The notes under the pieces were generated by a model, which saw only the letters and a list, made by a program, of their open reading frames with translations, had not been told where the DNA came from and ran no database searches. From a virus, in the IMG/VR virus record IMGVR_UViG_3300045919_000425, positions 1 through 33,198 of that record: a DNA stretch of 33,198 bases. One strand, written 5' to 3'. Positions 1-33,198 of this stretch are shown here, one piece after another. The position numbers and the translations under genes were made by a program. The number at the start of each line of letters is the position of its first letter. Position 1 is the stretch's first letter.

Positions 1-68
1 GGTTTCATTTACTATCAAGCATTATCTGGACATTTATTGTGATATTTATCATGAGGTTAGTTGTATGA
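1..68 (+). CDS. Membrane protein, C-terminal end only (partial)
   Basis: An open frame enters from the left edge in the third reading frame and stops at TGA 66-68. The last 21 residues include the hydrophobic stretch IIWTFIVIFIM, so this is probably a C-terminal membrane helix. The stop overlaps the ATG of the next gene as ATGA, a layout seen repeatedly in this window, which supports the call. The rest lies outside the window and function cannot be given. Confidence 0.55.
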   Translation, partial: FHLLSSIIWTFIVIFIMRLVV

Positions 69-301
69 AATTAACAACTAGGACAGAGGTCAAAACACAC
101 CCATATTTTACGGTTTTAGATTTCATGAATTGTCCTGGTTGTCATTCAGAACAGCGGGCAATATCTCACACTGATAGGAAAGTAGGGAACCTATTAACCT
201 GCTGGAATTGTGGGGTTACCATTAAATTACATCATATGATTCAGTTTGATCATGAGGTGAGCGAATACGAAGCAGAGGTGATTAGTGTTAAAAATCATTA
301 G
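65..301 (+). CDS. Small zinc-ribbon protein
   Basis: A 78-residue protein with two CxxC knuckles, CPGC near residue 23 and CWNC near residue 46, separated by about 20 residues. This is the spacing of a four-cysteine zinc ribbon. Nothing else identifies a partner or nucleic-acid target. It starts at an ATG that overlaps the stop of the upstream membrane gene and ends inside the next gene, so it is part of a tightly packed plus-strand operon. The preceding frame is also open to the window edge, so a longer upstream form is possible but less likely than the coupled start. Confidence 0.7.
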   Translation: MKLTTRTEVKTHPYFTVLDFMNCPGCHSEQRAISHTDRKVGNLLTCWNCGVTIKLHHMIQFDHEVSEYEAEVISVKNH

Positions 302-608
302 GAAATATATCGAAAAAGGTCACAAGCCAGGAGATACGTTAACTTTACTTACTAGGAATTACTTACTAATATCGCCCACAGGCAAAGTAAGACTTATGAA
401 GCACCCATTACAAGGGGTGCACACTGTGAAAGAGTTGTGGGATCTATATGAAGTTGGAGATCCTATGACTAAAGGCGAATTGCTGGGATTGTGCAAATAT
501 CTTTGTAATTATGGTAATCATAGTTTTACTGTAAGAATGGGTCTTAGATACCCTGATTTAATTGATAAGGAAGAAGGAAAAGCAATTATAAGCAGAGAAC
601 TTTCATAA
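285..608 (+). CDS. Unknown small phage protein
   Basis: A 107-residue protein that I do not recognise. It uses a GTG start preceded by GAGGTG and overlaps the zinc-ribbon gene by 17 bases. The N-terminal third is basic (KIIRKYIEKGHKPGD), and the middle is mixed alpha/beta with no recognisable motif. The next gene follows after 10 bases. Its place in the operon is clear, its role is not. Confidence 0.6.
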   Translation: MLKIIRKYIEKGHKPGDTLTLLTRNYLLISPTGKVRLMKHPLQGVHTVKELWDLYEVGDPMTKGELLGLCKYLCNYGNHSFTVRMGLRYPDLIDKEEGKAIISRELS

Positions 609-618
609 GTAGGTGATT

Positions 619-1224
619 ATGAAGCACAAGGATTTAATCAAGCTACATAAAGAATCCTTTAGGAGTCTTAAAGGAACATCATTATTCCAGGATGTTGTTA
701 GTTGCTCGGAGTTCAAAAACAGTAAATATCGTAAGCATACTTTTGAGTATGAGGATAAATTAGTGATCATATTCAAAGGAACTGGCAGGCAATATCAATC
801 TGGCAGTTTGTCGGATTCCGAAGAGTTTTGTAATCTGCTTTATTTAGATCCAGAGATAATGCTGAAGCACTCAAAGCCGGTGATATTGGTCGGATATTTC
901 CTAGGAACAGCTCTGGCAACTAAGTATGCTATGGATTTGGTTTTAAACGGCACAGATGTCACAGAAATCATAACATTTGGGTATCCCTTGTCCGATGTAG
1001 GCATATTTAATGACAAGTACCATGACACGCCTAATCATAAGAGAATATTCCGGTACGTTAGCGGCTGTGAATCTGCAACGGAGCATTCTCCTTCTTTCAA
1101 GCACACGACTCTTGATAAGAGATCGCTAAGGAAATCTAAAGTATCTTGCATATTGAATCCATTTCGATGGAAGTCGAGTATTCTTAAGGTGATGCACCCA
1201 ATCAGGAAGAGCTTACTCACTTAG
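619..1224 (+). CDS. Lipase class 3-like alpha/beta-hydrolase with lost nucleophile
   Basis: A 201-residue protein with the landmarks of the class 3 lipase fold in order. There is a strand followed by FKGT (residues 52-55, the family FRGT oxyanion region), the nucleophile-elbow segment VGYFLGTALA (91-100), and TFGYP after it. In active enzymes the elbow is GxSxG; here the Ser position is Phe94 (codon TTC at 898-900). The usual catalytic Asp region (DxVP) reads GCESATEHSP, and a late His (FKHTT) remains. It therefore looks catalytically dead as a Ser hydrolase. I chose ATG 619, spaced from AGGTG, over an in-frame GTG six bases upstream. The shadow frames inside it are not genes. Confidence 0.7.
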   Translation: MKHKDLIKLHKESFRSLKGTSLFQDVVSCSEFKNSKYRKHTFEYEDKLVIIFKGTGRQYQSGSLSDSEEFCNLLYLDPEIMLKHSKPVILVGYFLGTALATKYAMDLVLNGTDVTEIITFGYPLSDVGIFNDKYHDTPNHKRIFRYVSGCESATEHSPSFKHTTLDKRSLRKSKVSCILNPFRWKSSILKVMHPIRKSLLT

Positions 1225-1280
1225 TCTTCCATCTTTTGCTAAGTCATAACGCCAGCAACTACAAAGAAAGTGAGTACATA

Positions 1281-1496
1281 ATGTTGAAAATAAAGCCACC
1301 CTATGGCTCTGTTCCACCAAGTCATAATATTAATGAGTGTGAGCCTAAAAGCACTGTGCAGAAGAATTTAGACGGTAAAATACCTGGTATGTATTTTAAT
1401 GAGGAATCTTTTGATCGTTTTTGTTTGATTGTTAAGGTAGGGTTAATTGCATTACTTCTTTTGTTAATGGGAGTGATCATAGGAATTCTTTTATGA
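1281..1496 (+). CDS. Small protein with C-terminal membrane anchor
   Basis: A 71-residue protein starting MLKIKPPYGSV. The last 24 residues (IVKVGLIALLLLLMGVIIGILL) form one strong transmembrane helix, so it is probably tail-anchored with a soluble polar N-terminal part of about 45 residues. The ATG at 1281 follows an AAAGAAAGTGAG purine tract. A TTG 45 bases upstream is also in frame but has no better ribosome site. Its stop overlaps the next gene as ATGA, indicating coupling with the SLOG protein. No function recognised. Confidence 0.65.
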   Translation: MLKIKPPYGSVPPSHNINECEPKSTVQKNLDGKIPGMYFNEESFDRFCLIVKVGLIALLLLLMGVIIGILL

Positions 1497-1900
1497 GATT
1501 ATTGATTTTCGGAAGCAGGAGTATTAAGTACACACCCGAACAAGTACATCTTGATGTAGAGTATTTTGCTCAACACATAGGGATATCAAGTGATGAACCA
1601 TTAGAAATCATAAGTGGAGGGGCCGTAGGGATAGATACATATGCGGAACAGTTTGCCGACTCTTGCAAGCTAGCAAGTAAGAAGATCTTTTATCCAGATT
1701 GGGATAAGAACGGTAAAGCGGCAGGAATTATCCGCAACAGGCAGATGGTTGAGTACTGTGATTTCGCTTTAGGATACTGGGACGGAGTAAGCAAAGGAAC
1801 TAAAAGCACTATTGATTTTTTAAGAAAATCAGGGAAGTATTACATTATCAACACAAATGAGTTTAATTGGGAGGTTAAGTGGAAGTTATTAATACCGTAA
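1493..1900 (+). CDS. SLOG-family (DUF2493/YpsA-like) nucleotide-binding protein
   Basis: A 135-residue Rossmann-like protein. It opens with the strand MRLLIFGSRS, has the glycine-rich ISGGAVGIDTYAEQFA (about residues 40-55), then FYPDWDKNGKAAGIIRNRQM and a late YWDGVSKGTKSTIDF. This order (GSR, SGGAxGxD, PxW..G..AG..RN..M, GxSxGT) is typical of the DUF2493 branch of the SLOG superfamily, which includes DprA and LOG proteins. Family members bind nucleotides or nucleotide-derived signals; the ligand here is unknown. It overlaps the genes on both sides. Confidence 0.82.
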   Translation: MRLLIFGSRSIKYTPEQVHLDVEYFAQHIGISSDEPLEIISGGAVGIDTYAEQFADSCKLASKKIFYPDWDKNGKAAGIIRNRQMVEYCDFALGYWDGVSKGTKSTIDFLRKSGKYYIINTNEFNWEVKWKLLIP

Positions 1901-2247
1901 TCGGAGTTTCTTGTCTTTTAGCGGGTATTGCTTTGTTAGCGAGCAGGTTTATTAAGCCAAAGAAAAAGTATGACGTAGTAGTGATACTTCCGACCAAGGA
2001 AGATAGTGATGAGGTGATTTCTATTGGATTTAATTGTCCAGAAAAGTTAACCAAACTAAAGAAAATCGAGGAAACTCTTAAGATATATGATTTAGTATTG
2101 TTCCCTGATGAGATTGAAGATGATGAAGAAAAACGTAAAAAATTTAAGGACGTGAACGAGGCAATAGATATAGAAAAAACCGCAGATCAGGCATTAAGAT
2201 TAGCAATCAAATACTCTAAATTACATAGAAAAACATACAGAAATTAA
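1879..2247 (+). CDS. Membrane-anchored small acidic protein
   Basis: A 122-residue protein with a membrane segment near its start (VIGVSCLLAGIALLASRF, residues 7-24) followed by a basic stop-transfer patch KPKKK. The cytoplasmic remainder is highly charged, with an acidic stretch DEIEDDEEKRKK. The GTG start at 1879 is preceded by GGGAGG, and the gene overlaps the SLOG gene by 22 bases. It ends in TYRN inside a perfect palindrome that also encodes the end of the convergent lysozyme. Function unknown. Confidence 0.65.
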   Translation: MEVINTVIGVSCLLAGIALLASRFIKPKKKYDVVVILPTKEDSDEVISIGFNCPEKLTKLKKIEETLKIYDLVLFPDEIEDDEEKRKKFKDVNEAIDIEKTADQALRLAIKYSKLHRKTYRN

Positions 2248-2259
2248 TTTCTGTATGTT
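2232..2259. terminator. 28-bp perfect palindrome shared by two convergent gene ends
   Basis: AACATACAGAAATT (2232-2245) is followed directly by its exact reverse complement (2246-2259). It lies where the plus-strand membrane gene and the minus-strand lysozyme meet, and both stop codons fall in it (overlap TTAA at 2244-2247). A bidirectional terminator is the natural reading. No strong T run follows on the plus side, so efficiency is uncertain. Confidence 0.6.
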
Positions 2260-3038
2260 AAGAGAGTTTTATAAGGGTTGTTGATGGATAAGCTAAGTAA
2301 AAGACTTTCTATATCCCTACGAGTCACGAGACCTTCAGATAGTACGCCTTTAGAGGTTATGAACGAAGCTTTAATCGCTTTAACCGCCTTACTCAGCCTA
2401 CCATGCTTAATTAAACTAGCCACGTCCGAATTATTAAATCTATCCATTCCAATGTTATAAACAAATGAAACAAGAGCCGCTTTTCCATAGGCAGAAATCC
2501 TGTGATCCATATTATTCTGAATTAGGAAAGTCATAACTGTCTCGTAGTTTGTATTTATTAACTTCCGTTGATTAAGAATCCCTTCGCTTTTTGTTAGGAC
2601 ATCTCCCTTTCTTACTCTCCTAATTTCACCAGAATGCTTATCGTGTATATACGTGTTACCGAATCCTATAGTGTAGGTTCCATATCCATCATCATAAGCT
2701 TTTTCTCGATAATCACCTTCTAAACTCTCAATAATACCATGTGATAAACCGATAATCAGGGCTTTATCGTTTCCTTTCTTTTTCTTAATCTTACTCATAA
2801 TAGCATTTCGTACTTTTATAAGAGCTTCGGACGAAGATTTCTTAGTTGCCCTATTAATTAAGTAGTTTATCTCCAGAATATGTAATGGAACATCGTTCGT
2901 TGTGTTTTGGGATAAGTCGACAGAATCTATCGTTGAGTCTCGATGGAGATTGGGTTCAACCTTCATTCTTACTGAGGTGAAGAAGATACTCGACAAAACA
3001 GCGCACTTAACAACAAAAACACAAGTTTTAACATTCAT
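2244..3038 (-). CDS. GH24 phage lysozyme (endolysin) with N-terminal membrane/signal-anchor segment
   Basis: A 264-residue muramidase that should cleave the MurNAc-GlcNAc bond of peptidoglycan during lysis. The GH24 signature is clear: Glu107 (SLEGDYREKAY), Asp117 and Thr123 in YDDGYGTYTIGFG, matching the Glu-Asp-Thr triad of T4 lysozyme with one extra residue between Glu and Asp. The C-terminal half has the helical GH24 pattern AALVSFVYNIG and LVTRRDIESLLL. Residues 5-22 (TCVFVVKCAVLSSIFFTS) form a hydrophobic segment, suggesting Sec export or a signal-anchor endolysin. About 60 residues of linker precede the catalytic domain, so it is longer than minimal lysozymes. A good minus promoter lies at 3134-3162. 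Confidence 0.92.
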   Translation of the reverse strand: MNVKTCVFVVKCAVLSSIFFTSVRMKVEPNLHRDSTIDSVDLSQNTTNDVPLHILEINYLINRATKKSSSEALIKVRNAIMSKIKKKKGNDKALIIGLSHGIIESLEGDYREKAYDDGYGTYTIGFGNTYIHDKHSGEIRRVRKGDVLTKSEGILNQRKLINTNYETVMTFLIQNNMDHRISAYGKAALVSFVYNIGMDRFNNSDVASLIKHGRLSKAVKAIKASFITSKGVLSEGLVTRRDIESLLLSLSINNPYKTLLTYRN

Positions 3039-3057
3039 CGCACAGCACCGACTTTCT

Positions 3058-3125
3058 GTCTCAAAAGTGAGACGGTTTTATACCCACCGGGTGGGGTGGG
3101 GGTAGTAAATACCCTATTTTAGGGT
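3058..3125. repeat. Three short inverted repeats in the lysozyme 5' region
   Basis: Three hairpins stand between the lysozyme start and its promoter: GTCTCA/TGAGAC (3058-3073), CCCACC/GGTGGG around 3083-3095, and ACCCTA/TAGGGT (3111-3125). In the minus-strand transcript they would form a structured leader of about 85 nt just upstream of the ATG, plausibly limiting early translation of the lysozyme. Confidence 0.45.
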
Positions 3126-3133
3126 AGGGGTGT

Positions 3134-3162
3134 AATATAAGAGATTTAATAAAGGAAGTCAA
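3134..3162 (-). promoter_or_regulatory. Sigma70-type promoter for the lysozyme
   Basis: Read on the minus strand, TTGACT and TATATT are separated by exactly 17 bases. The -35 matches the cassette promoters but the flanking inverted repeat is absent, so it is probably regulated differently. The predicted start gives a leader of about 90 nt before the lysozyme ATG. Confidence 0.7.
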
Positions 3163-3204
3163 CCGGCAGAATTTGCTTTTTGCGCATGGCCTATTTTTAA
3201 GATT

Positions 3205-3406
3205 GCGTACTAGTATTATGGTACACTAGTGTACTACTGTACTAATGTGCTAGTACCTTAGTGTACTAGCACATTAGTACAGGTAATATTAGTAAATTTA
3301 TATCATTAATCTAGTACATTAGTACAGTATTGTACCTATACCTTAGTGTACTAGTACAAAGGTATAGGTAATATTAGTAAATTTATATCATTAATCTAGT
3401 ACATTA
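3205..3406. repeat. Cluster of GTAC/CTAG palindromes with a 41-bp direct repeat
   Basis: The non-coding stretch is built from GTAC and CTAG units. It contains a perfect 14-bp palindrome GTACACTAGTGTAC (3221-3234) and 19-bp arms TGTACTAATGTGCTAGTAC (3238-3256) and complement (3263-3281) around a 6-nt loop. It also holds 12-bp arms TACCTATACCTT (3333-3344) and complement (3359-3370) enclosing TGTACTAGTACA. A 41-bp sequence beginning AGGTAATATTAG occurs twice (3281-3321 and 3366-3406). It resembles a protein-binding array such as an origin, partition or packaging-related site; this is inference. Confidence 0.8.
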
Positions 3407-3425
3407 AGGTTGTAATTGATAAACA

Positions 3426-3475
3426 GCAAAACGCAAAAAAGGCAAGTTTATTTACCTCAGTTTTTTGCGTTTTGC
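3426..3475. repeat. 15-bp perfect inverted repeat
   Basis: GCAAAACGCAAAAAA (3426-3440) and its exact complement (3461-3475) flank a 20-nt loop. The A and T runs sit on the loop side of the stem, so it is not a textbook terminator in either direction. It may be a structural element or a binding site. Confidence 0.65.
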
Positions 3476-3503
3476 CATCATATCCCTTAACTAGTAAGGA
3501 TGT

Positions 3504-3702
3504 GGCTTATTAAGTTTTAGGTGCGAAACTATCTAATTCTACTAAATCCCCTTTCTTAAATCTCAGATACATACTGCCATAAAATAAGCCGAAAGTCAAG
3601 CTGCGATCTGAGAATTCCTGTAGGCATTAATGTCAGTTACTTTTTACAAACTAGTACAATTAAATATATTTTCAGCTCCCTATACATAATAGGGATTTTT
3701 TT
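3504..3702 (+). ncRNA. Candidate pseudoknot RNA ending in a terminator
   Basis: Two perfect 8-bp pairings interleave. GGCTTATT (3504-3511) pairs with AATAAGCC (3583-3590), and TCTCAGAT (3561-3568) pairs with ATCTGAGA (3606-3613). That order gives a pseudoknot topology. A terminator with a T run follows at 3678-3702 on the same strand, and no open frame of useful length lies here. I see no clear promoter just upstream, which lowers confidence. Confidence 0.4.
3678..3702 (+). terminator. Rho-independent terminator
   Basis: Stem CCCTAT (3678-3683) / ATAGGG (3689-3694) with a 5-nt loop, followed by A and a run of seven T. It would stop plus-strand transcripts arriving from the palindrome region before the first cassette promoter. 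Confidence 0.7.
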
Positions 3703-3703
3703 A

Positions 3704-3733
3704 ATTCGTTCTTTTAACGTTAAAAGAACGAAT
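3704..3733. repeat. 30-bp perfect palindrome
   Basis: ATTCGTTCTTTTAAC (3704-3718) is followed without a spacer by its exact reverse complement (3719-3733). It starts one base after the terminator T run and lies about 75 bp upstream of the first cassette promoter. Loop-free palindromes of this size are usually dimer binding sites or cruciform/terminator backups. Confidence 0.75.
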
Positions 3734-3807
3734 ATAGGGCTTAAATCAGCAAATACTAACTATTAAGTTGTTGATTGTATTAAATATTTTTTATTTGACA
3801 GACTCAC

Positions 3808-3836
3808 TTGACTTCTAGTTAAGATTAGGATAGTAT
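3808..3836 (+). promoter_or_regulatory. Cassette promoter 1 with overlapping inverted repeat
   Basis: TTGACT (3808-3813), 17-bp spacer, TAGTAT (3831-3836). The 17-mer CTTGACTTCTAGTTAAG starting at 3807 is an inverted repeat (CTTnACTnnnAGTnAAG) covering the -35, a good repressor-operator shape. The spacer sequence itself recurs almost unchanged in the other cassettes. Confidence 0.88.
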
Positions 3837-3841
3837 TTAAA

Positions 3842-4152
3842 TATGGAAGGGAAACGAAAGAATCCAGTCCATAAGGTTAAAGCTCCCATACCGATAAGTC
3901 TCGGGTTGGGTTAGGCAGTGGGTAACTCCATGGTGCGGCCGGTTGCGGTGAAACAGCTTAAAGCCTTACAATTTAATAGCCTTACTACCATTAGGCGGGT
4001 TACGATTTAGATTGTAACGATAAGTAAAATGATTCATTGGAGTACGATCAAGTGGGTTAGTCACCACATGAAATAATACGACGATCCAAAGAATGAAAAC
4101 TTTACTTACTTTACCGTTTAAATAATTCAACAATTTTTAAGGAGATCCCAAG
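3842..4152 (+). ncRNA. Structured leader RNA 1 (class A)
   Basis: About 310 nt between promoter 1 and its gene without a useful open frame. It starts with a 5' hairpin TATGGA/TCCATA (3842-3873), followed by a GC-richer domain (3875-3962) enclosed by AAGG..AGCT/AGCT..CCTT. A hairpin ends in GTAAC immediately before the core, which is TAAGTAAA (4021-4028) pairing with TTTACTTA (4101-4108). The core encloses the hairpin GTGG-GTTAGTCA-CCAC (4052-4067). The same core elements recur in leaders 2 and 5 with compensatory base changes. The leader ends in a T-rich tract and AAGGAG for the first gene. Confidence 0.75.
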
Positions 4153-4440
4153 ATGACAAATCTATGTAACATCAACGAGCTTTCGAGATTTTCTCAAGTA
4201 TGTGGTTCCAATGAATTTGATAAGTTTGTTAAAGGCTCTCTAGTAGGTTCAAAGGCAATTCAAGTTAAGGATTCCTACTATTTTGCAGTAGCTAATAAGT
4301 CCTTTGAGGGTAAGCTAGCTTGGACTATTCACCAATTAAATAGATTCGGTGATGTGTCGGCTGTTTGCGACAAGAAAAGATTCTCGAGCTTTGAGCGTGC
4401 GGTGCAAGTAATAGAATCAATAGTAAAAAATCTCCCTTGA
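4153..4440 (+). CDS. Unknown cassette protein, paralogue family A (member 1)
   Basis: A 95-residue protein starting MTNLCNINELSRFSQVCGS. It shares with the proteins at 7292 and 10476 an N-terminal helix, then YYF, a strand with C-terminal SFERAVQVIESIV (F..Y/F..A.rvi.ahl in the family) and overall length. The layout of strands followed by a helix with a spaced Ala resembles the AP2-like repeats at 7642, which is only a suggestion. It is the first gene after structured leader 1, with a strong TTTTTAAGGAGA ribosome site. Function unknown. Confidence 0.7.
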   Translation: MTNLCNINELSRFSQVCGSNEFDKFVKGSLVGSKAIQVKDSYYFAVANKSFEGKLAWTIHQLNRFGDVSAVCDKKRFSSFERAVQVIESIVKNLP

Positions 4441-4501
4441 TGTGCCGATAAAGAACGTATTAACTATAACCATACAAATGAATCATTAATCGGAGTTTAA
4501 C

Positions 4502-4747
4502 ATGGTAGCTAAATCAAGTAAAAAAGGTTATTTTGGCGTTATATTAAAGGATAAAAATACTGACGACTTGGATTTTAACGGACTTACAAGCGAGTTTTTA
4601 GCTGATTCGGACAAAGAAGCTTGTGCTGTGGCTCAATACATTCTTGAAAAAAGAAAAGCGGAACTCAAACTATCAAATCAAGTGATTATTGTTTATCAAG
4701 TAAAGAAAGATACTTTTACCGTCGTGATGAAATATTCTTTCGCCTAA
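4502..4747 (+). CDS. Unknown small cassette protein
   Basis: An 81-residue protein with a central helix (SDKEACAVAQYILEKRKAEL) followed by two strands (QVIIVYQVKK, TFTVVMKY). The helix plus FYEVK-like strand resembles the protein at 10997, so the two may be distant paralogues. It has a weak GGAG ribosome site in CGGAGTTTAAC. It is second in cassette 1. No known motif. Confidence 0.62.
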   Translation: MVAKSSKKGYFGVILKDKNTDDLDFNGLTSEFLADSDKEACAVAQYILEKRKAELKLSNQVIIVYQVKKDTFTVVMKYSFA

Positions 4748-4795
4748 GTCCACTTAAACTACTTAATACAAAAATAACTTTTAGGAGATATAAGT

Positions 4796-5083
4796 ATGTC
4801 GAAATTTTCGATTCGCTCCACTGCCACTCAATTGGAGAGATGGTTAGATAAGCTAGGAGTAGCGTATAAATCTATCCATGCGGATTATGGTAGCAGGTAT
4901 ATAGATGTGAGATTGCCATACATAGACGAATTCTGTAAGATTCGCATAAGCGACCATATGGCTAGGTACGATTGTGACTTCTCTATTAGCCCATTCGAAT
5001 TAAGTCTTTCTTATGTAAAAAAAGAAGTAAAGAAGCTAATTAAGAAAAATTTCGAGAATCAACTACTAGAGGCACTAGAATAG
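4796..5083 (+). CDS. Unknown small cassette protein
   Basis: A 95-residue protein, basic at the C terminus (KKEVKKLIKKNFENQ), with an alpha-beta-beta-alpha look: TATQLERWLDKLGVAYK, then RYIDVRLPY and FCKIRISDH, then a final helix. The ATG follows TTTTAGGAGATATAAGT. It is third in cassette 1. I do not recognise the family. Confidence 0.62.
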   Translation: MSKFSIRSTATQLERWLDKLGVAYKSIHADYGSRYIDVRLPYIDEFCKIRISDHMARYDCDFSISPFELSLSYVKKEVKKLIKKNFENQLLEALE

Positions 5084-5134
5084 TATCGTAAACTTATTAA
5101 TCAATCACATTCCACAAATAAAGGAGTAACTCTT

Positions 5135-5320
5135 ATGAGATTCAAGGCAGGTACGCTAGTTGTAACTGATTACGATATCAAGGCAGGCATAACAACAGGT
5201 ACTATCTACGAGGTGTTAGATTTCGACAACACCGTTGAAGGTAAAGAGTTAATACTTATTGAAGATGACAACGGCCAAAACACTTGGCAGAATCCATACA
5301 AGTTCTACGAGTCAAAATAA
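5135..5320 (+). CDS. Small SH3-like/beta-barrel protein
   Basis: A 61-residue protein, probably all beta: RFKAGTLVVTDY, GTIYEVLDF, ELILIEDDNG, NTWQNPYKFYE. The KxGTxV start and short strands resemble small KOW/SH3-like barrels, and the gene at 14147 (LKTGTLVEL) and the N-terminal part of 17141 (KIGTVVRV) begin in the same way. Last gene of cassette 1, just before promoter 2. The fold is inferred from the pattern, function unknown. Confidence 0.6.
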   Translation: MRFKAGTLVVTDYDIKAGITTGTIYEVLDFDNTVEGKELILIEDDNGQNTWQNPYKFYESK

Positions 5321-5333
5321 ATGGTCAAGCTAC

Positions 5334-5362
5334 TTGACTTCTAGTTAAGATTAGGATAGTAT
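5334..5362 (+). promoter_or_regulatory. Cassette promoter 2
   Basis: TTGACT (5334-5339), 17 bp, TAGTAT (5357-5362). The spacer and the inverted repeat CTTGACTTCTAGTTAAG are identical to promoter 1. Confidence 0.88.
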
Positions 5363-5368
5363 TTAAAT

Positions 5369-5654
5369 AGGAGAAGAATACTTCTCCGAGCACCGAGAGG
5401 GTTTAACCGCTAGCGAAACTGAGGTTAAACAAGTAAATGGGACACCGACTATACAGGTGTTGACCTGAACCCAAGAGTACCGGGTAAGTTCAATCGAAAG
5501 ATTGCAACGATAAGTAAAATGATTCGATGGAGTAGGCAACTAGTGAGATAAGCGCACTTTACCAAAAAGGAAAGCTTGGCCGAAAGATTAAATACTTTAC
5601 TTACATTGCTTTTTTAACGACTCTAAACAAAACAATCTTTAAGGAGATTCATAA
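5369..5654 (+). ncRNA. Structured leader RNA 2 (class A)
   Basis: About 285 nt leader. A 7-bp hairpin GGAGAAG-AATA-CTTCTCC (5370-5387) sits exactly at the expected 5' end. Later comes CAATC-GAAA-GATTG (5491-5504), with a GNRA tetraloop, directly before the core. In the core, TAAGTAAA (5511-5518) pairs with TTTACTTA (5596-5603). Between them is GATTCGATGGAGTA, nearly identical to leader 1. The equivalent of the GTGG/CCAC hairpin is replaced by a different sequence. Confidence 0.75.
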
Positions 5655-5873
5655 ATGAGACAAAAGCTAACAATATTAGAAACTAGAGAAAAAATTGAAG
5701 AGTTAAACAATTCAATATCCGAGGGTTGGCTAGAGGTTAGCGATCTGTATAAAGAATTAGCCGCCAAACCTAACAGTCAAGATATTAAAGATACAATAGC
5801 ACTTGTTAAAAGCATTACCCGTGAAAATATCAACGAATCCAAAAGACTAGAAAACACACTTGTAAACCTGTAA
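5655..5873 (+). CDS. Small coiled-coil cassette protein
   Basis: A 72-residue, almost wholly helical protein (LETREKIEELNNSISEGWLEVSDL and later ITRENINESKRLENTLV), probably a short coiled-coil hairpin. It is the sole gene of cassette 2, behind a leader four times as long as its coding sequence's promoter-proximal spacing elsewhere would need. The ribosome site is TTTAAGGAGATTC. Function unknown. Confidence 0.62.
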   Translation: MRQKLTILETREKIEELNNSISEGWLEVSDLYKELAAKPNSQDIKDTIALVKSITRENINESKRLENTLVNL

Positions 5874-5923
5874 CACAGGAAAAATATTCAAAAAAAATAA
5901 AGTCAAAAACTTTAGTCCACTAC

Positions 5924-5952
5924 TTGACTTCTAGTTAAGATTGTGAGAATAT
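5924..5952 (+). promoter_or_regulatory. Cassette promoter 3 (diverged -10)
   Basis: TTGACT (5924-5929) with the intact 17-bp inverted repeat, then a 17-bp spacer that changes after AAGATT, and GAATAT (5947-5952) as a weaker -10. The operator half is better conserved than the -10, which suggests that the repeat is the selected element. Confidence 0.75.
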
Positions 5953-5958
5953 ATGAAT

Positions 5959-6167
5959 AAGGAAGGGAACTTGGAAACCAGGAACTTTCCAAGTTATTTG
6001 ACAATTTTGGGTTTGAATCCTTTAAATAGGATCGGGAGCCTGCTAGTCTGGAATAAGATGGCTAGTTATGATACGAACGAAAAGTTTAAAAGCTTTTTGA
6101 TATTAGGTTGAACTTTTCAGTCTAATACAAAGCGTTTTTTAACCAAACAATTTTTAGGAGATAAACA
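5959..6167 (+). ncRNA. Structured leader RNA 3 (class B)
   Basis: About 210 nt. It has a perfect 10-bp 5' hairpin AACTTGGAAA (5968-5977) / TTTCCAAGTT (5986-5995), followed by TTATTTGACAATTTTG shared with leader 4. The second domain is CTAG (6043-6046) ... CTAG (6062-6065) around TCTGGAATAAGATGG, then TTATGATA. The third is an 8-bp stem GAAAAGTT (6079-6086) / AACTTTTC (6111-6118). The second domain matches leader 4 with a different but still paired stem. Confidence 0.7.
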
Positions 6168-6530
6168 ATGACAACTAATCAAATCACTTTCGCTCAAGCT
6201 TACATATTCGCTAAAGAGTTAATTACTCAAAGATGTGAAAACTACGGTTATGACTACAAAGTGTTTCAAAGAATTAGCCGCCAACGCTCCGACGCAAGAA
6301 AAGCGTTCCAACATTTCTTCCACTTCAACCCTGAAACAGTAATACAAAGACTTGCTAACGAATACAGAGTAAGTCTTGAAAGCTGTAAAATCACAGAAAC
6401 ACTTTCAAGCGGCTCTAAGATTGTCAAAGAAGAAATGAGGCTTACTTATACAGTTGGGCAATCTAACAATGAAGAAATTACCAACCTCTTGAGAAGATTA
6501 GTAAACCCAAAAGCTAAATGGGTACAATAA
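6168..6530 (+). CDS. Unknown cassette protein, paralogue family B (member 1)
   Basis: A 120-residue protein. With 9112 and 10101 it shares an N-terminal block (ITFAQAYIFAKELITQRCENYGYDY), a basic block RISRQRSDARKAF and a nearly invariant C terminus YTVGQSNNEEITNLLRRLVNPKAKWV. The middle is variable in length and sequence. The basic QRSxAR segment could contact nucleic acid, but no known domain is seen. It is the first gene after class B leader 3. Confidence 0.75.
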   Translation: MTTNQITFAQAYIFAKELITQRCENYGYDYKVFQRISRQRSDARKAFQHFFHFNPETVIQRLANEYRVSLESCKITETLSSGSKIVKEEMRLTYTVGQSNNEEITNLLRRLVNPKAKWVQ

Positions 6531-6541
6531 GAAAGGACGCT

Positions 6542-6727
6542 ATGAGAGTTTACCTTGTATATAGAATGGAAGACGCAAACACTTACTCTTATCATGAGTT
6601 TATATCAGAGCTTCATTGTATAACACTGACCGAGGACAAAGCGATAGAAATAGTTAATGAATTAAACAAGGGGATTAGAAGCCTTGAGCGTGAAGCGTAC
6701 TATAACCCTGAAGACGTAATCGAGTAA
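6542..6727 (+). CDS. Small protein following family B
   Basis: A 61-residue protein starting MRVYLVYRMEDANTYSYHEF. I prefer ATG 6542, preceded by AAAGGA, over the upstream ATG 6518 that lies inside the family B gene. Helix-rich end (LTEDKAIEIVNELNKGIRSLEREAYY). The start resembles both the 14-residue remnant at 10412 (MKVYVIYDVE), which follows another family B gene, and LVYRVEDRNG at 12950. Function unknown. Confidence 0.62.
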   Translation: MRVYLVYRMEDANTYSYHEFISELHCITLTEDKAIEIVNELNKGIRSLEREAYYNPEDVIE

Positions 6728-6757
6728 CAATAAACAAACATTTAGGGAGACTTAAAA

Positions 6758-7021
6758 ATGACTAAGAAAGGTGTTGAAGTTTCGACCGATTTCTTACTTG
6801 AAAAATTTTACAGTAAAATAAGCAGCTATTTTACTGTTCAAACTCATATCTTGGCAGATGGGACTTGCGAAGAGTTTAACGAGTTAGAACTTTTTAAGTC
6901 CCATGAACAGTTTAAGTCAAAGAGGTATGGGTGGTTTCAGGATTGGCTTAAAGCTCGTTGCAAAACGGGATTATTAAGAAAAGAAGGTAAAAAGCCAAAT
7001 GTAAGGTATTTCGCACTGTAA
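6758..7021 (+). CDS. Unknown small cassette protein
   Basis: An 87-residue protein, mostly helical. Its C-terminal part, QFKSKRYGWFQDWLKARCKTGLLRKEGKKPNVRYFAL, has the feel of a helix-turn-helix or winged-helix end with a final strand, and is basic. This is pattern reading only. ATG after TTTAGGGAGACTT; third gene of cassette 3. The minus-strand frame over its end is a shadow. Confidence 0.6.
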   Translation: MTKKGVEVSTDFLLEKFYSKISSYFTVQTHILADGTCEEFNELELFKSHEQFKSKRYGWFQDWLKARCKTGLLRKEGKKPNVRYFAL

Positions 7022-7040
7022 AAATAATGGACCGCAGTAC

Positions 7041-7069
7041 TTGACTTATAGTTAAGATTAGGATAGTAT
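7041..7069 (+). promoter_or_regulatory. Cassette promoter 4
   Basis: TTGACT (7041-7046), 17 bp, TAGTAT (7064-7069), with the inverted-repeat centre changed from TCT to TAT. About 84 bases from the -35 onward are identical to promoter 5 and its early leader. Confidence 0.88.
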
Positions 7070-7075
7070 TTAAAT

Positions 7076-7291
7076 ATGGAAGGGATAAGAGAACAAAACC
7101 TCAAAATCCCTAAGTTATTTGACAATTTTGAAGCTGTACTCTTAAGAGAGTCGGGGCTTTACTCGGTTGGAAACGATACCGAGTTATGATAAAAAGATTA
7201 CAACCGAGAATAACAAACTTAACTGCTAGGGATATTAACCCTAGAGGATAAGAATGTTTCTTATCAGAACGAAATTTTTTAGGAGGTTCCC
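7076..7291 (+). ncRNA. Structured leader RNA 4 (class B)
   Basis: About 215 nt. The 5' hairpin is GGGAT (7082-7086) / ATCCC (7106-7110) with an inner GAG/CTC. The class B domain ACTCGG (7161-7166) / CCGAGT (7179-7184) encloses TTGGAAACGATA and is followed by TATGATA as in leader 3. It ends with a double hairpin: CTAGGG/CCCTAG (7226-7244) and GATAAGAA/TTCTTATC (7247-7265). This double hairpin recurs in altered but paired form at 10041. Confidence 0.72.
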
Positions 7292-7600
7292 ATGACTACA
7301 GTTCAATCTATCGTATCTATTTCTGAAGTTGTTGAGTATGCTAATGTTTGCGGCTCCGATTTTTTCAAGTCCTCAATGCTTAAAAGTATCGGCTGTGAAA
7401 TTATTAAAGGCTCTGAGGCTTTTCTTGCTAATAATAAGTATTATTTCGTAACATGCGATAAGATTATTGGAGATAAAAAACCAGGCTACACAGTTCGTTG
7501 CTTAAATTCTCTCGGAAACACCAAGACGCTTGGCTCTTACCAACAATTCAAATCATATAACCATGCAATGCGTGTAATTAAAGCCCATCTTTCTAAGTAA
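7292..7600 (+). CDS. Unknown cassette protein, paralogue family A (member 2)
   Basis: A 102-residue homologue of 4153 and 10476. Shared points: VCGSDFFKSSM near the start, NKYYFVTCDK, a strand YTVRCLNSLG, and the end YNHAMRVIKAHLSK (compare YDNAYRALRAYLSK in 10476). The helix with spaced Ala after three strands is like AP2-type repeats. It is the first gene behind class B leader 4, with the ribosome site TTTTTTAGGAGG. Confidence 0.7.
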   Translation: MTTVQSIVSISEVVEYANVCGSDFFKSSMLKSIGCEIIKGSEAFLANNKYYFVTCDKIIGDKKPGYTVRCLNSLGNTKTLGSYQQFKSYNHAMRVIKAHLSK

Positions 7601-7641
7601 CCTAACAATAAACCATTAAACTTAAACATTTAGGAGATAAC

Positions 7642-8310
7642 ATGGAAAATAAGAGCTATTTCTATTTCAGTAAAGAACTTAGTAAGTGGATTGTCGCTAC
7701 AAATCTAACTATTGTAGTAGGCCAATATGATAGCTTAAACGACGCAACAAAAGCATATGAGCTTTTAACTAGTAAGCCAATACTAGACACTAAGCCAGTA
7801 AAAAGACGATCCTTAAAAGGATTACGCAAGGCGGTTAGAAGCTACCACAGAGCGATAGCAAAGGGAGATCTTAAGACTTCCTCTTGCTCTAAAGAGGAAG
7901 CGATTGTAGCACTGTCTACTACAAGTAATCAACAAACAGACACTAAACCAGTTAAACGTATACGTTTAACCTCAGTTGAAAAGAAGGGATTCTATTACAA
8001 CAAGAAAGCAAAGAAATTTCAAGCCTATTTTGGTGTTGGTGCCGGGAAGCAACTATATCTCGGATTGTACGAAACAGAGTCGGACGCACGTCATGCAAAT
8101 CTCAGAGCCATGCTAGAGTACAGATCTAAAGGTTCCGTAACAATCCCATTTGTTTGTCCGAAAATGGGGTACTACTTGAAAGGTAATCAGTGGGATGTTT
8201 GCTTTTATAACCCATTAACCAAAAAGACGGAATTTATGCCATCTTTCAAATCTCAACTGGAAGCTAGAGAAGCCTACTTAGACGCACTTGAGGAAATACT
8301 CGGAGGTTAA
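7642..8310 (+). CDS. Protein with three AP2-like repeats
   Basis: A 222-residue basic protein. The central repeat (about 115-160) is a good AP2-like domain: GFYYNKKAKKFQAYFG, then KQLYLGLYETESDARHANLRAM, the usual three strands ending in LG.y.te.dA followed by a helix. Two weaker copies flank it: residues 5-42 (YFYFSKELSKWIV..VVGQYDSLNDATKAYELL) and 175-218 (GYYLKGNQWDVCFY..SFKSQLEAREAYLDAL). The linkers repeat DTKPVKR. AP2 domains in phages usually bind DNA and are often attached to HNH nucleases; no nuclease motif is present here, so a DNA-binding or architectural role is more likely. Confidence 0.75.
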   Translation: MENKSYFYFSKELSKWIVATNLTIVVGQYDSLNDATKAYELLTSKPILDTKPVKRRSLKGLRKAVRSYHRAIAKGDLKTSSCSKEEAIVALSTTSNQQTDTKPVKRIRLTSVEKKGFYYNKKAKKFQAYFGVGAGKQLYLGLYETESDARHANLRAMLEYRSKGSVTIPFVCPKMGYYLKGNQWDVCFYNPLTKKTEFMPSFKSQLEAREAYLDALEEILGG

Positions 8311-8314
8311 GTTT

Positions 8315-8533
8315 ATGACAATAAGAGTTATTAACGGTAAACGCTACAGTTTTGATAAGCAAAGATCTTACTGTGATTCAGTTGAAACTTTTTGCTACAA
8401 GGTTCATGAAGTAAACGGAAACAATAAGCAAATCTCAGTAAGCGACACTTTACCCCTCAAAATGTCTTACCTTGTTGAAATGATTAAAGAAAATAGGCTA
8501 TGCCTTGAAAGATTAGAAGGAGTAGAAAAATAA
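8315..8533 (+). CDS. Unknown small cassette protein
   Basis: A 72-residue protein starting MTIRVINGKRYSFDKQRSY. I chose ATG 8315 after GGAGGTTAAGTTT rather than an in-frame TTG at 8288, because the latter lies inside the AP2-like gene. Its C-terminal half is a helix (LVEMIKENRLCLERLEGVEK). Last gene of cassette 4, right before promoter 5. Confidence 0.6.
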   Translation: MTIRVINGKRYSFDKQRSYCDSVETFCYKVHEVNGNNKQISVSDTLPLKMSYLVEMIKENRLCLERLEGVEK

Positions 8534-8545
8534 TTTCATAATCAC

Positions 8546-8574
8546 TTGACTTATAGTTAAGATTAGGATAGTAT
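8546..8574 (+). promoter_or_regulatory. Cassette promoter 5
   Basis: TTGACT (8546-8551), 17 bp, TAGTAT (8569-8574), identical to promoter 4 including the CTTGACTTATAGTTAAG repeat. Confidence 0.88.
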
Positions 8575-8580
8575 TTAAAT

Positions 8581-8845
8581 ATGGAAGGGATAAGAGAACA
8601 AAACCTCAAAATCCCTAAGTTATTTGACAACTAAATAGGTGCTGGTAGGGCTTACCAACAATAAGCGACAAGCCTACTAAGTTAAAGGTTACAACCAAGG
8701 GTTGCACCGATAAGCAAGAAATTGAATGGATTAGGTTACTGTGGGTTAGTCACCACATCAACAAAAATAAAAGGACAGCCGAAAGATTCAAGCCTTGCTT
8801 ACATTGCAGTTCTTACAAACAAATAATAATTTTTAGGAGGTTTCA
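8581..8845 (+). ncRNA. Structured leader RNA 5 (class B head on class A core)
   Basis: About 265 nt and mosaic. The first 50 nt or so equal leader 4 (GGGAT/ATCCC hairpin, then TTATTTGACAA). The rest carries the class A core: hairpin CAACC-AAG-GGTTG (8692-8704), then TAAGCAAG (8711-8718) pairing with CTTGCTTA (8794-8801), enclosing GTGG-GTTAGTCA-CCAC (8741-8756). Relative to leaders 1 and 2, two base pairs of the core stem change together (U-A to C-G and A-U to G-C), which is evidence for selection on RNA structure. Confidence 0.78.
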
Positions 8846-9073
8846 ATGGAAGGCTTACTTGTAGATAACAACATGTTAGTTGAATGGTTTAATGAATATG
8901 TAGATATGAATAATCCCAAAATAACGCTCATGGGTTATTCATATAGATCCTCTGATGTTTTAAAGATAAGTAAAGAACGCTATGATTTTGAATTTAATCA
9001 ATGGTTAGAAATGGAAATAGATCTTGGCAAATTATTACAGGATGATTTAGGCAACATTTACGAACCGTTTTAA
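8846..9073 (+). CDS. Unknown small acidic cassette protein
   Basis: A 75-residue acidic protein (MEGLLVDNNMLVEWFNEYVD, later FNQWLEMEIDLGKLLQDDLG). No recognised domain. First gene after leader 5, with the ribosome site TTTTTAGGAGG. Confidence 0.6.
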   Translation: MEGLLVDNNMLVEWFNEYVDMNNPKITLMGYSYRSSDVLKISKERYDFEFNQWLEMEIDLGKLLQDDLGNIYEPF

Positions 9074-9111
9074 TAAGAGGGTTCAATAAACTTATTTTTA
9101 AGGAGTACAAC

Positions 9112-9471
9112 ATGACAGTTCAAGAAAATCAAATCACAATCGAAATGTTAAACGCTTTCACTTCCGAGTTACTAACTGCTCGTTGCAATAACTACGGCTA
9201 TGATTACAGAGACTTTAAAAGAATTTCAAGCCAAAGAAGTAAGGCGAGAAAAGCTCTTTTAAATCAAGTTAGCTCATTCGGCTTTGAATCTATTAAAGCT
9301 AACTTAGTTCAAGAAGCGAGAATACAGTTTATGAGATTTAAAATTATTGACGGCAATAAAATTCCAACTTTTGAACGTGGGATATGTTACATGGTTGGTC
9401 AGTCTTCAAATGAAGAAATTACCAACCTTATGAGAAGATTAGTGAATTCACAATCTAAGTGGGTTAAATAA
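9112..9471 (+). CDS. Unknown cassette protein, paralogue family B (member 2)
   Basis: A 119-residue homologue of 6168. It shows the same RCNNYGYDY block, RISSQRSKARKAL and C terminus MVGQSSNEEITNLMRRLVNSQSKWVK; the middle differs. Unlike the other two members it is not followed by the MRVYLVYRMED-type partner. Confidence 0.75.
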   Translation: MTVQENQITIEMLNAFTSELLTARCNNYGYDYRDFKRISSQRSKARKALLNQVSSFGFESIKANLVQEARIQFMRFKIIDGNKIPTFERGICYMVGQSSNEEITNLMRRLVNSQSKWVK

Positions 9472-9524
9472 TCCAATAACCATACAAACAATATTAATCA
9501 GATAACAATTTTTAGGAGATTCAA

Positions 9525-10028
9525 ATGAACATATTCGTAACATCTACATGCCCATTCTCAAGCGCAAGAGCGCTAGATGATAAGCGCCTAATCAAAATGA
9601 TCCTTGAAACTGCACAAATCCTCTCCACAAATTGCCATCTAGCAAATCTAACCGACGCACCATATAAGAAAACCCATCAAAATCATCCGTGCACTGTGTG
9701 GGCTAGACAGTCTTACGCTAACACCAATTGGTTAATCGACCACTTTAACGCTTTAAGCGGTGAATATACACACAGATTCAATAAAATTCATAAATCAAGT
9801 CAATACTTACAATATTTCATTGATTCTAGTAAGAAGCTAGCTCTTGAAGGGTTTTACCCAAATCAGGGAATGAGTGAGTTTGCAAGCTGCGTAGCTGATG
9901 ATCTCAAGACGCTTCAATTAAGCGTCACTGAAAAATACCGGGCATACATGAAAATGAAGTGGGTTGCAGATCAATCATCAAAGAGGCATGCTAAGTGGAC
10001 CAACACCAATCAACCAAATTGGCTATAA
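9525..10028 (+). CDS. Conserved phage protein of the MNIF/DKR-KMIxETAQ type
   Basis: A 167-residue protein starting MNIFVTSTCPFSSARALDDK, then RLIKMILETAQILSTN, HQNHPCTVWARQSYANTNWLIDHFNALSGEYTHRF. From memory this matches a family common in large phages in which MNIF, a D-K-(H/R)..KM..E..Q.L block, HPC..W and NY/NW.WL..H...L..EY..R are conserved. The molecular function of that family is not known to me, and I give no symbol. It is the only gene of this cassette that looks conserved across phages; it lies third after promoter 5. Confidence 0.7.
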   Translation: MNIFVTSTCPFSSARALDDKRLIKMILETAQILSTNCHLANLTDAPYKKTHQNHPCTVWARQSYANTNWLIDHFNALSGEYTHRFNKIHKSSQYLQYFIDSSKKLALEGFYPNQGMSEFASCVADDLKTLQLSVTEKYRAYMKMKWVADQSSKRHAKWTNTNQPNWL

Positions 10029-10030
10029 CA

Positions 10031-10100
10031 AACTTAACCGCTAAGGATAATGACCTTAGAGGGTAGGAATGTTCTACTATTAACAATTTAAGGAGATCAC
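10031..10100 (+). promoter_or_regulatory. Double-hairpin intercistronic RNA element
   Basis: CTAAGG (10041-10046) / CCTTAG (10054-10059) and GTAG (10063-10066) / CTAC (10074-10077) with GAATGTT in the loop, followed by the ribosome site TTTAAGGAG. The same layout ends leader 4 (7221-7265), with CTAGGG/CCCTAG and an 8-bp second stem, so the first stem covaries. No promoter precedes it, so it works within a transcript, perhaps as a processing or translation-control element. Confidence 0.6.
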
Positions 10101-10412
10101 ATGACAGTTACACAAATTACAGTTGAAATGCTAAATGATTTTACATCCTCTTTATTAGCAAACCGTTGTGATAATTATGGCTACATTTGGAAAGATTTCC
10201 GTAGGATCTCTAACCAAAGAAGCAAGGCAAGAACTGAGTTCCGTAGCTTTGTAAAGTATTTTACTGGGACCTTAATAGAAAGAATTGAGCAAGAAAGTAG
10301 AATACAACTAGAAAATGGCAAGCTAACTTACATTGTAGGTCAATCAAGTAATGAAGAAATTACTAATCTCATGAGAAGGTTAGTAAATCCAAAAGATAAA
10401 TGGGTAAGTTAA
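10101..10412 (+). CDS. Unknown cassette protein, paralogue family B (member 3)
   Basis: A 103-residue member, the shortest. It has RCDNYGYIWKDFRRISNQRSKAR and the C terminus YIVGQSSNEEITNLMRRLVNPKDKWVS. The variable middle is shortened. It is preceded by the double-hairpin element and followed, with TTAATG overlap, by a remnant of the 6542-type partner. Confidence 0.75.
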   Translation: MTVTQITVEMLNDFTSSLLANRCDNYGYIWKDFRRISNQRSKARTEFRSFVKYFTGTLIERIEQESRIQLENGKLTYIVGQSSNEEITNLMRRLVNPKDKWVS

Positions 10413-10456
10413 TGAAAGTTTATGTTATTTACGATGTAGAAACAGTACAAGATTAA
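10412..10456 (+). pseudogene. Truncated remnant of the 6542-type gene
   Basis: Only 14 codons (MKVYVIYDVETVQD) before a stop. The start aligns with MRVYLVYRMEDA of 6542 and sits in the same position behind a family B gene, so it is probably what is left of a duplicated pair. It could also be a coupling peptide for the next gene. Confidence 0.45.
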
Positions 10457-10475
10457 ACAATTTAAGGAGATCAGT

Positions 10476-10793
10476 ATGAAAGTTCTTTCAAGTGTTTCTT
10501 TTGACAAAGTTATCGAAATTGCCAGCGCTTCGAACAATCCAATCACTGCAAGATGGTTTTCCGAGGAAAACCTATCAATCCTAGAAACAAACCTACCTAA
10601 AACCGCAATTTACCACAAAACCTATAAATGCTTTTATTTCATTACCTCAGAGTTTAACCCTAACGTCTGGTCAAAAGAGTCCTGCACGATTCGCAAATTT
10701 GACAAATCGGGTATTAGGTTAGTTTCAGAGTTTCTTGAGCATTCAAACTATGACAATGCTTACCGTGCGTTACGTGCTTATTTATCTAAATAA
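10476..10793 (+). CDS. Unknown cassette protein, paralogue family A (member 3)
   Basis: A 105-residue member, the most diverged. KCFYFITSEF corresponds to KYYFVTCDK in 7292, CTIRKFDKSG to YTVRCLNSLG, and YDNAYRALRAYLSK to YNHAMRVIKAHLSK. The ATG follows TTTAAGGAGATCAGT. Function unknown. Confidence 0.68.
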   Translation: MKVLSSVSFDKVIEIASASNNPITARWFSEENLSILETNLPKTAIYHKTYKCFYFITSEFNPNVWSKESCTIRKFDKSGIRLVSEFLEHSNYDNAYRALRAYLSK

Positions 10794-10807
10794 TTTAAGG
10801 AGAACAA

Positions 10808-10984
10808 ATGCAAGTGAAAGAACTTAAGGAAATTCTAAACGGGATTAATGATAAGACTATCTTAAAGGTTTTAGTGAATGGGCAATTGATTGATATTAAA
10901 AGGGTTTCCTTTGCAAAGGACAAATCAAACCAAGAAAACCATACGATTTACACCGCAATCGTCATAGAAGAAATTCCAACCTAA
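10808..10984 (+). CDS. Small conserved-type phage protein (58 aa)
   Basis: A short gene starting ATG 10808 after AAGGAGAACAA. The protein opens MQVKELKEILNGINDKTILK, then VLVNGQLIDIKRVSF and ends TAIVIEEIPT. The pattern of a helix VKELxEILxxIxDxT followed by strands resembles a frequent small phage/prophage protein (VxELIexLkxlpxdtev..). The name is unknown. It is surrounded by genes with matching spacing, so it is very likely translated. Confidence 0.6.
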   Translation: MQVKELKEILNGINDKTILKVLVNGQLIDIKRVSFAKDKSNQENHTIYTAIVIEEIPT

Positions 10985-10996
10985 GGAAGGTTTCAA

Positions 10997-11218
10997 ATGA
11001 GAAAATCCTATTTAATCGTAAAAACAACAACAAACAATAACACCACCAAAACAGAGGCACTTATCGCTTTTGAGTGCCCTATCAAAGCTAAAGAATGTAG
11101 AGATCTATTATCCCAAAAGTCAGAAGCGGTACTTAAGGAAATTCTGTCAACAGTTACGGTCTTTTACGAAGTAAAAGAAGTGACACTCATAGAAGGATTA
11201 CAAAATGCCCATCAGTAA
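10997..11218 (+). CDS. Unknown small cassette protein
   Basis: A 73-residue protein: strand RKSYLIVKTTT, helix CPIKAKECRDLLSQKSEAVLKEIL, strand VTVFYEVKEVTLIEGL. The helix and FYEVK-like strand recall 4502. ATG after AAGGAAGGTTTCAA. Its last codons overlap the next, frameshifted reading frame. Confidence 0.6.
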   Translation: MRKSYLIVKTTTNNNTTKTEALIAFECPIKAKECRDLLSQKSEAVLKEILSTVTVFYEVKEVTLIEGLQNAHQ

Positions 11219-11328
11219 GCTAATAGGTCAAATGGTTATTACTCCGATCTGTCGATTTTACAGAATTAGATAAAGCAAGTCTTAAAAGCTTAGAAAGTAA
11301 ACTTTTAAAGGAGGGTCTTAATGTTTAG
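11205..11328 (+). pseudogene. Frameshifted small gene
   Basis: From ATG 11205 the frame reads MPISKLIGQMVITPIC and stops at 11273. In another frame a natural-looking C terminus, SVDFTELDKASLKSLESKLL then KEGLNV, runs on to TAG 11326-11328. A single +1 step near 11250 joins the two. Either the gene is broken by an indel or the sequence has an error. Confidence 0.5.
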
Positions 11329-11562
11329 AGGCAACCCCGAGCTAATATCAAAATCGGAGGCTTTGAACGATTCTATGAAGGAATCCAGTACTTTTACCTA
11401 GGATCTTGGCACGATATTTCTAGCGCCGATCCTATTGTTAGGCTTTTCATTTATGACTTAAGAATCAAACCAAAGGAGATTTCATGTCTATCACAGAACT
11501 TAGGATCATCCAGTCCGCAGTCTCAAGCCAAGAAACAAAAGTGGAAATCGAGGAAATCTTAA
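11321..11562 (+). pseudogene. Frameshifted small gene
   Basis: ATG 11321 has a perfect AAAGGAGG ribosome site but reads only MFRGNPELISKSEALNDSMK and a few more residues before TAG. A frame one base back carries a convincing protein, NIKIGGFERFYEGIQYFYLG, then SWHDISSADPIVRLFIYDL, which has no start codon of its own. A -1 step at the CCCC run near 11335 joins them. The natural stop is unclear: frame 0 stops at 11459-11461, the coding-like frame at 11560-11562. Probably decayed. Confidence 0.45.
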
Positions 11563-11894
11563 AAAATATTCAAGAAAATCCAAAACCGGATGATTATTTC
11601 CGAGGAACTTTTGATACAGGGCTTACAATCAAATTCTTTTATGTTACCAAGTATTTAACCATTGGGGAATATTATCCCGAAACTATAGAAGTTCAAGACA
11701 GAAAGAAACTAGGAGTAGTACTTAAGGATGGAGACGAACCCTGGTCAAAAGGTCAAATTTCTATCTTTAAGGAGGTAATCGCACATCACTTAAGGATTAA
11801 GCTAGAGAAGGAAATTAAAAAGGCTCAAGAGTGTCTCTCGGAATTACAAAAAGAACTGTGTAAGATTGAAAATATACGATTTCCTGTTTCATAG
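11484..11894 (+). CDS. Unknown protein with C-terminal coiled coil
   Basis: A 136-residue protein. A beta-containing centre (YFRGTFDTGLTIKFFYVTKY) is followed by a helical end (IKLEKEIKKAQECLSELQKEL) that should form a coiled coil. The ATG follows AAAGGAGATTTC. It is the last gene before a 730-bp non-coding stretch. Not recognised. Confidence 0.62.
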   Translation: MSITELRIIQSAVSSQETKVEIEEILKNIQENPKPDDYFRGTFDTGLTIKFFYVTKYLTIGEYYPETIEVQDRKKLGVVLKDGDEPWSKGQISIFKEVIAHHLRIKLEKEIKKAQECLSELQKELCKIENIRFPVS

Positions 11895-11904
11895 CTCAAA
11901 CAAC

Positions 11905-12200
11905 CCAAGATCGCACGGATCTACACCTTAGTTCTGTATACTCAGGATCAATAGGTGTTGCAATGATATGTCACACCAACAAAATACAGTCGTATCAAAG
12001 GAAACTTTGATACGTGGCATTTTCGTATTAAGCTAATGAGTAGCGCTGTGGTAGCAAGTTAGGATTTCGAGGATCTTCTTTAAGAGATCAAGTCTCCGAG
12101 AGTTTAAGCTTTAAAAAGATTAAGAGCTTAAAAAGAGCCTTTCCGCTGCCACAAAAATACAAAGAGCCAAAAATCTTAGGAATTCTTTCCTAGGCTTTTT
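11905..12200 (+). ncRNA. Candidate structured non-coding RNA with terminator
   Basis: No useful open frame, but many stems on the plus strand. CGTATCAAAG-GAAA-CTTTGATACG (11991-12014) is a perfect 10-bp stem with GNRA loop. GTGGTAGC (12048-12055) pairs with GCTGCCAC (12145-12152), enclosing GATCT/AGATC (12072-12089) and TTTAAGCT (12103-12110) / AGCTTAAA (12125-12132). A strong terminator follows at 12175-12200. It may be a free RNA or a long 3' untranslated region of cassette 5; no separate promoter is visible. Confidence 0.55.
12175..12200 (+). terminator. Rho-independent terminator
   Basis: Stem CTTAGGAA (12175-12182) / TTCCTAGG (12187-12194) with a TTCT loop and one G-U pair, followed directly by CTTTTT. 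It closes the transcript of cassette 5 and of the candidate RNA. Confidence 0.8.
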
Positions 12201-12570
12201 CGTGTCCTAGTACGATAGGACACTAGCAAACTAGTATTTCCATGTACTAGTTTAGAATTTCGGAGTTTGATTTTGGCCTTGCGATTTCCCTAGGGAGAAA
12301 ACAGACTCAACCAACCTCAAAATCACCACACTAATAATATCAATCACTTACCTTTTCAACCAACTAAAAAGATTCACAACCGCTCTCAACCCCTAGGAGG
12401 AAAATCGCTCGGTATGATTTCCTACGGAGCGATCCGAGCACGAAAGCTTTCTTTTATACGAATCTAGTAATATTAGAGACTTATAAAAGAAGGAAGAATT
12501 TTCTTAAAACCTCTTGCGATTTCCCTAGGGAGAAAACTAGCATGAGGAGGTTTTTGACAATTTTCTCCGA
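12201..12570. repeat. Non-coding stretch with 25-bp direct repeat and hairpins
   Basis: A 25-bp sequence beginning CTTGCGATTTCCCTAGGGAG occurs at 12278-12302 and 12513-12537. Between them lie ATCGCTC/GAGCGAT (about 12403-12432) and TTCTTTTATA (12449-12458) / TATAAAAGAA (12482-12491). Near 12203-12221 is GTCCTA/TAGGAC, and CTAGTAC units like those at 3210 recur. No gene is seen. It may hold further small RNAs or binding sites. Confidence 0.6.
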
Positions 12571-12575
12571 GACTC

Positions 12576-12604
12576 TTGACTTCTAGTAAAACCTAGGATA
12601 GTAT
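12576..12604 (+). promoter_or_regulatory. Cassette promoter 6
   Basis: TTGACT (12576-12581), 17 bp, TAGTAT (12599-12604). The left half of the inverted repeat is intact but the right half is changed (TAGTAAAA), so operator control may be weaker. The leader to the first gene is only about 100 nt, with a small GAGG/CCTC hairpin at 12627-12643. Confidence 0.82.
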
Positions 12605-12711
12605 TTATATATGGGTAGTAGGGAATGAGGGATAGCACGCCTCCACTGACAAAAAGATTAAGTGCCTCGAACGCCATAAGAAACAGAGCAACCAACTTTT
12701 TAGGAGACAAC

Positions 12712-12957
12712 ATGAACGCTTATGAGCTATCCATCAGGATTACAGAAATTAACAACCAGATTGAGTCATCTAAGGCTCGGATCGCTAACTTTAGCAGTAA
12801 GAAGCTACATGGGACTGCGCAAAGGATTATTGAGAATAAGATCATAGAGCTTAAGGGATTAATTATTAGCTTACGAACTGAGCATATTAAAGTCATGACA
12901 GAGCTTTGTAATGAGCTTGGCGCAACATACATCCCAAATCGGGGGATGTATGCCTAA
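12712..12957 (+). CDS. Small coiled-coil protein
   Basis: An 81-residue protein starting MNAYELSIRITEINNQIES. The start ATG 12712 follows TTTTTAGGAGACAAC; a longer frame beginning at a TTG or GTG-type start near 12625 would cover the untranslated leader and is rejected. Nearly all helix, with heptad-like ITEINNQIESSKARIANF and IIENKIIELKGLIISL. Function unknown. It overlaps the next gene by 8 bases. Confidence 0.65.
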   Translation: MNAYELSIRITEINNQIESSKARIANFSSKKLHGTAQRIIENKIIELKGLIISLRTEHIKVMTELCNELGATYIPNRGMYA

Positions 12958-13333
12958 TGTACTAGTTTATAGGGTTGAGGATAGGAACGGAATTGGTCCC
13001 TTTCAGTCTGAGCTTTTGGGTGAAAGTGCGTGCTTTCAATTACGATCCCACATGGGAGGTCTTCCGACACCTAGATCGGAAGGGTTTAGGCTGATACCTG
13101 ATTCATCCCTGTTTGATAATTTGATTTGCGGTTGCGGATCTTTGGAGGATCTCCAGTCTTGGATACCGTATGATGTAGTTGATGATTTGGATTCTTTGGG
13201 GTTTAGGTTGATTACTTACAGTATAGAATTTGATCCCTTAGCAATTGAGATAAAACAATCTCAAACTGTATTTAATAGGAATTTAGCTACAAAGGTTGGC
13301 TCTTCTCCAGTTTACGAGATCTACTCTTATTAG
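12950..13333 (+). CDS. Phage protein of the YRVEDxxGxGPF type
   Basis: A 127-residue protein from ATG 12950 (MPNVLVYRVEDRNGIGPF). From memory, phage and prophage proteins of this type share an opening Y+vEd..G.GPy, a Pro-rich loop (here LPTPRSEGF), and a block GCGSLEDLQSWIPYDVVDDL followed by LGFRLITYSI. The pattern fits well although no function is known. It has a GGGGG ribosome site overlapping the previous gene. The opening also resembles 6542 and 10412. Confidence 0.68.
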   Translation: MPNVLVYRVEDRNGIGPFQSELLGESACFQLRSHMGGLPTPRSEGFRLIPDSSLFDNLICGCGSLEDLQSWIPYDVVDDLDSLGFRLITYSIEFDPLAIEIKQSQTVFNRNLATKVGSSPVYEIYSY

Positions 13334-13341
13334 GAGGTTTT

Positions 13342-13572
13342 ATGAGAACTTACATTGACGCATTTGCGGTTTCCTATTCTGATACTTCTCAATCTGGCTT
13401 AACTGAGGTTTCCATCAAAACAAACGGTAAAGAGAGTCGTTCTTATTTTGATGACTTTAACGAGGCGGCGGAATATGCCTTATCCCTAGGCAGAACTTGT
13501 ATGTATGCGGTAGAACAATACATTGTCTCTGTGGAGACTACCCGGGAGCTTTTCAACCAACACTTAGGATAA
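13342..13572 (+). CDS. Unknown small protein
   Basis: A 76-residue protein, alternating strands and one helix (FDDFNEAAEYALSLGRT). The F.df.eA..yA pattern is again of the strands-then-helix kind found in families A and AP2. Spacing of 8 bases from the previous gene and a clear TTAGGAGGTTTT site. No known function. Confidence 0.62.
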   Translation: MRTYIDAFAVSYSDTSQSGLTEVSIKTNGKESRSYFDDFNEAAEYALSLGRTCMYAVEQYIVSVETTRELFNQHLG

Positions 13573-13582
13573 GGAGATTATT

Positions 13583-14026
13583 TTGAAGCTCATACATCTA
13601 TCTGCTAATAATTACAAATTTAAGGGTAGGATTGATTACAGGAATGTAAACGCTATTAGTGCTATTATTGGCGATGTTCTTTTGGAGAAGGTGAGTGCTC
13701 TTTATGATTTTAATGCCGTTTATGTGTCTACAACGATTACGGTTCAAGGGTTATCAAATACCACCATTACTAGAAAGATCTGCTTTGAAATCCAGAAAGC
13801 CCTTAAAGAGAAGTCAAATGTGCGTGTGTCTTTCGGTATCTTCAGTGAAAGCAGCTCTTTGACTGTTAGCTTGAAAGCTACTAAGCGCCTTGCTGATATG
13901 GCTCCGTCTAATTTACTACCTAGAAATAATGGGATTGTGAATGCTGATATAGTTCCTAGCACTTGGAATGAAGTAGCTAATGAGTGCGTTACGAACTATT
14001 ACGCTTCATTAGGGGTTTGTTTGTGA
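13583..14026 (+). CDS. Unknown 147-aa protein
   Basis: Uses TTG at 13583, placed 8 bases after AAGGAGA. The protein is mixed alpha/beta with a helical part (ICFEIQKALKEKSNVRV) and strands VRVSFGIF and SLTVSLK. Last gene of cassette 6, just before promoter 7. Not recognised. The minus-strand frame inside it is a shadow. Confidence 0.62.
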   Translation: MKLIHLSANNYKFKGRIDYRNVNAISAIIGDVLLEKVSALYDFNAVYVSTTITVQGLSNTTITRKICFEIQKALKEKSNVRVSFGIFSESSSLTVSLKATKRLADMAPSNLLPRNNGIVNADIVPSTWNEVANECVTNYYASLGVCL

Positions 14027-14050
14027 TTCGGTAAATAAGCGCTTAATCTC

Positions 14051-14079
14051 TTGACTTGTAGTTAACACTATGTTACTCT
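14051..14079 (+). promoter_or_regulatory. Cassette promoter 7 (diverged)
   Basis: TTGACT (14051-14056), 17 bp, TACTCT (14074-14079). The repeat reads CTTGACTTGTAGTTAAC, one outer base of the right arm changed. The leader is short and consists of two hairpins: GAAGC/GCTTC (14088-14103) at the 5' end and GAGAAC-CTTA-GTTCTC (14112-14127) just before the ribosome site. Confidence 0.75.
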
Positions 14080-14146
14080 TTTTATAGGAAGCAATGAAGC
14101 TTCAAAGAACAGAGAACCTTAGTTCTCAACAATTTAAGGAGAGAAC

Positions 14147-14380
14147 ATGCTAAGCGAATTAAAGACAGGCACACTAGTAGAGTTAGGCGATGGTTCTACT
14201 GCAATGATTATGCGTAAGAAGAAAAGCAAGAGTATGTTTAAAGATATCTTCCCTTGGGTTATTAGTTTCGTTAAAATGGGAGATACCAAAGTCCAGGTAA
14301 GGAGTTTGAAAGAAGACGGTAGCGCCTTTAAGCTAGCTAACGGATCATTTAGTGAATTCTCAATTGTGAAGGTAAAATAG
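14147..14380 (+). CDS. Small SH3-like basic protein
   Basis: A 77-residue protein, strand-rich (LKTGTLVELGDGSTAMIMRK, later TKVQVRSLKEDGSAFKL) with a lysine cluster RKKKSKSMFK. The KTGTLV start matches the small barrels at 5135 and 17141. Sits behind promoter 7. The next 120 bases hold no gene. Confidence 0.6.
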   Translation: MLSELKTGTLVELGDGSTAMIMRKKKSKSMFKDIFPWVISFVKMGDTKVQVRSLKEDGSAFKLANGSFSEFSIVKVK

Positions 14381-14502
14381 CAACTTCAAATCGAATTTGT
14401 CCCTAGTGTTAGTATCAACCAACGATTTACCTAGCCTTAAATCGCCCTAAAACGATTCATTGTACTTATTATTGATATTACTGTATAACTTTAGGAGATG
14501 GT

Positions 14503-14556
14503 ATGAAAATTAAGGAGATCGTCTTAAGTGAGAGATTTAAGGACTATCGATGTTAG
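14503..14556 (+). CDS. 17-residue leader peptide candidate
   Basis: ATG 14503 after TTTAGGAGATGGT opens MKIKEIVLSERFKDYRC and stops at TAG 14554-14556, overlapping the start of the next gene by 7 bases. The good ribosome site belongs to this peptide, so the following gene is probably translated by coupling. Confidence 0.45.
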   Translation: MKIKEIVLSERFKDYRC

Positions 14557-14768
14557 AAGATATTAAGGAGCAACTGGTAAGATCTGAATACGCCTTTGTT
14601 GATTCGAAGGATGTTCTTTGGTTGTTTTATCAAGACGGAACTATCAAGTACGAACTCGTTCGATTTCTTGAAGCCCGATTTGAGCATGAAGGGCTAACGA
14701 TAAGAAAAGCAAGGTTGCAGGGACTATCTGACAGATTCACGGTATGGATTTTATCAGTAGAGCCTTAA
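14550..14768 (+). CDS. Unknown small protein
   Basis: A 72-residue protein (MLEDIKEQLVRSEYAFVDSK). It contains WLFYQDGTIKYELV, which looks like the DG-hairpin motif of the minus-strand array, but here it is central and the helix block is missing, so kinship is doubtful. Its start lies within the preceding leader peptide. Confidence 0.58.
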   Translation: MLEDIKEQLVRSEYAFVDSKDVLWLFYQDGTIKYELVRFLEARFEHEGLTIRKARLQGLSDRFTVWILSVEP

Positions 14769-14778
14769 TGGAGGGATT

Positions 14779-14907
14779 ATGGAAGACTTAGAAATAGAAA
14801 CCTATGAAGACTATCTACCGCTGCATGTATCTGAAATGTTAGACGATTTTGAGGATCTCGATGACGATTTTGAGGATCTCGATGACGATTTTGAAGATGA
14901 CGAATAA
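14779..14907 (+). CDS. Very acidic 42-aa repeat protein
   Basis: ATG 14779 after GGAGGGATT encodes 42 residues, beginning MEDLEIETYEDYLPLHVSEM. It then has three copies of the unit DDFEDLD, coded by 21-bp tandem repeats from about 14836. It has almost no basic residues. Very acidic small phage proteins sometimes act as DNA mimics (Ocr, Arn are known cases), but this is shorter and only the charge supports the comparison. Copy number may vary by slippage. Confidence 0.6.
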   Translation: MEDLEIETYEDYLPLHVSEMLDDFEDLDDDFEDLDDDFEDDE

Positions 14908-14924
14908 CCTAGCAGGGAGATATT

Positions 14925-15200
14925 ATGACAAATGAATTAGCAGGTCTTATCTGGGGCATTCACGAGAACAATAAGGCGCAAAGTGCAGTCTTTACGGTCT
15001 GGCTTACTGAGGTGATTGATAAGCCTTCTTTCTATACGCTAACGTACGTAGACACTCAAGCTCTATATGAAAGGCCGTTCCTGTTGGTTGATTCTGCAAC
15101 AATTAAAGTTACTGTGTCGTCTGAGGACCTTTTACAATTTATTGACTCATGCACTGCCAAAGGTATTACATTGAATATTGAGCATAAAAAGAGTGTGTAG
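14925..15200 (+). CDS. Unknown small protein
   Basis: A 91-residue protein (MTNELAGLIWGIHENNKAQS), alpha then beta (SAVFTVWLTEV, FYTLTYVDT, TIKVTVSSEDLLQFIDSC). Ribosome site GGGAGATATT. It leads into a run of small membrane proteins. Function unknown. Confidence 0.62.
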   Translation: MTNELAGLIWGIHENNKAQSAVFTVWLTEVIDKPSFYTLTYVDTQALYERPFLLVDSATIKVTVSSEDLLQFIDSCTAKGITLNIEHKKSV

Positions 15201-15207
15201 GAGATTT

Positions 15208-15483
15208 ATGTTTGACTTTCTTATTATCCTGTCCCTGGTTTTAATGTCATTACCGTTATTTGAATTAATGTTAACCGTATTTGGTTGTTTTGTGGAGATA
15301 AGTCTAGGTCTTACGGTTTTCCTATTTGTTGCCGGGACAATAATGTTTATAACCACATGCACAGCCTACGAGGAACAACGAATCAAGCTAATTACTACAG
15401 AATGCACATTTAAGCAAGGTCATATTAAAAAGTTGCGCAATGATAATATTTGCTTATCAACTGATGGAAGGATACTCGAATAA
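15208..15483 (+). CDS. Small membrane protein
   Basis: A 91-residue protein starting MFDFLIILSLVLMSLPLFEL. I take ATG 15208 (after TAGGAGATTT) rather than an in-frame ATG inside the preceding gene. Two membrane segments are visible (residues 3-30 and 33-53), followed by a polar, partly basic tail. The stop overlaps the next start as TAATG. Confidence 0.68.
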   Translation: MFDFLIILSLVLMSLPLFELMLTVFGCFVEISLGLTVFLFVAGTIMFITTCTAYEEQRIKLITTECTFKQGHIKKLRNDNICLSTDGRILE

Positions 15484-15620
15484 TGCTTTACTGGTTAATC
15501 GTTTTAGTTTTAATTCCATTAACTGTTATTGTTGGTTGTGCAATTGGCTTTCTGTTTATCTGTTTTATTGCTGGCCTTATTCACCCAAAGAAGGAGATTA
15601 AACATGAAAACTCAAAATGA
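15483..15620 (+). CDS. Small membrane protein (45 aa)
   Basis: ATG 15483 overlaps the previous stop. The protein is MLYWLIVLVLIPLTVIVGC plus AIGFLFICFIAGL and a short basic tail: one long or two short membrane helices. The end overlaps the start of the next gene, whose ribosome site lies inside it. Confidence 0.6.
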   Translation: MLYWLIVLVLIPLTVIVGCAIGFLFICFIAGLIHPKKEIKHENSK

Positions 15621-15792
15621 TTTTAGTGGGTTAAATGAGTCCGAGATCCGGACTATTTCTATTGAGAGTGCGGAACGTTACTTGCGTTCAAAATACACCA
15701 ATGAACCACATTTACTTTATGCTGTCAAACCATTAACAAATAAAGATACCGCTCACTTAGAGCAAATCAACCAACGACTTAAGAAGGATTGA
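15604..15792 (+). CDS. Unknown small soluble protein
   Basis: A 62-residue protein starting MKTQNDFSGLNESEIRTIS. The ATG at 15604 follows AAGAAGGAGATTAAAC, which fixes the start; a longer frame reaching back to 15529 would duplicate the membrane gene in another frame. Helical, polar. Function unknown. Confidence 0.62.
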   Translation: MKTQNDFSGLNESEIRTISIESAERYLRSKYTNEPHLLYAVKPLTNKDTAHLEQINQRLKKD

Positions 15793-15873
15793 CAACTAGG
15801 AATTTTCTTGCTAGATTAGTTATAGGAGAATTTAAAGCTAGATTCTCTCATTAACCAATTTAAGGAGTTCTTC

Positions 15874-16401
15874 ATGAAAAACTTACTCGCTTCTTTGATA
15901 TGCCTTCTTCCAATAGCCGCACTTGCGACAACCTTATCACCTTCAGAGCTAAGAACAAGAGCGATCAACCAGATTCAAGGCCAAGCGACCGAAACGGGCT
16001 TTATCGCAAATATGTCTGAAGAAAACATCAAGGGCGTTATGGAGGCGATACAACCAACACCAATGAAACCTAAAGTGTATGGCGAGCTATCATGCGCCGC
16101 TTACGTAGTACGTAACAAGGTAGCAATCCCCATAGAAGGGCTGACGTTATCTGTAGATTTAGCTTCATTTGATAATGATGTTCAACGTAATGTAAGTTCT
16201 TTCGAGATTTACATGATCCACAAGTACAACTTAGGTAGCTCAAAAATTATTCATAAGACAGCACAGATAACAGCGACTCAAAGAAAAATACTAAAAACTA
16301 AGAACAAAGATATTTTCTTTATAGACTGGATCGCTCATGACTCCTCGGGCTATAAAGCGACCATGGTTTGCTACTGGTCAAAAAATAAACTCATAAAATA
16401 A
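15874..16401 (+). CDS. Secreted/periplasmic protein
   Basis: A 175-residue protein with a classical signal peptide: MKNLLASLICLLPIAALA with cleavage after ALA. The mature part has two Cys (ELSCAAYVV and MVCYWSKN) that may form a disulphide, and strands in between. The end KATMVCYWSKNKL resembles MKIQCTWTKNLQY of the secreted protein at 16851, so the two are likely paralogues. Periplasmic phage proteins often act in superinfection exclusion or envelope modification, which is only a possibility. It is preceded by TTTAAGGAGTTCTTC. Confidence 0.7.
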   Translation: MKNLLASLICLLPIAALATTLSPSELRTRAINQIQGQATETGFIANMSEENIKGVMEAIQPTPMKPKVYGELSCAAYVVRNKVAIPIEGLTLSVDLASFDNDVQRNVSSFEIYMIHKYNLGSSKIIHKTAQITATQRKILKTKNKDIFFIDWIAHDSSGYKATMVCYWSKNKLIK

Positions 16402-16413
16402 TTTCATAATCAC

Positions 16414-16442
16414 TTGACTTCTAGTTAAGACTCGTGTAGTAT
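16414..16442 (+). promoter_or_regulatory. Cassette promoter 8 with partial class A leader
   Basis: TTGACT (16414-16419), 17 bp, TAGTAT (16437-16442), with the perfect CTTGACTTCTAGTTAAG repeat. The roughly 110-nt leader contains GTGG-GTTAATCA-CCAC (16477-16492) followed by AAATAACACGA, very like leader 1 at 4052-4080. The rest of the class A core is missing. Confidence 0.83.
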
Positions 16443-16555
16443 ATAAACAGGGAGAAGAGAAGGGTAAAAGCCGAGTGGGTTAATCACCACAGTAAATAAC
16501 ACGATGGCTTCAAGCTTCAAGCCCCGAACCGATAATTAACTTTAAGGAGAGTCTC

Positions 16556-16627
16556 ATGTTCACAATCATCATCGCAATCACAGTTGTCTCAATGCTAGGA
16601 ATCGGGATCTACGGGAGCACAAAATGA
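16556..16627 (+). CDS. Micro membrane protein (23 aa)
   Basis: ATG 16556 after TTTAAGGAGAGTCTC, encoding MFTIIIAITVVSMLGIGIYG and three more residues, a single membrane helix. Stop overlaps the next ATG as ATGA. The excellent ribosome site and overlap argue that it is translated. Confidence 0.6.
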   Translation: MFTIIIAITVVSMLGIGIYGSTK

Positions 16628-16749
16628 TAATAGCTCTTTACTTTCTAATAAACGCACCACTGCTAGCTTATTTAGTCCTCACTGAGCGTTGGTTGACAGT
16701 TTCCCTAGCTTTTATCTTAAATGTGATTTTAGTTATTTACTATTTTTAA
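16624..16749 (+). CDS. Small membrane protein (41 aa)
   Basis: ATG 16624 overlaps the previous gene. Two hydrophobic segments (MIIALYFLINAPLLAYLVL and WLTVSLAFILNVILVIYYF) separated by TER, so a helical hairpin. Size and topology would also fit a small holin, but nothing specific points there and the lysozyme is far away. Confidence 0.6.
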   Translation: MIIALYFLINAPLLAYLVLTERWLTVSLAFILNVILVIYYF

Positions 16750-16758
16750 GGAGCTTCA

Positions 16759-16854
16759 ATGCTAACCGTAATCATCCTTATGGGCGTTCTATTTACTGGA
16801 GTCTACTTCTTCCTTCGCTCCGTTGACAACTGCAATAAAAGGATTTCAAAATGA
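16759..16854 (+). CDS. Micro membrane protein (31 aa)
   Basis: ATG 16759 after TTTAAGGAGCTTCA, encoding MLTVIILMGVLFTGVYFFLR then a polar tail SVDNCNKRISK. One helix with positive-inside tail. ATGA overlap with the secreted protein downstream. Confidence 0.6.
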   Translation: MLTVIILMGVLFTGVYFFLRSVDNCNKRISK

Positions 16855-17171
16855 AAGTAATCATCGCAACCGTTTTAGCTCTTGCCTCTCATGCTTACGC
16901 TTACTCTAAGCAATTACAAGGGCAGGCAATGTGCCAAAGTTCCGATAATGAGGCTATTGTGAACATTTATAGCCCTATCACTAAATTGACTCCGAAGGAA
17001 GTTCAAGCTTTTGTTAATAAAACAGCACGAACCTATGGAGTGGACACAGTAGATCAATCAACAGTGATCAAAAGCAACGGAGCATTCGAGCAATCATTTT
17101 TCTTGTCTAACTCTATTACATCCTACGCTATGAAGATTCAATGCACATGGACAAAAAACTTACAATACTAA
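16851..17171 (+). CDS. Secreted/periplasmic protein
   Basis: A 106-residue protein with signal peptide MKVIIATVLALASHAYA (cleavage after AYA). Two Cys in the mature part (GQAMCQSS and KIQCTW) parallel those of 15874, and the C-terminal YAMKIQCTWTKNL resembles YKATMVCYWSKNKL, so a shortened paralogue is likely. It closes a micro-operon with three tiny membrane proteins, suggesting an envelope-located complex. Confidence 0.68.
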   Translation: MKVIIATVLALASHAYAYSKQLQGQAMCQSSDNEAIVNIYSPITKLTPKEVQAFVNKTARTYGVDTVDQSTVIKSNGAFEQSFFLSNSITSYAMKIQCTWTKNLQY

Positions 17172-17623
17172 GGAGAATTAAATTAAAAATAGGTACAGTT
17201 GTTAGAGTAGCCGCTCCTGATTTGGGATATTATAATATGACGGGTGTAGTATATGAACAGGGTTACATTACTGATGTATTACTAGTTGACGCTGGGGTTA
17301 TAGTATCTTTCAGAAAGGATGATTTAGAACCCTATAATAAAAGACTTATAGCTCTTGATGGTAAATTGGAAGTAATTGCTCGCTGGCTAGACGGTGAACC
17401 CATAGAATACCTTGTAGGTGACAGATGGAAGGTAGCGAAGTACTCGGACGACTTATTGTCCATACTCAAACAGCATGACTTGAGAATACAAGAGTCGGAG
17501 AAGTTCCAATGGGTTTTTGATAACGGGCATGGCAAAGAGCTAACCAACGGTTACTACACCGAGGAAGATATTAAGGAACGAAACCCAAACAGTAAAGTGT
17601 TTATCAAAATACCTAACTCATAA
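17141..17623 (+). CDS. Unknown protein with N-terminal SH3-like part
   Basis: Up to 160 residues. After a short start the protein reads KIGTVVRVAAPDLGYYNMTG with further strands, an SH3/KOW-like look shared with 5135 and 14147. A helical part (LLSILKQHDLRIQESEKFQW) and FDNGHGKELTNGYYTEEDI follow. The start is uncertain. ATG 17141 or 17147 overlaps the secreted protein without a good ribosome site, whereas AAGGAGA at 17170 would favour a non-ATG start near 17180. Confidence 0.6.
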   Translation: MHMDKKLTILRRIKLKIGTVVRVAAPDLGYYNMTGVVYEQGYITDVLLVDAGVIVSFRKDDLEPYNKRLIALDGKLEVIARWLDGEPIEYLVGDRWKVAKYSDDLLSILKQHDLRIQESEKFQWVFDNGHGKELTNGYYTEEDIKERNPNSKVFIKIPNS

Positions 17624-17637
17624 ACTCAGGAGGTTAA

Positions 17638-17883
17638 ATGCTAGCCCAATTTAAGGATCGTGAATCGGTAACTTTCTGGTTGCCCATCACCACCGATCTT
17701 GTACTAGCTCTTGATAACTTGTTGGTTGAGAATTCTATCAGTGTGCCAGTGAGTAAAATCAGAGCGCAACTTAATAAGCTAAGCTTGAATGAGATCTACT
17801 ACCGACTATTAAGCAGTAGGGATAACTGGACTCTCTTAACCCCTAGGGAAATTATCAAGCTAAGGAAGCTAGCACAACCCTAG
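17638..17883 (+). CDS. Unknown small protein
   Basis: An 81-residue protein (MLAQFKDRESVTFWLPITTD), mainly helical (LALDNLLVENSIS, ISVPVSKIRAQLNKLSLNEI), with the end TLLTPREIIKLRKLAQP. Ribosome site AGGAGGTTAA. Last gene of the plus-strand region, followed by a terminator. Not recognised. Confidence 0.62.
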   Translation: MLAQFKDRESVTFWLPITTDLVLALDNLLVENSISVPVSKIRAQLNKLSLNEIYYRLLSSRDNWTLLTPREIIKLRKLAQP

Positions 17884-17899
17884 AGAGAAGTCAAGGACA

Positions 17900-17953
17900 G
17901 GAACTACCTTGCGACAAAATGAAAGTTCCATAGTTTTTTCTTTCTGGGGATGG
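17900..17953 (+). terminator. Terminator ending the plus-strand region
   Basis: GGAACT (17900-17905) pairs with AGTTCC (17934-17939), followed within five bases by a run of six T and then CTTT. The loop is long, so strength is uncertain. The remaining 120 bases to the methyltransferase hold no gene. Confidence 0.5.
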
Positions 17954-18072
17954 CCGGTAGCCCCACCCACGAATTTTCTAAAAATTTTGAAATATTGGGC
18001 TGTTGATAAATAAGGATAACTTTCCTACCAGAAACTCAACCAACTCTCAATCCAATCTTTTCCTTCGCCTCA

Positions 18073-18609
18073 TCAGAGTTCCCATACTAAAACTGCATCC
18101 AATCCATTATTAAACTCAATCGTTCTTGTTGGCTTTACGAGATCTATCCAATACTGGAGTGGTAAAAGCCTTTCATCTCCAAAGGAGGGTGTCTTCCATC
18201 CTTCGAGTGGTACATAATGTACAACCTTCTTAGCAGTGAATCTCTGTCTATGGATAATCCGCTTAATATCTTCATCGTTGAAATGTTCCAAAACTCCATG
18301 AGAGAAGATTATGTCTGGCTCATTGTCTACATATTGGAAGTTCAGAATACTTCCTTGAACTAAGTCAATCTTGCGATCTCCAATATTAACCCTAGCTAAA
18401 TTCAGTTGCTCTGGACATAAATCAAAAGCCGTGTGCTTTTTCCTACTTTTATGGTAAACAATCTTTGATATTGTCGCTATTCCACAGCCTTCTTCACTGA
18501 TATGATTAAGCGAGTGTAATTCGTCGATGAAGGCTTTGTACTTTATCTTACAATGTGCAGGATAAGAATCACCAACTCGTTTCTTGTAATACTCTGACCA
18601 TTCACTCAT
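18073..18609 (-). CDS. Class I SAM-dependent methyltransferase
   Basis: A 178-residue Rossmann-fold methyltransferase. Motif I is EEGCGIAT (39-46), motif II acidic residue in TAFDLCPEQLNLA (Asp63), then LVQGSILNFQ and motif IV-like EPDIIFSHGVLEHFNDEDI (97-115). The late KKVVHYVPLEGW and GDERLLPLQYWIDL resemble the SAM-dependent family acting on small molecules or RNA caps; the HGVLEHF signature is the general UbiE/Methyltransf_11 type rather than a DNA methyltransferase (no DPPY/NPPY). Substrate unknown. It is the last gene of the minus array. Confidence 0.83.
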   Translation of the reverse strand: MSEWSEYYKKRVGDSYPAHCKIKYKAFIDELHSLNHISEEGCGIATISKIVYHKSRKKHTAFDLCPEQLNLARVNIGDRKIDLVQGSILNFQYVDNEPDIIFSHGVLEHFNDEDIKRIIHRQRFTAKKVVHYVPLEGWKTPSFGDERLLPLQYWIDLVKPTRTIEFNNGLDAVLVWEL

Positions 18610-18655
18610 TTAATCATCCTCCAACACCCAAGGTGCCTCATATTGTACACACGCC

Positions 18656-18970
18656 TCAGATTCTTTTTGGTCGATACTTTGGACGGTATAAGTTAATAAC
18701 CTTACCGTCGATATAAATAAGGGTTAGCTTGATAAGTGTTCCTGTAACGCCCGGATTACAAAGAAAAAGAGGCTCATGTGTCGATAGAACATTCTCGATC
18801 AGATAATTAACGATCTTATCACCCTTATCGCCTACTCTTCGTACAAGGCATGGCTGCTGTGTTTCTTCATTAAATATCTCAAAAATCTCATCTGTAAAAT
18901 CAAGCTGATAGAAAACGCAACATGGGATTCTACCATCGCAATCAATCTCTTCAAGACGGTACCAATTCAT
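18656..18970 (-). CDS. DG-hairpin family protein
   Basis: A 104-residue member. Aromatic start MNWYRLEEIDCD, helix block GDKIVNYLIENVLSTHEPLF, then KLTLIYIDGKVINLYRPKYR. The RPKYRP tail is shared with 21499 (LYHPNYK) and with the frameshifted copy at 21153 (WNPNYNPKK), making these three a subgroup. Confidence 0.72.
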   Translation of the reverse strand: MNWYRLEEIDCDGRIPCCVFYQLDFTDEIFEIFNEETQQPCLVRRVGDKGDKIVNYLIENVLSTHEPLFLCNPGVTGTLIKLTLIYIDGKVINLYRPKYRPKRI

Positions 18971-19008
18971 TCAAAGCCTCCTTTCTGTATTCCTTATCTG
19001 ACACTCCA

Positions 19009-19227
19009 TTACACAAACAAAGAATCATATGCTCTGCAAGTAAACCTTGTTAATAAACCAGCCGTCGTCGTTTGACGAAAAAGTCCTTCTTCTTTGTAGT
19101 GCTCGATATAGAGTTCATAATCTATGAGAGATCCTGGCCAATGCTGAAGAGGATAATTTCTATATAACTCGATAATCAGGTCACGAACTTCGCCCCAGTC
19201 AGATTCTCGCCACTCAGAATTACTCAT
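19009..19227 (-). CDS. Unknown small protein
   Basis: A 72-residue protein starting MSNSEWRESDWGEVRDLI. ATG 19227 follows AAGGAGGGCGTA, which decides the start over an in-frame ATG 45 bases upstream. It lacks the DG-hairpin motif, though the helix DLIIELYRNYPLQ is similar to the family helix. A sigma70-type promoter stands about 80 bp upstream. Confidence 0.62.
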   Translation of the reverse strand: MSNSEWRESDWGEVRDLIIELYRNYPLQHWPGSLIDYELYIEHYKEEGLFRQTTTAGLLTRFTCRAYDSLFV

Positions 19228-19304
19228 TACGCCCTCCTTAAGGTTTATTTGAAGTGTTATTGAATACTTCAACCAGTTAATTTCATATCACTATCCCCTA
19301 AATA

Positions 19305-19333
19305 ACTGTAGCATAGTTTTATCTATTTGTCAA
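19305..19333 (-). promoter_or_regulatory. Sigma70-type promoter inside the minus array
   Basis: On the minus strand TTGACA (19328-19333) and TACAGT (19305-19310) with exactly 17 bases between. It would drive 19227 and the genes down to the methyltransferase. The inverted repeat of the plus-strand cassettes is absent. Confidence 0.7.
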
Positions 19334-19611
19334 GTACCTAAATTCTTAAACAAACTCCTTATTGTTTTCACGGTGCCGTCTAAGTAAATAATAATTAAAG
19401 TCAAATCTGCTGATTCCTTCTTGAAGCAGAGAGTTTTATAGATCATAGATGACAAATAGCCATCTCCTTCTTCAATTATTTCATCCCTTTGGTTAGTTCT
19501 ACGGTAATAATCAAACACTTCGTCATATGTGGAAAACTCCCGAAAAATAAATTCAACCTGATTGGGTAGTCTCTCAGTAGGCTTATAGGTCCAAAGTGAA
19601 AATCTCTTCAT
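19330..19611 (-). CDS. DG-hairpin family protein
   Basis: A 93-residue member starting MKRFSLWTYKPTERLPNQ. ATG 19611 forms an ATGA overlap with the preceding stop; a GTG 12 bases upstream is less likely. Helix block GDGYLSSMIYKTLCFKKE, then LTLIIIYLDGTVKTIRSLF. Confidence 0.7.
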   Translation of the reverse strand: MKRFSLWTYKPTERLPNQVEFIFREFSTYDEVFDYYRRTNQRDEIIEEGDGYLSSMIYKTLCFKKESADLTLIIIYLDGTVKTIRSLFKNLGT

Positions 19612-20000
19612 TTGAAAAGCCACGAAAGGTCGCCCTTCACATAATCTCGCCTAAATCCACCAGAGATGACCTTTTCTATTTGATCCTTAAAAATAATCCG
19701 AATATTAAACTCCTCTGCCTTGTAGTCGATAAACCTATCAGAAATAAGGCTTTGAGATATAAATTCCGACAAAAGAAGGCTAAAATCATCGAATTCGAGA
19801 TTGTTCGCAATTAAGCCATCAACAGTCCTGGTTGTTAAATTTATATCCATCGTAAATTTAAGCTTTACATCAGGAAAGGATGAGATCACTGGCCGATGAT
19901 TACCTACAGGTACAGTGATCTCATCCTTGCAAACCTCATATATTCTTTGCTCAGTAAGAGAGCCGTCTAAATCCTCAAACACAAACACAGTGTTACTCAT
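19608..20000 (-). CDS. Unknown protein in the array, possibly diverged DG-hairpin member
   Basis: A 130-residue protein (MSNTVFVFEDLDGSLTEQRI). The block DFSLLLSEFISQSLISDRFI followed by FNIRIIFKDQIEKVISGGF has the same order of helix and strand-turn-strand, but the turn is KDQ instead of DG and extra residues follow. The N-terminal 60 residues are not like the others. Placed provisionally. Confidence 0.62.
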   Translation of the reverse strand: MSNTVFVFEDLDGSLTEQRIYEVCKDEITVPVGNHRPVISSFPDVKLKFTMDINLTTRTVDGLIANNLEFDDFSLLLSEFISQSLISDRFIDYKAEEFNIRIIFKDQIEKVISGGFRRDYVKGDLSWLFK

Positions 20001-20029
20001 TTAAATCTCCTAGCTTATTAGTCTTCTAA

Positions 20030-20349
20030 CTAAAGAACTTTTGTCGATCCGTCCATGTAGTGAATCTCTACTGGAGTTGTGCAGTCAATTGCAAAATTCT
20101 TGTACTGAGTAATTTCCCAATCTGCAAAAGGAGTCCGGGTTTTAATTGGCCCACAATTCGGTCCTTTTTTGTTTACCTTCATAACTACTTCCAAGTTTCC
20201 GTATTTGGCTGTTTTAATCTCAATGATTTTCTCCAATATGTTATCGTTTATTGCATAAGAAACGCAATCTGATCGGAGGTGGTTGGAGTATCACCTTCAA
20301 CATAAACAATTAATCCTGACTGCAATTCCTGAATAACACTAAAACTCAT
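20030..20349 (-). pseudogene. DG-hairpin family gene broken by a frameshift
   Basis: ATG 20349 (after AAAGGGAAACA) reads MSFSVIQELQSGLIVYVEGD, TPTTSDQIAF and stops at 20248. The neighbouring frame continues as SDCVSYAINDNILEKIIEIK through to VEIHYMDGSTKVL (stop at 20030). A -1 step around 20275 joins the halves into one normal member with helix block and C-terminal DG motif. The second half alone would need a TTG start without ribosome site. Confidence 0.6.
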
Positions 20350-20412
20350 TGTTTCCCTTTCTATGGATAGTTTTATCAATAACATTTATCCATATTTCTT
20401 GAATTATCTTCC

Positions 20413-20655
20413 TCAAAATATGGATAAATGCCTAATTGTGCCATCTAAATAAACTAGAGTTAAGTAAAGAGGACAACATTCTACCTTTGAGTCAATAACC
20501 TCTCCACCTCTTCCTATGACATATGTATATTTTTTAGTTAAGAATTCATTAAGTACATAGTCCATTTCTTCGTCATCTAGCCAAAGACTCGATTTATTAG
20601 TTTCTATGAAAGTTCTTACCTCTGACTCACGCTTAATTATCCACTTTCGAGACAT
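20413..20655 (-). CDS. DG-hairpin family protein (archetype)
   Basis: An 80-residue member, close to the family core: MSRKWIIKRESEVRTFIETN, helix DDEEMDYVLNEFLTKKYTYV, then CCPLYLTLVYLDGTIRHL at the very end. CPLYLxLxYLDG is shared nearly word for word with 21847, 22053 and 32688 and with the truncated copy at 20989. ATG after CAGGAGGTCTA. Confidence 0.75.
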   Translation of the reverse strand: MSRKWIIKRESEVRTFIETNKSSLWLDDEEMDYVLNEFLTKKYTYVIGRGGEVIDSKVECCPLYLTLVYLDGTIRHLSIF

Positions 20656-20678
20656 TAGACCTCCTGTTTATGTAATGC

Positions 20679-21005
20679 CTAAAACTCTATCACCTGAACG
20701 TCATAATCTGGATTAGACAAATCACAATTCCCGAACCTTTTAATCGAACCATCTTTGTATATAAATATTACCCCATAATGCAAGGGGTTTTCCAAAGCGA
20801 AAGAAAGAGAATCTGCAAGTATTGTGTTATCGGCGTAATAGGCCATTCTAAAATCACTGTAATCCACAAACTCTGGAAGTACGTCGAGTACTTTTTGTTT
20901 AACATCCCTAAGATTACCGTACTCTATATATAAGTGAATTGCAATATTAATATTGCAATATTGTGTGATCCTTCCAATCCAACTTTTATCATACTTCTTT
21001 ATCAA
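20679..21005 (-). CDS. DG-hairpin family protein
   Basis: A 108-residue member: MIKKYDKSWIGRITQYCN, helix block TILADSLSFALENPLHYG, then VIFIYKDGSIKRFGN and an extra tail LSNPDYDVQVIEF. Its start overlaps the end of a truncated family copy by 17 bases. Confidence 0.7.
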   Translation of the reverse strand: MIKKYDKSWIGRITQYCNINIAIHLYIEYGNLRDVKQKVLDVLPEFVDYSDFRMAYYADNTILADSLSFALENPLHYGVIFIYKDGSIKRFGNCDLSNPDYDVQVIEF

Positions 21006-21152
21006 ATTGGATCTCCTTTATTAGCCCGTCTAAGTATTGTATCTCTAAAAACAACGGGCAACAGCTTGCGAAATTACCTCCTGACTTGGTTGACTGAATA
21101 AGTTTACCTGAAATGAACTCTCATAGTCTCATACAATTTACTGTTATTTTTG
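20989..21152 (-). pseudogene. Truncated DG-hairpin family copy
   Basis: Only the C-terminal part is left: EFISGKLIQSTKSGGNFASC, then CPLFLEIQYLDGLIKEIQF, ending at 20989. Upstream an in-frame TGA follows MRL, and there is no start or room for the usual 40-50 N-terminal residues before the stop of the next copy at 21153. Probably the product of deletion between neighbouring repeats. Confidence 0.55.
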
Positions 21153-21432
21153 TTAAGGCTTCTTTGGATTGTAGTTTGGATTCCAAATCTCTTTAGCTTT
21201 CCCATCCAAGGGAACTAACTTAGTCATCTCAACCTTTATATAATTCCAACCAATAAAATTATTAGTAGGATCTACATTAAAGTACTTAACAGTGAAGCAA
21301 AAATGGGGTATTTGTTAAAGTCTCGTACAACTCTCTTTCCATCTCTTCTTTTAGGAGCATCCCCGAGAACCTCCCTGACTTAGCAGTCATCTCCCTTAAG
21401 TCTCCTTCCTCATCTGTTATCCAATGACTCAT
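21153..21432 (-). pseudogene. DG-hairpin family gene broken by a frameshift
   Basis: From ATG 21432 the frame reads MSHWITDEEGDLREMTAKSG, a helix ERELYETLTNTPF, and hits a stop. A +1 step in the run CCCCATTTTTG restores FTVKYFNVDPTNN, then VEMTKLVPLDGKAKEIWNPN to the stop at 21153. The restored protein belongs to the NPNY-tailed subgroup with 18656 and 21499. Confidence 0.6.
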
Positions 21433-21498
21433 CTTAATACCCCCCCTTTTTTTTAATATCTAATTAATGTCAAATATTTATCACGCAGTAGAGGGGGG

Positions 21499-21798
21499 TC
21501 AGTTCATTCTTTTGTAATTAGGGTGGTAAAGGTCTTTAATTAATCCATCTTTGTATTTTAATGTTAAATGAAGAATCGATATTACAACATATGCCTTAGT
21601 TTTAGTATCGAGTGATATTGGCACTTGCATGTAATGGAATATATTATTAATATCTTTATCGGATATTTTCTTGAAATGGTTACCTAAATCATGGTCAGAT
21701 TCTACCAGCTCTTCAACTTTTTCTCCGAAATAATTTCCCCCTATTATGCTGAGGGTTCCTACAACGAACGATGTAGTTCTTTTAACATACCAAGCCAT
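21499..21798 (-). CDS. DG-hairpin family protein
   Basis: A 99-residue member: MAWYVKRTTSFVVGTLSI, helix SDKDINNIFHYMQVPI, then ILHLTLKYKDGLIKDLYHPN and tail YKRMN. The ATG follows AAAGGAGAGATT. Confidence 0.72.
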   Translation of the reverse strand: MAWYVKRTTSFVVGTLSIIGGNYFGEKVEELVESDHDLGNHFKKISDKDINNIFHYMQVPISLDTKTKAYVVISILHLTLKYKDGLIKDLYHPNYKRMN

Positions 21799-21846
21799 AA
21801 TCTCTCCTTTCTTATAAGTTTTTCGATAAACTTTCTTTTAATCTAT

Positions 21847-22056
21847 TTAAATCAGGCTAAGCTCTTTTACTGTTCCGTCTTTATAGGATAATTTAAGATA
21901 TAAAGGGCATGAGTTTATGTGCTCTATGGTCTTGTTAAAAAACCGTGAAATCCAAATATCTACATACTCGGAAATTACTGTGGTTCGGGAGAGACTTATA
22001 CATTCATAAAAGCAAAGATCTATGGAACCACATTCCTTATACCAGACACAGTTCAT
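21847..22056 (-). CDS. DG-hairpin family protein
   Basis: A 69-residue member, among the shortest: MNCVWYKECGSIDLCFYECI, helix YVDIWISRFFNKTIEHI, SCPLYLKLSYKDGTVKEL. The start overlaps the previous stop by 4 bases. Confidence 0.72.
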   Translation of the reverse strand: MNCVWYKECGSIDLCFYECISLSRTTVISEYVDIWISRFFNKTIEHINSCPLYLKLSYKDGTVKELSLI

Positions 22057-22343
22057 AATATGCCCTCAACTATTGATAGGTTCTTAATAGTTTCGTCCAA
22101 ATAGTGAACCTCTATAAAAAGCGGACAGAATTCTACTGTATTCCCGTTCCTATCTTCATATATCAATCGGAGTTTTTTGGCATAAAGTGTTTCGATCATA
22201 AACGACACACTTTGATTAGACACTTGATTCCAATTCGAATACCTGTTTTCTTCGTCAAACCTACCATCAGGAATTACCGATGAAGACTCCTTTAATATGA
22301 ATCTTGGGTAATTCATTAAATGATCTGTATTATAAAACCACAC
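22053..22343 (-). CDS. DG-hairpin family protein (DE variant)
   Basis: A 96-residue member: MWFYNTDHLMNYPRFILKES, helix NQSVSFMIETLYAKKLRLI, then FCPLFIEVHYLDETIKNLSI. The turn Gly is Glu, an unusual change at the best conserved position. ATG after AAGGAGAAGTATGT. Confidence 0.7.
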   Translation of the reverse strand: MWFYNTDHLMNYPRFILKESSSVIPDGRFDEENRYSNWNQVSNQSVSFMIETLYAKKLRLIYEDRNGNTVEFCPLFIEVHYLDETIKNLSIVEGIL

Positions 22344-22353
22344 ATACTTCTCC

Positions 22354-22590
22354 TTAAATCTTAGTAATGTATTTTACGTTCCCACACTGGAAATGCAAAT
22401 ACATTTCCATCCATTTGTTTGCACCAAAAGGTTCTAATTCTGCTGGCTCTTCTCTACCGATTAAGACCGCAGAAATAAGATGATTTACCTCACTTTCTGA
22501 CACTTTCAATAATTTACGAGTTACTTTGGTTTCATCATTGAACTCATAGCACTGAAAACTTCTTTTCCATCCTAATTCTATAAACCACAT
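22354..22590 (-). CDS. DG-hairpin family protein (CG variant)
   Basis: A 78-residue member starting MWFIELGWKRSFQCYEF. ATG 22590 after AGAAGGTTTAGTT is preferred to an upstream in-frame start that lies in the 22593 gene. Helix SESEVNHLISAVLIGREEPA, then MEMYLHFQCGNVKYITKI, where the turn Asp is Cys. Confidence 0.68.
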   Translation of the reverse strand: MWFIELGWKRSFQCYEFNDETKVTRKLLKVSESEVNHLISAVLIGREEPAELEPFGANKWMEMYLHFQCGNVKYITKI

Positions 22591-22592
22591 AA

Positions 22593-22754
22593 CTAAACCT
22601 TCTTTCTTTTTGCTATAAACCTCCTGTAACACTCATAATCCTCCTCACTTAGAAGGTTTAACTGGTCTAATGTAATATTAGACCAGAACTTAATTAACTC
22701 CTTCTTCTTTTCTGGCTTTTTAACTTCAACAAGTACCTTTCGTTTCGATTTCAT
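22593..22754 (-). CDS. Small basic protein (53 aa)
   Basis: ATG 22754 after CTGGAGGAACC encodes MKSKRKVLVEVKKPEKKKEL and a helical remainder (ITLDQLNLLSEEDYECYRRF) with a lysine-rich end. It is the first gene after the internal promoter at 22770-22798 and stops 3 bases before the next gene. No motif known. Confidence 0.65.
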   Translation of the reverse strand: MKSKRKVLVEVKKPEKKKELIKFWSNITLDQLNLLSEEDYECYRRFIAKRKKV

Positions 22755-22769
22755 GGTTCCTCCAGAATA

Positions 22770-22798
22770 AATGTATCATACATATTCAAATAAGTCAA
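22770..22798 (-). promoter_or_regulatory. Sigma70-type promoter inside the minus array
   Basis: On the minus strand TTGACT (22793-22798), 17 bases, TACATT (22770-22775). It lies only 15 bases upstream of the 22754 start, so the leader is minimal, and overlaps the end of the upstream gene. Confidence 0.65.
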
Positions 22799-23097
22799 AA
22801 GGGTGAGAAGTACATATCTCCATAATTCGAGTATGGTCTACCTTCTCTGTTATCTATCTTCACAACTCTTCCGTCTTCATAGTAAATAGTGAAAAAATTT
22901 AATGCGCCAAATCTATTAGAAATAACTTCTGATATTAAACTTGATAACGTATCGGAAGAGTAAACATTACCAGATTTGCGAAACTTATCCGGTCTTGGGC
23001 AACTATCATTTTCAATGAAAATCACATTAACCCCTCGAACCTTATTCGAATTTTCCCTAAATCTTCGATAGTACAACCTATAGTAATTCTTTTTCAT
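22795..23097 (-). CDS. DG-hairpin family protein
   Basis: A 100-residue basic member: MKKNYYRLYYRRFRENSNKV, helix SSDTLSSLISEVISNRFGAL, then NFFTIYYEDGRVVKID and a 17-residue tail. Note the unusual Tyr/Arg-rich start. Confidence 0.7.
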   Translation of the reverse strand: MKKNYYRLYYRRFRENSNKVRGVNVIFIENDSCPRPDKFRKSGNVYSSDTLSSLISEVISNRFGALNFFTIYYEDGRVVKIDNREGRPYSNYGDMYFSPF

Positions 23098-23102
23098 TGT
23101 TA

Positions 23103-23435
23103 TTACCTTACATTAAAGAATTTACGGGCATCTTCCTCTTTTGCATAGTAAAGAGACTCCAGATATCCATCACAGATGAATTCTACTACAACACTCCCTG
23201 ACCAGTGAAGTATTAGGTTTGCGGTGTTTTCAGAAACATTCTCAATCATAACTCTTTGTCCGTCCTCGTACGTTATGGATATAGGTTTTCTATAGCCCTC
23301 AAGAACAGTGACTATGACTCGTTGCATGCTATCTTGATGTAATCTATTACTCCAATCAATTAAGGCATCAGCGGTATTTGAATTCTTTTCGATAAAATGA
23401 ACTCCGCCTAATGTTGGATAGAAGTATTTAGCCAT
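23103..23435 (-). CDS. DG-hairpin family protein with two hairpins
   Basis: A 110-residue member: helix block HQDSMQRVIVTVLEGYRKPI, ISITYEDGQRVMIENV, then a second strand-turn-strand VVVEFICDGYLESLYY. It looks like a partial duplication of the C-terminal motif. It overlaps the frameshifted gene 23428 by 8 bases. Confidence 0.7.
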   Translation of the reverse strand: MAKYFYPTLGGVHFIEKNSNTADALIDWSNRLHQDSMQRVIVTVLEGYRKPISITYEDGQRVMIENVSENTANLILHWSGSVVVEFICDGYLESLYYAKEEDARKFFNVR

Positions 23436-23690
23436 GAGACCTAATCTCCTTCACTAAACCATCCGCATAATAAATGAGGGCTGTGTCCTTTGTTGAGCAT
23501 AAAATCAGAGAAATTTTTCGAGAAATAGATATTTCATTGTCCAGTGAGACATTGATGGATAACTCTTCTCTGCCTATTTTAAGTACTTTCTCGGCCAAAA
23601 CACTTGCCTCCGCCTCCCATCTTTCAACTGTATGAATAAGAAATCATACCCACCCAAAAGGTTGTACTTTTTCCAAGAAAACCAACGCAT
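23428..23690 (-). pseudogene. DG-hairpin family gene broken by a frameshift
   Basis: ATG 23690 reads MRWFSWKKYNLLGGYDFLF and then runs to an early stop. A -1 step around 23640 restores IHTVERWEAEASVLAEKVLK, a strand region and TALIYYADGLVKEIRSHG, ending at 23428 with the usual overlap into the next gene. The restored form is a full member of about 87 residues. Confidence 0.6.
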
Positions 23691-23691
23691 A

Positions 23692-24024
23692 CTATCTCCT
23701 GTGTATTGTGATTTCGTTGTCCTCTGAAATAACCGTAATCGGGAAAATCCTATCTTCGCAAATCATCTCATCAATTCTCTGTTTAGTGAAATATCCACCA
23801 AAAATCTTTGCAGTTTGGTCATCAAAGGTTCTTAATTTACTTAGCGCCTCTTCTTTTGTCTGTGCGGCGATGAAAATATCCCCATACGGAATCCCCAAAT
23901 TCAATCTAGCTTTAAAGTACTTAATTTCATCTATCACTTGCAGTCTCTTCATTGTCGGTTTAAATCTCTCGTAAGACTCCTTAATCATATTACGAAGCTC
24001 ACTGATCGTTGGTTTTGTTTTCAT
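23692..24024 (-). CDS. Diverged DG-hairpin family protein
   Basis: A 110-residue protein starting MKTKPTISELRNMIKESYER; ATG 24024 overlaps the previous stop as ATGA. The end FPITVISEDNEITIHRR keeps the strand-turn-strand with EDN at the turn. A second region IFIAAQTKEEALSKLRTFDD is not in other members. Family membership is probable but not certain. Confidence 0.62.
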   Translation of the reverse strand: MKTKPTISELRNMIKESYERFKPTMKRLQVIDEIKYFKARLNLGIPYGDIFIAAQTKEEALSKLRTFDDQTAKIFGGYFTKQRIDEMICEDRIFPITVISEDNEITIHRR

Positions 24025-24395
24025 ACATCTCTCCATATTCCGTCTAAATATAATAATGAGAATCTACTTCCACTCATCAAAGATTGCCTAATCTCGTCAC
24101 TTGTGCTCAAAACAACCTTTGAGCACCTATACTCCGACTTAACATCATCTATGGATAAAATGAAACGAAAGACTTGCCCACCGTAGGAAGAATCTTGATC
24201 GTATTCACAATTAATACCTACTCCTTTTAAGAGTGGGATTACTTCCTCAGCCGCCGTTATAATGATTATTGCTGATGTTTCAATGAATAAATAATTGGAC
24301 GAGAGTCTTTTATACCTTGCTAATAGGTCTTTATTTCTAGCAAGCTTCTTATTTATCATTATTGAGCGCTGCTCAAGCACTAACCATCGACTCAT
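24021..24395 (-). CDS. DG-hairpin family protein
   Basis: A 124-residue member: MSRWLVLEQRSIMINKKLAR, a hydrophobic strand or short helix LFIETSAIIIITAAEEVIPL, helix STSDEIRQSLMSGSRF, and end SLLYLDGIWRDV. The stop overlaps the next gene. Confidence 0.7.
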   Translation of the reverse strand: MSRWLVLEQRSIMINKKLARNKDLLARYKRLSSNYLFIETSAIIIITAAEEVIPLLKGVGINCEYDQDSSYGGQVFRFILSIDDVKSEYRCSKVVLSTSDEIRQSLMSGSRFSLLYLDGIWRDV

Positions 24396-24664
24396 AGATT
24401 AATCTCCCTGATTACTCCATTTAAAAACCCAAGAACCAGCACTGAATCTTTATTAAATTTAAAGAAGTTGTGCTTGGATATATTACCTCTCTCGTCAAAA
24501 TGAAGGATAAATTCACGTCCAACTAGTGCATTCTCTGTAATAATTTCCATCTGCTCTTCTGAGCGTATACAGTATTTTTCTCCACATGGGAGGTTGGATT
24601 CTTTACTCATCTCATTGAAGACGTATTTAGATTCCGACTCGAACATACACACCCAATAGCTCAT
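24392..24664 (-). CDS. DG-hairpin family protein (NG variant)
   Basis: A 90-residue member starting MSYWVCMFESESKYVFNEMS. ATG 24664 follows AAAGGAGCGAGG. Helix SEEQMEIITENALVGREFIL, then SVLVLGFLNGVIREINL as the last residues. Confidence 0.7.
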   Translation of the reverse strand: MSYWVCMFESESKYVFNEMSKESNLPCGEKYCIRSEEQMEIITENALVGREFILHFDERGNISKHNFFKFNKDSVLVLGFLNGVIREINL

Positions 24665-24738
24665 CCTCGCTCCTTTAACCATGCTCGCTTAACAGTTCTT
24701 CCACTAAGATTGTTTTTATCAGATATTAAAGTGAATAT

Positions 24739-25080
24739 TTACCTGCGTTTATCAGATTTTTTACCAGAACACTTAGTTTTAGGTGGTTTAGTGCTCTTAT
24801 CTGTTTCATTTTCGATAATCCTTACTATTCCATCAAGATATTTAACGTTTATTTTCTTTAATTTATGGATTTTATCCTCAGCCCGGCTTGGAAGAGTTCT
24901 CAAGCCTGTGATTATCTTAAAATCCACGCCAGATATTACTGCCAGAATTAGCAAACTGAACGCCTGGTCAGAAAATACAGATTCCTTAAGGTCAAACTCA
25001 CAAATACTTAACCCTTCTCCGATATAACGTGTTATTTCATACCAATCTATGAAATTATGAGTCTTAAAACTTCTAGCCAT
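24739..25080 (-). CDS. DG-hairpin family protein with basic tail
   Basis: A 113-residue member: MARSFKTHNFIDWYEITRYI, helix SDQAFSLLILAVISGVDFKI, then KINVKYLDGIVRIIEN followed by a strongly basic tail (TDKSTKPPKTKCSGKKSDK). The tail may bind nucleic acid or be disordered. The start overlaps the previous stop by one base (TGATG). Confidence 0.7.
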   Translation of the reverse strand: MARSFKTHNFIDWYEITRYIGEGLSICEFDLKESVFSDQAFSLLILAVISGVDFKIITGLRTLPSRAEDKIHKLKKINVKYLDGIVRIIENETDKSTKPPKTKCSGKKSDKRR

Positions 25081-25397
25081 CAGTTTTCCTCACAATTCTT
25101 GATGTTCTCTTTTGATTCTTCGACTAATTTTGTAAAAATAGTGCCCTGTAAGTACTTCCTGCGGTAGCATTGATATTTTTCACACCTATGAACAGGTGAA
25201 GTTATTGGAACTAATACCTTACCGACTAATACGAATGAATGATTGTAATGATCTATGACCGTATTTTCACATACATTCACTAATTCCGTAAAGAGTTCAC
25301 CTTTTTTATGTGGTCGAATAAGGATCGGTATTAAGAAAATCGCCAATAAGAAAGCCAATACTAGGTATATTACAAGTTTCGGGGAAGTGGGACTCAT
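25080..25397 (-). CDS. Small membrane protein in the array
   Basis: A 105-residue protein with one N-terminal membrane segment (LVIYLVLAFLLAIFLIPILI, residues 8-27) and a mostly soluble rest with four Cys (VNVCENT, RCEKYQCYR, KNCEE). No DG motif. It shares the operon and the overlapping ends with its neighbours. Confidence 0.66.
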   Translation of the reverse strand: MSPTSPKLVIYLVLAFLLAIFLIPILIRPHKKGELFTELVNVCENTVIDHYNHSFVLVGKVLVPITSPVHRCEKYQCYRRKYLQGTIFTKLVEESKENIKNCEEN

Positions 25398-25702
25398 TTA
25401 ACCCTCCCTATAAAGCTGTTGATATCTTCTTTTGTTAATTCTTCGCCAGATATTTTGATCTCCGAACCATCACTAAACATAATTGAATGTGACTTATCTG
25501 CACAGATCTCGTGTAAAATGACACAATGTAAGGTTTCTGGTATTTTTGACCAATGCTCATACGACCCAGTTCCATTTAGAAACCCCAATCTATGTTGGAT
25601 ACTGTTATTTACAAGATCGCCTTCGCTTATGTGACTGAATAGCTCTTTTATACTGTAAAGATTACCCGCAACAAAGGTGAATTCCGTTCGCTTGATCATC
25701 AT
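25394..25702 (-). CDS. Diverged DG-hairpin family protein
   Basis: A 102-residue protein (MMIKRTEFTFVAGNLYSIKE). The strand-turn-strand HSIMFSDGSEIKISGEELT fits the motif but is followed by about 16 more residues. The central part LHCVILHEICADK may correspond to the CPL strand. Moderate support. Confidence 0.64.
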   Translation of the reverse strand: MMIKRTEFTFVAGNLYSIKELFSHISEGDLVNNSIQHRLGFLNGTGSYEHWSKIPETLHCVILHEICADKSHSIMFSDGSEIKISGEELTKEDINSFIGRVK

Positions 25703-25704
25703 AT

Positions 25705-26298
25705 TTACTCCATTGATATGATTTCTAGTGCCTGGAAATAATTAAACTTACCTTTCCAGTAAGCGACCCTATCGCTTCGCACTCGGACTGCTACATTCTC
25801 TTCATGAAAGGTCTCGTATGACTGGAACAAGCCATCTCTGTCGATACTTATCATTAACTCAGAAGTTTTGATGGTTGTGCTTGGAGGTTCCTTTATCTGA
25901 AGAAATCCATTAAATCCTGTATCGCACGAATAATGTTCTGAGGTTAAGTTATCGGCATGTTTGTAGATAACACATGGAGCATTATCATCAAAATAGAGCA
26001 TATCCTTAAGCCCTATTAATGTCACAGACCCATTTTGATGAGATGTATTAGCCTTTAAGCATTCAGAGGATGACCATACAAATGAACCAAAATCCATAAC
26101 ATACCACAACTCTATAAACATATGCTCTGTAAGAAATGGACTCTTCAATTTTCGGATTTCAATGCCATTTCTTTTAGTGTTTATTTCTAGTTTCCAGGAA
26201 TTGTCTATCTCCTGCCTAACGCAGATAGGTTTCTTTGGGCTGTTCCACGACTTCCACTCTCTGATTACATTTATCTGTGTTTCTCGAAATTTATCCAT
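25705..26298 (-). CDS. Unknown 197-aa protein
   Basis: The longest protein of the array, beta-rich: SWKLEINTKRNGIEIRKL, GSVTLIGLKDMLYFDD, LMISIDRDGLFQSYETF and a final helix. The segment SIDRDGLFQSY has a DG turn but the surroundings do not match. Not recognised. ATG 26298 after AGGGAGGTGGT. Confidence 0.64.
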   Translation of the reverse strand: MDKFRETQINVIREWKSWNSPKKPICVRQEIDNSWKLEINTKRNGIEIRKLKSPFLTEHMFIELWYVMDFGSFVWSSSECLKANTSHQNGSVTLIGLKDMLYFDDNAPCVIYKHADNLTSEHYSCDTGFNGFLQIKEPPSTTIKTSELMISIDRDGLFQSYETFHEENVAVRVRSDRVAYWKGKFNYFQALEIISME

Positions 26299-26324
26299 AC
26301 CACCTCCCTTAAGCTCCGTAATAT

Positions 26325-26492
26325 TCAGTGACTATAAAATTCATTCCAGCGTTCTTCCCAGTACTCCTGATAAGTTTCTGCGCATTGATCACAAAGTAAA
26401 GGTTCTCGATTTCTGTCGGGTTCTGTGTAATTTGTCATACATGCCCTGTACAGTAATGAGTCTGCTGGAACCTGGCAAAATTCACATTCCAT
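26325..26492 (-). CDS. Small zinc-ribbon protein (55 aa)
   Basis: ATG 26492 after TTAGGAGGAAAC encodes MECEFCQVPADSLLYRACMT, later PLLCDQCAETYQEYWEERW. Two CxxC pairs (CEFC and CDQC) about 30 residues apart form a probable zinc ribbon. It sits between the first gene of the array and 26298 and has the best ribosome site in the region. Confidence 0.7.
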   Translation of the reverse strand: MECEFCQVPADSLLYRACMTNYTEPDRNREPLLCDQCAETYQEYWEERWNEFYSH

Positions 26493-26500
26493 GTTTCCTC

Positions 26501-26731
26501 CTAATATCCTCGCATTTCCCTTTCAAGCTCTGCCCGAATTTCGGAGTCTAGCTCCATACGACGCTGTTCTTGAAGGTATTCATTTTCTTGATCTTCTAAA
26601 AGTGCTGACTGCTCCCAAACTTCATACATTGCAGATTCCACTGCTTGAAGCTCCTCTTCTGTATGGTCAATACCTAGTCCTAATAATATTTCTTCCCGTT
26701 TCTCATTCAGCTTAGATAATTCGTTTTGCAT
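26501..26731 (-). CDS. Acidic coiled-coil protein, first gene of the minus array
   Basis: A 76-residue, highly charged helical protein (MQNELSKLNEKREEILLGLG, later LEDQENEYLQEQRRMELDSE), probably a coiled coil. It follows the promoter at 26749-26777 with ribosome site CGGAGGGTGT. Function unknown. Confidence 0.68.
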   Translation of the reverse strand: MQNELSKLNEKREEILLGLGIDHTEEELQAVESAMYEVWEQSALLEDQENEYLQEQRRMELDSEIRAELEREMRGY

Positions 26732-26748
26732 ACACCCTCCGTGAAATT

Positions 26749-26777
26749 AATCTATCATACCCTTAACAGTCTGTCAA
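26749..26777 (-). promoter_or_regulatory. Sigma70-type promoter for the minus array
   Basis: On the minus strand TTGACA (26772-26777), 17 bases, TAGATT (26749-26754). It stands about 20 bases upstream of the first array gene and diverges from the tail-fibre gene, whose own promoter I cannot see. Confidence 0.72.
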
Positions 26778-26822
26778 TGGCGACAACTAATTTAATTAAA
26801 CAATTTAATAACCGAGGTTTTT

Positions 26823-27731
26823 ATGAGTGGTACGACTAGTATTGGTATGATCTTACCCTATGCAGGGGACATCCGGCAGGGATTTTTACCAAGAGGGTTT
26901 CTGTTTTGCGACGGTTCGGCTATTTCAAGGAGTCAGTATTCTGATCTATTTGATGTGATCGGAGTTTCATTTGGAGTAGGAGATGGAGTCTCCACCTTTA
27001 AACTACCTGATTTTAGGGGTAGATTTATTAGAGGTGTAGATAACGCATCTGGTCACGATCCAGATGCTTCCAGGAGGGTTTCTATGGCATCTGGTGGCAA
27101 TCCTGGAGATAACGTAGGATCTATCCAAACCGATGAAATACTATCTCACACTCACTTTGGGAATGTCTCTGGTGTACCGCAAGCCAATGCGACCACTATG
27201 TGTGCTCAAGCTGGTGGACTTGATATTGGGGATATATTTGCGCTGCGTATGTCTTATTCTGGTGGTGCTGAAACTAGGCCAAAAAATGCGGCAGCTCATT
27301 TTATTATTAAATACACAGAAATATCACCAGTTTCACTTAACATAACAAAGACGGACTTTTCCTCCCAATCTTTTGTGCCCAATACTCGCATACCTTTAAG
27401 TTGGGATTCATATGATTCGATCTATGACCCATATAAAATGAAGATGGCTGATAAAACCGCATTATTTCTCCCAACACAAGGAGAATATGATATTTCCAGC
27501 TCGTGCTTATTTGATGGCTCATTGTCTGGGATTAAGAATGTGACAATTTCCGTGCTTATTAATGGCCGGATACTTCAGGAAAATACAATCTCAGGAGTTT
27601 CTTCTTTAGTTTGTTGCAGTTCGTCACTGAATTCTGGAGATTTTGTTGAAATACGGATAACACAAGACGGGAAACTCCTGGCCCCACTAATTTTCGCTTC
27701 AATAAGTATTAAGCTGGCCAGAGTTTATTGA
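26823..27731 (+). CDS. Tail-collar fibre protein with C-terminal jelly-roll-like domain
   Basis: A 302-residue virion protein. Residues 1-110 are a phage tail collar domain (PF07484 type): MILPYAGD, GFLFCDGSAISRSQYSDLF, FKLPDFRGRFIRGVD, then SHTHFGN and the closing FIIKYTEI near 160-170. Residues 175-302 are beta-rich with SWDSYDSIYDPYKM, LPTQGEYDISSSCLFDG, TISVLINGRIL and IFASISIKLARV, a C1q/TNF-like pattern that often forms receptor-binding trimers in phage fibres. Role: distal tail fibre or adaptor at the host surface. Confidence 0.85.
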   Translation: MSGTTSIGMILPYAGDIRQGFLPRGFLFCDGSAISRSQYSDLFDVIGVSFGVGDGVSTFKLPDFRGRFIRGVDNASGHDPDASRRVSMASGGNPGDNVGSIQTDEILSHTHFGNVSGVPQANATTMCAQAGGLDIGDIFALRMSYSGGAETRPKNAAAHFIIKYTEISPVSLNITKTDFSSQSFVPNTRIPLSWDSYDSIYDPYKMKMADKTALFLPTQGEYDISSSCLFDGSLSGIKNVTISVLINGRILQENTISGVSSLVCCSSSLNSGDFVEIRITQDGKLLAPLIFASISIKLARVY

Positions 27732-27788
27732 TCTCAGGGTGTATAATTACTGCGAGGACAATCCCACTAAAAAATAATAAGAGAAATC

Positions 27789-28292
27789 ATGTACACTCAA
27801 ACTAAAGATATCAATATCTCTCTTTATTCAGTAACTTATCCCGATCAAGCGAATTTGCCATTATTTATAAATAATCGTAATCCTGATGGGATAAGTTACT
27901 CATTAGCTTATCCGACAAATATTAATTTGTTTATTTCTATCAACACGCTTGATAACCCAAATGTTAATGGGATACTGTATGTATTTAGGGATCTGACCGA
28001 CCTTACAGTGATTAATCCGACTCCTGATTACATTATTAATATCGTCAATAGCGAGATTTTAAACTCAGATAATGGGATTTATACGCTTTCATTTGGGTTC
28101 AGTGGGACGGAACAAGTATTCGTTGGGTTTCAGTTTATCCCAAGCACCAGGAACACCTTTCAGGGTGCTCTTAATATTCATTCTAATATTTTATATAGCT
28201 TTACCCCAACTCTTCCGCCTGGAGGATTTGTAGTGAAAGAGGTCGACTCAATTTCAGGGGTTGAGATTCCTCTAATGTTATTCTTCCCCTGA
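27789..28292 (+). CDS. Putative tail-fibre associated beta-rich protein
   Basis: A 167-residue protein dominated by strands and Asn/Pro/Gly turns (INLFISINTLDNPNVNGI, YTLSFGFSGTEQVFVGF, LPPGGFVVKEVDSISGVEI). No signature, but the composition and its position between two fibre-type genes suggest a structural tail component. Confidence 0.62.
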   Translation: MYTQTKDINISLYSVTYPDQANLPLFINNRNPDGISYSLAYPTNINLFISINTLDNPNVNGILYVFRDLTDLTVINPTPDYIINIVNSEILNSDNGIYTLSFGFSGTEQVFVGFQFIPSTRNTFQGALNIHSNILYSFTPTLPPGGFVVKEVDSISGVEIPLMLFFP

Positions 28293-28304
28293 GTGGAGAT
28301 TTTT

Positions 28305-28919
28305 ATGTCATTTGTTAAGTTTACGGGTAATGTGGATTTAGACTCCCACAAAATACTCAACCTTGCCAACCCTTCTGCTTCTTCTGATGGAGCGAATAAA
28401 GGATATGTTGATTCTGCTATTGCGGCGATTAATCCAGCTAAAGTTGTTCATGCCTCAGACGCATCACTAACTGCATGGATCGCTTCTTCTAGCTATGCGT
28501 CTAATATTTCTTCCTATCCAGCAGGGACCGTTCTTTTACTTCCTAGTGCGTCGTCTGCTGAAAGTGGTCAATACTTTCAAAATGGTGGCTCGGCTGGAAC
28601 TGAGGCGGATTGGTCTTTACTAGGTAACGCACCCTCTGCAAGTGAAGTAAGAAGTCACTTAAGCGCAGGGAGCGGTTTGGCCTTTTCGGGAGGTGCATTT
28701 TCTGTATCTTCAGCGATTAAAGGGATGATTGGGGACGGATCGGCAACATCTTTTACTATTTCCGTACCTATTGATGATGTTGTTATTTCAGTAAGAGAGG
28801 CTTCTTCTGGGGAGTTTGTTGGGGTACAAGCTGCGGTAGCTTCTGGAGTAGTTACGCTCACTTTTGCGTCAGCGCCTTCATCGAATCAATACAAGTATTG
28901 TATTATTCCAGGGTATTAA
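28305..28919 (+). CDS. Tail-fibre protein
   Basis: A 204-residue protein starting MSFVKFTGNVDLDSHKILNL. ATG 28305 after TGGAGATTTTT is preferred to a GTG 12 bases upstream. The opening LDSHKILNLANPSASSDGAN, KGYVDSAI is the common fibre repeat seen in many phage tail fibres. The rest is Ser/Ala/Gly-rich with short strands and ends in YKYCIIPGY. Likely a trimeric fibre or fibre-connector. Confidence 0.78.
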   Translation: MSFVKFTGNVDLDSHKILNLANPSASSDGANKGYVDSAIAAINPAKVVHASDASLTAWIASSSYASNISSYPAGTVLLLPSASSAESGQYFQNGGSAGTEADWSLLGNAPSASEVRSHLSAGSGLAFSGGAFSVSSAIKGMIGDGSATSFTISVPIDDVVISVREASSGEFVGVQAAVASGVVTLTFASAPSSNQYKYCIIPGY

Positions 28920-28923
28920 AAAC

Positions 28924-28946
28924 AATAAGCCCAATCGGGGCTTATT
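28924..28946. terminator. Bidirectional terminator between convergent genes
   Basis: AATAAGCCC (28924-28932), loop AATCG, GGGCTTATT (28938-28946). On the minus strand it is followed by GTTTTTTAA, a good terminator; on the plus strand by TAACTT only. It overlaps the stop of the minus-strand lipoprotein. Confidence 0.75.
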
Positions 28947-29424
28947 TAACTTCAGAGTATTCTTTTGATTCAAAGAAGAATGGTTTCGGGGTTACAAAGC
29001 TTAAAATATTATCTTCTGAGATGGAATATTCTGCTTTGTAACTATCGGACCAGGCAATTGTTGCTGAGTCTTTTGCACAATAAATATGACTAAACTCTAA
29101 TTCACCTAATGAGTTAGTTCCTGAAACTACCACAGTAGCAGTGCAATCCCAAAGAGCAGTGTCGGCTACCCAGTAAGATAAACTTACTTTTCCTTCCCAA
29201 GCAACTGGCGAGTTAAATTCAGACGGAGAAAGCTTGAAAGTTTGGCCATCAGCCGACTGGAATGCTGAAAAAATTGTCGCATGATGTACTGGAGGTTTTA
29301 CTGGAATATCTGGTTGTATGATTACTGCTGGTGGCACCGCTGACGTTTTGTCACTAAATTGGCGGCTACAAGAAGCAGACGTTAAAAGCAAAGAAGCCGC
29401 TAATATTTTACTATAAAGTTTCAT
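28942..29424 (-). CDS. Putative lipoprotein
   Basis: A 160-residue protein starting MKLYSKILAASLLLTSASC. ATG 29424, after AAAGGGATTTAT, is chosen over an ATG 15 bases upstream. The hydrophobic segment ends in SASC, a tolerable lipobox with Cys19, followed by SRQFSDKTS. The mature part has strands and two more Cys (DCTATVVV, IYCAKDS) that may be disulphide-bonded. Likely outer or inner membrane lipoprotein, possibly altering the infected cell surface. Confidence 0.68.
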   Translation of the reverse strand: MKLYSKILAASLLLTSASCSRQFSDKTSAVPPAVIIQPDIPVKPPVHHATIFSAFQSADGQTFKLSPSEFNSPVAWEGKVSLSYWVADTALWDCTATVVVSGTNSLGELEFSHIYCAKDSATIAWSDSYKAEYSISEDNILSFVTPKPFFFESKEYSEVK

Positions 29425-29475
29425 ATAAATCCCTTTCAAAAGATTTGGAGCAAGATAGTTCTTGCTATTTTATTA

Positions 29476-31044
29476 TCAGACAACAGAGAGTTTATCACTA
29501 TCATTCTTGATGCAAATTAAATTAACGGTTCTATCTGCTAGGATCTCCGTTAAATCTACATACATATCGGTAACATACACTACCGATATTAACTTATTTG
29601 GTGGCAGATCTAAATCTTCCCGAATTTGCTTGATTTGTGCTGAACCCAAATCAGTTCCTCCACCTCCAACCAGGGCTACCTTGGAAGCCATTACGGCTGC
29701 GGGATCTACTCGCCGAAGTTCCACATCACAACAGTACATTGCTGATAAATGTCCTGCCTTCATCAGACTGTTCGCAACAGAAAAACTCATACTCAATGTT
29801 TCTTCATCAAACATAGAACCTGAAGTGTCCAAGACTAAAATAATAGCCGGCCTGTAATTTTGTGCTGAAAACCTTTCAGTAGGGACAAAGAATGAATTTC
29901 TGGATCTAATAACCCTCCAAGACAATTCACTTTTAGGCTTAGATGACAAAACCTTCACTGCATTTCGAATTTTCATTAAGAGAGCTGTAATGTACTGAGG
30001 CGCATATTTTTCTTTTACGAAAATTTCTGCATCTGCTGCACCCTTTCCAGGAGAACCTTTTGTTAGATCTCTCCCTACCACCTTAGCCTGGCGCATGGCC
30101 TTTTCTGTTCTTTTCTTTCTAGACTCCTTGGAATTATCACCATCGTCACAATCCATATCATGATCATCAAGCCCGTTTTCTCCAACTTGATCGAGCTTAT
30201 CCTTCATTCTCCGAAATGCTATGCTCGATAAAATAGGCCAACTCGTATCCGGTCGCACTTCTTGAATAGAGATGTCGTTTGGATCTATAGGGAATAATTC
30301 ATCAAAACCTGCTACCGTGCAATATGAAGTGAAAGGAGTCCCACTGATCGATTTCTCCCTCTCTCCTTCTAATCTTAGTAACTCTTTCTCCGTGGAGCTA
30401 ATTTTATCGCTCAGCAGATTTGCCTCTGAGGAATCTACTGTTGAGCTTAATATCTCATTAAGCTTGATTAACGTTAACTTTAACTCCTTGATAGCTTCTT
30501 CTAACGTGTATCGAGAAATTTCATACGCCCCTGCCTGGATTTCTTCCATCTGAAGAATATCTGAATGTAAGGCCATATCCATACAGATATTCAGAATTCT
30601 ATGCGCTGAAGAGCCTTTTATTTTCCCAGTTTTTTCATCTTCCAGCATTTTAGCTAGATCTGAATCAAGCTCTCTGTTGGAAGTTTGGTCTCTTTGATAA
30701 GCCTGGGGGATATGCCTTAGTTCGTGTAAGATTAAGAAGCATACTGCCCGTGCTGAACCCTTAAATGGAAATCCTGGATTGATTTCTATTGTTTTTTCAA
30801 AAAAATTTTCAGATGGCCGTTCTGTTTCCGGCATAAAAGTTTCGATGATATCTTTACGGATCGAAACTTTTATATCCTTAGTAATGGTTATAGAAGCTAA
30901 CGCCCGTGCTTTTGATGGGAATTCCCATATATCAACCACTGAAGCTAACGCTTGGGTGTAATACATCTGTTTTTGACGTAAGTACGAGTACAATGTAGAT
31001 CTAGCTAGGTGATACTTCTCTTCCGTAGACAATTCTCTCTTCAT
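29476..31044 (-). CDS. VWA-domain protein with N-terminal metallopeptidase-like domain (DUF2201 type)
   Basis: A 522-residue protein. The N-terminal domain has HELRH (107-111) in LILHELRHIPQAY, an HExxH zinc motif, with a helical region after it (ILNICMDMALHSDI). Middle: coiled coil (residues 185-232) and an acidic stretch DDHDMDCDDGD. The C-terminal VWA domain carries a full MIDAS: DTSGS (406-410), Thr464 in GGGGTDLG and Asp493 in VTDMY. This is the known partner type of MoxR ATPases, encoded next door. In such pairs the ATPase is thought to remodel metal-linked complexes; the phage role is unknown. Confidence 0.85.
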   Translation of the reverse strand: MKRELSTEEKYHLARSTLYSYLRQKQMYYTQALASVVDIWEFPSKARALASITITKDIKVSIRKDIIETFMPETERPSENFFEKTIEINPGFPFKGSARAVCFLILHELRHIPQAYQRDQTSNRELDSDLAKMLEDEKTGKIKGSSAHRILNICMDMALHSDILQMEEIQAGAYEISRYTLEEAIKELKLTLIKLNEILSSTVDSSEANLLSDKISSTEKELLRLEGEREKSISGTPFTSYCTVAGFDELFPIDPNDISIQEVRPDTSWPILSSIAFRRMKDKLDQVGENGLDDHDMDCDDGDNSKESRKKRTEKAMRQAKVVGRDLTKGSPGKGAADAEIFVKEKYAPQYITALLMKIRNAVKVLSSKPKSELSWRVIRSRNSFFVPTERFSAQNYRPAIILVLDTSGSMFDEETLSMSFSVANSLMKAGHLSAMYCCDVELRRVDPAAVMASKVALVGGGGTDLGSAQIKQIREDLDLPPNKLISVVYVTDMYVDLTEILADRTVNLICIKNDSDKLSVV

Positions 31045-31073
31045 TAAACCTCCCTGAAATCTTCTATTAATTA

Positions 31074-32282
31074 TTACGATTTAATAGAAGACTGATTATT
31101 AAGAATCAACTTACCGCAACCACCATTAGCCTTCATGATGACAAAAATGTTGACATCCTTGAATTTGCCATCCCTAGTTTCTATCTCAAGCCTTACGGAA
31201 TCTGTGTATGAAATATTTGCTGGACTTAACACATAAGACACAACTTCAGGAGAAGCCATTTCGTACAAATAATTCGTGTAAATAATCGACCTTCTTTTGG
31301 ATTCTTCTGTTGTGATGGTTGGGATAACCTCACGGAGCTTTCTTAAAAGAAATCCGTAAACTTCTACCTGTTGTCCTGTTGATTCTAACTTCTTAAATAC
31401 ATGGAAATTATCATAAGTTAACTCCTCTGGTATTTTAACTTCCTTCTTCTTTTCTCTTAATATGCGTAAATCCTCTGCTAAGATTTCCCCATACTCTAAT
31501 CCTAATCTTCCACATAAAATAGTGGAAATTTCATTGTCATCCAAGAAATCCATTCCTGCTTCGATGATCGCTATCGCATCTGTCTGTTGACGAGCACACG
31601 CAAGTTGTTTATGATCGTATCCGTCAACGTCAAAAAAGTGCTTTTGAACAAAATACGTAATACAAGATGGTCCACGCATTTCAATTAGTTCTAAGTTTAG
31701 TCCCGTGGCATACTTTTTAAACGTATTGTAGTCAATTTGATGTGTCACATGAGTAAATCTTCTCATTCCAGCCTGGTTTAATGTTAAGTCCTGATGGCCA
31801 CCATCTTCACGATCAAAGTTTGAGGCAGCGATAATAAACACATCACCTCTTATCTTACGGCCTGCAATTGTGTGATCATTTGCTATTTCCATGATGATAG
31901 GGAGCATGCTTTGATGTGCTCTTGTGATCTCATCCAAAAACAAGAACATTGGTGGGTACTTATTACCGTTTTCATCTACTGCGTCAGTTAGTTTACGAAT
32001 CCACCATGCTGGAAATTCAACCAGTTTCCCATCCACGATCCCCATAGCGAACATATCTATAGATGATTTATCTGCCATAGGCAAAACGAAGCATTCAAAT
32101 CCACATTCCTTAGCTAACTCCTGGGATAACTCTTTGGAAAAAGCTGTGACCGATTGCGATTTACCGTTTCCTGATGAACCCCAAATTAATAAAGACTTGT
32201 TTGCTAGTATATGTGCTTTAACTATGTTTCTGGTATTCAAATAAGAAGAATAAGATCTGACAGAATTATTTGTATCGTTCAT
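31074..32282 (-). CDS. MoxR-family AAA+ ATPase
   Basis: A 402-residue ATPase. Walker A GSSGNGKS (35-42), Walker B FLFLDE (113-118), sensor 1 IIAASN (150-155), GMRRF with two Arg (172-176) as likely arginine finger. The AHQSMLPIIMEIANDHTIAG region matches the MoxR/AAA_5 insert order. It precedes the VWA protein by 30 bases on the same strand, the standard MoxR-VWA pair, which works as a chaperone-like remodelling complex. Confidence 0.9.
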   Translation of the reverse strand: MNDTNNSVRSYSSYLNTRNIVKAHILANKSLLIWGSSGNGKSQSVTAFSKELSQELAKECGFECFVLPMADKSSIDMFAMGIVDGKLVEFPAWWIRKLTDAVDENGNKYPPMFLFLDEITRAHQSMLPIIMEIANDHTIAGRKIRGDVFIIAASNFDREDGGHQDLTLNQAGMRRFTHVTHQIDYNTFKKYATGLNLELIEMRGPSCITYFVQKHFFDVDGYDHKQLACARQQTDAIAIIEAGMDFLDDNEISTILCGRLGLEYGEILAEDLRILREKKKEVKIPEELTYDNFHVFKKLESTGQQVEVYGFLLRKLREVIPTITTEESKRRSIIYTNYLYEMASPEVVSYVLSPANISYTDSVRLEIETRDGKFKDVNIFVIMKANGGCGKLILNNQSSIKS

Positions 32283-32309
32283 AGAAACTCCTTTTTATTC
32301 ATTATTCAA

Positions 32310-32645
32310 CTAGTGTGATAAAACTTCTACACGGAAAACTTTGTAAGCGCAATCATCAGATATCGATAATTCTTTTGCCTTACTCTCTGCATCTTCTTCT
32401 GATAAAGATGCAAACTCTATTGATGACTCCTCTGGATATTCCACGAATTCAGGGATTACCCAATAAATAAATGACTCAGAAACCGGAGTATCTGCGAACG
32501 TCGCTCTCACTGAAACAATAACTTCTTCTATTTCACAATCATTATCATTCTCTTCCAGTTCATTCATCTTGTAAAACTCCGCTGTTTCTGCGTTCTTGCA
32601 AACATAAAGAACATCTTCCTGGCTAGAAACATAAAATACTTTCAT
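32310..32645 (-). CDS. Unknown small acidic protein
   Basis: A 111-residue acidic protein (MKVFYVSSQEDVLYVCKNAE). It contains EEVIVSVRATFADT, a strand PVSESFIYWVIPEFVEYPEE and a repeat-like helix LSEEDAESKAKELSIS. First gene behind the promoter at 32663-32691, upstream of MoxR. Function unknown. Confidence 0.66.
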   Translation of the reverse strand: MKVFYVSSQEDVLYVCKNAETAEFYKMNELEENDNDCEIEEVIVSVRATFADTPVSESFIYWVIPEFVEYPEESSIEFASLSEEDAESKAKELSISDDCAYKVFRVEVLSH

Positions 32646-32662
32646 TGAATCCTCCCTGAATA

Positions 32663-32691
32663 ACTCTACCAGACATTTAACTAAAAGTCAA
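32663..32691 (-). promoter_or_regulatory. Cassette-type promoter on the minus strand
   Basis: On the minus strand TTGACT (32686-32691), 17 bases, TAGAGT (32663-32668). The sequence CTTGACTTTTAGTTAAA keeps the inverted repeat of the plus-strand cassettes except for one outer base, so the same regulator may control the acidic gene, MoxR and VWA genes. Confidence 0.75.
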
Positions 32692-32978
32692 GGACTCCGC
32701 TTAATTATTTTAACACATCCATCTAAGTACCGTAATTCTATATACAAAGGGCAGTTTAATCCACACATCTCATCGTCTGCCTCTGCGTAATCCTCGGCAC
32801 CACTGTCATAAAACACAAGACTCCCTTCGATACAATCTCGGACTATGTTATTCATCTCATTTTCATAGTAAGTAAAATCTGGATCGTACTCTAACATTTC
32901 TCTATCAAGGTCACGGAACAAGAATTGCACGTAAGTGTTTGAATAACTTTTCATCGCCCAAATAGTTAATTCATTCAT
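32688..32978 (-). CDS. DG-hairpin family protein outside the main array
   Basis: A 96-residue, acidic member: MNELTIWAMKSYSNTYVQFL, helix NEMNNIVRDCIEGSLVFYD, then LNCPLYIELRYLDGCVKIIK. CPLYIELRYLDG is nearly identical to the archetype at 20413 although 12 kb away and in a different operon. The start overlaps the stop of the partial upstream gene as ATGA. Confidence 0.73.
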   Translation of the reverse strand: MNELTIWAMKSYSNTYVQFLFRDLDREMLEYDPDFTYYENEMNNIVRDCIEGSLVFYDSGAEDYAEADDEMCGLNCPLYIELRYLDGCVKIIKRSP

Positions 32979-33198
32979 TTAATTTCCTCACTTGGAGTCC
33001 AAGTGAGGTTCGGATCTCTCCCAAGAAATCTTAGCCATCGATACAGATCTTCATTATTCTTAGATAGAATGTACTTACCATCACTAAAAATATCGGTATA
33101 GTCTAAATGATATTCATTTTGTTTTAGTTCAATTCTCGGGAGATTTTTGATTACCCAGAAATCGTGACAGTTACAGCCTTTTCTTTTTGTTTTATTCC
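32975..33198 (-). CDS. Unknown protein, C-terminal part (partial)
   Basis: An open frame enters from the right edge and ends at TGA 32975-32977. The visible 74 residues include CNCHDFWVIKNLPRIEL, YTDIFSDGKYILSKNN and DLYRWLRFLGRDPNLTW. ATGA overlap with the next gene supports coding. No function recognised. Confidence 0.62.
   Translation of the reverse strand, partial: NKTKRKGCNCHDFWVIKNLPRIELKQNEYHLDYTDIFSDGKYILSKNNEDLYRWLRFLGRDPNLTWTPSEEIK

Follow-up and report, generated by a model that had tools for sequence, protein, structure and literature searches.

The host-takeover genes of phage SPO1 are mostly small and clustered, and their operons carry strong promoters and ribosome-binding sites (RBS). 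Most of the genes lack recognised domains, and they are largely unrelated to one another. These genes have been shown to be early, and several of them inhibit growth (PMC6873191). Small domains that recur in several genes and are missing from relatives have been described as paralogue families a-c of Bacillus phage 0305phi8-36 (PMC2147016). The early ORFans of Pseudomonas phage LUZ24, such as the MvaT inhibitor gp4, are small proteins without homologues that target host proteins (PMC4635203).

The locus described here lies within a window of 33,198 nt, part of a 158.9-kb myovirus-type phage record whose terminal repeat of 188 nt (187/188 identical) indicates that the record is essentially complete. 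At 18656-25702, where it had originally been predicted, an array of 23 intact small ORFs occupies the (-) strand. The array resembles the SPO1 module in gene size, operon structure and the lack of recognised domains, and SPO1-like phages (Herelleviridae) have a distant portal similarity to this phage; unlike in SPO1, most of the array belongs to a single family. No homology to SPO1-like takeover genes was found, either as a PHROG match or by tblastn of three members against phages, which returned nothing significant. The 0305phi8-36 families are alike in being small domains repeated within one phage and absent from relatives, but they are fewer and belong to virion proteins of a structural module, whereas the array family occupies a non-structural operon. 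With the LUZ24 ORFans the family shares small size and the lack of homologues, and would share an action on the host, but those are single unrelated genes and not a duplicated family. By polymerase and portal, the nearest named relative is Myxococcus phage Mx1 (DNA polymerase III alpha 31% and portal 25% identical), which has a similar genome size but no family member in its whole record. Our best reading is that the family may play a part like that of the SPO1 host-takeover module, though it is built on one scaffold.

Operon organization and transcription

Most array ORFs have an RBS, the spacing between them is tight, and stop and start codons overlap at the junctions. The sigma70-like phage promoter TTGAC-N14..16-TGnTAnnnT occurs at 31 sites genome-wide against 1.25 expected, and three of these lie within the array operon (Table 1). 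The operon and its promoters, computed directly from the genome, bear out the proposal of a single operon with internal promoters. Annotated genes downstream of the promoter copies are mainly non-structural, as in the case of the RNA ligase/kinase gene at 97325. Judging by the promoter type, the array would be expressed early.

Table 1. Promoters and family copies. Shuffles as high, shuffled versions of the ORF scoring as high as the ORF itself against the family profile; LOO, leave-one-out.
Feature	Position	Strand	Length (aa)	Shuffles as high	LOO E	Remarks
Promoter	26749..26777	(-)				TTGACA-N17-TAGATT with extended TG; 17 nt upstream of the operon's first gene (26501-26731)
Internal promoter	22770..22798	(-)				TTGACT-N17-TACATT (TG); precedes 22593-22754
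Internal promoter	19305..19333	(-)				TTGACA-N17-TACAGT (TG); precedes 19009-19272
Possible (marginal) member	25394..25702	(-)	102	3/300		MFSDGSEIKI hairpin visible
Well-supported member	24739..25080	(-)	113	0/300 (LOO)	0.0058	basic, pI 9.5
Probable member	24392..24682	(-)	96	3/300 (LOO)		internal ATG 24664 gives MSYW...; AlphaFold pLDDT 64
Weak member	24021..24395	(-)	124	23/300 (LOO)		hairpin motif; C-terminal end SLLYLDGIWRDV
Well-supported member	23428..23598	(-)	56	0/300 (LOO)		N terminus short
Well-supported divergent member	23103..23435	(-)	110	0/300		non-seed
Well-supported member	22795..23097	(-)	100	0/300 (LOO)		basic, pI 9.5
Well-supported member	22354..22632	(-)	92	0/300		non-seed; true start probably ATG 22590 (MWFIELGW...)
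Well-supported member	22053..22343	(-)	96	0/300	2.1e-5	CPLF...YLDE
Well-supported member	21847..22056	(-)	69	0/300	2.4e-7	CPLYLKLSYKDGTVKEL
Well-supported member	21499..21798	(-)	99	0/300	1.6e-5	
Frame-broken copy	21159..21432	(-)				N terminus intact (21286-21432, MSHW...); a T5 run breaks the frame, with C-terminal KLVPLDGKAKEIWNPNY in a different one
Frame-broken or headless copy	20992..21120	(-)				non-seed; CCPLFLEIQYLDGLIKEI; in-frame start codon absent
Weak member	20679..21005	(-)	108	12/300 (LOO)		hairpin motif; VIFIYKDGSIKRF
Well-supported member	20413..20655	(-)	80	0/300	2.8e-8	AlphaFold pLDDT 77.5, pTM 0.63
Well-supported member	20030..20236	(-)	68	0/300 (LOO)		TTG start; RBS not clear
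Well-supported member	19330..19623	(-)	97	0/300	3.3e-6	alternative ATG 19611
Well-supported member	18656..18970	(-)	104	0/300	0.0029	
Member outside the array	32688..32978	(-)	96	0/300	8.5e-6	very acidic, pI 4.1
Probable dispersed member	14550..14768	(+)	72	0/300		non-seed; VLWLFYQDGTIK

Relationship among the array proteins

Five members detect one another in pairwise phmmer comparisons (E<1e-3), and leave-one-out profiles recover 10 of 15 members at E<0.01; in random sets of genes from this phage matched for size, the figure is 0 of 90 (best 0.013). Each ORF was also compared with 300 shuffles of itself, core members being scored leave-one-out, and 12 array ORFs outscore all of their shuffles. 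Two further ORFs are marginal (24392 and 25394) and two weak (20679 and 24021); these four still bear the C-terminal hairpin. For the remaining seven (19009, 19608, 20248, 22593, 23692, 25080 and 25705) the shuffle test does not support a family relationship. The predicted family is real in these comparisons, although the prediction that it takes in almost every gene of the interval, some 20 paralogues, is too high a count, 12 of the 23 ORFs being well supported. The common ancestry of the members, as judged from sequence statistics, is a computed result. Pairwise identities of about 12-37% agree with the description of the family as old or fast evolving.

The members have in common an N-terminal aromatic residue, a helix and a terminal strand-DG-turn-strand. 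The regular expression for the C-terminal hairpin matches 11 of the 23 array ORFs, where shuffles give 0.34 on expectation and 3 at most. Among 114 other small genes it matches 5, and two of these are themselves family members. Tryptophan within residues 2-14 is found in 12 of 21 members; the remaining small genes have it in 12 of 116 cases (P=6e-6). The terminal strand-turn-strand and the aromatic N terminus are thereby confirmed as family traits. The proposed helix motif, S(D/E)xxhxxhhxxxhxG, is loose: a helix is among the common features, but the strict helix-plus-hairpin expression matches only 2 of the 23 array ORFs. That so many unrelated proteins should have acquired small beta-hairpins by chance or convergence is hardly credible: strand-DG-strand is a common turn, and for 20679 and 24021 the hairpin carries the whole assignment, but the leave-one-out and shuffle controls, the pairwise phmmer matches and the common N-terminal tryptophan already disfavour this explanation.

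On this one scaffold the members span pI values from 4.1 to 9.5, and none is strongly hydrophobic. AlphaFold models of 24392 and of 20413, the best-modelled member, display the same E-E-H-E-E-E-E order at low to moderate confidence, from input alignments that overlap and are not fully independent. Three Foldseek searches with the two models returned nothing significant; matches to photosystem I PsaD and to a splicing-endonuclease fold were rejected at TM <0.4. No domain library recognises any member, the members do not fall into unrelated known families, and the two models have one element order; neither a scatter over known families nor, in these two models, the lack of a common fold, the findings named as contrary to the original prediction, was observed.

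Broken and dispersed copies

Frame-broken copies lie among the intact ones. In the copy at 21159-21432 a coding score is present in the shifted frame, and its read-through reaches 9.9 bits, with 1 of 500 shuffles as high; the copy at 20992-21120 is found by profile search at E=1e-7 (26.1 bits, 0/500 shuffles). Two more at 65.6-66.2 kb bring the genome to at least four broken copies. Dispersed copies, some of them non-seed, are located at position 32688 and at 88.6, 154.8, 155.1, 157.4 and 14.55 kb. The extra and broken copies are likewise computed directly. The original prediction had missed both broken copies of the array and the family copies elsewhere in the genome.

Homopolymer runs in 67 long genes (107 of at least five T and 227 of at least five A) are uninterrupted, and broken frames were seen only in family copies, with the coding scan able to miss other broken short genes. 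Together with the position of broken copies among intact ones, this fits gene turnover better than sequencing error, which we judge unlikely. Decay is also preferred over programmed frameshifting, since one copy would require two opposite shifts. Frequent loss of copies suggests that single copies are dispensable.

Searches for relatives

Profile searches of Pfam, NCBIfam, PHROGs and PDB gave no significant match (best E 0.0071), the hits involving single members and a different family each time, and the PADLOC defence models gave none either (best E 0.031, one of 15 members). The domain is as unrecognised in these libraries as it was at first sight, and no homologue of known function was found by sequence or fold. 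Megablast of the array against phages yielded no relative. The pattern CPL[YF]-x5-YxDG occurred at six loci in viral contigs, all attributed to chance, as was the one 12-residue match of a single-member search, in a Firmicute-type prophage gene; when three close members were aligned and searched together, 20 stretches matched, of which none was confirmed. Neither the ATPase encoded at 31074-32282 nor a 729-aa ATPase, used as bait, brought up relatives, and the family was not found in 30 related IMG/VR contigs (polymerase relatives). As a positive comparison, the same kind of search in the phage's own genome returned 18 places.

Possible functions of the family

We propose, giving it roughly even chances, that the array encodes small soluble early proteins of one lineage-specific family, duplicated and diverged, whose copies bind different host proteins during takeover. 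Repeated duplication of one ancestor would have produced the array, followed by strong divergence and by the loss of copies through frameshift in a birth-and-death process. Each member would keep the scaffold of N-terminal aromatic strand, helix and C-terminal strand-DG-turn-strand; loops, N terminus and surface charge would differ between members, and each copy would bind a different host protein, possibly a defence protein in some cases, and inhibit or redirect it in takeover. We infer that such binding may take place and may benefit the phage. The role in takeover or anti-defence suggested at the outset would fit the early-type promoters, the small soluble proteins, their widely differing charges and their frequent decay. 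A bolder version, possible but rather doubtful, likens the array to the expanded effector families of pathogens: it would be a set of binders that the phage makes for itself from a single scaffold, in which duplication and decay keep producing and discarding surfaces, and one operon would supply about 20 binders against different host proteins.

Several other explanations compete with the binding of diverse host proteins. The members might be counter-defence factors that each neutralise one bacterial system against phages, or the signal of that system, and would together form an anti-defence island. An arms race would be expected to leave early-type promoters and copies that are quickly gained and lost, as seen here, but the PADLOC search found no match and no member resembles any solved inhibitor. 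Known anti-defence islands, moreover, hold unrelated genes and not one family, and we consider this explanation unlikely.

The members could instead serve enzymes of the phage itself as adaptors or regulators. The copy at 32688 shares a gene string with an AAA-type ATPase, being followed downstream by 32310-32645, by the ATPase gene (31074-32282, its AAA_5 match just under the Pfam cut-off) and by 29476-31044, and a weak member at 73996 comes directly after the SbcC/RecF-like ATPase gene 74278-76257. Such positions would be in keeping with partners of phage proteins as well, DNA-metabolism genes being further candidates. The copies far outnumber the candidate partner enzymes, however, and most are clustered with no enzyme in between, which makes such a role for the family quite unlikely.

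Low identity and at least four broken copies are what a duplicating family retained by chance, with largely neutral copies of little present function, might display. Most copies nevertheless retain open frames, RBS, in-frame coding signal and hairpin despite very low identity, a state that needs selection, and neutrality is in our view very unlikely. Highly improbable, too, is that the members are minor virion or ejected proteins sharing a virion-anchoring domain, as in families a-c of 0305phi8-36: small paralogous virion domains have been described (PMC2147016) and a tail-collar protein gene (26823-27731) adjoins the operon, but it lies on the opposite strand, the portal and baseplate genes are far from the array, and the promoter class of the array mainly precedes non-structural genes.

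The early regions of phages are known to harbour many small ORFans that are not related to each other. In the phage described here, most of such a region of small ORFs derives from a single ancestor, whose intact, diverged and decaying descendants occur together in an essentially complete genome, and some 20 'hypothetical proteins' become one testable family. Should the members indeed bind host proteins, many host targets would be within reach of a single scaffold, and from the broken copies one could read which pressures come and go.

Results

The small ORFs packed into the minus-strand array (18656-25702) include a real protein family. All ORFs listed in the original prediction were found to be present, most of them with ribosome-binding sites, and they are tightly packed, with 1-40 nt overlaps or short gaps. 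The proposed relatedness was borne out by four tests, but its extension to almost all genes of the array proved too broad: about 12-16 of the 23 intact ORFs belong. All-against-all comparison of the phage's called genes with phmmer joins five of them (20413, 21847, 22053, 32688 and 88639, named by lower start coordinate) into one cluster at E<1e-3. With each of 15 members left out in turn, the profile of the other 14 recognised the missing one at E<0.01 in 10 instances; as a control, six sets of small genes drawn at random from this phage gave 0 of 90 (best value 0.013). When every gene was compared with 300 shuffles of itself, using for core members a profile from which they had been left out, 12 of the array ORFs outscored all 300; shuffles beating the ORF numbered 3 for 24392, 3 for 25394, 12 for 20679 and 23 for 24021, and seven array ORFs displayed no family signal. 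Of the 23 ORFs in the array, 11 contain the C-terminal hairpin pattern, where shuffles lead one to expect 0.34 and never give more than 3. N-terminal tryptophan is enriched in members (12/21 versus 12/116 other small genes, P=6e-6).

Members comprise 56-124 residues, with the overall hydropathy of soluble proteins and calculated pI from 4.1 to 9.5. AlphaFold models of 24392 (mean pLDDT 64) and 20413 (pLDDT 77.5, pTM 0.63) share the order strand-strand-helix-strand-strand-strand-strand; as anticipated, the S(D/E)... segment corresponds to the modelled helix and the DG hairpin to the final two strands. Foldseek returned nothing at E below 0.05 from PDB with either model or from BFVD with the 24392 model. 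The domain, first described as unrecognised, likewise had no significant match in Pfam, NCBIfam, PHROGs, PADLOC or PDB sequences.

The family profile was searched against all reading frames of the record. Non-seed places at E of 1e-5 or better are 20992-21120, 65585-65722 and 88579-88893; the intact genes 154761-155054, 155051-155380, 157366-157704 and 14550-14768 each score above 300/300 shuffles, and 73996-74274 is weaker, with 2/300 shuffles scoring higher. Good and broken copies total about 22, with 14-18 in the array. The record (158,938 bases in IMG/VR, the window covering 1-33198) carries a direct terminal repeat of 188 nt with 187 identities (one mismatch; 1-188 and 158751-158938). The genome is therefore essentially complete, and the copy numbers hold for the whole phage.

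The remainder of the frame-broken copy at 21159-21432, ending in KLVPLDGKAKEIWNPNYNPKKP, sits in a different frame. Read across the breaks or as a headless fragment, broken copies reach 9.9-26 bits with the family profile, and in a 500-shuffle control just one copy's score was equalled, by a single shuffle. Setting aside the edges of stretches and normal gene overlaps, a scan of the coding strand revealed no other clear frame break outside the family, though breaks in other short genes may have escaped it; the 67 genes at least 200 aa long contain 107 runs of at least five T and 227 of at least five A, none broken. The broken copies may accordingly be read as decaying genes.

Internal promoters, part of the original prediction, were located at 22798 and 19333, in addition to 26777 before the first gene. 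They match a phage-wide motif of host sigma70 type, TTGAC-N14..16-TGnTAnnnT. Its 31 sites in the whole record compare with 1.25 in shuffled sequence and lie mostly 15-60 nt upstream of a start codon. Where genes are known, the motif mainly precedes non-structural ones, the RNA ligase/kinase gene at 97325 being an example; judging by promoter type and genes served, early or middle expression of the array is likely. Across the 31 sites this extended -10 promoter is strongly conserved, and AGTTAA is frequent in its spacer. The operon strand holds no intrinsic terminator of note in 26731-18073, the single candidate (19078-19062) being weak. Elsewhere, a promoter/leader block of about 75-87 nt, TTGACTTMTAGTTAAGATTAGGATAGTAT..., is present eight times in 3789-16469; two copies (7039 and 8544) are identical across 87 nt, and the block looks like a duplicated promoter cassette ahead of small genes.

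Features of the phage genome (positions on the phage record)
Feature	Position	Strand	Remarks
Frame-broken copy	21159-21432		Start intact (MSHW...), frame lost at run of five T
Headless copy	20992-21120		Clear C terminus, no in-frame start
Two adjacent broken copies	65585-66170		Frame change in each; one changes twice
Promoter/leader block copies	3789, 5315, 5905, 7022, 8527, 12557, 14032, 16395	+	
Two more small paralogous families, interleaved	6168-6530, 9112-9471, 10101-10412; 4153-4440, 7292-7600	+	
Two tandem 85-nt units	3226-3395		ACTAGTACATTAGTAC-like; stretch without called gene
AAA-type ATPase (MoxR-like) and neighbouring protein	29476-32282	-	ATPase: Pfam score just under cut-off. Neighbour: VWA/metallopeptidase-like partner by eye (DTSGSM motif), no Pfam match
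546-aa protein	62153-63793	-	N terminus reads GroEL-type chaperonin-like, no Pfam match at 1e-3; possibly a very diverged GroEL-type chaperonin
Small putative ribbon-helix-helix regulator	88869-89111	+	By eye, no Pfam match; overlaps end of family member 88639-88896
Probable intein or homing element	109504-110971	-	By eye: splicing-like end motif (ENGTVAHNCS), endonuclease-like reading frame; after polymerase gene

Discussion

The phage encodes a portal protein, a baseplate wedge protein and a T4-type RNA ligase. Its portal is most similar to that of Myxococcus phage Mx1, followed by SPO1-like phages, and Mx1 is also nearest to its polymerase III alpha chain (31% identity). Among the IMG/VR records covered by the search none is a close relative, the top polymerase matches reaching about 31%. 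No family member was detected in Mx1, in 30 polymerase-related viral contigs, or when viral contigs and phages were scanned by sequence or by pattern. To date this phage is the only known carrier of the family; since members within the genome are only about 12-37% identical, very diverged relatives could escape detection.

The numerous divergent copies of a single small soluble scaffold, their widely differing surface charge, the early-type promoters and the visible gain and loss are best accounted for by a set of putative binding proteins, each for a different host protein, a reading we hold with about even confidence. Counter-defence specifically, a special case of such a set, seems rather improbable. 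Still more doubtful, yet the most useful rival because it is directly testable, is the idea that members are partners of the phage's own ATPases: 32688 lies upstream of the AAA-type ATPase in the same gene string, and 73996 also adjoins an ATPase gene. A virion role is less likely, as the promoter class and position of the array speak against it. To our knowledge, the SPO1 host-takeover module is not one family. In organisation it is the closest published parallel to the array (PMC6873191), with no homology found between them. Two interleaved small families, ending in TVGQSNNEEITNLLRRLVNPKAKWV or ...FKSYNHAMRVIKAHLSK, indicate that the phage expands more than one family of small genes.
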